Part shown: piece by piece, positions 1 to 64,000 of the stretch
How the letters are laid out: every line of letters starts with the position of its first letter
Position numbering within the stretch: the stretch's first letter is position 1
Origin: Eudromia elegans
Taxonomy: Eukaryota; Chordata; Aves; Tinamiformes; Tinamidae
Reading direction: 5' to 3'
DNA: 64,000 nt
NCBI GenBank assembly: GCA_003342815.1
Contig: PTEX01000293.1
Coordinates: forward strand, 510,172 to 574,171
The notes under the pieces: generated by a model
What the model was told of the DNA's origin: nothing
The model's input: only the letters and a program-made list of their open reading frames with translations
The model's database searches: none
Made by a program: the position numbers and the translations under genes

Positions 1-3000
1 GGGGCCCAAACTGGGAATTAGCAAGGCAGTCCGCCTCGGAAGGAATATCCGCTCTGCTCATGTTCAGCGTGCTGCTTGGGAGAAGAACTCATCCCCCAAG
101 TTATGCTCTAAAGCCCTAAGGTGTCAGAGAAGTTGTTTTCTGAGCTCTGTCTTCATTGCATCATAAGGAATTATAATGCTCTTTTCTCAGTCTCACTGGC
201 CTCTTTTGGGCTGGGGCTTTGAGACCCAGAGTAGACATCCTTCATCTCATACGAAACGTCTTTAGAGAAAACACCTTTGTGTCCAGATGTGTGTGCTAGG
301 TAGAGTCGTATGCAGGGAAGTGGCACGTGTGGAATAGGATCCTACGGTCTGCCGGATTGCCCTGCGCAGAGGAAGGCGCCTGCCTTCGGTGAGGCCCTTC
401 CTTTGGGATCTGCCAGGGCTAAACTTCACCTACGGAGCCGCTATGTCCTTACTAGAGCGTTGGTCGTCCTGCTCGAGCTCGCCTTAGGATTTGGAGGCGT
501 TCCATTCGAGTGCTGATTGAAGGGTGAACCGGGCGAGCGCTGCCTGCTGCTCCCTCTGCCGCTGGAAAAGGGGATGTAGCCGGGAAAGGAGCAGGAGCGG
601 GAGGCAGCCAGCGGGGCTCTCCTTGCGGAACCATCCTGTGTTTTTACAGGAATATCAAGAAGTTGGACCAAAACTCTCTGTTCGCACGGCGCACCATGCA
701 GGCTGCAAGCTGCATGGGCAGCTGCCCTGAGTCCCGTGCGTTTTAAGCTATGGTGATCAAATGCCAACCTAAGTTATATATTTTATAGGTGGCTGCCCAT
801 TGGAAAGCTGATGTCATCTAAAAGCTCTCATAATTGTACATGTTAATAGCTGGAATTCACCCATGTTAGCATGCATGCAGATAATTAATGCTACGTGAGA
901 GCCGAGTTCAGGCAATTGCGTATTTCTCATGAAAATGAGTCCCTGCTGTAGATGTTACAGGGTGGGGGCATCCTAGAAGCTGTTCACATTTCCAAACTTT
1001 GTAGATGCTTCCCATTTAAAACTTAGCACGGTGTGTCTTTGTAAGAGGAACTGACTTGCTTAACCCCCATTACATACAAATATTGAGCCTCTACAGGGAC
1101 AGTTCCGGTAGAGGGGCATATATATGTATTTATCTCTGCACACTGTGGACCTTAAGGAAGTCCTGGCTACAGGACCACATGGAGTAAGTGCAGCAGGCAG
1201 AGCATTAGCCTATGCTGCTGACTTTAAACCTGGGCTGTAAAGTCCAAGCTGAACGTTAGTTTGGAAAATATTTTCCTGTTTGAGGAGATAATCCCAGCCA
1301 AGCCCTGCAGCCCTGAAGCTGTAAGGTACTGAGCTGTGGCGTGCGTGTGGATGGCTCCTGTGAGGTTAGGTTCTGTCCAGGAATCCATGTAGAGACGGGA
1401 GAGGAGGCTTCCCTGGTTAGGTCTGGAAATCGAGCAACGCTGCTGGGTTTGGAAATGACCACCCTCCATCCCCTGCCTTGTGGAGGGGCGTCCGCGCGGG
1501 GCGGTGGTGGAGCGGGCAGGACCGCCCTGGTTCTGCCAACATCTCCAGGGCCGTTGGCTTGTGCTCTCCCCACGCTGCTCGGGGGTGGCCTTTGTTTGAC
1601 GAGACGGTCCCTTTGGGGTGAGGGCCTGCAGATGTGGGTCACGCTGGGCTGCACGGGCATTGTCAGTCCTCCAGCGGTACCAGTCAGTGTGTCTGCAGGC
1701 CAGGCAGGAGCACGACCAGCTGACCTCATCCCCAGCTCATTCCCAGCTGCGCCGAGCGCATCCCTGGGATGTCTGGGATGCGCCAGCGTGTCCTGGCACA
1801 CGGTGAGGATACTGCCCGCAATGGGAGTGCTGCTCCGGGGCCTCCTGGAGGCACTGACTGCCCCAAAGAGGTGAGGAGCAGCCGCTGGGACAGTATGGGG
1901 ACATCGAGGGCACCAAGACCAGGCGCTCTCCTGCCTTACACTGACACGTGCAGGGAGCTTAGAAAGGGGATGATAAACTGTGTGGGACCTGGCAGGCTGT
2001 GTTGCTTGGGGTCTTGCAGGGTATCTTGTCTTATGTGAGCTGGCAGGGGAGCTTCACACCTCGGGCGAGAAGAGCTTGGAGCCAGCTGGCCAGAGGCCTT
2101 CGCCAGGCGTTTCCTCTTCGTGTGCAGATGCTGCTTGCAGATGCCTCACTTGGGCTGTCCCCTTTCCTTGCTTATTTCCTTTTCTCCTTTCAGGCCCCCA
2201 CGGCTTCTTGCACAGTTAGCATGCTATGATCTCTGCAAAGGTTTCTTCCGGTGCCTCGCTTCCCTTCCAGGCTGTGTCAGGCAGTTGATTCTGGTTTTTT
2301 TTTTTTTTATATTTGCAGAAGTTAGCCATGTTAGAGGGGAAAAAAACCCCTCTTTTTACCCTGTAATGTCAGAAGCAACGTGGGAGTAGAATTCATTCTC
2401 ATCAAAGCCTCAAAAGTAGCCAAATTGCCACTGAGCTGGATTTCTTCCACAGTGTGAATCAAATAGAGAGGAGCAACCCAGCTTTCATAGGAGACCCTTC
2501 TGCAAAGCATGAACCCGGCATCGAGTGCAGTGATTAGGTGGGGGAGCCATGGTTAGGATGGACTGAAAAACTCGGCTTCAGTTGGGTCGCCTGTTTTTGG
2601 AGTGGGCATGAAAAGGTGCCAAGAGGGCAGCTTGGGCGTGAGCACTGAGCCCACAAGGAGAGGGGAGAAACACGGGTTTGCTTTTCCCTCCCAAGTGCCT
2701 TGAATGGGTTCTTTAGCTTGCATTTGCATGCAGTGCTGGCAGCCTTATCTGCGTGGGTCAGGACTCTCCCTCCAAAAGGTGGTTGCTGTAACTGCTGCTT
2801 GAAACCAGAGTCACAGGCGGCTTCCCCGGCTCGGCCTGAGAGCCACCCCGTTAAACAAGACAGGAAAAACGGCCATAAGGAGGGAAACTGCTCAGATGTT
2901 CCTTCCTTTGCAGAGAATGAAGGCTGTGACTTTTCTCACAGGAGTACTGAGAGTCAAGGGCGTGGGTTCACTGAAACCTGGGGGCTCAGCGGTGTTGGTT

Positions 3001-3401
3001 ATTGGAGGGAATGGGTACATGTGTGTGTATCAGTTGAAAATGGGGCATGCCCCAATTTTGGGATGTGCACTATTCTCTGTAGATGTTGCTGCACAGGAAT
3101 ATTATAGAACATTGCCGTGCCAGGAGGCAATAAAGCTGCTAATTTGGCTCAGAAACACCACAGACACCTAGTTAAATATGAATGCTAAATTACGACCTCC
3201 AGCTCTTAAAACGTAAGAGATCCAGATGAAGGAGAGTCACATACAAGAGGAAGGAGAAAAAGAAAAAGGAACAGCTTCACTGTGAGTATTTGCGGCTTTA
3301 ATCTTTTGTTTTCCATTTCTACTTGTGCTTTGCCAGTAGTGCACTGATAAGCATCCCAGTGATGTCTCTCTCTGCTCCACATCATTCCAAGCTGCATAGC
3401 A

Positions 3402-3420
3402 GTAGTAATAATAATAATAA
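3402..3420. repeat. (TAA)n microsatellite in GPC1 intron
   Basis: About six imperfect TAG/TAA triplets in tandem, followed by an A-rich stretch. It is a simple sequence repeat with no sign of function. Confidence 0.8.
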
Positions 3421-6400
3421 AAAGCAAAAGCAAGCAGCACCTCCCCGCAAAAAGCCCAAGCCAGCTGCGGGCTGGAGCTCATACTGTTGCTTAATCAAGG
3501 CTCTGGGCAATAATGTTTGTTCTGGTGGAAACTGAGCATCCGTCTGGATGCAGCTTTCCAAGTGCTGGAGATAACGGAGCCCCGCGCTACAGCCCCAGTG
3601 ATTGCCACAATTCCCTTTAAAACGCAGCCGTGAAACGATGTTTCTTTCCAGATGTTCCAGGTGAACTGATAGAGACCGAACACAACGGTTGAACACAACT
3701 GTGCTCTTCCCCTCTCTGCCTCTGCTGCTGGAGAGAAGGATGGAGAGAGGGGTTGCTTTTTTTGCATTTCTGAAGTGAAGGTGCAGAACGTCTCCAGTTG
3801 ATTAGCAGAGGTGCTGTGGAGGGTGGCAGCTTCATTACCAGGAGTTTAACTGAGCTATAAATATATTTTATGTCCTTGCCCAAGTTCAGGGTACCGTGAG
3901 ATATAATTAAAAGATCTGGGCCCCGCGTGGAGGAAGCGCAGAGGAAATCAGCACTTGACCTTTCCTACCCCTGGTCCCAGTAAGCAATCGCTTTCGCTGC
4001 TTCTCAGTGGCATCACTTAGTGTTTTGGTTCAAATAAGGGGGAAACGGGCTACTGGGGATGCTGAATGGACCACAAGATTGCTTAGTCTTGGATTTTATT
4101 TGCCTAGAAGGTGCAGGGGAAAGCCCTTGTCAGTAAGAAGCTGATTGATACCTTCAGTGATGCAGGACAGTTTTGGTGATAGGCAGGGCAGGGCTTGGGT
4201 CTGGCATTGTTCTATTTAAGGGAAATATGCTGATTAATTCTTTTTAAAGGACCAGAAAGATGGGACTCTGTGTCCTCATAAAACTCGCGGGTCTCTGTGG
4301 TGCAGTGTTTGAGGTGGGTTGTGTGGACGTGCAGCCTGGACGAGACGTTCCCTGCAGGCCCAGGGCTGCCCAGCCCCTTCACTGCCCTGCCTGGCCTCGT
4401 TGATGGGCCAAATTCTGTCATTCTGCACAAAAAACCACCCAAACGCCCCTGGACGCGTGCAGCCTCCAGCGGCACGTTCAGCCCTGCTCCGGTCTCCCCA
4501 TGCTCCAAGCAGAACCGTAACTGGTGCTAATTATTTTGCTGGAGCGTTGCTGTCTTGGTGAGCAGACCGCGGGCGTTCATCTGCAGAGGCGCAGGCTTGG
4601 GGTGCTGGTCAGCCACGTTAGCCTGGGAACGGGCTGCGTTTTCTCCATCTCCGAGATTTGCACAAGGCGCTGGAACAATTTGGAACCTGAAATCGGGCAG
4701 GGGAAGTTCATTTTCTTCTGATAATAGAAATCCGCTCTGTCAAGCTAAGCTGATAAAATGCTTCTGTTTGAGATTGCTGCAAACAGGCAATTCAGGCGAG
4801 GAAGCGGGAGCTCTTTGAATTCCTATTAGGCATAAAATTACTTTACAAAAGTGTCAAATTAGCAAAACTAATATCCAAGGAACAATTTGTAAATTCTTAT
4901 TTACAAGAACTGCTGACATGACAAGTGGGAATAATGCTCAGGAATGTGCTGGCATGTTAATGTCGGGGACAAAACGGGTAATGAAACTCAAAAAAAAAAT
5001 CCATAAAATTCTTTATGGGGTGAATCTAATCTTCAGTTCTCCTGCCTGCAGCACGCATGCGGAAACACACGTTGGGTTATGTCCATAACTCTAATGCAAA
5101 TCCCAATTTTCACATCTTAGAGTACCTCAAGGTAATTCAGAAATCCCCTGTATCAGGATCAAGACCTTTTTCTGTATGCGGGCTAAATGGTAAAATATTA
5201 ATTTGAGTCTGGAAATAGATTTCTTTTTTTTTTTTTTCCTCAGCTTCCACTTTAGAGAACTTTAACAGTCCATTTCCAGACAAAATCCTGCAGCTTTAAA
5301 GTACGAAGCATCAAAGAGTGCCTGTTTCCTAGAAGGAGAATAGACGTGGACATTTGCTTTGGATGATTTAATACTCGAGTTAATGTATATCCTGGAAAGC
5401 CTGGACTAACGCATGTCTTAAGAGGCAATTGCTTTGAGGACATGCAAAATACCACCTCGCTTTGCTCCGGAGATGTGTGCCCCGGCCGTGAAGCTGGACG
5501 AGGATTTCAGGGTTACTTGGGGCTCCTCAGTGACCACGGTGGGGGGAAATGGCACTTCTGGTGGCTGCAGCAAGGGGAAGGGTTCCAGGCGTGTCGTGCC
5601 AGCGCGTACCCACGTGCTGTAGGTCAGTGTGGGGCCTTGCGTGGGCTCCCACGCAGGATTTTCACAATAATTCCCTCTTTTGACCGTCCAAAGGTGCCTG
5701 GATAGGAGACACGAGTAGAAGAAAAGCTCGTCCAGGATTTAGCACCTCCGGGCGGGTTCCTCGCTTCACTGAACGTGTCCTTGGTGATTTTTAGGGACAC
5801 CGTGGAAGCTCTGAGCCAGGAAAGCCGTGGGGCATCTAATCCCATTTATCTCTGTGGCAGGCCCCTAAATATCCCTGATGTTCTGGGGCTGAGACTATAA
5901 CAGGGCTCTGCTGGCTCCCCTAGCACTTATGAAGATAGAGCAGCAAGGTGCACACGTGTGCTAATAACAAGGGCTGGGTAAGTAGCTTAGACACCTTTTA
6001 TTGAGCGTGGAAGAAGCAGGATGGAGGAAAGATAAGACACATTGTGTGTGACAAATAGAGATTAGCTCTATTTAAAAGGAGTGGTTGACAAATAAGCAAT
6101 AGAGCAAGAGAAATGGTGTTAGAAAGCATTTTTGCAGAGACATCTTTGCCTCATTTTTCTTCTTGCTCTTCTCCTTTTATTCCAAAACAACGTGAGTGAC
6201 TGTCTCTTTTCAGAAAACCATGAACCTAGACAGTGGACCAAAAATGCGAGACAGAGAGAGAAGCTAAAGGAAATCATCATAACTGAGAGCTGGTTTCCAG
6301 GGCTAGACGGTCCCTCATTTGTAAAGGGTCGTCCTTCAAAGCTGCCCACTTGCACCATCCAGAGATGATTTGGGTTACTGGAAGTTTGCAGCCTGGAAAT

Positions 6401-7780
6401 GTTGGTGCTTCCCTTCCTTATGCCCGAGCAGGGTAGGAGCTGAGGTACTCGCTGGCGTTGTCGGTCCGCGCTCGGCATTCCCACCAAAACCATTGGGAAC
6501 TCCTGGGCAGGAGGCTCGGGAGGGCCCATGACAGGCACCACAATTACAGTCATGACATTTCAGGGGCTTTCAGTTGCTCTCAGTAATGGTGTTTGTAAAT
6601 GGATTTCGGTCAACAAAAGTACTCTGGGAGGATGAAACTGTAAATCTCTGGGAATACAGGCATTCTGTATTCTTCCCCTTTTAAGGGTGTTTTGAGTAGA
6701 AAGGCTGTCAGACTTACAGACTGGAAAGCAGACTGGGTAGTGAAGTCTCTGCATAACTGTTTCATGGGGCACTTTTCTCAGAGTATACGGAAGCTAAATA
6801 GAAACGGCAAAATGAAGATGTTGAATTTAGTATTAATTCTGGAAACAAAAACCAATGGGATTTTAATATCTTCATTTGTGTTCTCTTCCATTGACAGTTC
6901 AGCCTGCAGTCCATCGTGTAGAACTGCAACACGATATAGCCTTATAAAGTGGACTTGTGTGCAGAGATTGCAAAGCAGCCACAGTGCAGGCTGCGAAGGC
7001 ATTCCTTATTTTTTTATATATGCAGAAATCGAGCCACACTCAACATATCAAAATATACCCCTTGAAATAGTTCCCTTTCCAGGTTGGAAAGTAATAGCAT
7101 CTCCACGGCTGCCAAGTTCAAGACTGGCAGATGTTTTTCTGTCATTAGAAAAAGCATTTCCTGATGTTATTTCCTCCTTGTCACTCTGAGGATGGGGCTG
7201 TATTTCTCCCCACTGTGTTTTTCCTTTCGGAGCAGTGGAGGAATCTAGTGGGGCAGTAGTTTGGTGGCACACTGGGACTTCTGATGTACTCAAAGTATCT
7301 ATGAGTGCTGCTCTTTTGAGGTTATAGGTCCTAGTCTTTGCTTTTGCAAATCGCCCCATGGAGCCTGTAGCCATAGACATGTGCTTAAAGCAAACAAGAT
7401 TTGGCTTTATAATAACATGTGAGCAAATTCACAGCTCACGTGGGTGGCTCCGGGCTCAAAGTACCAGCAAGTACCTACAACTAGTTACTCACAGGCCAGA
7501 AGTTTCACGTGCTGCAACCATCACTCTGCAATCCCATTTCCTTGCACACATTTCATGAGAGATGCCATTTAGTTTATGTTAGCATGAATGGAGAGTGCTA
7601 ATCTGAGATGACAGAGCAATTTAAAACCGGTGATAAATTGCTGGGGTAATATCTAATATGTGAAATGCCTGGGCCATTGGAAGAGGTGAAGGTGAAAAGC
7701 ATGACAACATCCTCTCTCCAACTGATTTTAAGCCAAAGCAGCTCTGTGGGTTTCTATAGAGCCGTCCTCCCCTCACACTT

Positions 7781-7857
7781 CTGTATAGAGTATGTATGAG
7801 TATGCATGTATGTATTCTGTATAGAGTATGTAGAGTATGACTGCTGTATAGAGTATG
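7781..7857. repeat. Short degenerate minisatellite, CTGTATAGAGTATG unit
   Basis: The 14-base word CTGTATAGAGTATG occurs three times, at 7781, 7817 and 7844. The copies are separated by related TATG/AGTATG words. This is a small local tandem expansion inside the GPC1 intron. Confidence 0.8.
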
Positions 7858-10800
7858 GTTCAGGTCCAAATATTGCCTTTTCCCTACTATACTTTCCTCT
7901 ATAGCTTGGTGTAGAAACCCAGTGCTGTATGTTCCTGTGTTGGTTCCTATCAAACATACCATGAATGTTAACAAGCACTTTTGCCCCTTTATTTTCCTAG
8001 CAAGGGGTAAGATTATTTAGGATTATAAAAAACCAAACAAATTAGGTCTCTTAAACGAGACAGGCCACCTCCTATGCCCGAGAGCAGGAGCCTGCAGCTG
8101 TCCTTCACCTTGGGGCACAAGTGACACTGCGGCACAGCTGACATAATTTGGATTTTTAGGAGGACGTGCAACTCTTCATTACAGGCTCCACTAACCGATC
8201 TTGGCCAGAAATATGTGACCAGATGGCATTAGAGCTGCTCTCCCTATAAGATTACAAAGTGCGACTGTTCACACTCTTAGCAGCTGAGAGAGAAGCTATT
8301 GGTGCAACTGGTCATGGCTTTTTCAAGTCGATTTTCTTGCTACACAGGGAGCAGATGGGGCAGATGCACCGAAGAGGCAGCAGAGCTTTCCTAGGCGCTT
8401 GGGTAGATGTGAGAGCTAAAGGCAGGCGACCGATTCGGGCCTCCTGGGGACTTGGGTGTCCTGCCAGCCCAAGGCCATGCCCGTTCTTAAGGGGAAGATC
8501 TGCCCTTGCTCTGGAGGGGCAGCAGCGGAGAAGGGACGTGAGTCTTAGCTGGTATTTTAGTAGGCGATTTGATCAAGTAGTTTCCCCATGACCCTCCTTT
8601 ATAGGACCGTGCGTAAGGTAAAGAAGGTTAATGTGGATTTCTGGCTATGTCCAATCTTTTCAATTAACTGCAAAAAGACTGCTGTATATCCAATATAGGA
8701 GCTTATGGGGAAAGCAAAAAAGAGTTTATGGGTATAACCTGTTCCTTGGAAGGATGCCCTGCATCCCTCTGCACTCTCAGTCATTTCACGCCAAATGACA
8801 TTGAGCTTTTCTGCGGGGTTGATGCAATTACTCTGCCTGAGAGGGTTAATGGTGGAAGTGTTTTGCAAATGGGATGTTTGGAAGTATCTGCCTCGGCTGG
8901 AATCCTTTGGAATGGAAATGGAAGTGTTGCATTTGCTGGTCCACTCACCCTGGCTAAGAACTGGACACACTAACTCTTAAGGAAGTGGTTTGAGGGGACC
9001 AGGAATTGCTTGCTTGTAGAGCATTCCAGAGAATAGGTATTAGAAGACATCCTCTCTGTAGGCAGGTTTGGTCACTGTGTGCCATAACTGCCTGCACGGT
9101 GTAGCTGAGCATAGATCTCCTTTGCAGCAGACCTGTTCAAGTTATGTTTCTCGACCGTATAAAATAACAAGAAATGGGGAGCTGTGGAGCAATCACGAGG
9201 AGAGTGCAAGGCAAGACCATCTCAGACGGATGTGAAGGGGTTGTGGGTGCCAGTGGGACCTGCAGCCTGAAGCCTGGTCCTTGCTCTCATGAGAAAGTGG
9301 CCTGAGGTGGAATTGAGGAGCAGAAGATGGAGATGGAGGGAGTGGAGAGGGCCCGGCCCCTTCACCCATCATCTCCTGCCCCACAGGTAACATCCAGCAG
9401 GTCCTCAGCACGACGGAGCAGAGCAGAGAGGAGACAACCTCTGAAGATGTAAACTGTGATTGATCCCGCTGTGTTTGCACTGATCACAGAGAGGAAAGGG
9501 AATCAAGGCAGGGATTTAGAGGCTCGGGGAGCGTGAGTGCTTCCTCACACTCGTGCAGTGAGTGCTCGCTTGCAACCCCGTCACGCCTGAGTTCTGTTGC
9601 CCTGATATTTTGCTTTTGTCCTCAGTAACCTGCCCATGTGGCTGCAGTAAATGAAAAAGCATCTTGGTAGTTCTGGGCTTCCTGATGCTCTCTTCTTGTG
9701 ACCTGCTGGAGACAACACTGGTTTATTTTCCAATAAGCTGCTCTATCATCTTTTGTTACCGTGGTATCATTAGGCTGATGCTCTTTTTTGACCTAGTTGT
9801 GAGGGAATGCAATTTTGTGCTCAGGAGAAGCGACCGGAAGAGGTCTTTGATGGGAAAATGTTCATTAGTTCACCCATAGCTCACTGGCCAGCAGTATCTT
9901 TGTGATAAAGTATAATAATTTGCATTGAGAGAGAATCTCCTAAGTGCTAGCCTGGAAAAGGTTTTCCCCTTTTTCCCTCTTTCCCCCTTTTCTCCCTTTC
10001 CTACACTGAAGTAAGATCCACACTGGCAGCAGAGAGCTCTTCCACGGGCTGCAGCTGCAATAGCCACGAGCCAAAGGCTCCGGGGCTTCCTTTGCATCCT
10101 GCCCTCATTTTAAGGAAATTAATAACTGTCTTTTTTGGTCTTGTTCTTTTGCTAGCAGCTTTCTACTGAAAAAGTATCCAGAAAGCTCACTGAAATAAGT
10201 TTGCTTTAATAGGTGCTTAGTATTCAGTGTTCTCTGCGTGTGTTGTTACACTTTAAAGAATATTAGCAGTCACTTGGTCTTTCGTGATCTGCAGAGAGCT
10301 CTGTGAAGTTGGCCTGAGCATTTTAAAACACCACTTAAATAGGATCACGAATCTTGAAAATCAGATTTCTCCTAAGCTTGGTATTGTTGCCTCTCGTCCC
10401 CTCGCGCGGCTGTTTTTCAAGGGGTGTTTTATAATCTGTTGTAAGCCCTGAAGGGTGCTTAGTTGTTATGGTTCGACTTAATATGATCTCAAAATGGCTA
10501 GTAATAAATCCAATCATTTCCATGTAAAGGCAATGTAGGATTGGAGTGGGGGAACTACTCTACCTCACTCGGGGGCTGAGCCAATAAATCCAATATATTT
10601 GTTCAGCTCCAATATCTCCAACTCCATTTGATGCAAGGAGGGAGATTAAAAAACACCGACCTCCTTTCTGGAAGTGCAGCGTATGGATAACGGGAATCAC
10701 CTTGGCAGGGAGGAGCGGGAGAGCACGCTGGGGTTTGCTGTGATCGACACCCTACCAGGAACGGAAGGAATGATACAGACGGTTAAAAGGAAAAGGGAGC

Positions 10801-13800
10801 CCTCCTCCAAGCGGTTATCTCTGCTCTGGGTACCTGGCCAGTTTACCTGGCAAAATGACTGTAATTTCCTGAATTATACAGAGATAAATTTCCCTTTCTG
10901 CAAAGGACGGGTTAGGCCATCGGAGAGCCAGAGTGCTGCAGCTTAGAGGTTGGCCTCACCTTCCCGTGAGTTCATGGGGCCCTTGTTGGCAAGCACTAGT
11001 CTTGTTATGGCTTAATCAATATTAAGTTGGCAAGATGCTCCTGCTTGCTCATTAAGATCAGGTTTGATTCCATCTCGTGGTATTCGGTGCGTGGTTATTA
11101 GATGCTCTGCAGCATGATGCTTGCCCAAGTACCCAAGGGTTGGCCAAACCCAACAGGCGCCAGGGCTTGGGATGTGTCCCGGGTACCTTGCACCCCTTCC
11201 GACCCTCGCGGAGAGCCTGGCTCCGGAGTGGTCCCGCCACAGCCCTGGGGATGCACGTGGATTTGGAGGGCCGGGTATTGGGACACGTGCAAACTTATTA
11301 GAGCTTGTTAATTAAAATTACTGCGGTGACCGCCTGCTACTGTGTGTGACTGTGTGACCAAAGAGCCTCCACAGATGGTTTAGGAAAAAAAAAAAGGCAG
11401 GAAGACCCACAGTGCTGGAATAAATGCAGCTCAGTGACTAAAATGTGATATCTAAAAATAGTTGCACTGCAAAGAAGTTTGTATAGTGGAATTAATTTTT
11501 TCTGCTTTTTTACGTTTTACAAGGTTGTTTTGTGAGGGAGGTTGTTTGTTTTGTTGTGGGGGGGTTTTTTGGGGTTTTTTTTAAGATTTTTCTAATTTGC
11601 TTCTTCTCTTATGTCCTTACATATTCATGTGTCCCGAGTCCCTTTTTATTAGTGGGCTGTCGATGCAGGTGGGCAGCAGGGAATACCTTAAGTGGGAATA
11701 TCCAAAATGATTTCTAGGGAGCTCCAGGTGAAGGATGGCAGGGAGAGGAAGATTTGAATGCGGCCCCCATCGCCCCTATGGAGCTGATTCCCTGTATGGA
11801 GTTTGGCTCTGTAGGATCCTCTGGGCAGACGCTGGCACGTGAGCCTGGGAGCTGGATCAGCCTGGCAGGGCTACAGCTACACATCTACCTTTCCTCAGTA
11901 TTTGCAGGACAGTCACGTTTTCCTTCTTGTGAGATTTCACCTTTTTTTTTATGGGTTGCTAACAGAAGCTATAAAACCTATAGGTGTCACCATGTGCATC
12001 TCATTTTTTTTTCCTAAATGCTGGAATACAAATGCCTGTCCCCTCTGCATTGTCCTTGGCAGCTCTGCTAGGGCTCCGCAGAATCCTGAAGGTTCTCGGG
12101 ATTCCTTGGGTGCTTCTTCAGCTCCTCCATGTCTTTCCAGGCTCTGGCTGAAAGTTTCTCCCTGGGGTGTCCCCTCTGCTGGAGGCTGAGCCCATAGGAA
12201 CAGTGTGAACCACGAGCTCTCCAGCTTGGAGCCTTCCTGGGGAAAAGACACTGGGTGCAAAACGTTCTTGTCAGAAGTGCTTTCCAACTCGAGCAGCGGC
12301 CGTGGGAAGTGTTTTTACCATCTCTTCCTATTTCAAAACAATTTTCAAGTTGCCGTAACCCGTGCTGGTTATTTAATAGGCGGCGGTGGACATACCAGCC
12401 CCAGGCGATGTGCTCGCTGGATGGCTTTAATAACAATATTTAGTCGTGTTCTCTTAGGCGCAAACTAAATAATTTTCCTTCATTATGATAATGATTAACA
12501 ATAGGAAAAATTTCAGTTATGACAGCAAATCTTTGCAGAGTATTAAGACAAAACCGTGTTAAAACGTGTTATAAATACAAATCCGTAACTTTCAGAACTG
12601 CATGGATAATACATTATTGGATTTTTCCCTTAGTTCCACAGCAGAAAGAGAGAAATTTTATTAAATGTCTCTTTGCTTTTGAAAACACAGCGTTGCTTTC
12701 ATTTTCTCTAATAAATTCCAGCTGTCCACATTAGTTTAAGTTGAAACCAATTTGGTTCATTGCTGAAACCGAAATTCCCCTGTGAACATCTCAGTGGATT
12801 AGACGTATGTTGGTTATATTCTTCTGTGATTAAGGTTTATCGATTTCTTTTTTTATTATTATTTTTATTTTTTTTTCCTTCTTTTAATAAAGCCGGTGGG
12901 CCCATGGATGTCACTCCTGCTTCCCCACCTGCGTTCGGGGCACTGCCCTCGCCACGTTGGAAGGAGGGTACGTGGCTCTCGACGCATGCGGTTTGCTCCC
13001 TGCTAGAAGGGCGTTGGGAAGTGCTGCAGTAGGCTGGTCAGGGGTCTTTTTGCTAGAAAGGGTTCTCCTTTGAGTTGGTACTGATTAGAATAAACCGTGG
13101 GCAAGCGTTTTGGAGGGCAAAACACAGCTGAGCGTTTGCAGTACCTGGGTGTGCATCTTACTGCTGAGTTGCTGACATTGAGCGCAGCAGAAGCAGCAGC
13201 GAGTGCAGAACGTGCTTTGCAGGAGTGACCCAAGACAGTAACGTGCAGTACGTAAACACTGGGAATACGGGGAGGAGGCTGCTGTTTTTCTCTGCGTTTG
13301 CTTTGGATAATCCTTATTTGCCTTCACTGTCTGAAAGGATTGTCTTCCCAAGCACGTGAAATAGCTTATTTCCAGGCCGTGCATCCATGGGTAGCTCATT
13401 GCCTGGTAGCCCTCCCTGCCGTAACCTTGCATCGAATTGTCCCTCTGCAGAGCCTTTTAATACCATAAATTCATTCCATGTGAGTAGAGGCTCATAAAGA
13501 GCAAGGGTGCTGGTCACGTTAGGAATTGCTTATCACTAATTACGCACCTCCAAGTGTCCCTTGCCCTGTGTGCTCCCTCCGAAACTGCTTCGCTAAGCGA
13601 AGGGTTCTGGTGGGTAGGACAGCGGGTGGCCCCTGTGACAGCCAAGCTGGTGACGGGACGCGCTCTGGAGTGGGGCCTTCAAAGGCCAGGATCTGGGAGA
13701 AGGCTTTGGGGGTCTGTCTGCAGCGTTTGCGTTATCAAATGCTGTTGCAGTGGAAGAGCCCAAAGGACCAAGAAAGGCAGCTGCTGTTGCAAGGGGTTTC

Positions 13801-16800
13801 TTCCTTTCTGGTCTTCGTGATGGTTTTCTTTCCAGGGAAGTGGGGAAGAAGAAACCGAGTTTCCCTTGAATCCTTTGGGACCCTGGCAACTGTTTATGTT
13901 TTCATGGACTTTTAAGATTTATTGCCCAGCACATTCTGAAAACGTGAACGCATTTGCTGTCTTACGTTTCACAGAGCCCTGTCGGAGCTCGGCCCGTCAG
14001 GAACCGTTCAGAAGAGTGCCAGAAGCGCCACGCATAAATCCAGCCCTCACCAGCACCATCTGTCTTGTCTTCCCTGTCATCCCCCGTATATTAGTGCTGT
14101 CGGTATTTCTGCCCTCCCTACCTTCCAGTCTGTTGTCTGTCTGGCCAGGTCGGCTTTATCTCCTCTCCCAAGCTTCCTAAATGCCTGTCACTCACTGTGT
14201 TTGCTCTCTCTTCAGCCCGTAATTCTGCTCTACCTCCTTGCTCTTCTGCTGTAGCTGCCTGGGGAGCGTGAGGCAGTTGTCAATAGCCCCCTGCGTCCCA
14301 GCCCTCACCTGCAGGTTACAGCAGGCAGGCTGGAGTTTTGTGTTTGTGGTTTCACGTCCAGTCGCTCGAACTTTGAGCCCGTATCCACTGCCTGAGCGAG
14401 TGCACGGTCCCCGTCGTCGTGTCGTGTTTGCCGTGTTGCGATCTGGAACCCCAGAGAGAAAAATACAAAAATCGGAAATGTTCGTTAATTATAAACATTA
14501 TAAGTACATATATAAAGCGTTATGGTTGCCTGTTTCCTAAAGGCTTTGTTTTTGTGCTTGCCTGTTTCTATATTTGAGGATTTAATTTGGTTCAGATATG
14601 GCACTTTTGGGACTGGACTTAAGATTGGGGTTTTTGTTAGTGTGACCCTGTACAGATTTGAGTTTTAACAAAAAGGAAGGTCATGATCTTATCATGAAAC
14701 CAGTGTAATATAGGAGATCAGTTCTCTCATTAAACCAAGTCTTACTAGACAGTGTAAGTGTTTGGGCACGTTCAGCTTTCAGACGTTGAAAATCAATTGT
14801 CCTTCATTGCAACCTCTTAACAATGCGCTGGAAGGAATAAACTCTCTATTTTTAATGCACATGTATGGAAATACCAGGCCAGGATGAAATGTATTTGTTA
14901 GATTTATTAGGTTTGGGTATGTTATTTTTGATTCCGTAGGCAATCACTGAACACATTTGCCATGCGTTTCAACAGTTTTCTAGCAACTCTTCAGCGGGTG
15001 TACATTGGCAAAGGTACCAGACGGCAGCAAAGCTCTGCTGACGATTCAGCCCTTTGATCTAACTGGATTTCTGCAGCTGCAAGACTCCCTGCTCCAAGCA
15101 TATGGGGCGAAGGCGTATTTTTAGGCTTGTCCAGCTGAGTACCAGCTGCACTGGTTTTGCTCCAACTTTCCAGAAGCAGAGAAGGCTTTGGATGATGAAG
15201 CAAAAAGAAAGCAAACCAGGAAGGCCTGGTCAACCAGATATAACCTCAGGCATGTTCTCCTTTCCGCCTCTCCAGAAGAGTCTTTGCCATTGCAGGGGTC
15301 ATCAGGGAATTGACGTGTGGTGGCCTTGGAAAAGTGGTTGTGGCCTTGTGTTACCCAGAGCCTTGGGCTCCTGACGGCCAGCTTGCTCATCCCGGTGGGA
15401 AAAGCATAGAGAGGAGCAAGCTGCCATAGGAGAAGCCTTCTGAGGTCGTGTTTCACACACGTATCATCTCCTCAAGGAGGAACAACCTTCTACTCATACT
15501 CCCATGGGCCTCTCTACACGGGTGAGACTCTTGGAGGTCAGTGGGACCATTCCCACAGGGTCTGTGTGGTCTCGGCAGCTATTTTTTGCCAACTGTAGCT
15601 TCTCCCGAGTAGTTTGAAAGCGAAATGGGCTTGTGCATGCTTATACACACCAGTCCAAGTCCACATCCTCTCTCTTCCAAACATCAGTGGGCATATTTTG
15701 AACAACGGGAATATAAGCATGAAGTTTGTGAAACGTCTTTTACCCCTTGCTGTAGTTCTGGAATCAGAATAAATCAAGGCACTTGTTCCTCTGACCTTCT
15801 CTATCCGTGACCCCACTTTCATTTACGGTTTTAGGACTTAAGTTGGAGAGCACCGGGTTAGCGACTGGAGCGAAAGGCTCCACTTCTGTAGCTGTGGGCT
15901 GTCGTCAGTGAGACCTTGGCACCCTCTCACTGCCAGGCTCTTCTCCTCCTCGTGTGTCAGCTGCTCATTGCTCCTCCTGGCATCGTTCGCCTCGGGAAGC
16001 CGCGGCGCTGGAGTTGCCTTGCTCCCGGTGCCAGCAGTGGAAGCTCTTGGGTTGTTATTGCATTAGGAACGTGCCTGAAGCGAAGCAGATGGAGCGACTG
16101 TGTGTGTGTACAAATAAGAGCTACCCCTGCAGAAGACAACAACTCAAGAGAGTTTGTGCTGTGTTTTGGCAGGAGGCATTCTCAGGGAAGCAGATTTATA
16201 CCCCGGAGGCAACTCTCTCCCCTTGGAAAGGGGAAGCTGATTGCTGTGGTTGGCTCAGTGTAGTCATCAGGTGGATCCCCGTTCGTGCTGTGCCCCAACG
16301 TCACCTGGTGACTGTGTTTGGTGTCTCGGTACATCACTGTTGAGGTGTGACGTGGTAAACAACCTAGGAGAGCAGGGGCTGTAATTAATGAAGAACGGCT
16401 GCATGTGAAATGGGAAGTGTGGTCCTCGGTGCACACAGAGTAACATTGATTTTGTCCACTCGCAACATCTCCATAGGCAAAATACTGTGATATATTCAAG
16501 ACACAGCCCGATGAAGGCAACTGCTGCTGGCAGCTGGAGAAATAGCCCCTGGTTGTGTCACCCCGGCCGGTGCCACACGCACTGGGGCTGCTGCGTGGAA
16601 GGGAAGGGAAGGTGAAGGTGGTGTGAAGGTGAGGGAGGGGAATGTGGAAAACACGTGGGCAGGCACTGGTGACTCCTGTATCCCAGCTGCTCCCAGGAAA
16701 GAGCAAAGACACGGAAGGAGGAGCGGCGGAAGCTCTGCAGATCGCTCCTAGACGTGGCTCCTCTCTTGCTAGCTCCTCTTTCTGCTCCATCTGGGAATGG

Positions 16801-19800
16801 CCCTTCCATCCCAGAGGGGTTCCGCAGCCCGAGCCGATGCAGCTCCATGTTGCTCACTCATATCTGTGCATGTGAAGAGGGGCTGCCCACGAGGTCCTGG
16901 CAGGGAGCTCGTGCTCACCCGTTAAGTTAATTTCTCCTCATCTGTGTCGCCCTGGTACGTTCAATAGACTCCACGTTGCTTCAGCTGGGAGCAGGCTTTA
17001 GCTCCTGATGGATACGTGAGGCCTTTATGAATGCAAGGGTGTTTTTGCCTTTTCTTCCACTCCATTTCCACGTGTCTTTCCCCGGCGTTCTTTTCCACTC
17101 GATTTGAGCCCATCTTCTGCATCACAACAAATGTTGCCCCTCCAGCCTTAGCAGGTGGCTTCCCCAGTTAATGTAGCTTGGTCGTAAATCCAATGTGACA
17201 GCGATTCCTCCTCCTAATGCTCTCCCACGATTTCAGGCCCCGCTGGGCTAATCGGAGCACCCGGATCTTCCCCCTTTTGGCACCCCTTGGAGGGGTAAAG
17301 GACACGTGAGGCCCGGCCAGGCGAGCTCCTTGCTCCCTTCTAGCTTTGCATGGCGTGGCGGGAGGTTGTTCTCAGGGCCTTGTGTTTTCCCATTGAGATT
17401 TGCTGCATCCGAATAAAGCTCCGGGGATCGGCTGAAATCCATGAGCTGCTCCGGGCTGGCCGGGTCTGGCCCTGGGGCTGCTGCTCCATGGGTGTAATTG
17501 AGAGCAGGGTGTGGATGTGCTCACAGATGGTACAAGAGGGTCCAATTTTCCTTTAGCCAAAGGCGCTTGACAAGCGGGGCAGCTTTTCTCAGCCTGTCTT
17601 GTATTATTTATGCATTGTACATATGTGAGATGTTCCAAACTTTCATCTCCAAAATAGCAGGAACAGAGTGAGCAGCACCGGCAGCCAAAGGAAAATTAAA
17701 GCAAATAGCCAAGGAAATGATTTATGGGATGTAAATCACTTACAGTAATGAATGTAATCCCGGTGAACAAGTCCTTCGTTGTAATAACTTAACAGTCATG
17801 TGTTGATTTTTATATCAGATGATAAATGCAGCCTCTGCAGTTCTATAAAAGCGTCTACTTCTATAAAAGCATCTCTCTTTGTATGAGCTTGGGAAGAAAT
17901 GCCTGGCAGGGAGGCCATCTCTATCACAAAGGGCAACGCGCGGCACACTTTAACAGTGACGCGAGCTGGGCCGTGTGGCCTTTCTGCCTGTCCTGAGAGC
18001 CAACCCGGCTCCATAAACCAGGTCTCGGCACAGGGATTTCCTTGCTGGGAGCCGTGATCAGCCCCTGTGTGTATAAGGAGCTGGTGGGACTCGGCAGGAG
18101 CAGCCCCATGGGCTGCCACCTTTCCAGCCATTTCAGCAAAGGGTGCGTTTGTGCATGAGTATTGGAGGCAAATAAGTAATTATAATGCTGAGAGCTACAA
18201 TTAGAAGGCAGTTATTTATTTTGCAGATGTAGCCATGATGTGCTAATCCCCTTCTTGGTACAAGATAATATTTATTTTTTTCTGTGCTCGGTGTTTGACT
18301 TTGATGTTGTGCAATAAGATCTGCTGGTGACCTCAGAAGATGTTACGAATCTGATACATCAGTTGGAGCTAGACTTTGTTTGAGACTCTATTAGAAACTC
18401 TGCTTTTATGTCAGGTCTCTGGGTCAAAGCAACTTATTTTTTCCCCTCTGAAGACCCTATCCCTTAAGGCAGTGGATAAAAATCTCATGTCTTTGGTTTC
18501 TGAACTAATTAGTTGGTTTAATGAGTGTTTAATTACCTGAGTGCCTTAATCCTGCTTACAACATCAAGAGAAAACTTCAAGGAAGAAAAAAGAAACACAA
18601 ATTAAATAAAATAAGAATCCAGCCCAAAGTCACCTCTCCCGAGTGGAACAAAGTACGGAAGGTTTGGAGCATTAAAAATCAGTCACCCTGTTATCCTGCC
18701 CTTCATCTGTGTGTGGAAACACAGAACTGTCAGAAGAACGGGCCTGAAGAGCAGATGCAAGCAACCTAATGACAGCAAGATGGGTGTGCTTGGATACATG
18801 GGCCATTAGCAGTGAATTCCCTGCCTGTTCGGCTCAACCCGGGCTTTTGAGCGGGTTTGAGTGCAGGCCAGAACTCCATGGTGGAGTTTTGGGAACCTGA
18901 AGCCACGGCTCAAGCTTTTCTCTGCTTCGGAGAGCTTTCCCCCATCCCCAAAACCCCCTAGTCACTCCTAAGAGCATTCCCGTTCCGTTCGTTTGCCTTC
19001 TGTAAGCTTGACTTTGCCTTCAGTAGAGGCCCTTGCTTAGCTCCTTGGTTTTATTACCCTCCTTCTGTATTTGTGTATTTTTTAAGCTTTCGAAAGGTGA
19101 TGTTTGGAGAACCGATGTCGGCGTTTATTTGCCTTCATCGTATGCTGATACACTGGGTCCCCTGCAGATGATCCCAAACCTCACTGGAGTCAACAGGAAC
19201 AATTCTCTTAAAGCATTTTCAGTTAGTCACAAACAGTTTCTGCCTTTAGCATACTGTGCTGTCTTCCATAGGTTTTCCGCTTCTTTCCGTTTCTTGCCCT
19301 GCATTAAAAAGAAGCGGGTGCAGCTTGAGGGTGGCCTCGACGTGAAGGAAGGAGCCCTGATCAGCTGTCAATCCAAACGGCTTCTGCCACGAGGACAGGG
19401 CTTGTTTTCCGGAGCTCATCACGGTGATTCGGCTCGACAGACTGGCTTGCAGAGCGGCTCATCGGCCAAGTGCTTCCCACTGTGGCATCACTCGGGTTTA
19501 ATTACACAAAAAAAAAAATGCTTTGAGCATTCGAGAATGGAAAATGTTGGTTAAAGTAACTGTTCAAATGAACATCTTTGAAAAATTAAAATATCTAGGT
19601 TGACGTGGGAGCACTTGCATGTACAGAAGTAGTCCTGAGGTTTAAACCTTCCTTCTCATCTGCTGCACTCCCTGGAAGCTTTTGAAATGTTTAGATTTAA
19701 TTAGTTTTGCCGACTGGGTGCAAGGGAGGGGGCTCTGAAGAAAAGGCTGGTGCCTAAGCTGAATTACATTAAAGAATGTGAAAAGTAAGTAATGAGACTG

Positions 19801-20291
19801 GCCAAGCAGCCTTGCTGCCCATTACAGAGCGCTCTGCGCCCTTGGCTTTCAGTGCGGCCGGGATTCATCTGGCAAGGCAGCAAATTCCCAATTTCCTGCT
19901 GACAGAAGAAAAAACACTAAATGTTGCCGTAGGCAAGTTGCCATCGCACATTATTTCTTATGAAACATGTTTTTGTAGTTTGATTTTTGAGTCATCCTGT
20001 TTTTAAAGAGCCTGCCGGGTGTGTCGGGGCGGCGGGACCCACGAAGCGGCCCAGCTCATCGGCAAGGAGCTTGCCTGGGTTTGTTTCTCATCTGTCGCTT
20101 GCCTTCACCTTATGAATCGTTCGCTTGAGGGGCGTTTTATAAATCCCCTACAACAGGTGTCTTATGTTAGACTAAAGTAGAAGGGGGGTTTGGTTTTTTA
20201 ACTCTGTAGCTTTGTGCTTTGTACCTTAATGGTGCAGCCCGGCCTGAAGGCACCTTGTGAGGCTACCACGATGCTCTAGTCATCTCGGTGT

Positions 20292-20309
20292 GTATATATA
20301 TATATATAA
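20292..20309. repeat. (TA)n microsatellite
   Basis: An almost pure TA dinucleotide run inside the GPC1 intron. Confidence 0.85.
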
Positions 20310-22439
20310 TGTGTAAATAATGAAACCTGCCCCCGTCCCAGACTGCTGAAACCCAAATACTATCTGGTTCCGTATCTCTTCATAGCTTTGTGCACGTCAA
20401 ACCAACAAAGAAACAAAAAACCCATCCCAAACCCAGCACATTTAAAATGCACCCTGGCAGTTTGCCTGAAGATACCACTAAAAATTAAATATTGGGACGT
20501 CCAAATCCTGCAGTGTTTGCACAGAACTTCTTGAGCTCCGACGTTAAGGCCAGCGTTGGGGCTGTGCTTTCCCTGCTGCCCTTAGCCCCAAAGCTCGGCT
20601 TGGCCAAGCTCTGGTTGCAGCTTTTTAGGGCATGGAGGAAGTTGGTGATTTCTGTGATTCATGCGCTGATGACTAGCGAGGCACCAGCAGTAACGGGCTC
20701 ACCTGCCCGGCTGTGTCGCACGGAGAAGCCATAGGGCAGATAAAGCTCCATAAAGGTACCTTTACAAAGTAGGGTAGCGTAATTAAGTATTTCCAGTGCT
20801 CTTGTCCAATATCTTTGAAGTAAGTTTGTCCAAAATTTGTGCTTTTCGTGGCAGATGTGCGTGTAGGTAACAAATAAACAATGTGGTTTTCCAAGAGGAG
20901 CCCTGAACGTGCAGCAGCACCGCAGGAGCACGGACCATCTGGCCGAGGGAGCGGGGCTGGGATCGGCAGCTGCAAGCCCAAGACGGCGGATGGTGTTGGA
21001 GGGTTTTGTTTTCACAGCGCAGGGCACAGATTGAAAGGGGCAGCCCCCGCGGTAGCAGCGGGCCTGGAATACGTGTCCGTCTTTCTCAGCAAAACGCCAC
21101 GTGCCGGTTTTCCCCAGGTGGATTCTGTCCAAGCGTTCCCTGTAACAAGGCGGCAAATGCTCCGTGTTAAGAGAGTGGAAGTGGATCTTTAGCAGGGACT
21201 TCATTTTGGTTGTTGAAGCCACCGGCAAACCCTCCAGCACACGGAGCTGACGTGTTGCACGGCGGCGCATCCCCTTGCACGTTGCTCACGGAGCTGCCGT
21301 TGGCGTGGGCGGGCCGTGTGCGTTGTGAGTAGTTGGGTAGTGACCACGGGCACCGCCGCGCTCGGGGCCCGGAGACCACGGGGGAGCTCGGGAGGGGCTG
21401 GCGAGGTGGGGGACGGAGGTTTCTACCGTTTCTTGGCACCGTTTGCTACTGAACTCAAGCACGCAGGTTAAAAACAAAAGTGATCCAGAGAAAATAAGTG
21501 TAATTAAGTAAATGTTGCGTCTGTTGCTAAGAGACCCTGTAACAACAGCATTTAAGAAGTACCTGTTATATGTATAGATATACATTTATGCAGCGCTTAG
21601 AGGTTTCAATTCAGACATAGCAGGTGCTGGATAGATGTGGGAGCAAGAGACAGTCCTTGGTCCTAAAAGCCCTGCTGTAAATACAGCAGGGGATGGGGTG
21701 GAAACCTGAAAGACGAGGAGCCTCCGCAGGCACCGCGGGTGTTTGTAGGTGCTGGGGGGAGCCGGGGTGGTGGCAGCCCCATGGCGTCGGGTGGCGTGAG
21801 GTTTCTCCTGTCTGGATGACACCGCGGTCTCGCTGCGAGGCATCGATTTCATCCGTGGATGTGCAGCGCATTGCTGCCCTCAGCTCTGGGGGGAAGAACA
21901 GGACTGCTCAGCGTGGGACCTCGTAGATGAGGTCAGCTCGGGGAAGGAGGAGACGTCTCCTGGGGTTTATTAAGAAAATGGAGTGGAGCCATTAGATTGA
22001 TGAGCAGCCTCAGAAAGCCTCCAAGTTCTTAATCAGCAGCTTGTGGTTAGCGGCCATGGGAGATGGGAGCACCAGGCAGGACGGACACGTGCAGCTCGAG
22101 AAGGCGAGGAGGGCCCGGCCTTCAGGAGACCCGTCCCTCCCTACATGGGGCACTAGTGAGATCTCTTGAGCTCCTTCAGCCACCCTGCGGAAACTCCGGG
22201 CTGGAGGAACGGGCTGGGTTTGCTGGAAGAACAGACCTGCTTTGAATTTCGGCCCTGGACAAATTCCTGTTCCCCTCCTTAGCAGCCTCTGCCAGCTGGC
22301 TTCTGGCATCGTGCCCTCGGAGACCTCCACATATGTTTTTGATTAATGATTTGAAGCTGACTCCAGCTTTTGGAGACGAAAGTTGACATGCAGTAACACA
22401 AATAATAAATAACAATAAAACTGGAGTAACTGTCAGGCC

Positions 22440-22760
22440 TCTTGAACCGTCCTCAGGTGCAGGTGCTCGCGTTGCTCACGGGAGCGATGCACGTGGGTGG
22501 ATTGTCCCCGTTTCTCATCTGCGAGCGAGTTTCCATGCTGTTGGGGCAAAACCTTGGCTCGCGGGCAAAGCGTCGCGCTCCAGAGGGCTGGAGCTGCTCT
22601 GTCAGCCCCGCGGTCCCGGGCATGTTCCCGCCGCTCAGACTTGCCGTCTGCAGCCCGTTCCTTCGGGGCTGCCTTGCTTGGAACGCCCTCACCCTGCACG
22701 CCGAGCCCCCCGGGGCGAGTCGCGCCGTGCGGCGCATGGGAACTGCAGCGATAGGTCGTC
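22440..22760. other. CpG-rich patch in GPC1 intron
   Basis: CpG dinucleotides are clearly denser here than in the flanking intron (many CG words between 22,465 and 22,760). Open frames on both strands reflect the base composition. No splice-bounded exon or known domain was recognised. It could be a regulatory island or only a GC-rich patch. Confidence 0.35.
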
Positions 22761-24789
22761 GTGGCATGTTTTGTTAGCTCCAGTGTTTGTGTGCCTTGGA
22801 TCGCCTTGGAACCCGTCCTAAGCTTGTTAAAATAAAGATCTAATCTCTCTGCGGTGCTGGGGCTCGTTCAAGCAGCCGGGCACGCGCTGCCCTTGGAGCA
22901 CACGAGTGTGCACGGAGTAACCTTGGTGTGAAGGGGGCTCGTGCCCAGCCTCTGGGGACCTTGTGGGGTCCTGTCTTCCATGCGGGAGCAGCGGGGTGGT
23001 TGCTGTGATGACAAGGACATAAAGGCACCTGCGGCAAGTGCCAGCTGGGGGCACAACACGTGGCGTTCCCCCGCGTGCAAACCATTATTGCATATATCAC
23101 GGCAAAGCCTCCCTTGCTTTGCTCTGATCTGGCACCTGCTTTCCAGGGAGGACTTTGCCCTGGCCCTTATCTCCTTCGCCACAAAACTGTCCCCATGCTG
23201 AGCGTTGGCGTGGCCACTTCCGTCACGCGTTGCTCGCAAGACCAGGACGTCGTAGTTGTCTCGTATCCCTCTCTCGACCGTAGCTTTCAGTCCTGAGCTG
23301 TGTTAGGTCGTTTGCACACATATAGTTAAGAAATAAAAGCCAAAGCGCGTGCCTCTGCTGACACCCAGCTGCTCCTTCAAACGGGTCTGCTCTTTCTTCC
23401 CTTTTCTGTTTCTTAATTTGCACTTTAAAGAAGAGCCTCCCTTGGAAGGCTAGTGGGTTGCTGATGGAATAAAATCTGCCACAGTTTGAAGATAATCAAC
23501 AAAGTTTGTCCATGAAACACTTTCTAAGATAAACAAGATCAAAGCGTTGTCAGATGTGGACACCACCAGACTAGGCTTTGATAAGTTAATCCACCAAACT
23601 ACCAGTTTTAAGGCGTTTCATTTCTTGTTTCTGCATATGAGGGGCCAGACTTTAATAGTTTCTTTAATCACTTAAAAATGGAAGACAGTTCTGCCTAAGC
23701 TTGGATAGCGCTGGCTAACTCTTTCATTGCAAATTTTAGATAACAATTTGTTGTTTCTTTCTTAGATAATTAAACCTTCTGCCCAGGATGGTTATTCCAG
23801 ACAGGGATACACACACATGAGCGATATGGGGTGTTCAGTAGAAAAAGGTGCTGTGATTTTGGCAACTTCTTACATTTTTCTGCTCTTAGGGCTGCACCCC
23901 ACCCATCCCAAGCGGCTAAATCTTGCTTTTTCACACCCGTTTTACTTCAGCTTATCTCCCGTTGCCTTTGGTGCATCTTGGGGTATCCACTTGTCCACTG
24001 GTTAATAACATAGTAATATATCTAGCGGTGATGGCCTGGATGCTTCTCCCGCTTGGGGCTGTTTAAAAGGCTCTGCTGGGAAAGGGAGGGTGTCTTCAAG
24101 TGGTGGGGAGTTTTCTTTCAGATAAATTAATACAGAATAAGCTCTCTCATGTCTCTTTTATTGCCTCTGTTTGCTCGGCTGAAATTAATTCCGTGTGTTT
24201 TTAAGCCAAGGGAGGTTAACTGAGCCCCGCCAGAAGTCAACATCGAGTTTGGTAGGAGATGCATTTTTTTGCTTTCAGTAATGAAAACACATGAAGGATC
24301 TGGAGGAGCAGCCTTCGGAGGGGGATTTTGATGCATTCCCGGTGGAAGGGAGGCTTGGAAGGATTGCTAACCTTGGGGCAGAGAGCCTGGGAGCGGCAGC
24401 GAGCTGCCGCATCTCCCGCTGCCCCTTCCTGCCGGCCGCAGGTCCGCCCGTGAGACACTTGTTGCTCCCGTGCTGACGAGTGCTTGTTCCCGACAAGCTA
24501 GTTCTGCAGCATGGAGCGTTGCTGCGCTGCCCCGCACCTATAGCAGGCGTGGGGCTGTAGATCCCGGTGTGGAGCGCGTGGGGAGGACGGGAGGGTGGGT
24601 GAATTCTGCCAATTACCCTTGAGGCACCAGGGATCCTTTCTCTCTCCCGCTCGCCCCTCAAGAGCTTTTTCCCCCGTTGCTGAGATCTGACACGCAGAAA
24701 AGCTGAGCAAACAACCCTGCCAAGCAGCAGGACTGCTGACACGTCCCTTCGTGCTGAGCATGCGGGCAAAGCAACAGCAACAGGAAAAT

Positions 24790-24818
24790 ATGTATATATA
24801 TATATGCATATATATACA
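24790..24818. repeat. (TA)n microsatellite, interrupted
   Basis: A TA dinucleotide run interrupted by one GC step, ending in ACACA. Confidence 0.8.
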
Positions 24819-27800
24819 CAGGCCCCAGTCCTGGAAGATGTGCAGGAAGGAGGGCTGGCCACGTGCAGGCACGGCCGGAGAAGCTGGGAACGTGTTGCCA
24901 CCAGACCAGGGTTTGTGGGCGAACGTGTCCCTTGCAGTGCCCGGAGCAGCCGCGCGGCCGCTGCCCGACGTGGTGCATCCTGCCCAATGTGCTGCTGAAT
25001 TCCAATAATTGATAGCTAACAATTAATACCCAAAGAAAAGCCTATTAAAAATGGAATACCGATTTCAAAAGTCAGGGCTGCATGTGCAGGGTTTAAATCC
25101 AAAGCTTTCTGTTATTAGAAACGCACGATGAAGCTATCAGAAAATTCAGCATTGCAATGAAATGCTAGTTTTCATACACAAGCAAGTGGAAATCCCAGAG
25201 ACTGACTAGATTAAAGTGAAGAAGCCAATACATTTGGTGCCTGCAGAATCTTTATTTGCCTTTTTGGTATGGAAAGTCAGTGTCATCTAATTTTGCTACC
25301 ATTTGTGCCATTTCATGTTTGCTGAAACTGGCTCTTTCCGATATCTTTCTCCTTCCCTTGGGATAGTCCTGTATTAAAACCCTAAAACATGCATATATTT
25401 AAGGAAAAGCAATTACTGGTTTGAGTTGTTTGTGGATAAGGTCTGCAGTGCTCGATAGCCTGCCTAAATTATCCCAGATTCGGTTTTTATGTAGTGTGAA
25501 ATTATTGGAGAATCAAATCCTCCAGCAGCTGGTGACTCAGAATTGCACTGAACCCTCCACACCTCCATTTCCACTGCATGTTCTTCACCCATTTGCCACA
25601 GACTCCTTCAAGAGAAGATGGTTTTCGGGGGGAAAAAGGCAGAAAATGGGGCAAGCTGCAGTAATCCCTCATCATTGTGGTACCTGCGGCAGTAGAGGGC
25701 ATTAGGATGATGGTGGTTGGCGTTGCCCAAAGTGGTTGAAGCCTCTGCCTTCCTCAGATGTAAGAGTCTTGCCTGTAGTTGTGGTTAATGCTGAACATCA
25801 CACCAAAGGGCCTTTGCCACGCTGATGGCTTTGGATCTTTGTGGTGCTGGCTGTAAAACAGACATTATCCAATGGTCCAGCGTTGGTCAGCGTTTGGTCA
25901 CCACGAGTTTGGTGGTGTCTTGCCCTACCATTAAGTGGCCTTGGCAGACAGACTGGCTGGAAACGGGGTCTCGTCAGCAGAACGGTCAGTTCTGGTTTTG
26001 CATCTCGCGGGCTCGTGGTCCTGTGGGTGCTGGGGCTCTTGCACCAGCCCATCTGGCACGGAGGTTTCCCCGTGTCCCGGCGTGGCCTCTGTGCACGGCG
26101 AGTGCCAGGATCTGCGTCTCATGGGCCTTGGTGGCAGTTTCCCGACCATAAAAAGCAGATTTGTGCATCTTGTGAGAGCTGCGAGGTGTGACAACCTGCT
26201 GCGTTGTGACTCTTCCTCGTGCAGTAAACAGTGGCTTCTGTGTGTGGTGACGTATCGTTACTCCAGCAGCCTCTGAATTGCCGAGGAAAAGTAATTGAAG
26301 TCAAACACGAACATACAGGGCAGATGCGAATCCTGCTTCAGAAAGCAGTTCAGCGTATGCAGTCAATGTTATTCTAACGGGGTGTTTTATTTTTAGCTTC
26401 GTGAGTGGATTTTTGTGGTGCCGTGTTGACATGAAGCAACGTGTCTGCGAGGAGAGCTGCTTGAAGACCGAGCTGAGTGTCGTCACCCCCCGTGTCTTCT
26501 GCTGGGGAGGTATTTCAGGAGCCCACCCGAGTGCCATCCAAAGGCAGCGAGAGCTCGGCGCTCTTGGGAGGCCCCAGGGCTGTGGTTGCAGCCCTGCTTG
26601 CTCTGCACCTAATTGTCACCCTGCTAATGAACATCAAATAGCTTCGCCTGCAATAGGGACCCGTCGGCGGCGTGCTCCACGTGCCGGCTTGGGCAAGCCT
26701 TTCCAGCGGCCTCTTTGAGAAGGATTAGGAAAAGGAGTGCTTATTAGATCAAGCCAAAATGATAGAAGTGCTACGGGCTAAACATGTTAATTAGGCTTAG
26801 TTAGAGCTCTCAGTAGTGCAGCTGGGAGTCAAGTTGCAAGGAGCAGACTTGGCTTTTGATCGTGTGGTTCGTAGTGCTGGCTCCGCTGATGGGGTTGGTC
26901 TCCATGGCCGGGAAGCCAAGGTCCAACTTGTCAGGCTGGGGGGCCGTGTCCCCCGTTGGCCCCTGGTGCCTTGTCCTTCTGCTGATGTTTGTTCAGGCAA
27001 ACGCAGGGGGCTTTTCTGCTCAGCTGCTTGAATTCAAGGAGCTTCCCTGTTTGCAGGATTAGAAATTGCCGGTAAGGGTGTAATAATTCCTGCCCAAAGG
27101 CCGGACATGAAGAAGCAGGATTGCTTTATTTTAAAAAAAAAGGAAAAAAAAAAGGGTCATCACAACCATGGTGTCCTCTGATATTGCTGCAGATTATTTC
27201 ACTCTAAGGCAGCCCTTTAAGGAAAGCACTTCTGCTTTCATTGCGGATGAATTGGTACAACAGTTCCTGGGGCCTTCTAGTCCAGGAATCCCTAATAAAT
27301 AATAATCCGCCATAAAAAGTTGCAGCTTTTTGGCTTCTCTTTCTTGTTCTGACTCATTTTAGCTTCTGGACATGCAGGTCCCTTCTGCCAATATTTTAGG
27401 ACCATTTTTTATATGATTCTGCTTTACCGTACAGTGCAAGTTTTCTGGGAGCACTAGAACTAATAAAGTCTGTTTTTCCAGGGAGTTGTATTTCACACAC
27501 AAGCGCCTTTCATCCTAAAGAAGGTACAGGATCCTGCTGAAGCTTTTGCAATCCTTGGGGCCTTTATATGCTTCTGTGCTTGATCTCAACCCCTATGGAG
27601 CATCCTAAGGGAGTTAAAAGGCAAGTTGTCAAATCAGGCCCTCCGACAAGCGTGGAAATGTGAATGTGTTTGATGGTTCCCCGTAACAGAAAGCTCTAAC
27701 TGGGCCCTGCTCAAGTTGTCTTGCTGTATATTGCCTAAAGCTGGCACGTTGAGCTGGATTTCTCACCGTCTTTGCTGCATTGGTGCAAGACATCCTTATA

Positions 27801-29877
27801 GAGTGATACACATGTTGTGGGAGATGTAGATGAACCTGGGTTCATCTATACGCATGGGAGACTTTCAGGTCTTCTATGCTGCCCTTCTTCCTAATTTGCC
27901 TTCTGCATCTATTTCAGTCCGTTGCATCCAGGACATTTTGTGAAAGGGATAGAGTTTTCTGTAACTTTTCTATTTGAAATAATATTTCCTTTTCTTTAAT
28001 TTTCAATCATCTCCCAGAGTGAGGTTTCCCTGATTGCCCCCCAGAGCTCTTGCTAAAAGAAAAGGTGAATGACTGCGGCCTCTTTGCGGTCTCTGTAGAG
28101 TCCGCAAAGCGATCAGAGAGCGTGAGTGGCTAAATGCATTACTTTATCTCACTGGTAATGAGGATATCAACCCAAGTTCATAGGAGAACATTTGGAGGAG
28201 GTCAGAATTTATTACTCACATCGGATTTACTGCTGCAATGGACGAGGGATGAAACTCTGACATGCCAAAAAAAAGGAAAGAAAAAGTGAGCTTTAAGCTA
28301 GTGAAAGTGGATCAAGAACCTGCTTTTAACAAGAATCCATTCCTCCCATCCTTGAAACCTGGACCTGAGCCAGAGATGCTTCAAAGGCAGCAGAAGCCCC
28401 AGCCTTGGCAGGATGAGAGTACCAGGCCTGGCATCTTAGGGTAGGCAGGGGCCTTTTGTAGGGATTTTACACACATTTTTAAAAAGGAGTGTCTGTAGTT
28501 CCCTTTTTCTCTCCTTTTTTAAGCAGAACAGCAGTCCGGCTGTGGTCAGCAGGCCACCCCTCACCTAGTCTTCTCTCAGATGTGCATTTTGACGTGTGTT
28601 TTGCAAACCTGGTGACAGCTCATGGAGGACACGGGTGTTTTCAGGCCCCGCCGTGTCCGACGGGGAGCTGGGGCAGATCCTGAGCAGGTCACGTCCCACA
28701 TTTTGTACCGTTTAGTACAAAAGGTGGTTTGTGCTCAAGGCCTGTAAGTCATAAATCCACGTATTGCACATGCACTTGATGGTGGAATTAGGAGACCGAG
28801 GACGTTTCTCAGCTTCTCTCATGCTCTTTGCTACCTCTCTCCAAGTGCAATTCCCCGCAGCGAGGCTCAGATGGGCTTTAATGTTCCCCGGTCCAGGGGA
28901 TCTGGTGGGCTGTACATGAAGCCACGCGGTTGGGAGAGCTCTTGTCTCTCCTCTGCAAGCAACAGTGTCAAGGAGCAGCCGAGCATGGTGATTTTCCAAG
29001 TAATCCTTCCTGCCAGCATGCAGTTTTCCAAAGCAAATAGTTTTCTGCAGAGAATTTTCCATGCCGGTCACAGTCCTGATGTGATTTTCCTTCAAGAACT
29101 TCTACATAAGCAATAAATCAGTCCGTCAATTTGTGACATATGAGAATATTCCACAAACAAACACAAACACGTTTTAGATCCCATCTATGCCCGTTAGAAA
29201 ATCTAGCTGGACCTACGTGAGAAAGGCCAGAGCACTGGGCAGAGTCCCTTTCCCTTTGTGCCTCTCGGTGAAGGGCAGCACCCCAGGCGACCGTAATGCA
29301 GTGGCAGCACAGTGATATTTCTGGGTGCCCACGGGTTGCGGTGGCTCCGTATTTTGTTTCACTCTATATGTGAGCTGATCTACAATCTACATTTAATCTC
29401 TTCATTCGGTAAGAACAGGTGGAACGTTAGGGGCAGCTGGATGACTTTCATGCAGGGGAAAATAAACTTGGCTTCTCTAATATATTTAATATCTGCCAAG
29501 GAACTTGAGTTCTTCCTTAACAACTGGTAGAATTCATCTCTTTTTAAGCAGGGACCTAAAATTTGGGAAGAGGGCACGCTTCCCTTCCTCTGGAGGAGAC
29601 GCTGCCGTGTGTTTACGTCTGCCGTAATCCCCGTGCACGCCAGGGCTGAGCGAACACAGCGTTTCTCCTTCCAGCATTTGCTGATGTTTTGAAGGCTCCT
29701 TGTGAGGTCTTAATGACGTTTCAGATAGCTGGATATGTTACATCTGTATTTCAGCTATGCTAAAGTACCAACTGATATTGATTTACGCATTATAAATAAC
29801 ATTGAAATAATAAACATGCATGTTACTGGATCTGCATATATTCTTAGCACTCTTAACTGTTTAGCTACATATGGTTC

Positions 29878-29893
29878 ATATATATATATATAT
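29878..29893. repeat. (TA)n microsatellite
   Basis: A pure TA run of about eight units in an AT-rich part of the GPC1 intron. Confidence 0.8.
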
Positions 29894-30872
29894 TTGCATG
29901 TGTTCGATTGTTAACAATATGTCTTCTCTCAGTTTTGCCTATTTTGCCATTTTATACTGATTCTATAAATGGGATTGTCATAAACAAATAAATTTTCTGA
30001 AGGGACAAGATGCCTTTCTGATAGCATTGAAAGAGGAAAGCCTAGAGATTAAGTGGTTTGTGTAGATAAACTTCTGCAGTAATAACATGGGGACTTTGCT
30101 CTCCGACATATTATCCCGCAGCTGGTAAATTCTATCCTGCTTGTTCCTTTGGGATAGCTCATGTGTCTTAAATATCTACGATATTTAGATGTCCAAAGAC
30201 CAGGTGTCTTAGATACCCTATACTGCAAAAATGCAGTGGCAAGCACAGATTTAAATGATCTCATTAACCCAACAATAAATAGTTTGTCCAGGGGCCGTTC
30301 TGCGGAGAGCAGCGGTAATGAAAAAGATAAATACCCAGAGTGAATTCTGGCCCTTTGGCTTGGTATGAAGCCTGCAGCTTTGGAAAACTTCCTACATGAG
30401 GAGCTGTGGTCTCGGGAAGATCAGCGACAAGGGTGCTTAGCTGCACAGGTCTCTGCCTGCAATGGAAACGCACAACGTGACACCCTGCGCAGGTCTCAGC
30501 TCGGCTGAGGAGGGAGTGCAGCTCCCCTGCGTGTCACCCGTGTCCCTTCCGCAAGCTCGGCGGCTCCCCAAGGTGACCGTGGCCGTGTCCCTTGTCTGCA
30601 CTGCTGAGATTTACACCCGCTTGCTTGTTTTGCCCGGAGCAGAGCAACGCTTTTCTTTCCAGAGTGAAAAACGCCTCTGCCATGTAGATATACACCGTGC
30701 AGTTATCCAGCGCGTACATCACACTCTTTATAGCTGCCAGCAGCCCTCAGGGTTGTACAAGGCTCCTGAGTTTATTTTACAGTCAAAGAAATAGAGAGCC
30801 TGGCAGGTGTCGTTGAGTAGCCATGGAAGGGCTTGGGCAGGGTTCACGATTACTCCTACACCCTCCTTGTTC

Positions 30873-30915
30873 CCGTGTCCATGATGTCCATGGTGTCCTG
30901 GTGTCCGTGGTGCCT
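30873..30915. repeat. GTGTCC-type short tandem repeat
   Basis: Several imperfect copies of an 8-10 base GTGTCC(A/T)G-like word lie side by side. Confidence 0.6.
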
Positions 30916-31629
30916 GTCAACTTACCCTAGAATGCACCCAGGCTTAGAGGAAAAAACGAGTCTCAGGTAATTTCCATTACCGAAAGCTCCCCTGGATGGA
31001 GACGAGGTCCTGGGTGAGGCTTTGATGGCTCCCACCTGCCCTTCCCAACCCTCCTCGCCTAAAGGGGCAACTGTGCAATCAGCTTGACTGGAGCCCACTG
31101 GGACAACTCATTTCTGCAGGTCTGCAAGCAGGGCACAAACCTATTTACAAGGAGGCCTGGTTAAAATCCCATGCAGGCTGAAATCCCCAGGGCATACATG
31201 GGGAAAATAATTTGAAGATTCAGCCTAGACAATGAAATACTGCACTTGCTTTTCATACATGTGACAGTCTAGCTTAGCAAAGAGATGGAGCTCTATTAGA
31301 GGTCTTTAAGGAAAGCAAACAGGGGGTGAATATGTAGCATTTCCCACGCTGTTGCTCATAGTATTGAAGGTAAAACCAAAGAAGGGAAATCCTTTTCCAT
31401 GGGATCACATTAAACAGGAGGCCCTTTGCAAGAGGCCAGCAGTGGAGCAGCCCCTGCGGTGACCTGAAGCCAGGCTGGGTTGGCAGGGGCAAGATCCACC
31501 CTCGTCCTGCCCTCTCTGCATCTCCCAGGTACGTTGGCTCGCTGCACATACACATGGAGCTTCGGAGTGCAAAGCTTTGGTCTGTGAATATTTGGTGTAT
31601 CCAAAAGGCAGGCAAATGGCTGGGCTGGC

Positions 31630-31800
31630 AGCTGCGGATGGGCTCGCGGCGTGCCGCATCCCGGGGCCTGGCGCCTGATTCCTGCTGGGATCGCTTTCCG
31701 AACAGCTGCCGGCCACTTGCCCCTCGCGGCCGCTCCGCACGGCGGCAGCGCCACGGGGGTCCCCGGCACCTGTCCCGCGGCAGCCCCGGCCAAGAGAAAA
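31630..31800. promoter_or_regulatory. CpG-rich island-like segment, 3.2 kb upstream of GPC1 exon 3
   Basis: About 170 bases are very GC- and CpG-rich (a GCGGCCGC-like core around 31,728) inside a much more AT-rich intron. CpG usually decays in vertebrate introns, so retained density can mark an unmethylated regulatory element or an alternative promoter. That reading is inference. No TATA box or initiator stands out. The 192-codon minus-strand open frame across it has no recognisable domain. Confidence 0.35.
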
Positions 31801-34800
31801 TAGGGGTGCAAATAACCGCAGCCTGCTGATGGGAGCAGAGCCCAAGGGGCACGAAGCTGGTGAGGTGAAACAGGAACAGGCAAATTCGGGCAGGACAAGA
31901 GCAGCCTTCCCATGAAGTGCCTGGAGTTGCTGTCTCTCTCTTTGCCTCTCGGCTGGGACTCCCATATTCCAGATCAGATTTTCATGCCACCGCTACCTTC
32001 TTTTGCAGAAGAAAAGTCTTTATCTTCTCCGGAGCTCTTTTTTGTTCATGACAAAAGAAACATGCTGCCTACTGCATATCACAGTCTAAAAACAGTTTAA
32101 GCTAAGCCATTTCCAGCTCTTAGCCAAAGCTGGCTATTCTAGAAAATAGGTCAAATCCTATAGAGCTACCTGCTTTCACCACTCTCTGTGTTCTGTGTGT
32201 TCTATCAGCTAATCTCATTTTAAGAGACTTCAGAGGCATTGGCATCTGTGCCTGGAGTAGTTAATAAAGCTGAGGAAGATGGAAAGGAATGCAAGAATTG
32301 GAAGGTGGAAGGTAGCAACATGCTGTGTTGAAGGAATTGCTCTTGGCTTGGAGGGGGATCCCAGTGGTGGCACAAATGCTAGGAAATGTGGTGGTGAAGC
32401 TCACTGGTGACCCAGAGCTGGAGAAGACGTCGCTGCAGAAGAGGGTGGCAGGTCACCGTGCAGGCTGCAGTAGCAGAAATAGGATGAAACTCCAGGTTCC
32501 TGTGCCTTAACCCTCCATCTAGGGACTCATTGGTTGGGAGGAGCCAGGGAGAAGGTTGGGATGTACCGACTGCAGACAAAGGTCTGTGAAAGACTACTTA
32601 GAAAAAGGGAAATCCAATCCGGGCAGCTGGTACAACGTATTCCCCGTGAAGAAAAGATGCTCTTCACCCGTAGCTGTAGCTTCGAGAGCGCCCGTCAAGG
32701 GTGCAGACCACAGCCCGTGGCCGCTGTCACGCTGCTTGCTTAGCAGCTAAATTAATAATGAGTAATACCAATTTTATAAATAAAATATCTCCGTGCTTGC
32801 TGAGGTGAATAAAACAGATAGGAACAGCATTAGGTTTGGATTGTAATGGCTTAAAGTTATTGCTGAACTATTCTCTTCTAATATTAGCCTGCCGGGCGAG
32901 CACGAAACCCGACTGGAGGAGCGAATTGGCCCTGGGATGAGCAGCGTATTAAATGGGAACGCAACCCAAGAAAACGCGGGGTCTCCGCGCTCCCTTTCCC
33001 ACGCGGCAGCTCCAGCGAAGCCCCCTGGGCTGCTCTTTCCTTTGCTCTTCCTGGTACCCAGCACATCCTAGGGCCACCTTGGTTTTCTCCCCCATGTGTC
33101 CTCGGGTTAACCCAGGGCCTGGGTGAATGGTGGGCGTGCATATAGTAACATTCATATTAGGAATATTCAGCTGATTCAGTCACATCTCTCCAATCCTGAC
33201 TTTTTTTTCAGTATATTTTCGAAATTCCTGGGGTTTTGCAGAAAGCCAAGCCTGCTGCATGCCCAGATGAGGAGCCATTTGGATGCTCCTCATCCTCCCT
33301 GTGCCCCTTTCCCCTCTCTCGTGCTCATAGCTGAGGAAACCCCAGTGTGCGCCAGATGTTGAGTGAGCAAATGGTATCAAAGAGCTTGGAGAAAAGCGCT
33401 GGGAGCTGGGGAGGGAGGGCTAAAAAAGCCGCCGTCTTTGCAGGGAGAAACTACCAGTGCCTGCGTCGCTGTTCACAGCTTCCCAGTCTGAATCCAGAGC
33501 TGTGAAAATGCCGAAACTGTGAAAATATGAGCTGTGAGCCCTGGGAAGCTGTGAACTGGCATCTGCAAGCTCTCTGCCCTGCCAGGCTCGTGGTTCCCTC
33601 ATTCCCTGGTAAATGGCCTTCCCGCTTGTTGCAAGAGCGGGAGCAGCAGGGGCCGAGGTTGCAGGCTTGTGTCCCTTGTAAAAAACCTGCCTTTTGCACG
33701 GAACTTCCCGGCCCTTTTGTATTGGAGGCGGAAGTTTCTCAGTGCTGGCCTCTGTTAAAAGGCAACTTTCATTTGAGCAAAGCCGGTTCAGTCGTTTCTG
33801 AGCCTGGAAGCGAGAAGAAATCATAAAATAGCATAAAATAATAATAAAAACCCTCCCATTTTGCGATGTTCTTTTGAGTGGTTTTGCAGCTACAGTGTGA
33901 AAGGTGAATTTTGGGGAAAAGGGGCTGGCGTCAGGAGCGGAGCCCTTCACAGGGAAAGGGAGGTCAATTGCCTGAGTTTTGGGCTGCAGAAGAGCCCGTG
34001 TCGGCCTCGGCCACCCGGCCCCGGCCCGGCGGCTCTGTGAGACCTGATGGAAGGAGCAGGAGCCCAGGCTTGGCTCAGCAGGAGAGTTCTCTGCTACTAA
34101 GTCTCCAGTGTGAAATGTCTGTGGGAGCCTAGAAAATAGCCTTTTTTTTTTAGTAGAAGTCCAGAAAATGTATGGCCAAATGTATGTGTATCAGCTTCCA
34201 ATATTTTGGCAGAAAGACACATCATACAAGGAGGAATTAGTAACCAGGAATACTGGTATGGCTCTTCTAACCTATGGAAGAAAACAAGGCCTGTGAAAAT
34301 GAGCTTTACCAACTCACAAGCTCTGGGGGCTGCGTTTGACTCCAGTCATTTCCATTGCCTCGCTGGAAACACTTGCTTTAATACAGCTCCCTCCATGCAG
34401 TATGGGCATTTGTCAAGAGTTTCCTAGCACACTTCAGGTAATTTATATAACTAAGTGCAAGCTCTGTCTTTTTTAATGCATTTTAACTGAGTAACACTCT
34501 CCGTCCAACTAGAGCTCACCATGCATCACAAATAAAAAATAATACCAATTTAGACTTAAAGAATAATGTAATCAAATTTGCTTCATAAAGGCCCAGAGGT
34601 ACAAATGTGACCAAAAAGAAGATGATCGTTTCAATCATTTTTTGTCATCGTAATTTGAATCACGATTAAAGTCATTTCCACCCATCAGTAAGGGAAGCCA
34701 ATCCATCAGCGGGGTCCCCTCTGTGTCGTCCCAAAGGAGACAGGAAGGATGCGGATACCTGACAGGGTTGGGAAGGGGAAGGTCTCCTCTATCAGCTTAT

Positions 34801-34974
34801 CCCTGATGGCTATGCAGTGGATTTTCCTTGGATGGGTAAGGTTGTTTGGAGAAAAGCTGTTCTAGAGCCCTCCTTTTATGGAGCACTCAGTTGTGCTGAC
34901 AGATGATGCAACCCATTAGGTTCCTGCTTGTCCAGCTGATACATCACTGCTGCCTTTTCTCTCTCTCTCTCCAG

Positions 34975-35366
34975 GTTATTTCCAGGATTTGCTGAACAAA
35001 TCAGAAAAGGCCCTTTATGAGGCTTTCCCAACCATGTATGGGGAACTGTACATGCAAAACATGAAGGTCTTCAAGGATTTGTACAGTGAGCTACGCCGCT
35101 ATTACCGGGGCTCCAACATCAACTTGGAAGAGGCCCTCAACGAGTTCTGGACGCGCTTGCTGGAGCGGCTCTTCAAGCTGATGAATCCCCAGTACCACAT
35201 CACGGATGAGTACCTGGACTGCATGGTGAAGCACGCGGAGCAGCACAAACCCTTTGGGGAGGTCCCCAGGGACCTGAAGGTGAAGGCCACCCGAGCCTTC
35301 ATTGCAGCGCGCTCCTACGCCCAGGGCTTTCTCGTGGGCAGCGACGTGGTCAGAAAAGTCTCTCAG
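34975..35366 (+). CDS. GPC1: GPC1 exon 3
   Basis: 392 bases, preceded by a long CT tract and CAG and followed by GTAGGT. It starts in phase 1 (two bases finish a codon) and ends in phase 0 at ..VRKVSQ. It encodes about 130 residues of the helical core, including [18 protein letters not shown] and [16 protein letters not shown]. Human GPC1 has LYSELRLYYRGANLHLEE at the matching place. Confidence 0.97.
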
Positions 35367-38300
35367 GTAGGTCCATGTTCTTCTATTTTTTCACCCGCAA
35401 ATTAGCAGGAGTCAGTGAGCTACTTTTGGCTGGGAGAAGTGGGAATTTTATTTGCCTTAGGTTTTCATCGTGAGGCAAGGAGGTGTTTTTCAGCCCGCTT
35501 GAGGGTCGGCCATCAGTGAAGAGCCAGCCAGGGCTGTTGCAAACACGGAGAGTGCAGCAGACGTGAGCTATAGTCCACCACAAATCAGACCTATCCTCAT
35601 TTTACCCAGGGTGGCAGAGTGCCAAGGAGACGTCAGTCCCCCAGCCCGCAGAGCCACCTTGTCACTCGCCCGGGTTGGCAGCACTTTGGCAGCAGGGAGG
35701 GCGACGTGGCTCCAGTCCCACCCGCTGCTTTCCCTGCGTGGTGGTGCTGCAGGGTATGGGTCCCATCTGGGGCCAGGACCACCTGCAACAAGATGCACTT
35801 GGGCAACTGGCAAAGGGACTGCTCTGTCCTGTGTCACTCATGCCCACGTGGGGTACAGGCTTTAGGATGCGTCTACCCAGGATCCGTGGCAGTTGAGCGC
35901 AGCATTTTGAGAGGTTTTCAGTAAAAACTCCTTGTCGTGTCCAGGTATGAGTTCTTCTCATGCGTCCTGATGAGAAGTTCATCTCAAAACGGGCCGTTTG
36001 TTCCCTTCCTTCACACCTCTTGCTGACCTAACAGATGTTGTGCTAACTGTGGAGAAGCCACCCCGAGTTGCAGCCTTCTTGAGCACTCGCCGAGCCCTTC
36101 CTTTAGTCTGAGCGAGAGCCACAACCGGTGCTTTGATTTTTGTCATTTCCAGGTTGCTTTGTATTTATGACATTAGGAGAAAGCTTGTAATGTTTTGCTA
36201 AGATCAGAGGCTGAGCCTAAGTGCTCCTGTCATTCTTTAAAACTAACTCTTGGAGGTGAACGTCTCACGGACCGGTGCTGGATATTTTGGTGTGGAAATT
36301 TGGGGGAAAGCTGCTAGAGTGGACCAGGGGAAATAAGTTACCAGGCTTGGGGCTCTGAAGTAGTAATGGTGTTTTGAAACTGAACACGTTGCATTTTCTT
36401 TATTCATTATGAGATTTTCACTAAATAATGTTTTGTTTTAATAAGCAAAATTGCCTATCAAATCACTTTTATTTAAGTCCTACTGTGGCTTACCATACAT
36501 GTCGGGTCTTATTTTTTAAAACTTTCATGTCATCAGATGGTAAATGGCAACTTTATTATTTATCATAGGACTAATTTTCAAACCCATGGTGCATCAAGCT
36601 ACATTTGGATGGAAATCTAATGAAAAAGGCATCAAAATGGGATTTTAAAATATATTTATTAGTGAAATGAGCATGCTGGATACATACGGGACATAATATT
36701 TCTCTAAGCATGCTTTACATTTCCAGCAAGTTGATGATTAGACAAAGACTGCTCACTCACTGCGCTCTCCCGGCCACGCTTTGGAAGGAAGATGCAAGGG
36801 AGGTTGTTCCTGAGGAGGCCTCTGTCCCCATCTCTCCTTCCCTTTTCCTCTGGTCTCTAAGAGCCACGACAGGGTTCTGCCATAGCCCCAGGTTGCGTGT
36901 CTCTGCTCCCCCTTGGTCCTCCTTCTGGACAAGGGAATATGCTAGATCCTATTCAAGATTAAGGGAGGTTTGGGGTTATTCCAGGAGGAATTGCAGCTCT
37001 TTTCCACCTGTTGTGACTTTCACCAGCCCTTCTTCTGACAAAAGCTCTACAAATCAATGGATGCTGTTTGGAAAATGGAAATATTACCTGGGTGGGCAAT
37101 TCAGGAGGAGAAAGAAGTGAATGGTGAGGTTGAGAGTAGAGGGTCCTGTGGGTCTGTAAAGTGTCCTGGTGATATTTATGAGTGCAGGTACGTGCGCAAA
37201 GGTTGAGCTTGTAATTGAACTTGGATTAAACACATAAATCAAAAGTTGGAGTTGTTCTTTGAAGGCCCACAAGAAGGGTCTATTTTTCCTGCTGTATTTG
37301 AGAAAGATCTAGCTCGTTTTTCTCCCGAGCCCTGCTGCACTGCGGTGTGCGTGTCCTACAGAGACTGAAACCCTGTGCACGCCAAGAGCCGTCTGCACTC
37401 GGGGGTATTCTGTACACTCAGTGTCAGTTCAATAGCACCCGGCCTGTTTGATTAGTTAATTGCTTCTCCCATTCTACAAGAGTCTCCCCTCCCGAGTCTC
37501 TGCTTTATGAAGTTTATAACCTCTATTAAGTTGTGGTCTAGGTAATACTGAGGGTAACTTAGGTCTCCTGGAGCTTGTTTCAGTGCTGAAAGACCGAGCA
37601 GGTGACTGTTTTCTTTGGGACTTCTGCGTTTCTGAGAGTCTGTGCTTTGATGAACTCCCCGGCAGGAGCGTTTTGGCCAGAAGTCTTCCAGGCTGAGTGT
37701 TTGCTAACTCTTGAGGTGGAGAGAAACCAAGTTCAAGTCCAATCCCGCAGAGCTTCCACTTGGCGAATCACTTGTGAGAATTATTAATTTTACTGTAATT
37801 TAAGCATTGCTCAGGAGGAGGACAAATGAGGGAAAGGAATGCTGCTTTCAGTGCTGGCAGTTACGATGTGCTCTCTGTTTTCTGGCATATCATCTCTGCG
37901 TGTGCCCGGGCTCCGCCGGCCATTGGGTGCGTGCGGTGAGGAATCCCATAGTGAGCCCCAGTGCCGCGTCCCCTTGTGTATCCTGTAGCTCTAACAGGAG
38001 CCTTGCAAGGCCCAAAGCTCTGCCGCTGTCCTAGACACAAGAGACACGGCAAAGGTTTCTGCTGTGGCGCGTGCCTCCAGCCCTCCGCACCTGGTCAGGT
38101 GGCCCCGTCAGCCACGCTCAGGCACATCAGGCCTTGGAAGGGAGCCATGGAAAAACACAGAGCGCGGCGCTCGAGTCGAGCCGTGCGTGCAGGCCCATGC
38201 CTGATGACAACCTCCTTGAAGGGTCGGCGCTTTTGGTGCAACGAGGCTCTTTATGAGGCTGCCACCTGTTCCGCTGCATTAGCTCATTGCCTCTCAAATC

Positions 38301-41300
38301 AACTTCTCTATCCTCAGCTGTAAAGCAGTTTTAATTAAAGTGATTTATTGTTCCATACCACTTGGTTTCCTACTTGGGGATTTTTTTTTTCCAAAGATAT
38401 ATTTATTTTTTCCTTATCATTCCATCACCGGATGCGCACTTCACAGGACTCTTCCCACTGATGTCACTGGGACCAGAATAGGGTATGTAGATTTTAACTG
38501 AACAATGTCATAGAAACGATGTATTTATAAGTTGAGCTTTGCTTTCTTTGGCATATTTATTGTCTCTAATAACTAAACGAGGAGTGCCCTGGCTCCAAGC
38601 CATATCTCTCAGCAATAACTTCAGATCCTTGAGAAATATCTTTTGCAAAGTATTGTGCATTTCCTGTGGACATCTCAGTGTAGTTTCTAGGTCATAAAAC
38701 TAAGAAAGGACCATAGCTGTTTCTGAAGCTAAAGGAAAGCTGTCACAGCGGGGAGAATTAAGGTCATTATGGAATCTGTATAGCTGGAAGTCACATCTAA
38801 GTCAAGCTCTAATACTTATACACCGAGATGTGGAAAGTTATTTGTAAACATGTTGGCCTGAAACGCAAGCAGGTCAAATCCTGGTCCGCTGCTGAGACTT
38901 TGGCAGTCCTGAGGGCAGAACTGTGAAGATGAACGATGAAAATAACGGCACCATAAAGCCGAGACGATTGCCCAGGGCCTTACTGCTGGCTTGCCATGGA
39001 AGAAGGTGGCTGACTTTATTTCCATGTACCTTTTGTTTGCACACGCTGTGTGTTTTAGCAGATTATTAAGCAGGGTTTTTAATTAGTGATGCTCCCCCAG
39101 GGAACTGTGCAGCCCCCGCCACCCTTGGACCCCCAGCCCCACCAGCAAGGAGCCCAGTGGGGCACCCCACGGCCAGGGAGCTGCAGGGAGCTGCTCTGCG
39201 CTCACATCAGGGTGGCACTCTTGGCTTTCCTGGTGCTATTAAGTGATGTTAGCAAACACTTCTGAGTCCGAGGGACTCGCGCTTCCCTGCAGAGCCTCCA
39301 AAGCCTGAGCTACGGTGACAGTGGCACCAGCAGGAGAGCAGTGGGCACTCTCAGCAGCCTGCGTTTTAGCACCAACCGGGCCAGATTGACGGTACTTAGA
39401 GGCATCACTTACCGTCATGTAGGGTCTTCAAGCTGTACCAGCTGATATAGAGAGGAGCGAGGGATGCTAGCTGCACTTCCTGGGCAGGGGCGTGCGTGCC
39501 TCTGCTTTGGGGCCACCTGCCCCGGGCAGAGCACATGGCGTATTGATCAGTCCTGCGAGCGTCAGCTGGGCAGCCCGAGGGGCTTTCCATGAGGTTTGGG
39601 TTGGCGTCCGCCAGCCCCGGAGCGGGAGGTGACTCAGAACATTGTGGAGCCTTTTCCAGGCTGGAGGGTAAAGGCAGATACGAAATGTCTTCATTTGCAG
39701 GTTGGGGGGAGTCGGTCTCCCCTTTACCAGCCTGGAGAAACTGCTTTGCACTCGTAGCAGGAACGTGTGGCCGGGAGAGAGAGGAGGGATCCTGCTGGTG
39801 ATTCCCAGTGAGGCTTCTCAGTGGTTTAACCAGCCCTAGGAGCACAAGGTGTTTGGTGGGGCTGGGAGAGGCAGGTGTTCTGGTTTTGCTGTCATTGTTT
39901 TGATTTTCCTGTTTATTTGAGATTTTAATGCTCAGGACTTTTTCGGTTCCTAGTTCCTAGCTCCTGATAACAGCAAAGGGGCAAAGATCAAAGAAGCCCT
40001 TGGTCCTACGGAAAGGAGGGGCTTGATGTTTCAGCTCTTCTAGGGCATATTGACTGAGCTGTCAGTGCTTTGGTAGCAGCGGCGAAGCAAAAGAAACAGC
40101 CACGCTTCTGCAGAGAGGTGCCCGTCAGGGCAGGGGGACCTCTTGGCCATGTCCTTAGAGAGAGCCAACAAGCTCTGGAGCCAACAAGAGCTTCCAAGCC
40201 AACAAGCGTGTCCACCTGCGGCCTCCCCAGAGGAAGCATCTCCACAAGATCCTGTCATCCATGTCTCAAAAATCCTGGCTAATCTAGAAAAAGGGATTTT
40301 TCCCCTTCAAAAGTGTGTGTTGGGAGGTCAGCCATAGATACCCTGTTCCAAAATAGCACTGGTAGTTTTAGCTGCCTTGCATTTAGTGCATCTCTGTGGC
40401 CTGCCCACAGCAAGGAAGGAGTGTGGACATAGGAGATTGGAATAATTCCTTGGAGAAATGATTGAGCCCAGCCTTTTCCATGAGCCAAAACCGAATGCTT
40501 CTCCTCTCTGCCAGGAGATTAAGTTGAGCACCTGGCGCCTGCCCGGCTCAGCGGAGCAGCAGTTGGTGGACGACCGTGTCACCTGCTCCTCTCCACAGGA
40601 GAGGCCCCGGGGAAGGGGCAGGAGCTGCAGCCGGGAGCCTCGTCCCCACGCCGCCTGTTCTGCCGTGCGCTGACAACCCCCTTCCTGAAGCTGTGTTTGT
40701 GCACAGGCGAAGGGAGCTCTAGGGTGGGCCCGGGAGTGGGGCCTGGGTCCTCTCCTTGTGGAGCTCCGAAAGGCTGCCCGGTGTGGCCGCAGTTATCCGA
40801 GGCACGGGTGTGCGCGGGAGCGGATGCTGCCGTGCAAAGCCCCAGGGTCCTGCTGCGTGATTCGCGGTGCAGCGGCCGCCCGGGTGCTCGGGAGCTCCGC
40901 TTTGCATGGTGCGAGTCTGCGTCGCGCCGAGGTTACGGCCGGGCGATCCAAGCCGACTGTGCACGGGAGCGCCCCTGGAGCGCGGAGACAGAGGGGGCGG
41001 CTTGGGGACCTTCCTGCTTACGTGGGCTGCGTTCTCTGGCTGCGCTCTGGCTGTACAGCCTGCCTTGGTGAACTGTATGCGCAGGGCTAGCAGGAGCTCC
41101 TTTCTCAGTCCCATCTCCTGTTCCGTACACCAGATCATCTGGTTCCAGGAGGTCCTCAGCTAGCAAGCCTCCTAGTACGCAGCACAGTCCTAACTGTTGT
41201 CTTTTCAGTTGCTATTTAATCCTGGTTGACTAAACCCAGAGAAGAATCATGGGCTGGTGGTGGTTGTGTTTCACAGGGCTTGGCCGCAGTCCCTCCGGGA

Positions 41301-44300
41301 TCGCAGAGGTGCGAGCCAGTGGTCGCATCCTCAGCTGCCTCTCGCAGGGCCGCGTCTCGGTGCCCTTCGGTGGGACGCGTCCTCCATCTCCTGGTGGCAG
41401 CGCTGCACTGCAGCCTGCGGAGCACCCCGACACCGAGCAGGCTCCCCAAGGGGAGCGCAAAGCTGCCCGTGCCTGTGGTCCTCTGCAAGGTGCAGCCCTC
41501 AGGTGAATGTTCCCGGGTTGGACTCACGCTCGGGACTCCCCAGTGCAGAGTCTTGCCCCTTGAGCACTTCTCTTTAGGGGCTTCTTGTGCGGACTGAGAA
41601 CTCGGCACCAAGGAACTTGCCTGCAGACTCTCAGGTTTAGTTTTGTGAATAAGCACACAGGCACGCAGCTTTCTGGGCCATACATGGGCACTAACACTGT
41701 GGACCGGGTTAGTTTAGTCCAAGGTGGCAGGGCTGCCGGCAGCATCACGTATGTGGAGCACTGGGTACACGTGCAACGCATGAGCACCATGGGCGTTGCA
41801 CTGAGGGGTATGCTGGCCTGCTGCCGGGGGCTCCTCCAACACTGTCGAGCAGTCCCTTCCCAGCACTGGGGGCTCTAAACTGCCCACTTGAAAAGAAAAA
41901 TGTTCAGGTCTTTCCCCACGCTGGCGTCCTCTGCAGAGATGCCAGCTGGGAACTTGTCCGGTTCAGGCTCCCTGTCGTGCCTGCAGCCGGGAAGCTGCAG
42001 GTGAGTTTGTGAGAGGAACCTGCGCGCGGTGCAGCAAACCCTGCCTGCCAAACGGCTCGGGCGGAGGGCTGCGGATTGCCGAGGCTCCCGGGCGTAAACC
42101 CAGCACGTGGGCGGGTCACCAAAGCGCAGCGTGTTGGCACAGCCTAGGCAGTCGCGCGGGAGGACACGAAGGCTCCGCTGGCGAAGGGGTGGGCACAAGG
42201 CCACAGGGTTAAGCTCACTGCAAGTTTGTTACCTGTCTCTGGACCCCCAAGAAGTTATCAGAAGTTTGATGTTGCAGCGGGGGTGCTCTGCCTGGGAACA
42301 GCTTTTCTTGTGGTGCGCTTGGCTGGTGAGTCCCTTGGTGGGTCACCAAGTAGCCGTGCCAAGCCCCACTGCTTGAGCCACGGTGATGGAGACTCTTCGT
42401 GCAGACCTTGCTTTGGTGCTGTCCTTGTGCCACCTCCCTGAAGTGACAGAGGAGTGGCAGAGGGACATGCTCCAGGGCCTCTGCTCACATCCCGCTTGTC
42501 CTTGTCCCCATGGCAGAGGGACATGCTCCAGGGCCTCTGCTCACATCCCGCTTGTCCTTGTCCCCTCGATTCAAACCCAGGCAGAGGAAATGGCCCCTGT
42601 CGCAGAGGCCAGACCCCTCTAGTGGAGACGCCATCCAGGGGAAGGAGCAGCACAAGGAGGGCAAGCAGCTGGCCCAGAAGTCAGCTTGCAGCCCCGAGTC
42701 CTGCCCGGGGAAGCTTCGCCAGCCCCTGTTGCTAACTCCGTGTCTCTCTCCTAGGTCTCGCTCAGCCATGAGTGCACTCGTGCCGTCATGAAGCTCACGT
42801 ACTGTCCCCACTGCCGGGGCATGTCCAGCGTGAAGCCATGCAACAACTACTGCCTCAACGTTGTGAAGGGCTGCCTGGCCAACCAGGCGGACTTGAACAC
42901 CGAGTGGAAATACCTGATGGGTAAGGTGGTTGTACTGTCCACTCGCAGCACCTTTTGGACCCCCCTGAGGCAGTGTTTGGAGAGTGAAGGTCTTCCAGGA
43001 CAGTTGTGTTTGGGGACTTTATAGCTCACCTCCTCTTCCTCTAATTCCATAGTAATCCTATTCCTTAATGCCAACACACAGTTTTTCTCCATATGGACAG
43101 GCCACAGGAACGTGGAGCGCCTCTGTTCCAGATAAAGATTGGCCACCACTGCACCCTGCCAGGGGCCTAGCCCTGCTGGGAGGTTTTTGGTGTGCCCTAG
43201 GGGACACTGACCACGCTGGAGCAGCTGGGGTCACACACAACTGAGTGCCAAGTCCCTAAATCCTCACATGGGTTACGTGTGGCCTGGCCTCTAAGCTGCT
43301 GAGCACTAAAAGCAGAAGTGGTCAGGAACTGAGTCCAAAGCTCCTCAGGGATAGACAGCAACTCAGCAGTGGCTTCCAGAACTATAATTTTCAGCTTATG
43401 AACTCAGACTCCGTAAAAATCCCATTTCAGATGCCTCAGCCAGTTGTGGCTCTGCTCTAAGATCCTATTCCAAATTTTGTTGGACACTGTCAGTGGCATT
43501 TCCCAGTGCCCTGAGCCAGTGGGCAACTAGCCTCAAGCCCAAGTGGAGTGCAGGAAAATATGGGGTGTAGGCAGGGTTGGTTCCTCCTTGCGAGCTGGAA
43601 GCTCCACGCCAGCAAGAGGGGAGCACTGCCCAGAGTCAGCCCTTAGACAGTAGGGCTTTCTGTAGCACCCCAGAACCTTGCGGTCCTGTTGTGTGAATAC
43701 AGGAGGTGACCTCTGTTCCTCTGCCGTTGCAACCATCCCGGCGTGGTGAATTTTGGATGCTGTCCTGTTCCAAAGAGAAATGAACGTGTGCTTGGTAGCA
43801 AGTGGGAATGGAGAGGGCTCTTTCTAAAGCCAGCCTGCTCAGGGGCCAAAGCTGATCCCAGTAGGCGTGGGGCGTGCTCTGACTCTGCTTCGCACGGCGC
43901 CTGCTGAAAGGGGGTCTCTGTGCTTGTCCTGCTAGATTCTCTGATCGTGGTCGCTGACCGGATTGATGGGCCGTACAACGTAGACGCTGTAATAGGAACT
44001 ATTCACATGAGGATTTCTGAAGCTATTTCAAACTTGCAAGAAAACAAAGACTCAATCACAGCCAAGGTAAGAGCGGGTGCCTAGCCCTGACCGGCTCTGC
44101 AGCGTGTGGAGTTGCCAGGGCTAATGTTTTTCTGCTCACCAGTCACCTGAATTAAGGGAGATGAAAGAAGGGAGATGAAAGGCCTAGTCTTCTAATGATG
44201 AGCAACCCTCTGTCCTATATAGAGGAAAACCTTCTCCAGCGTTTTCAAGTGTTCCTGCCAGTCACATCAGGCAGCCTCCTTTAGGTGCAGGCATGCAGGA

Positions 44301-46366
44301 TGGAAACCTGGTGCCATTTGCTCTTGGGAGTCTGTGTCTGAGGAGCTCCGAAGCATTTCCACTGAGCTGAGGCTTTTGCAGGAAGGGCCTGGCCCTTTTC
44401 AGAGGCAGGACCCACCACTGCAGCACGCCTCGGGGATGTTCTGCAGCGGGAATGGTGCTCCCTACCTTCAGCGCCCACACCTCTGGTGCAGGGAAAGTCC
44501 CCAGCTCCCGTCTTGTTCTTTGAAGACCTCTCAGGATTTGTTTTGAGTGCAGGAACAGCTAAACTTACTAGAAATAATTTAATAGCAACAGCAGTGATTC
44601 ATCCAAAAGCATGTGCTAGTTCTGTGCTTGTGCTGAATGTTTGGCCTGAGAGTAGTAGCCAAGAGTAGTTCCCGTCTGCTTGAAAATAAATCGTGGCACA
44701 TGAGTAATCTGACCAAAAACTAAGCCCGAGTCTCAGAGATCTGGTAAGTAGGAAATATTAATAAATAAATACAAATGAAAACATAACCACAAAGTGATAA
44801 TAATTAAGAAACGAGTATCAAACCACAAGGACAGAGTTTGGTTTGTTTTCCAGGTTTTCCAAGGCTGTGGAAATCCCAAAATCAACACGAAAGGCTCCAG
44901 TAGTGACGATAAGAAGAGGCGGGGTAAAGTCACGTTAGAAGCAAAATCATCTGCGCAAGCGCTGGAGTTGCTGGTGAGTTTGTCCTCGAAGCTCCTTTCC
45001 CGCTGGCGTCGCAGATGTGCCGGGGGGCTGGCTCTGCAGGGAGGCAGGAGCGCCGAGGGCCACCCTGAGGCTGGCCAGCCCCGTGGAGTTAAGTTCCTAG
45101 GGTTTGCTGCTCACGTAGGACCAGCCCGTTATGGACCCTTTGGATTCCATGGGCAAGGGGCTTCATAACCCCCACATTTCTCCTCAGTCTTGAACATCTG
45201 CCGTGAACCCCGGCAGAGTCCTGGGCTGAGGGCTGGTCCATAGGGTGACGTTAGTGGCACTCCCCTGGCTACAGAAAAGCAGGTTGTGTGACAGTGTAGG
45301 AAAAAAGAGGCCTAAATCCCTGTCCTTTCCCCAGGACTGTCTCCGCGGAGCTCTGCGGGCCCTGAGCACCCTCTTTCTCCACAGGTTTTAGATGCCAAAG
45401 GGAACCTGACGAATCTCAAGTCTTACTGGGTCACCCTGCCCAACGTGCTGTGCAGCAAGAAGGTGACGGCCGGCTCAGGAGCAGACGACAAGTGCTGGAA
45501 CGGGATGACCAAGGGCAGGTATGTGGAGGGGGCCAGGGACCCTCAGCCTCTGCTTAGCCCCTCCCTCCTGCCACCTGCTGGGACAGAGCGGCGAGGTGAA
45601 ATCCAGGCCGGTGCCGTGACCAGCTCTCAGCCTCCTGAGCTTGGGAGTCCAGCAGAGCTGTGTCCAGACCCCGGGGAAGGTGCATGGCCCGTGTAGCCAA
45701 CATACAGCGACCTGCAGCTCCTCCGTGCTCCCAAATGAACGGGTTATTGCTGGCACCTCCAAAAGGGAGAAGCGCCTTTATGTTGGGGGAGGCACCAAAG
45801 CGTGTGTCCTTCCCTCGTAGTTACCTGCCCGAGGTGATGGGGGACGGCCTGGCCAACCAGATCAACAACCCGGAGGTGGAGGTGGACATCACCAAGCCGG
45901 ACATGACCATTCGCCAGCAGATCATGCAGCTCAAGATCATGACGAACCGCCTGGGCAACGCCAACATTGGCAACGACGTGGACTTCCAGGACGCGAGTGA
46001 GTGCGGGGAGCGGAGAGGGCACCGCGGGCGGGCGAGGGTGGCCCGCAGAGTCCCCACGGGGCCGTGGCAGAGGGGCTGGAGCTGCCCCAGCGCCATACGG
46101 GGTCTCCCACGCGTGTCTGTCTCACGTGCGCCCTGTCCCCGCGCGCAGGTGACGACACGAGTGGCTCCGGCAGCGGTGACGCCTGTCCTGACGATGTCTG
46201 TGGCAAAAGACTCGCTAAGAGCCCCGGCACGAGGCCGCCCGAGACGCACGCCATCCCCAAGCAGTCAGGACACGGCGTCAGCGGGGCCAGCAGCAGATCG
46301 TCGCCTTCCGCCTTCCTCATCCTCCTCTCGGTGGCTCTCCTGGCCACGCAGCACTTGTGGCGGTAA
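34975..46366 (+). CDS. GPC1: Glypican-1, exons 3-9 (3' part of gene)
   Basis: Glypican-1 is a GPI-anchored heparan sulfate proteoglycan that modulates FGF, Wnt, Hedgehog and BMP ligands at the cell surface. Seven exons join in frame: 34975-35366, 42755-42920, 43936-44066, 44854-44973, 45385-45518, 45821-45996 and 46149-46366. The joined frame has no internal stop. The visible protein shows the glypican alpha-helical core, its conserved cysteines ([30 protein letters not shown]) and the run [20 protein letters not shown], which from memory is identical in human GPC1. An acidic [10 protein letters not shown] heparan sulfate attachment cluster follows, then a hydrophobic C-terminus typical of a GPI signal. 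GPC1 fits better than GPC2, 4 or 6 because of the [17 protein letters not shown] and VDFQDASDD runs. The signal peptide and N-terminal cysteines lie in exons upstream of the window. The gene looks intact. Confidence 0.97.
40550..41480. promoter_or_regulatory. CpG-rich domain in GPC1 intron 3
   Basis: About 900 bases have clearly raised GC and many CpG steps (for example 40,780-41,000 and 41,290-41,420), with AT-richer sequence on the 5' side. It may be an intragenic CpG island. No transcript structure can be read from the sequence, so the regulatory label is inference. Confidence 0.35.
42455..42565. repeat. 56-base tandem duplication, two near-identical copies
   Basis: The unit beginning TGGCAGAGGGACATGC at 42,455 is repeated from 42,511. 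The copies match along their whole length apart from the last base. Such identity points to a recent duplication or a two-copy VNTR allele. It lies in intron 3 and does not touch exon 4. Confidence 0.95.
42755..42920 (+). CDS. GPC1: GPC1 exon 4
   Basis: 166 bases between CTCCTAG and GTAAGG, starting in phase 0 and ending one base into an Asp codon. It encodes the cysteine-rich turn of the glypican core with [18 protein letters not shown] and [19 protein letters not shown]. These cysteines form conserved disulfides in the family. Confidence 0.97.
42921..43935 (+). other. GPC1: GPC1 intron 4
   Basis: 1,015 bases, GTAAGG donor and GCTAG acceptor. No feature beyond the splice sites was recognised. 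Confidence 0.9.
43936..44066 (+). CDS. GPC1: GPC1 exon 5
   Basis: 131 bases between GCTAG and GTAAGA. The first two bases complete the Asp codon split with exon 4. It encodes [18 protein letters not shown].. to ..[11 protein letters not shown], matching the human segment that ends LQDNRDTLTAK. Confidence 0.96.
44067..44853 (+). other. GPC1: GPC1 intron 5
   Basis: 787 bases, GTAAGA donor and TTTTCCAG acceptor. It becomes A-rich near its 3' end. Nothing else was seen. Confidence 0.9.
44854..44973 (+). CDS. GPC1: GPC1 exon 6
   Basis: 120 bases, phase 0 on both sides, between TTTTCCAG and GTGAGT. It encodes [19 protein letters not shown] and the basic KKRRGK run; human GPC1 has VIQGCGNPK and EKRRRGK. 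This region carries the site of family endoproteolytic or basic-loop variation. Confidence 0.96.
44974..45384 (+). other. GPC1: GPC1 intron 6
   Basis: 411 bases, GTGAGT donor and CCACAG acceptor. Nothing else was recognised. Confidence 0.9.
45385..45518 (+). CDS. GPC1: GPC1 exon 7
   Basis: 134 bases between CCACAG and GTATGT. It encodes [19 protein letters not shown], then NVLCSKK and [11 protein letters not shown], and ends two bases (AG) into the next codon. Confidence 0.96.
45519..45820 (+). other. GPC1: GPC1 intron 7
   Basis: 302 bases, GTATGT donor and CTCGTAG acceptor. A 353-codon open frame that begins here merely runs through exon 8 and then leaves the real frame. Confidence 0.9.
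45821..45996 (+). CDS. GPC1: GPC1 exon 8
   Basis: 176 bases between CTCGTAG and GTGAGT. It carries the most conserved part of the protein, [18 protein letters not shown] through [19 protein letters not shown]. The split codon at its 5' end reads AG+T (Ser), where human has Arg before YLPEV. Confidence 0.97.
46149..46366 (+). CDS. GPC1: GPC1 exon 9 coding part with HS attachment and GPI signal
   Basis: 218 coding bases after GCGCGCAG, ending in TAA. It begins by completing Ser, then [10 protein letters not shown], the acidic Ser-Gly cluster that receives heparan sulfate chains. A polar linker follows, then a C-terminal hydrophobic run ([14 protein letters not shown]) ending HLWR, typical of a GPI transamidase signal. 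The cleavage site is probably in the small-residue stretch GASSRSS just before it. Confidence 0.97.
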
Positions 46367-46473
46367 CTTGCTGGCACAGCCGGGAAAGAGACTGCGGCCG
46401 AGGGCTTCACTTTGCCAAAACCAACCACCCAACCGACCGACTGATGAAAAGGACATATTTAATTCACCTTGGC

Positions 46474-46505
46474 AAAAAAAAGGAAAAAAAAAGGAAAAAA
46501 AAAGG
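46474..46505 (+). repeat. A8-9GG tandem repeat in GPC1 3' UTR
   Basis: Three consecutive units of eight or nine A followed by GG, starting about 110 bases after the GPC1 stop. Confidence 0.9.
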
Positions 46506-47060
46506 AACGAGGGAGGAGAAGAAGGTTTCAGTTGTTTGCTAATTCTGACAGTGCTCGGGCTGTTTTCTTTTTCTTGGTCTCTTCCCCCGTGCTGGGCCCT
46601 CCTCTCTGTACCTCACTGTTTGATTTTGTCACTGCCCTGGGTGGGCTGCAGCGAGGCCTCCTGGGGCCGCCATTCCCCGCGGCGTGGGGACATCGCGCTC
46701 CATCACACGGGCAGCCGGTGACGGTCCGCGCGAGTGCTGCGTCCAGGCAGCACCGGGGGCTCCTCCGGGTTTCTCAAGCAGGCAGAGATGCTCCTTCACC
46801 TCCATCCTTGTACGTAGTAGGTGTGAGCAGGACCGGTGGCTCGAACCGGACAGTTGGGCAGTGGCTGTTGCACCCAGGAGTGCAGAGCGCCCTGTTCCTT
46901 TGGAAAGGCCATGGGTGGGTTTCCTGACCAGAGCTCATAGCCGATGACAATGTTCAGCGTAGGTCTCCTACAGCTAAGTGACTGGGAACGAGTGTTAGGG
47001 GTGGGGTTGGGGGGGTTTTTCTTTGCATGCTAGTTGGAAAGCCATTTTTTTAACCCGAGT

Positions 47061-47066
47061 AATAAA
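47061..47066 (+). terminator. GPC1: Proximal polyadenylation signal, GPC1
   Basis: AATAAA about 700 bases after the stop. It is a candidate proximal poly(A) site. Confidence 0.5.
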
Positions 47067-47746
47067 GAAGACCCAGTTTGTACCTGCAGTGCAGTACCGT
47101 GGTAGGGAAGTGAGAGGGATGAACTCACACAGCAGGAGGCTTCACGGGACGGACACGTGGACAGACAGGGGCTGGCGCTGCCGCTGGCCCAGCCGCCCGG
47201 GCAGACCCCTGGCTTGGGTCATGAGAAGGGGGCAGAGGGGCTGGTGCCTGCAGCCCTCAGCAGCCTCGCGGGTAGCGCCTGTGGGGGACAGGATGGGGGA
47301 TGTTGGGGGTACTTTTCTTCCAGTGTCTGTTTTTCATGTTGAATCATGGTTTTGGGAGTGAATTCCTGTGCTCCCTTCCCGTCCTCCCTGCGCGAGGAAA
47401 CCGCAGCCCTGTCTGGGCAGCCCTGTTTGGTGGCAGCTCCTTGGCCCCCGCTGACGCCCCCGGCCAGCCGTGACCAAGCAGTTGTTCCCAGTAATGGTGA
47501 CAGCCGGGCAGCCCGTCTGGCTCGTGCTCCTCTCCCCGCAGTTTAACACGGAGCTAATTCAGTGGGGCTGCAAAAACGGGAGCCCCAAATCCTTCCAAGA
47601 CAAGGACCCAGCGAAACACAGCGCAGAGACGCACAGCACAGGGTGTAGGCGGGTTTATTTACTTCCACAAATATGTCGAGTTCCACATGACTTTTACTGG
47701 TCTAAACAAATACTGGTCTAAACAAATACTTTGAAATAGTATTGCC

Positions 47747-47759
47747 AATAAAAAATAAA
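47747..47759 (+). terminator. GPC1: Pair of AATAAA signals, GPC1 3' UTR
   Basis: Two AATAAA hexamers, at 47,747 and 47,754, in an A-rich stretch. They are a candidate intermediate poly(A) site. Confidence 0.45.
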
Positions 47760-48758
47760 CCTTCCCACCATAAATTCCCACCGCGGATCCTGCAGAGATC
47801 CTGCAAGCACCAGAGGGAGAGGACAGGGCATTAAAAATTGTATCCTCTGCAAAAAGAATGGAGCGTGGGAGATTTGGGGGCTTTGAAGGGAGGGCTCCCG
47901 AGTCAGCATTTCGCTTTGCAGGACGATGCAGAAGTCTCTGCCGCTTCCTTCCCCACGGTGACTTTGCTGCCAGCCTGTCACACCCGGCTGTCCTGCAGGC
48001 GCAAGGGGGCCAGTGTTAAGTGTGAAGCCGGAACGTATTGTTGGTCCAGGTCACGTTTTACCCATCTCATAGTCACATTATTGGTCCTTTTGCAATAATA
48101 CGACCTCGCAGTCCACACGGGTGCGGAAAAGCCTTGAGAAACAGAAGAAACCCTCCCTGATACCAGCCTATTTTGCCAGCTTCCTGCTCGCACTTCTGTG
48201 TGTGGCAAAAACGGGGGGTCGGCTCTCCCTCCGGCATGGGGGGACCAGTGTCCCTATGCTGCACGTGTCCCTTGCGGCTTCCGAGGGCAGTGGGATGGAG
48301 CCAGAGCGGGGCTCTGCTGTGGCTTTCCCGAGGCGCCGTTTTGGTTGGAAAAACCTCATTCTGCCGGGGCTGCCGAGGCAGGACCGTGCGCAGAGCCCGT
48401 CCCTCGGAGCCACGGACGTCCGAGCGTCGCTGTCCCCCAGCCTGCTCTTTTGTGCCATAACGGGTCTCTCCCAAGCACGGGCGAGGGTGGTGAAGGGCTT
48501 CCAGAGCGCAGCTGCTCCTCAGTTACCGATGATGACAAACTGCCTGCTGTCCGGTGGGCTTGGTAGGGGCTTTGGTATAACAGAATATCTAAGGTCCACC
48601 TTGGCTTCAAGCAGATGCTTTTCTATCTGCGGGAATAGGAATTACTTCACTTATTGGCATAGCTGGACAGTTATCTCTTTCTTTCTGTTACCAAGGTACT
48701 TGTAACTCTCTTGCACTGTTTATCTAAAGTTGAAATATGTTCTTTGAATCCTTGTATA

Positions 48759-48764
48759 AATAAA
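48759..48764 (+). terminator. GPC1: Distal polyadenylation signal, GPC1
   Basis: AATAAA in a TATAAATAAAAAGG context followed within about 30 bases by a T-rich element (TCCTTTT). This is the most convincing 3' end for GPC1. Confidence 0.6.
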
Positions 48765-48785
48765 AAGGCTGGAGACTTATGTCCT

Positions 48786-49164
48786 TTTAGGGCGGTTTCA
48801 TTTCTTCCTCACTGAGGATAGGAGGTTTCCCCTTTTGTTTTTCCCTCTTTAAGTCATGGATAAAGGCCAGGTCACCAGCCCTGAAGAAGGGTACTGCAGG
48901 GCAGCCCCCAGCAATGGAGCAGCGTGGCGGGGAACGGGGGCTCATCCATAAGTCACGACCTAAGGAGCCGCTCCTTGTGAGTAATTTACTCCCTCACAGA
49001 GAGAAAGGGGCCTGGCTCGATTGCTCTCGATGGATCTCCGTGGGTTTTATCACATTTTCAGCATGTGTCTCATGCACACAGGGTGATGGTGCAACCCGGT
49101 GGAGGGAGCAGGGCCAGGTCCCATGCCCGCACCCCTAATCCCCGGCGGTACAAGCAGGACAAGG
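48786..49164. other. Spacer between GPC1 and minisatellite
   Basis: No gene, repeat or regulatory motif was recognised in this stretch. Confidence 0.6.
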
Positions 49165-51112
49165 GGCCCTCGGGCGGCCTCCCCAGGCCAAAGAACACAC
49201 TGCACTGGATGGCCCCTGGGGCTTTCATGCAGCCTCCTCAGACCACCTTGCACACTCGGCCAGGTAGGGCCTCGGGGATTTTATATGGCCTCCCCAGGCC
49301 TCTGTGCGCGCTGCGACGGGGAGCCCTTAGGACCTTTCGTGCGGCCTCCCCAGGCCTCCGTGCCTATTTGGCCTTTGGGGACTGTACTAGGATTAGTGCG
49401 GCCTCACTGGCCCCCTGCATGCACAGGACACAAGGGGCACTAGGGGCTTTCATGCAGCTTCCCCAGACCTCCATATGCACCTGGCCACGGGGCCGCTCCT
49501 GTGGCCTCCATGGTACCCCTTGTGCACTAGGGGACCCGAGGGACACTAGAGGCTTTCGTGCAGCCTCCTCAGACCTCCATATGCACCTGGCCGCAGGGGC
49601 TCTCGTGTGACCTCCCTGGTCCCCCTAGTGCACTGGGCCGGTGGGGCACTAGGGGCTTTCGTGCAGCCTCCCCAGGACTCTGGGGGCAGTGGGATGAAGG
49701 GGCCCTAGGGACTTTTGTGCAACCTCCCCGGGCCTCCATGAGCACATGGCCTGGGGTCTGTATGAGTATTAGTGCAGCCTCTCTGTGCACAGGACCGAGT
49801 GGGCCCTAGGGGCTTTGGTGCAGCTTCACCGTGCCTCTGTGTGCAATGGCTGCAGGGGCCCTAGGGCCTTCTTCTGGCCTCCCTGCACGCTGCACCATTG
49901 TGGCCAATTGGGCTTTGGTGGAGCCTTCATGTGCAACGGGCTGCGCAGGCCCCAGGATCTTTCATGTGGCCTCCTTGAGCACTTGGTCCTGGGGACTGTA
50001 TGAGAGTTAATGTGGCCTCCCTGGGCCTCTCTGTGCATGGATCTGGGGAGTGGGGGGACCCTAGGCGCTTTACTGTGTCCTCCCCTGGCCTCTGTGTGCA
50101 CTGCACTGGCAGGGGGAGGAAGAAACCTATGAGTTCCTGTGCGGCCTCCCCAGACCTCAGTGCCCAATGGGCCAGGAGTGCCCCATGAGCTTTCGTGTGG
50201 CCTTCACAGACCTCCGTCCGCACTGAGCCACCCCCAGGGACTTTCATGCGGCCTACCAGGGTCTCTGTGCGTATGGGGCCAGGCCTCCCTGCATATTGGG
50301 CCACACGGGCCCTTGGGGCATTCGTGCGGCCTCCATGGGCCTCTCCACTCACTGGCCCAGGGAGATCCTAGAGGCATCTGTGCCGAATCCCCAGGCCTCC
50401 GTGTGCACTGGTCCATGGGGGCCCTAGCAGCTATTGGGCCGCCTCCCCAGGTCACCCTGCACACTGGGCCATGAGGGCCCTTTGGGCTTTCATGTGGCCT
50501 CTACGGACTTCCATGCACAATGGGTCATGTGGACCCTAGGGACTTTCATGCAGCCTCCTCAGGCCTCCATGTGCACTGTGTCAGGGAGACCATAGGACCT
50601 TTGATGTGGCCTTCCTGGGCCTTGATACACACTGGGGCTGGCGGGGCCCTACGGGCTTTCGTGCAGTCTTCCCAGTCCTCCTTGTGCTCTGGGCCATTGG
50701 AGCCTTAAAGGTTTCATGCAGCTTCTCTGGGCCTTCATGTGCACTCCGCTGTCGTGGCCATAGGGGCCATGGTGTGGCCTCCCCCAGCCTCCGTGCACAC
50801 AGCTCCAGGTGGTGTAGGCCTGGGAGCTTTCATGCATTTTTTCCCTTTTCCTCTGCGTACACGGCACCAGAGGGCCTTTCATGTGGCCTCCCCACGCCTC
50901 AGCCTGAACCCTGAACAGGGGAGGCCATAGGGACTGTGGTGGCATCTCCCTGGGACTCTGTGCCCATTTAGCCTTGGGGAGGCTGTATGAGTGTTAGTGG
51001 GGCCTCTCTGTGCATGGGACCAGGGGAGCATTAGGGTCTCTTGTGCAGCCTCCCTGGGCCTCTGTGCACACTGAGCCAGTGGGGCCGTAGGGGCTCTAGT
51101 GCGTCCTCCCCA
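49165..51112. repeat. Degenerate ~56-base minisatellite array, about 2 kb
   Basis: An anchor like GGGGCTTTCGTGCAGCCTCC, followed by a CCAGGCCTCCGTGTGCAC-like word and GGGCCCTA, recurs across the whole interval. Spacing between successive anchors is mostly 56-58 bases, with shorter units of 44-51. That gives roughly 35 copies that have diverged from one another. A variant unit with CTGTATGAGTATTAGTG-like sequence recurs near 49,381, 49,757, 49,996 and 50,981, so units have been amplified in groups. Open frames up to 181 codons arise from the repeat and are not taken as genes. The 3' end runs into a CR1 fragment. Confidence 0.9.
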
Positions 51113-51113
51113 G

Positions 51114-51242
51114 CCTTGGTCAGGGTGCAGTCTGTGCCCTCGCTCAAGTCATTGATGAACAAGTTGAACAGCACTGGGCCCAGCACTGATCCCTAGGGGA
51201 CACCACTAGCCACAGGCCTCCAACTAGACTCAGCCCCCATTT
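51114..51242 (-). mobile_element. CR1 LINE fragment, reverse-transcriptase region, minus strand
   Basis: Read on the minus strand, this stretch translates to WRPVASGVP, a stop, then [15 protein letters not shown]. It matches the CR1 ORF2 reverse-transcriptase motif ([15 protein letters not shown]..). One in-frame stop replaces the Gln codon, and the element is cut at both ends, so it is an old 5'- and 3'-truncated piece. It sits exactly between the minisatellite and the GC-rich upstream region of the next gene. Confidence 0.85.
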
Positions 51243-51908
51243 ATTCACCAGTTGCTGGACTCTTCCCGGTGCCTGCCCCTGGTTCTCCCTCTCTGAGTTG
51301 CAGATGCTCCTCAGCTTTTCAACCTCTCCCTTTAGCCCAACTCCAGTGCTGGACACATCTGCCTCCTGCGCCCACCTCACGCAGTCCCATTTCCCCCGGC
51401 TGTCCATAGGAAGCGTCAGGCTGTGGCACCACATGCAGCCCGACACGGCTGCACGTTTCACTGGTGCCTCAGTCTGGGTGCCTGTCTCCCGTTTAGCGAG
51501 CACTGACAGGACCCTAGGACGAGCAACTGCCATGGTGGGGACTGCGGGGAGCGCGTGGCTGCCGCTCTGCCCGCGCTGCCCGGGGGTGGGGTGGCTCTTG
51601 TGGGCACCGCCAGGCGCCTGTGAGCTCACAGAAGGGCCCTGCGCTGCCCTGTGCCGGGCAGTCGAGCGACGTGGCTGCGTTTCGCACGGCATCGCTCCAG
51701 GAGGCTGCACAGAGCTGGGCTGCAGTGCTGCCCTGTGCCGAGCTGCCCCCGCGGACCTTGTGCTGCCCCCACGGGCCTCGTGCTGCTGACCGCATCGTGT
51801 TGGGCTGCTCCGGCGCCGCGAGGCCCCGTGCTGTGCCCGGTGCAGCCCAGCACCGCGCTCCTGCTCCCCAGCAGGACCCGCCGCGCGCGACTGCAGCTCC
51901 ACGGCGTC
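51243..51908 (+). promoter_or_regulatory. GC-rich upstream region of the unrecognised membrane-protein gene
   Basis: GC content and CpG rise steadily towards the ATG at 51,909, strongest from about 51,640. No TATA box was seen, which fits a TATA-less GC-rich promoter and 5' UTR. A 267-codon minus-strand open frame here is probably a shadow of the composition. The promoter role is inferred from position only. Confidence 0.4.
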
Positions 51909-52029
51909 ATGGGCAGCATGGCGGGAGCGCGGGGCACTCCTGGGCACCGACTGCTGCTGCTCCTCGGCCTCCTGGCCACCCTATGTGCTCGTGACACCCA
52001 CGCGGCTCCATGGGCAGCACCAGCACCAG
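51909..52029 (+). CDS. Exon 1, signal peptide of unrecognised membrane protein
   Basis: 121 bases. ATG at 51,909 has G at -3 and +4; the in-frame ATG at 51,918 has A at -3 and G at +4. It ends one base into a codon before a GTGGGG donor; this donor is chosen because only phase 1 keeps exon 2 open in the matching frame. It encodes the signal peptide and APWAAPAP. Confidence 0.65.
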
Positions 52030-54246
52030 GTGGGGCTGGGACAGTGGTGAGGACCAGCGTGGCCACAGGCACCTCCTGGGCTGCAGGACAGAGGCAGTGG
52101 GGCCGGGGCGGTTCCCTGTGGCTCATGCGGCCGTGGGCAGGGAGACAGAAAGAGACCAAACATGGGATGGGTGGGATGAGGTCGGCTGCAAGGAGTGGGG
52201 GGGTGAGAGATGTGCCTGGAGCAGTGCTGGCGTTGCATGGCAGCACCTCTTGTCCCCACATGTGGATGCAGCGTTGCCTGCTGGTGACGGTGACTCTGCT
52301 CTGGATGCCAGCGCCGACCCACCCCTGCACCCTGGAGGTGAGTGCACCCTCCTGCAGAGCCCGCTAGCTGCCAGGAGCTCCTGCTGCTGCTGCTCTGCCC
52401 TGTGCTGCACGGGGGCTGCTGACATGACATCCTGTCTGCGTCTCGGCTTCCTCGCAGATTTTGTCTTTGTTGATTACCCGGCTGCTCAGGGGGACCGTGG
52501 AACAGAGTCTCTGGGTCTGCCCGAGGGTACGTAGTCGAGTTCTACTTCTCATAAGGAAGAAGAACTTTCTTTACGCTGTTTTGATCACATGAAATTATCC
52601 TTCAAACTCCCTCTTCAGGGGGCCCAGGGCTTTGGGGCAAGGGGGAGCCCCCAGGGGGGAGCTGTGAGGCAGTTCCTGATTTGGAGAGCTGCCTGTCGGG
52701 CGGAGGGCACAGATCCTCTCTGCCCCTCCACGGCTTTGGGATCTCTGACCTACATGTGTGTCCCATGTCATGATGTGACAAGTCTCTTCCATAGCAGTGT
52801 TTTACAGTGCACAATGAAGACCTGTCTGTGTTTGCTTGCAGATATTGCTACAGGCACCAACCAGCCCTCTTACCAGGCGGATCCCAAGGTTGAGCCTGAA
52901 GGGCCTGCCAGGAGTAAGTGCTGCAGACTCATTCACTTCCAGCAAGGAGCGTCTTCTCAGTGTTTGGGGCACAGGCCACGTAGCCCAAGTCCTTTTGCAA
53001 GGCTCACACATGCAGAAGAGCAGCACGGCCTTTGGGAGGGCTCCACAGATGTGCACAGGGCGGCTTCCCTGGCTCCTCCAGGCCTGACCTTCCTTCTGGG
53101 CCTGCAGCAAGGACAGCAGAGCTGTTGGCGCTGCAGTCTACAGCTTCTGTGCCCTCCAGAGTGCCCTGGGCCTTCAGGGCCTGGGCACATTTACACCCAG
53201 ATGGTGCCCATGTACCTGCCTGGGGAGTGTTTGCAAGACTCTTGGGAGAGCGAGGCTCCAGGAAGAGCCGGGGGTGATTCCCCATTGCCTTCACTACCAT
53301 TCAAACCTGAAGAAGCCAATGGAAATACTGAACAGGAGCCATTTTCATGTATTTGCTTATAGAAACATTTTTTCTCTTTTTCTTTTTTATTCTCTTTTTC
53401 TTTATCTTTTTCTTTTTCTTTTCGTTTTGTGGGGGTTTTGTTCCGTTTTGTTGTTTTCCTATTTGATGGCCCACTTGGTGATCCCAAAGTTCCCAGTTCA
53501 CACGTCCTCCCTCAAGCACTGAGGTACACTTAGGGGTAGTGATGGGTCAGCCTTTGAGGGACCTGTGTCTCTTGAGCATGACACCTGTAAAGGAAATTAA
53601 TTGTCCTCTGGTGCCAAGATGCTGGAATCTGTCATCAAAACACCGGGGAAGGTGAAATAGTTTGTGATTCCCAAACACCACGAGATTATCATCGGGACTG
53701 CATAACCCAGTGATGAATGGGGTTGTATCTTTTCCTCCAGGTCTTGGTAGTGGCAATAAAGAAGGGACTGCAGAGCACAAAGCTCTTCAAACCTACTATT
53801 TGATCTTCCCTGGGGCAGTCTCAGGCTCCATGCTCTTCGGGATAGTGATGGCCTGTATATGTATTTCTCGGATGGGAGAGAAGAAAGAGTAAGTTCGTTT
53901 CTTGGCAACATTCTTTAGTGTTCCTATCATACAGCAACCAAGCGTGCGCAGTGATAGCATTGGGGTGTGCCTGGTCTGCTGCTGGGAGTAACCTGTGGAG
54001 AGGTCTGCTCTGAGCTCTCCTACGTGGACTCTTCCCTGCCAGGGAGGACTCTTTCCCAAAAGCCATCATTGTTTTTGCAGAGAGGTGACGGCATCCAATG
54101 CTGCTGCTGCCTCCAGTGAGGAAGAGCCCGGAACAGAGGAAGGCAGAGAAAAAGCAGGTGGCCAAAAAAGAAAGGATGAGCTTGCTGTAGAACATGAGAA
54201 TGTCAGCAAGAGCTCCAGTCACCCTCCTGTGCCTCTTCCGAACTGA
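51909..54246 (+). CDS. Unrecognised small type I membrane protein (six exons)
   Basis: Six exons join in one frame: 51909-52029, 52272-52337, 52458-52526, 52842-52913, 53741-53888 and 54081-54246. They give about 213 residues. Residues 1-32 look like a signal peptide (hydrophobic core HRLLLLLGLLATL, then ARDTHA). Residues ~33-127 form a cysteine-free ectodomain rich in Pro, Ala, Gly, Asp and Glu without an N-glycosylation sequon. Residues ~128-152 are one membrane helix (YYLIFPGAVSGSMLFGIVM) with two Cys near its inner end, then RMGEKK as a stop-transfer. The tail is acidic and then basic (SSEEEPGTEEG, QKRKDEL) and ends PPVPLPN. Exons 2-4 are short and symmetric phase 1. The second in-frame ATG at 51,918 has an equally good context. 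I cannot name the family. The mini-exon, mucin-like layout recalls CD99-type proteins only loosely. Splice sites are all GT-AG. Confidence 0.72.
52272..52337 (+). CDS. Exon 2, 66-base phase-1 mini-exon
   Basis: Bounded by TGGATGCAG and GTGAGT. It encodes LPAGDGDSALDASADPP and LHPG after a split Ala codon. The following 120-base intron is a multiple of three and has no stop in frame. Confidence 0.65.
52458..52526 (+). CDS. Exon 3, 69-base phase-1 mini-exon
   Basis: Bounded by CTCGCAG and GTACGT. It encodes FVFVDYPAAQGDRGTESL and GLPE after a split Asp codon. Confidence 0.7.
52842..52913 (+). CDS. Exon 4, 72-base phase-1 mini-exon
   Basis: Bounded by GCTTGCAG and GTAAGT. It encodes IATGTNQPSYQADPKV and EPEGPAR after a split Asp codon. 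The same frame stays open well beyond both splice sites (52,589-53,362). Confidence 0.75.
53368..53430 (+). repeat. CTTTTT-rich pyrimidine tract
   Basis: An almost pure pyrimidine stretch of CTTTTT-like units inside intron 4 of the unrecognised gene, about 310 bases before exon 5. Confidence 0.85.
53741..53888 (+). CDS. Exon 5, transmembrane exon
   Basis: 148 bases between TTTCCTCCAG and GTAAGT. It encodes the juxtamembrane stretch (SGNKEGTAEHKALQT), the single membrane helix and the start of the cytoplasmic tail. The hydrophobic helix flanked by HK outside and RMGEKK inside is the strongest sign that this is a real coding exon. Confidence 0.8.
54081..54246 (+). CDS. Exon 6, cytoplasmic tail and stop
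   Basis: 166 bases after TTTTTGCAG, beginning by completing a Glu codon. It encodes the acidic and then basic tail and ends PLPN, TGA at 54,244. Human-style sorting or PDZ motifs were not recognised. Confidence 0.78.
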
Positions 54247-54251
54247 ATAAA
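54246..54251 (+). terminator. Polyadenylation signal overlapping the stop codon
   Basis: The sequence TGAATAAA makes the last base of the stop the first base of AATAAA. A T/GT-rich element (GGCTCTTTGTGCC) follows at about 54,292. The 3' UTR would then be only about 15-30 bases long. Confidence 0.75.
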
Positions 54252-55040
54252 TAGTATGTAGAACTAACCTGGTGCAAGGCTTTGGCTCTTCTGGCTCTTT
54301 GTGCCTGTATGCAATGCATAGAGGAGTGAGAGGAGCTGTGAGAGAGGTGCCCTTCATGGAGGGATGCCCTTTGTCTCATCATCAATGGAGTTTCACAGCC
54401 TAGGCTGTCGTGAAGACTTCATTCCTATAAATGGGGTGTGTAGATGAACTCACTGGGACAGCTCTACTGTGTGCTGTCATTGGAGAAAGGAGCTCTTGTC
54501 TGTCATTTTAGAAAGGAGCCCCATGTGGTACAAGTGACTCCCTGAGCTAAGGCACCATGTTCTCACATGGCAAGCAGACTGCGCGTAGGAAAAGAGCAAT
54601 CCTGACTTTCCTGTCCACAGCTGCTGCTTGAAAGCACTCAAATTCTAGGTTTACACTGGGTTTGGCTATGAGGAATATAGCTATCCTAGAAAGAAAAGGA
54701 CACATCTAGGGAGTTGACAAAGCCCCTGCAGCTGCTGCAGCACAGTCCACAAATGCCAGACCTACCAGAAGACCTGAAAAATGGAGGCAGCTCCTTCCTT
54801 TGGTTTCTTTCACACCCTTCACAAAGGTGGCCTTGCTCTGATGACCCGCCCTGCAAATACTCATTCCTGTGCTCTAAGGACATGTGCAGTTCAATACCTG
54901 ATGGCCAGCTCGCCAAGCCAGCAGTCGAATAAACCATGAGTGTCCTGCTCTTCAACAGAGACAGTGCGAGTGCCTTGTCAGCACTGCTGTTGTGCACCCC
55001 CCCAAGCTTGTTACACAGCCCCAAGAATTAAGGAAGAAGT
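54252..55040. other. Spacer upstream of CR1 element
   Basis: No gene, repeat or regulatory motif was recognised. Open frames of up to 112 codons lack domains. Confidence 0.6.
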
Positions 55041-55391
55041 AGGAGACTGAGAGGGGACCTGATTAATGTGTATAAATACCTCAAGATAGGGGGTGAGGAG
55101 CATGGGGCTGGCCTCTTCTCAGTGGTGGCCAGTGACAGAACTAGAGGAAATGGCCGCAAGTTGAGGCACCAAAAGTTCCACAGGAACTTGCAAAAGAACT
55201 TCTTAACAGTGAGGGTGACAGAGCACTGGAACAGGCTGCCCAGAGAGGTGGTGGAGTCTCCTTCTCTGGAGATCTTCAAAACCCGCCTGGACACCACCCT
55301 GTGCCACGTGCTCTGGGTGACCCTGCAGGGGGGTTGGACTAGATGACCTCTACAGGTCCCGTCTAACCTTAGACATTCTATGATTCTATGA
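55041..55391 (+). mobile_element. CR1 LINE 3' end, plus strand
   Basis: It encodes the C-terminal end of CR1 ORF2 without a stop for about 100 codons (RRLRGDLINVYKYLK, SDRTRGNGRKL, EHWNRLPREVVESPSLE). A short 3' UTR (GGGTTGGACTAGATGACC) and the diagnostic tail of repeated ATTCTATG follow. The 5' part is missing, as in nearly all CR1 copies. The open frame suggests it is younger than the minus-strand fragment at 51.1 kb. It lies about 440 bases upstream of the DUSP28 start codon. Confidence 0.95.
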
Positions 55392-55825
55392 GAATTCTTT
55401 ACACTACTCACAAGTGTAAGGAAAACCAAGCAAAAACCTTGTGTATTCAGCCCTCTCAACACAAATAGATGAGCAGTGGCCTCAGAAGCAAAGCTCTCGA
55501 GCCAGCCTAGGAGTTGCTGCTTGGGGATACAGTGAAAACACCGAGAGGGCGGCCCTCCAGAGTCAGTCCTGCAGCTCCATAGTTGTGCCAAACCCAGCCC
55601 AGCTGCACAGCACGTTTCTGCTTCACCATGCCACAAAGCAAAGGCCTCCAGAGCTGTCGGTCCTGAGGGAAACACCACGAGGCCTCACAAGTCAAGCCTG
55701 GGGCAGCACAGGGCCTCTCTGCCGTGCCTGGAGTGCCACACGGGGGCTCCCCGCGGCACCAGGACCTGCCGCCCGCCCCGCTGTGGTCACCAGAGCAGCG
55801 CGGCGGCGCTGGCACCCCCACAGCC
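55392..55825 (+). promoter_or_regulatory. DUSP28: DUSP28 5' flank and probable promoter
   Basis: The sequence becomes GC-rich from about 55,680 and no TATA box is evident. The promoter role is inferred from position, between the CR1 tail and the DUSP28 ATG. Confidence 0.4.
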
Positions 55826-56173
55826 ATGGCCCCGCTGTGCACGGTGGCCCCAGGGCTGCTGCTGGGCCCGGCACGGGCCGCGCTCGACGCGGCGCTGCTG
55901 CAGCGCGAGCGCGTCACCCTCTGCGTCAACGTGTCGCGGCAGCAGCCGTTCCCCACGCTGCAGCACGTCCGCTGCCTGCACGTGCCCATCCTGGACGACC
56001 CCGCCGAGGACCTGTACAGCTACTTGGAGCGCTGCGGCGAGGCCATCGAGGAGGCGCTGCGCGGGGGCGGCCGGTGCCTCGTGTACTGCAAGAACGGGCG
56101 CAGCCGCTCGGCCGCCGTGTGCACGGCCTTCCTCATGCGGCACCGGCACCTCTCGCTGCAGGAGGCCTTTGCG
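55826..56173 (+). CDS. DUSP28: DUSP28 exon 1
   Basis: 348 bases, 116 codons, very GC-rich, ending in phase 0 after LQEAFA before a GTACCT donor. It carries the complete catalytic loop. Confidence 0.93.
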
Positions 56174-56869
56174 GTACCTCATCCTGCTGGGGGGGAGACG
56201 TGCGGCGCCCGCCGCAAGCTGTGACTTGCTGGCAGATATTTAGCTATTTGAATCAAATCTTTGCACTCCCCCAACCCTGCTTGAACGAACATGCATTCCC
56301 AGCTACGTTTCCTGCACAAATGTGCTTTAAAATGCTAGTGGGCTTTAAGCACCGCGGCGAACTCTGCATGCGGAGCTGGCTGTTTGTGGGCACGCCCCGC
56401 TGGCACTGGATTATTGATAACGAGGGAAGTTGCAGTCAGAGACGTGCATCAGCTTAGTGAGAAAAAGCACGAGGCTCTTTTGCAGGCTTCCTTCCTTAAG
56501 CTGGCATATGCATTTCAGCTGTGTATAACAGCTTGATACAGCAAAAAACCAGCACCCCTGGGGGCTCCTGAGTGGCTTAAGGCTAACAGTAAATACCTCA
56601 GCACCACCAGCACAGCCAGTGCACACATATGATATATGTGCTTGCACGTGTGTATGTGTGCCTATATGTGTGTATGTCTTCTAAGGCCTTCTAGTCTAAG
56701 GCCAGTTTGCTCCATTCCCTGCACTATTTCTGCTACATCTCTCCTCTTCTTCCAGACCGTGAAGGCTGCCAGGCCCCAAGCAGAACCCAACACTGGATTT
56801 TGGGCTCAGCTGCAGCGGTATGAAGAAGATCTGCGGCTGCGAAGGCTGGCCACTGAGCAACAGACTTAA
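55826..56869 (+). CDS. DUSP28: Dual specificity phosphatase 28 (atypical DUSP)
   Basis: Two exons (55826-56173 and 56756-56869) give 153 residues. The protein is a cytoplasmic protein-tyrosine-phosphatase-fold enzyme of the atypical DUSP group. Residues ~30-37 read VTLCVNVS. Asp57/Asp58 in ILDDPAEDL are candidates for the general acid. The phosphate loop is VYCKNGRSRSAAV, with catalytic Cys88 and Arg94. As in human DUSP28 (from memory) the residue before the Cys is Tyr instead of the usual His, which may lower activity. The C-terminus (KAARPQAEPNTGFWAQLQ) matches human KSARPVAEPNPGFWSQLQ. It is shorter than the 176-residue human protein because the N-terminal and C-terminal tails are shorter. 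The start at 55,826 has CAGCC before ATGG and begins right at the family core. Confidence 0.95.
56174..56755 (+). other. DUSP28: DUSP28 intron 1
   Basis: 582 bases, GTACCT donor and TTCTTCCAG acceptor. It contains a TG/TATG-rich stretch at about 56,627-56,680. Nothing else was seen. Confidence 0.9.
56756..56869 (+). CDS. DUSP28: DUSP28 exon 2
   Basis: 114 bases after CTTCTTCCAG, phase 0, encoding TVKAARPQAEPNTGFWA and the final helix, ending in TAA. Confidence 0.94.
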   Translation, partial: TVKAARPQAEPNTGFWAQLQRYEEDLRLRRLATEQQT

Positions 56870-57116
56870 TTCTCATTCAAACATCGTCACACAATGCTAC
56901 TTTAAAGGAGGCTTATGGCATAAAAAACCATATCGCTACCACACTATGTGTCAGTACTAAATCAAAGGCTTTAGACCCCAAAATGCGTGCTGGATCCTTA
57001 CAATCACAAAGCATGTTGCTACTGAAGATACAGAGCAGAGCAAATGCAACTGCAGAGTGGTGGAAGAGTTGTAAACGTTGTAAACCTTAAACATTTATTT
57101 TCCCTTGAGTGATGAT

Positions 57117-57122
57117 AATAAA
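57117..57122 (+). terminator. DUSP28: DUSP28 polyadenylation signal
   Basis: AATAAA about 250 bases after the stop, followed by a T/GT-rich element (TCTCCTGTTTTGTTTTT). This is a convincing mRNA end. Confidence 0.8.
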
Positions 57123-58556
57123 TAGCACGTGTTACTTGTCTCCTGTTTTGTTTTTAATTAAATTTCTCCATAACCTAAGTGGAAGCTCTGATGCAAGACC
57201 AACGTCTGGATTTCTGTCTCACCTCCTGGAACATAACTACTATCTATGACTAGGTGCAGGCCTGGGAATATGGGTGCATCGGACACTGGCTCAAGAGCTG
57301 CCTATCCCTGTGCCTGAATGGGTGTGTGTGCCTGGGGCAAGGGCTGTTAAAATTCATTTTAGCATTATTAATTTATACAGAGGAGCCAGAAGTCTTAATA
57401 AAACCTATCAATGCCCAAATTCGTGTCTTAATGTGTCCGTATATGTCAGCTGTGTCTGCATGCATCCAGGTAAAGCTACTCTGTTAAGATTACCTACTAG
57501 GCATCAGGGAAGATGCAGGAAAGGTTTTGCCATAAGACCTTACAGTAATACAGAAATACAGCTGTGTTTTGTTGAGCTGCTTTAATACATTTGCGATTTG
57601 AAAGTGACAAGTTATGAAAGCTGTGTGTGTACAGCATGAAACAGCATCTCCACATTGCTCAGAGCCACTACTACAGGATGTGAGCTCACCGTGGAGGCCT
57701 GAGTGCTTGGCTCATGCCAAATACCTGTCCCCAGCAGCAGAGTGGTTTAAGGCTGAGCAATGAGGCAATGATGAAGAATAGAGAATTACTTGACTTGCAC
57801 CATTCACATGCAACTGAAGTTCCCAAAGGTAAAGACTGAAAGACTGATCAAAGTTAAAAATGGAATTATTTTAAGATCTTTTTTTAAAAAAATACACTAG
57901 AAATAAAAGTCTAAAATTGGGATTATTTCCTTAGTTATCTGAAGGCACAAATCATCGGACGCTTTCTTCACTCCCAGCTGTGCTTGGATCCTTCTTTTCT
58001 ATTTTTTTTAAAAAGGTTATGTAAATCATCTTCACTAGCATACCATAATGTGAATTTCTGTCTAATTTGAACCTTAAGCACAGAGTATACTTACTATATC
58101 CTTATTATGGCCACGATACCGCTCACCAGAAAAACTATGCCAGTCAGTCAGTGGAATAAAGCTTATCGACTGCCAAAAGCTAAAGCAGCTAAACAAAAAT
58201 AGAAAGTGAACCACTAACAAAAATACAGCATGTTCCCAACAGTGAGACATATTAGATTGCAGTCAGCTACAGCATAACAGCACCACACTCTTGAGTCAGC
58301 CAAAATATAAAGCTGTTGCTCTTGGTGTGGCAGGCTATACTTGATTGAGCTTCTCGGCGCACAGAAAGATCTTGGTGCCCCAGGATTTCACATCACAGCA
58401 TTTTCTGTAGGAGCCAATTTCCATTTTAAAGCCACTCCCAGAAGGAGGTACTAAAATGTGTATCATCTCCAAATTAAGATGAATGCTTGCGACTTTGGAA
58501 CCAGGATACTTTTCTTTTTTCTTGTTAACATTGCAAGTAATGTAAAATGTGCAAGT
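57123..58556. other. Tail-to-tail interval between DUSP28 and the claudin gene
   Basis: AT-rich DNA that must hold the claudin 3' UTR on the minus strand. No canonical minus-strand AATAAA was seen before the DUSP28 3' UTR; an ATTAAA variant lies at 57,581-57,586. No other gene was recognised. Confidence 0.5.
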
Positions 58557-58656
58557 TTAAACATACTCCTTGGTACTTGTGACTGCCTCTGAGTTCTTGG
58601 AGTACATGTGCTGCTGAGGAGCTACTTGGCCCATGGAATAATCATATTTGCTGCCA
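58557..58656 (-). CDS. Claudin exon 5, C-terminal tail
   Basis: 100 bases after TTTGCAG, 32 residues plus TAA. It encodes [15 protein letters not shown] and ends TSTKEYV, the Tyr-Val type PDZ ligand common to claudins. Confidence 0.9.
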
Positions 58657-61600
58657 CTGCAAATTAAGAAAAAGAAAAGATGTAAAATCATTAGCATTGC
58701 ACACAACTTGCAGTTTTAGATACCGAGGAGGTTACTCATTTCAGATCTGCACCCAACCCACTGATATCGAGTACTTCGCACAGGGGCAGAAATGAGCAGA
58801 CTCTTGCTGGTCCTCCAGAGAAGAGCAGGGCTCATTGTCAGGAGGCCAAAGGCTCTTAGCCAGAGACACCCTCTGGGCTCCCAACTGCCCTGGGTTCAAG
58901 CAGGAGCAGTGCAAGACTGGGATGCCCTGAGGCCGTGCAAGCTGCACATCTTTGTGCGGGGAGCAAGACAAGAACAGAAGCCAGAAGCACCCAGAGTCTA
59001 ATCAAGCCCTTCAGCTGGCCTTCAGCATGTCAAACTTCTACTGTTGGCACCAGTTTTACCTGATTTTTGCAATAGATTTCCATATATTTGGTACTTTGTA
59101 GGTAGGGTGAAATGAAAAGTCCAAAGTGGTTAATGAAATATTATCATAAAACTTAAATATCATCAGTTTAGCCTCAGGATGTAATGGGCTGTTGGAAGAA
59201 TACACTCACTGAGTAGCTGTTTCAACATAATTTTCCTCAGGTTAAATACAACAGTAGTGAGGCTGTTTCCTTCTGTGTTAACATGTTAACAATCACCTAA
59301 CTTAGGACTGTCCATCCTCCCTGCCACTTGGGTTGTCCTCATTAATATGATGCTATTTTTGACAGCATCAGCCCTCTTCTTGAGGCAGGAGCCTTCTATA
59401 TATACAAATAACTTCTTAAAAAAAAAAGAAAAATCCAGGCAAGAATAGGTATGGAGCCCTTTGGTGGTGGTTGCTGTTTTCCCTCTGATTTGATGCATAA
59501 TGCAGCATTCCATGAGAAACACAAAAACAATTATAGACATTAAACAATCTATATTTCTGGAGGAAAATATGATGGCATTTTCTACAAATTAAATGTTAAA
59601 ATTAAATATTTGCTTATTTTACCAGTAGCTAGTGCTGCAGGAGAAGAACATAATTATAATACACGATACTTTTGCCTTGGCCAAAGGACAGCTTGCTCTT
59701 TGACTGCATATTTTTAATCATACAGATTTTAGCAGCATCAACAGTACCTGGATTTATAAAAGACTAGTAATATGTGACTGCTGATTGTGATTTATCAGAA
59801 ATGCAGAATTTAGGGGGTACAAATATTTAGTACAAGTCTCTGAGGCATCATAGCACTGAGTTAGCAGCTACAGTTTCCTGCCTGGACTTAGTATGGTTGC
59901 AGCTTCATACTGCAGTGAGGCCAAGATAATGGTATACAAATAGAAATAGGTCTTACACATATATAACTGCCAGTTGCTATTTCAACTGACAAATTCAAAA
60001 ATTACCTGTATTTCCCTCTTTTCTTCCCTTTGCACGAACAGGTCAGAAGGATCCCACCAAGCATATAAAGAACAGATCCAGCCCAGCCTAAGTACAAAGC
60101 ATCTCCTAGTTCATACCTGAAACATAAAATCTTTTATGGAAGCAGCATAAAACAGATTCACACAGACAAGTTTTAACCATTTCTCTGCTCTTCTTTATAC
60201 AGTGTGATGCAGATGCACTTACTTCAGACAAGCCATAAGGTGCCCGACTCAAACAAACAAATGCCTTTCTGGGCAGCAATTAGCTAATGAAAGGTAGTTG
60301 AATAGCTAACAGAGGAGAACAGGCCCATTTTCATCAGGGTCCAGTAAACCTCTTAAGTGCATACTTAAGTGCACTGCTTAATCAGTGACAGAAACAGAAA
60401 GAGGAAAGCAACCATAAAGTAGCAATAAATAACTGCATTCATTCAGTAAACTGTTGGTCATAAAGGAGAGACTCTAACAACAGAATCTAAATCAATCACT
60501 TTGAATAGTTCAAAAGAAAAATGGAAAAAGAAAAACTACATGTGTATTCATTTGCTTCTGCTGAATTCCAGATTATCAATCTGATCATTACTCATTAATC
60601 CCCTTAATTGATCCTGCCTCTTCAGGTCTTAAATGACTGTGGTTCCTAAGAGCCGAGCCCAGGACAAGGGGATGCAAATGCTGACAAACTCTAAAAATTA
60701 CCACTCTATCTAGTGCTTACACAGAGATACTGCTAAATGCAAACAAGTGTGAAGGAAGCATGAGAGAGTGGAACGTGGGTGCAATAACATCACAGCTCTG
60801 CTTCTTGCTCAAACATAAAAACTTCCTTTTTTTTTTCCCCCTTTTGTCAAACTCCCACCAGACAGTAGCATCAGGCTTATTCTTTTGGTCAAGATTCATC
60901 ATCTGTGATTTTCCTGGACTCAGAGATTTCCTGAATTGTTCTTGTCTTGTTCTATAGAAGACACAAGAGAACTATCCTTATGCATCCTGGGATGACTCCT
61001 AAATGTCCTTCAGCAACAGACAGTAACTGGTAACAAATTAAAGAAAAAAAAAATCAGCAAGAATAGAGTGCTAACTATTCTTTGTGTTTTAAGTTTAATG
61101 TATGATTACACAGAAAACAATTACTCTTTCCTGATTTTCCTACTAGAAAGGAAAAGCTAGCCCCATATGATTAGCTGTTTATAAGTGACTTAGCAGTAAT
61201 GTCCATAGAAAAATGATTTCTGTGGTTAGCTATTTCTCATGACACAGATAGGCAGGTCTGAATCATTCTGCCCAGCCGTCAACTTAAGAGCCAGAGCCAA
61301 TAGCAAGAGCAAGGTAAATCTCATGGACTGTGCGGAACCAGATAAAATACACCAAGTAAGTGTATTTTCTGGCAATCTCTAAACATAAAATCATTATTTG
61401 AGGTAATGGGTGCTTCTGATTGCAGCGCTAGTTGTTGCAGGAATTTTTGGTGGTTTCCCGGAGGCTGCTCCCCCAGTGATCCCATCACACTGTGAGGACC
61501 CGAGCTCTGCTCTGGGCATCGTGCAAACACAGAGCAAAAGGCCGTCATCATCTCAGACGAACTCTAGAAATGGCTGGAAGACGCTGGAGGTATAGTAAGG

Positions 61601-63566
61601 ACCAGCTGGAGAGTATTGACTAGCACATGCAGCAGCTGGTGCTCTCTCTCATGGCCTCCCTATCGACAAGAAAGCTGCAGTCATCCCAGCAAAGCAGAGT
61701 TTACAGGACAGCGCTGCAGCAGAGCTAAGGTTTCTGTAAGACCTAAGAGTAAAATAAACTCATCTGCTGAAAGTAGGAAAACATATATTAAAAAAGAAAT
61801 AAAATAAACTGCCAGTTTGGTAAGAATAAGGATCAAAACTGGCCAACAATGCTATTAAAATAAGTCAATCTCACTGATTCCAAGGAGGATGAATCACTCC
61901 AGAGAACACAGTCTGCCTGCCTTTGCCCATGAGCAATGTTACTTCACTAAGACCAGCTGCCTAAAACAAAAGTTTCAGACATGAGCTTAGCTATATACTA
62001 AAAGTTCTCTTCAGCTACTGAAAGCAAACAAACTGGTCACTGATTAACATACATTGATGTTGGAGGCCCGCAGCAGCAGCACGTAACTGTATCAGCTGGT
62101 CTCCTGACCAGAGTTCCTTATCATCCGTTGTTTAGGTCCTCCAACACATTTATTGCCCCTCAGGTAATTATCTCCAAGAGACAGAAAATATGAAAAAAGA
62201 TCTTAACAAGCACAAATTCTTTGTGATTGCTTGTTTGGTAGGGTAAGGACAACTAAAAACCATCAAAAGTAATTGCTGAAAGTACTTTGACTCATACCAA
62301 AGCACTGCACTGCTGACCTCTCAGCGCTGATCCTCAAGAGGAGCCTATAAAACCCTTTAAATATGATCCCAGGATCTAAAGATTTATAGTTCTTCTGATC
62401 TAAAAATTACAGACTCGGTAGAGGTTCCGGCATGTTATACACATTCCCTCTCACTCAGATCTGCTCTTTCATGTTCCCCAGACAATGTATTATTTGTTTC
62501 CTTCTCCCTTTTCCCCCTCTCCAAAGGAACCACCCAGTCACCTCTACCCTTGCTACCAACTGATAAACTTATTGCCCATGATAAGTTGCCCTCAGCTGGC
62601 ATTTAGTTTTGAAGACTGTTGCTTCTCTGTCCCATAAGAACATGACTTCACTCCTCTAAGCTAATTTATGCTCAGTTCTACAAATTTTGCCACATTTTAA
62701 GGACAGATGTTGAACTCTTAATGTATGGTAACAAATACTTGCTCAACTTCTTTAATATAAGCAGGACACTCAAGCGACATTCTTCAGCTACCTGCAGATC
62801 ACTGCCAGTCAGTTTAGGCCAGTTTCTATATTGTTGCTACATTTCTCAGGACAGTCAATTAGGTCTACATCACAATGGTACAAAGACAAAAAGGTGGAAG
62901 TTGAAAATTTCTTTGGTATTTAGACCGAGGGGGAACTATCTGCACCTAGCTCAAGCTGTTTGCATTTCTGAAGTATTTAAGCATCTCAGCCTTCTCCTAA
63001 GAGGGAGCAGCAGCACTCACCTAGAGGAGAATCTTTCCTTCCTCCTCACCAAAGGAGGTCTGAGATGAAAACCTTCCCTTGTCCATGCGCAGGGTGTGAA
63101 ACCCCTGCAGCAGCTGGCAGTAGTGCTGCTTCCATTAAAACATGAATACATAGAACATGAATGCCTTGTTACAAGACATCTATTAACTTACTTGGTTCCA
63201 GCATACAACGGGTCGAAGAACTGAGACGTAACCATTGCAGCATACCAAGAAACAGCCACCATGGAACAGAGACCTACCCAAAAAATGTTAAAGAAGCACC
63301 TGAGTAACTGATGATTGTAAAACTTTAAATCATTTCATTTAGTCTGGTGAAGAAAGCAATAGCAAGTACTAATAGCATTCTCATTTTGGCTTCAGTATTA
63401 CCTCCTAAAATAAAGAGAAATCCTCCTGTGACAGCAAACTTCACTTTTCCATCTTCATTACTCAACCCAATGTGTGTACACTTTAAACCAAGCAGCGAGA
63501 GTATTGTAGCTATGAGTCCCAAAAGGATGGAAGTAATCATCAGGGCACGGCATGCCTGAACATGAA
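58557..63566 (-). CDS. Claudin-10/15-like tight-junction protein, last four coding exons
   Basis: Claudins are four-helix membrane proteins that form paracellular barriers or ion channels in tight junctions. Minus-strand exons 63566-63402, 63273-63192, 60116-60006 and 58656-58557 join in frame and give 151 residues. They cover helix 2 ([15 protein letters not shown]), helix 3 with the next loop ([11 protein letters not shown]), extracellular loop 2 with the family motif [14 protein letters not shown], helix 4 ([15 protein letters not shown]) and a basic then polar tail ending KEYV, a PDZ-binding terminus for ZO proteins. The 165- and 82-base internal exons plus a further 111-base exon fit the five-exon CLDN10/15 plan better than claudin-1 or -7, although the tail resembles those. 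The first exon with the W-LW-C-C loop lies beyond position 64,000. The exact paralogue is uncertain. Confidence 0.9.
58657..60005 (-). other. Claudin intron 4
   Basis: 1,349 bases, AT-rich. No repeat or gene was recognised. Confidence 0.85.
60006..60116 (-). CDS. Claudin exon 4
   Basis: 111 bases between TTTCAG and GTAATT. It encodes [18 protein letters not shown], the rest of helix 4, a CSC membrane-end motif (possible palmitoylation) and the basic KGKKRGKYR. Confidence 0.93.
60117..63191 (-). other. Claudin intron 3
   Basis: About 3.1 kb, mostly AT-rich. A GC-richer island at about 61,420-61,600 was inspected on both strands and showed no domain or splice-bounded exon. Confidence 0.85.
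63192..63273 (-). CDS. Claudin exon 3
   Basis: 82 bases between GGGTAG and GTAAGT. It encodes [18 protein letters not shown] and FDPLYAGT, the end of helix 3 and extracellular loop 2. It is missing from a simple ORF reading because it is short. Confidence 0.93.
63402..63566 (-). CDS. Claudin exon 2
   Basis: 165 bases between CTTATGCAG and GTAATA on the minus strand. It encodes [16 protein letters not shown] through [14 protein letters not shown], that is helix 2, the cytoplasmic turn and the start of helix 3. It starts in phase 1. Confidence 0.93.
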
Positions 63567-64000
63567 CTGCATAAGACAGACAAGCAGAAAAAAAAGTCAC
63601 TATCGACAGACATTAAGTCTATTCCACACAAAGAAAACAAGTGATTACAGTCAGAAAGTTAACAGGAACAGCAAGCAATGACTCTCATATGACTTTGTTG
63701 TCAGAGGAACATCAAAAACATAGAATGCTTATACTTAAATTCAATCAGATTTCAGATTTGAATGCCAAAATGCAACCACACGGTATAGGGGCATTAGTAA
63801 ACTCTGAATAAAAAAATATATAAAAAGCCCTTCATAGCTTATGTCTTCAACTCCCAGTGGTATATATGGTCATTTATAGTAGCAGAAATAAGTTTCCTAC
63901 TTAGGACTCATCTTGATGTCCTTATGGATGTTATTAACGGTGTGCCCAGAATACCTTCAGTGCCACTTTGCCATGAAGTGCCAGTCACAGGGAATTTGGG
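63567..64000 (-). other. Claudin intron 1, 3' part
   Basis: AT-rich sequence upstream (minus strand) of claudin exon 2. No first exon was found, so it lies outside the window. Confidence 0.75.

Follow-up and report, generated by a model that had tools for sequence, protein, structure and literature searches.

A compact type I membrane-protein gene between GPC1 and DUSP28 in Eudromia elegans, probably one member of a multi-copy modular family

Introduction

Does the DNA between GPC1 and DUSP28 of Eudromia elegans hold a real gene and, if it does, what are its relatives and in what state is it? An earlier note, made from the letters of this DNA, had proposed a complete type I membrane-protein gene here. 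We followed up this proposal in a stretch of 64,000 nucleotides on contig C216 (hereinafter the window) and in the whole genome. The results favour a reading to which we assign a probability of about 0.8: the locus (the window gene) is a real, intact and compact member of a multi-copy, modular family of type I membrane proteins. An adhesion-type role is proposed only tentatively.

Results

The neighbourhood of the window gene is recognizable on both sides (Table 1). It fits a gene list for chicken chromosome 9, 2–3 Mb, which includes CLDN15, DUSP28 and GPC1 (PMC10976558). According to the earlier note, no such gene is known between GPC1 and DUSP28 at human 2q37.3. The mouse gene order listed in PMC3420870, Gpc1 - Ankmy1 - Dusp28, agrees with this in listing no gene of the window-gene type, though Ankmy1 occupies the interval there. 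Literature searches on the GPC1–DUSP28 neighbourhood, avian ones included, turned up no account of such a gene, which leaves room for unnamed predicted genes in databases. Degenerate G+C-rich tandem arrays with periods of about 106 and 56 bases lie between GPC1 and the window gene (49426-50571). Rfam, run on the whole window at gathering cut-offs, gave no match.

Table 1. Positions of genes, exons and signals in the window
Feature	Position	Strand	Description
GPC1, upstream neighbour	34977..46363	+	7 matched blocks (tblastn; query human GPC1), 41-86% identity, reaching the C-terminal end
Candidate promoter	51501..52000	+	G+C-rich and CpG-rich, covers exon 1; GC 0.73, CpG observed/expected 0.71
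Exon 1	51909..52029	+	start codon, signal peptide (about residues 1-32), leucine-rich core, ends in phase 1; matches exon 1 of C406 (55%), C357 and C455
Exon 2	52272..52337	+	weak acceptor; encodes an acidic part of the stalk, phase 1-1; 61% vs exon 2 of C406 and C621
Exon 3	52458..52526	+	stalk module, phase 1-1, with DFVFVDYPAAQ...; C357 exons 3a and 3b are relatives
Possible relic exon, 39 nt, phase 1-1	52619..52657	+	placed by eye; acceptor kept, donor GT absent
Exon 4	52842..52913	+	phase 1-1 stalk module; matches C357 exon 8, both 72 nt
Exon 5	53741..53888	+	phase 1 to 2, 148 nt; encodes the membrane helix and the juxtamembrane stalk
Membrane helix	53800..53868	+	residues 130-152, LIFPGAVSGSMLFGIVMACICIS; GxxxG pattern G134-G138; from hydropathy
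Exon 6	54081..54246	+	encodes the charged cytoplasmic tail, with the stop codon; C127, C406, C621, C357, C534 and C455 have related tails
AATAAA polyadenylation signal	54246..54251	+	overlaps the stop codon (by eye); C406 and C621 have the same layout at the corresponding position
DUSP28, downstream neighbour, first coding part	55826..56200	+	phmmer vs PDB: dual specificity phosphatase 28, E 1.1e-38
Claudin gene	60044-63555	-	matched by a claudin-10 query

The window gene contains six exons (51909-54246) of 121, 66, 69, 72, 148 and 166 nt, with phases 0-1-1-1-1-2. All junctions are GT-AG, and the spliced product has 213 residues and one stop. The exons, reading frame, phases and product length described in the earlier note were all reproduced. 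Met4 (51918) may be an alternative translation start, because the C357 copy begins at the matching position (by eye). Splice sites were scored by splice-site frequencies. Among the 3572 GT sites scored in the window, four of the five donors fall into the best 1.6% and the remaining one into the best 2.8%. Among the 4748 scored AG sites, four of the five acceptors fall into the best 2.5%, and that of exon 2 only into the best 32%.

On its own, the ab initio signal for the window gene is only moderate. Its crude exon-chain score, 17.8, was reached by none of 60 dinucleotide shuffles (best 16.8). Under the same scheme, another chain within the same 2.4 kb scored 31.5, and 3 of 42 segments tiled over both strands of the window scored 19.3–23.3, one of them overlapping the window gene. 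Because this chain and these segments outscore the model, splice signals alone would not decide whether the gene is real, and the same scores lend some weight to an alternative in which GT-AG sites of G+C-rich intergenic DNA form the chain by chance. The case for the gene lies instead in homologous copies that share its exon borders.

Searching the genome with the window protein gave 18 places: six in the window gene itself, two in C127, four in C406, three in C621, and one each in C357, C455 and C446. The relatives on other contigs match at the protein level exon by exon, with the order and borders of the window gene. Specifically, exons 5-6 match C127 at 62-67% (E 1.1e-10 and 1.7e-9) and C406 at 45-51% (C406 E values 2.6e-5 and 2.7e-5), and exons 1-3 match C406 at 55-61%. 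These matches contradict a chance chain, which is almost certainly wrong, and make a protein-coding origin of the window gene practically certain.

Searching with the C357 protein added C534, a 4.1-Mb contig with copies near 7, 28 and 61 kb and additional exons around 20 and 58-59 kb; at least three family copies lie clustered at C534:5808-62856, where the contig starts. Two of these copies are 84-92% identical to C357 over the last two exons. The most diverged copy is C455, which was weak in the window-protein search (E 2.8). It has an exon 1 match to C357 (E 2.4e-5 in a 15-kb search), a 148-nt membrane exon with the same phases, and a tail exon in order. Altogether there are at least nine related loci in the genome, on C127, C406, C621, C357, C534 (three), C455 and C216. 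The earlier note was right that the gene is real, but it had missed this family.

Several candidates were left out. C446, 24% identical in a frame interrupted by stops (E 6.9 genome-wide and 5e-4 in a small local search), was judged a chance match, as were the C291 and C18 rows of the genome searches. C213 and C438 also appeared in the C357-protein search and stand outside the nine-locus count. The genome search located the intron stretch 53149-53363 in two places only, with 81% identity to C127; it was rejected as an extra exon because its conservation does not exceed that of intron 5 in this pair (87%).

Members of the family share one exon architecture. In the window gene, a signal-peptide exon with a leucine-rich core ends in phase 1; a run of phase 1-1 stalk exons follows, some of them mutually related (exons 2-4 in the window gene, 2-11 in C357); and a membrane exon precedes a single tail exon, as elsewhere in the family. 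In six loci out of nine (C216, C357, the three of C534, and C455), the membrane exon runs from phase 1 to phase 2 over 148 nt; C406 and C621 have one of 127 nt and C127 one of 139 nt. Membership of the window gene in the C357/C216-type family is, in our judgement, very probable.

The C357 copy is intact, with 13 exons, 12 introns that are all GT-AG, 349 residues and one terminal stop. It has ten phase 1-1 exons in a row, of 39-84 nt, and 11 stalk or juxtamembrane exons vs four in the window gene. Because all stalk exons are of phase 1-1, gain, loss or skipping of an exon keeps the frame, and stalk length thus varies among copies. We compared 13 modules, ten of C357 and three of the window gene. 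In 17 of the 78 pairs, at most 2 of 200 shuffles scored as high (uncorrected for the number of pairs). C357 modules 3a and 3b agree at 56 of 69 nt, and the last 40 nt of intron before each of them at 32, which marks a tandem exon duplication. These similarities show that the stalk grew by duplication of symmetric phase 1-1 exons; the window gene, with three stalk modules, represents a short version of the family.

The state of the copies bears on whether the window gene still functions. C127 and C621 are broken. C621 has lost its start codon, has a changed exon 3 acceptor, carries the same TAA as C406 and has a stop in another exon. In C127, two exons carry gaps of 4 nt and 1 nt relative to the window gene; within 40 kb only its 3' part was found, and not the 5' half. 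C406 keeps its start and an eight-exon reading that is open through the membrane exon, with a TAA that truncates the tail; two codons contain a base read as N, and one exon was skipped in the reading because its donor is GA. The exons read in the C534 copies at 7 and 28 kb are open, and the 61-kb copy has a GC donor on its membrane exon.

This record lends some weight to the view that the window gene is a recently silenced duplicate, of functional ancestry but no longer expressed or needed and merely unbroken so far. The broken C127 and C621 copies and the shortened C406 tail fit this view, and so does a 39-nt stalk exon, present in C406, C621 and C357, that has apparently lost its donor in the window gene (by eye); the C406 peptide of this exon had no tblastn match in the window gene. 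Against it, the window gene has an undamaged frame, start and stop codon (ATG at the start), and each of its ten splice dinucleotides is intact, while its sister copies C127 and C621 are broken, which bears out the complete gene of the earlier note.

Neutral-decay simulations (4000 runs each) assumed an intact ancestor and set the indel rate per substitution at 0.05 and 0.1 (observed, 0.051 and 0.074). At 0.075 substitutions per site on the branch of the window gene, half the C127 distance, the frame was kept in 0.6-4.1% of runs, and the frame together with the splice dinucleotides in 0.15-0.85%; at 0.15 substitutions per site, the frame was kept in at most 0.2%. Under this model, an intact frame would be unlikely after neutral decay. 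Exon indels (6, 3 and 21 nt) are all multiples of three, compared with 4 of 13 in introns (Fisher, 0.06).

Substitutions between the window gene and C406 are averaged over both branches. Over exons 1-3 and the membrane exon there are 47.8 changes per 99.0 synonymous sites and 62.2 per 273.0 non-synonymous sites (Fisher on rounded counts, 3e-6), and omega in the single exons is 0.26-0.40. In the tail, which is located mostly beyond the C406 stop, omega is 0.89 and there is no synonymous excess. For the same four exons dN is 0.24-0.29, next to Jukes-Cantor (JC) intron divergence of 0.31-0.39 and 3' flank divergence of 0.46. Because dN is not far below intron divergence, the constraint shows against synonymous sites more than against introns; this closeness again speaks for a silenced duplicate.

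Comparisons with the C357 group give higher values. Against C357, omega is 0.78 for the membrane exon, 1.51 for exon 4 and 1.28 for the tail (overall 0.68). Among C357 and two C534 copies, it is 1.25, 4.1 and 0.73 on exons 11-13, from few changes (10, 14 and 10), and 0.21 for one pair on exons 9-10. As far as substitution patterns can tell, the window gene has long been coding and is fast-changing and weakly to moderately constrained, possibly with positive selection in places. The 'fast-evolving' of the earlier note is supported between copies inside this one genome. Weighing both sides, we consider it likely that the window gene is still functional and unlikely that it is a silenced duplicate.

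The predicted protein consists of a signal peptide, a cysteine-free acidic stalk, a single membrane helix and a charged tail. Residues 33-126 contain no Cys, 15 D+E and 5 K+R. Among 19-residue stretches, those with the five highest hydropathy values begin at residues 130-134, and RMGEKK follows the helix. The layout is that given in the earlier note, namely signal peptide, cysteine-free acidic ectodomain, one helix with a basic stop-transfer, and charged tail. The tail is without tyrosine.

Profile and structure searches found no relative of the product, in line with the earlier description of the gene as unrecognised. Pfam gave no family for the window protein at E up to 10, NCBIfam gave a single row at 13.4 bits (cut-off 180), a chance match, and the PDB search gave nothing usable. 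The C357 protein had no match in Pfam or PDB and the C406 protein none in Pfam; the C455 fragment had one Pfam row below cut-off (LapA_dom, 14.4 bits vs 28).

Could the window gene be an orthologue of CD99, XG, CD99L2 or some other known type I protein of vertebrates that has evolved too fast for sequence searches to recognise it? CD99 is a type I protein with a cysteine-free acidic stalk encoded by short phase 1-1 exons, one helix and a short tail. The window gene shares with CD99, XG and CD99L2 (PF12301) the signal peptide, the cysteine-free acidic phase 1-1 stalk, a single helix with small residues and a short tail, a likeness of build and not of kinship. CD99 kinship, which the build had suggested, was dropped: there is no PF12301 match and no profile similarity, and the membrane exon ends in phase 2 in the window gene but in phase 1 in CD99L2 (by eye). 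Searching the whole genome with PF12301 gave five places, two above cut-off (C236 and C158) and three weaker (C158, C236 and C721; C721 was inspected and dropped). The genome thus holds its own CD99L2-family loci, none of them on C216. Alignment by hhalign of the membrane region with the genome's own CD99-type exons gave a probability of 0.4% over 5 aligned columns. With type I families beyond the CD99 group compared through Pfam only, we regard such an orthologue as quite improbable.

Two other known systems resemble the product in part. Syndecans have conserved cytoplasmic C1/C2 motifs and a C-terminal EFYA. The window protein is like them in its signal peptide, its cysteine-free acidic ectodomain and its helix followed by basic residues, and a glypican gene adjoins its own; it differs in having no Pfam match, a single SG in the stalk, and a tail in which the C1/C2 motifs were not found and which has no EFYA. 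Glycophorin A and other small sialomucins likewise have short ectodomain exons, a single helix and a GxxxG-type pattern. In contrast to these, the window protein has no Pfam match, and its stalk has S+T at 10 of 94 residues and no N-glycosylation motif. Mucin-type sialomucins have stalks that are rich in S/T and heavily O-glycosylated; with so few S+T, no such motif and one SG, the window protein may be a poor fit to this type.

Discussion

Taken together, the results favour an intact, compact family member over a silenced duplicate or a disguised orthologue. Its product would be translocated, its signal cleaved, and the mature protein displayed on the outside of the cell, where it would form a short and flexible acidic stalk that lacks disulphides and is anchored by one helix. 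The helices could pair through G134-G138, possibly forming a dimer, with the charged, tyrosine-free tail inside the cell. By analogy with CD99- or sialomucin-type stalk proteins, the stalk might modulate cell-cell contact; we put forward such an adhesion-type role (contact, adhesion or anti-adhesion) only tentatively.

The copies suggest a fast birth-and-death history. A wider reading, to which we give somewhat less than even odds, is that they form an unnamed family of the bird lineage (or of sauropsids) in which stalk length is set by gain and loss of symmetric exons of 39-84 nt and gene turnover is quick, the window gene being a dispersed, shortened and intact member. If this is true, quick turnover would fit a role under conflict, for example pathogen binding, gamete contact or leukocyte contact. 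If expressed, the window gene would add to the bird genome an unnamed multi-copy cell-surface family of the sort missed by family libraries and mammal-based annotation. With copies from intact to broken and module number varied, the family would be well suited to studies of how exon duplication, birth-and-death and selection act on surface proteins.

The surroundings of the copies were also inspected. Of ten chosen long frames in the flanks of the other copies, one only gave a match: some 5 kb away from the C406 copy lies an olfactory-receptor frame (C406:226334-227107; Pfam 7tm_1 and 7tm_4). On C127, a retrovirus-like remnant (C127:1052400-1053570, by eye) ends exactly where the family copy begins. 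Between the window gene and DUSP28 lies a CR1-like repeat (55035-55403, by eye), and similar DNA also occurs near the C127, C406, C621 and C357 copies.
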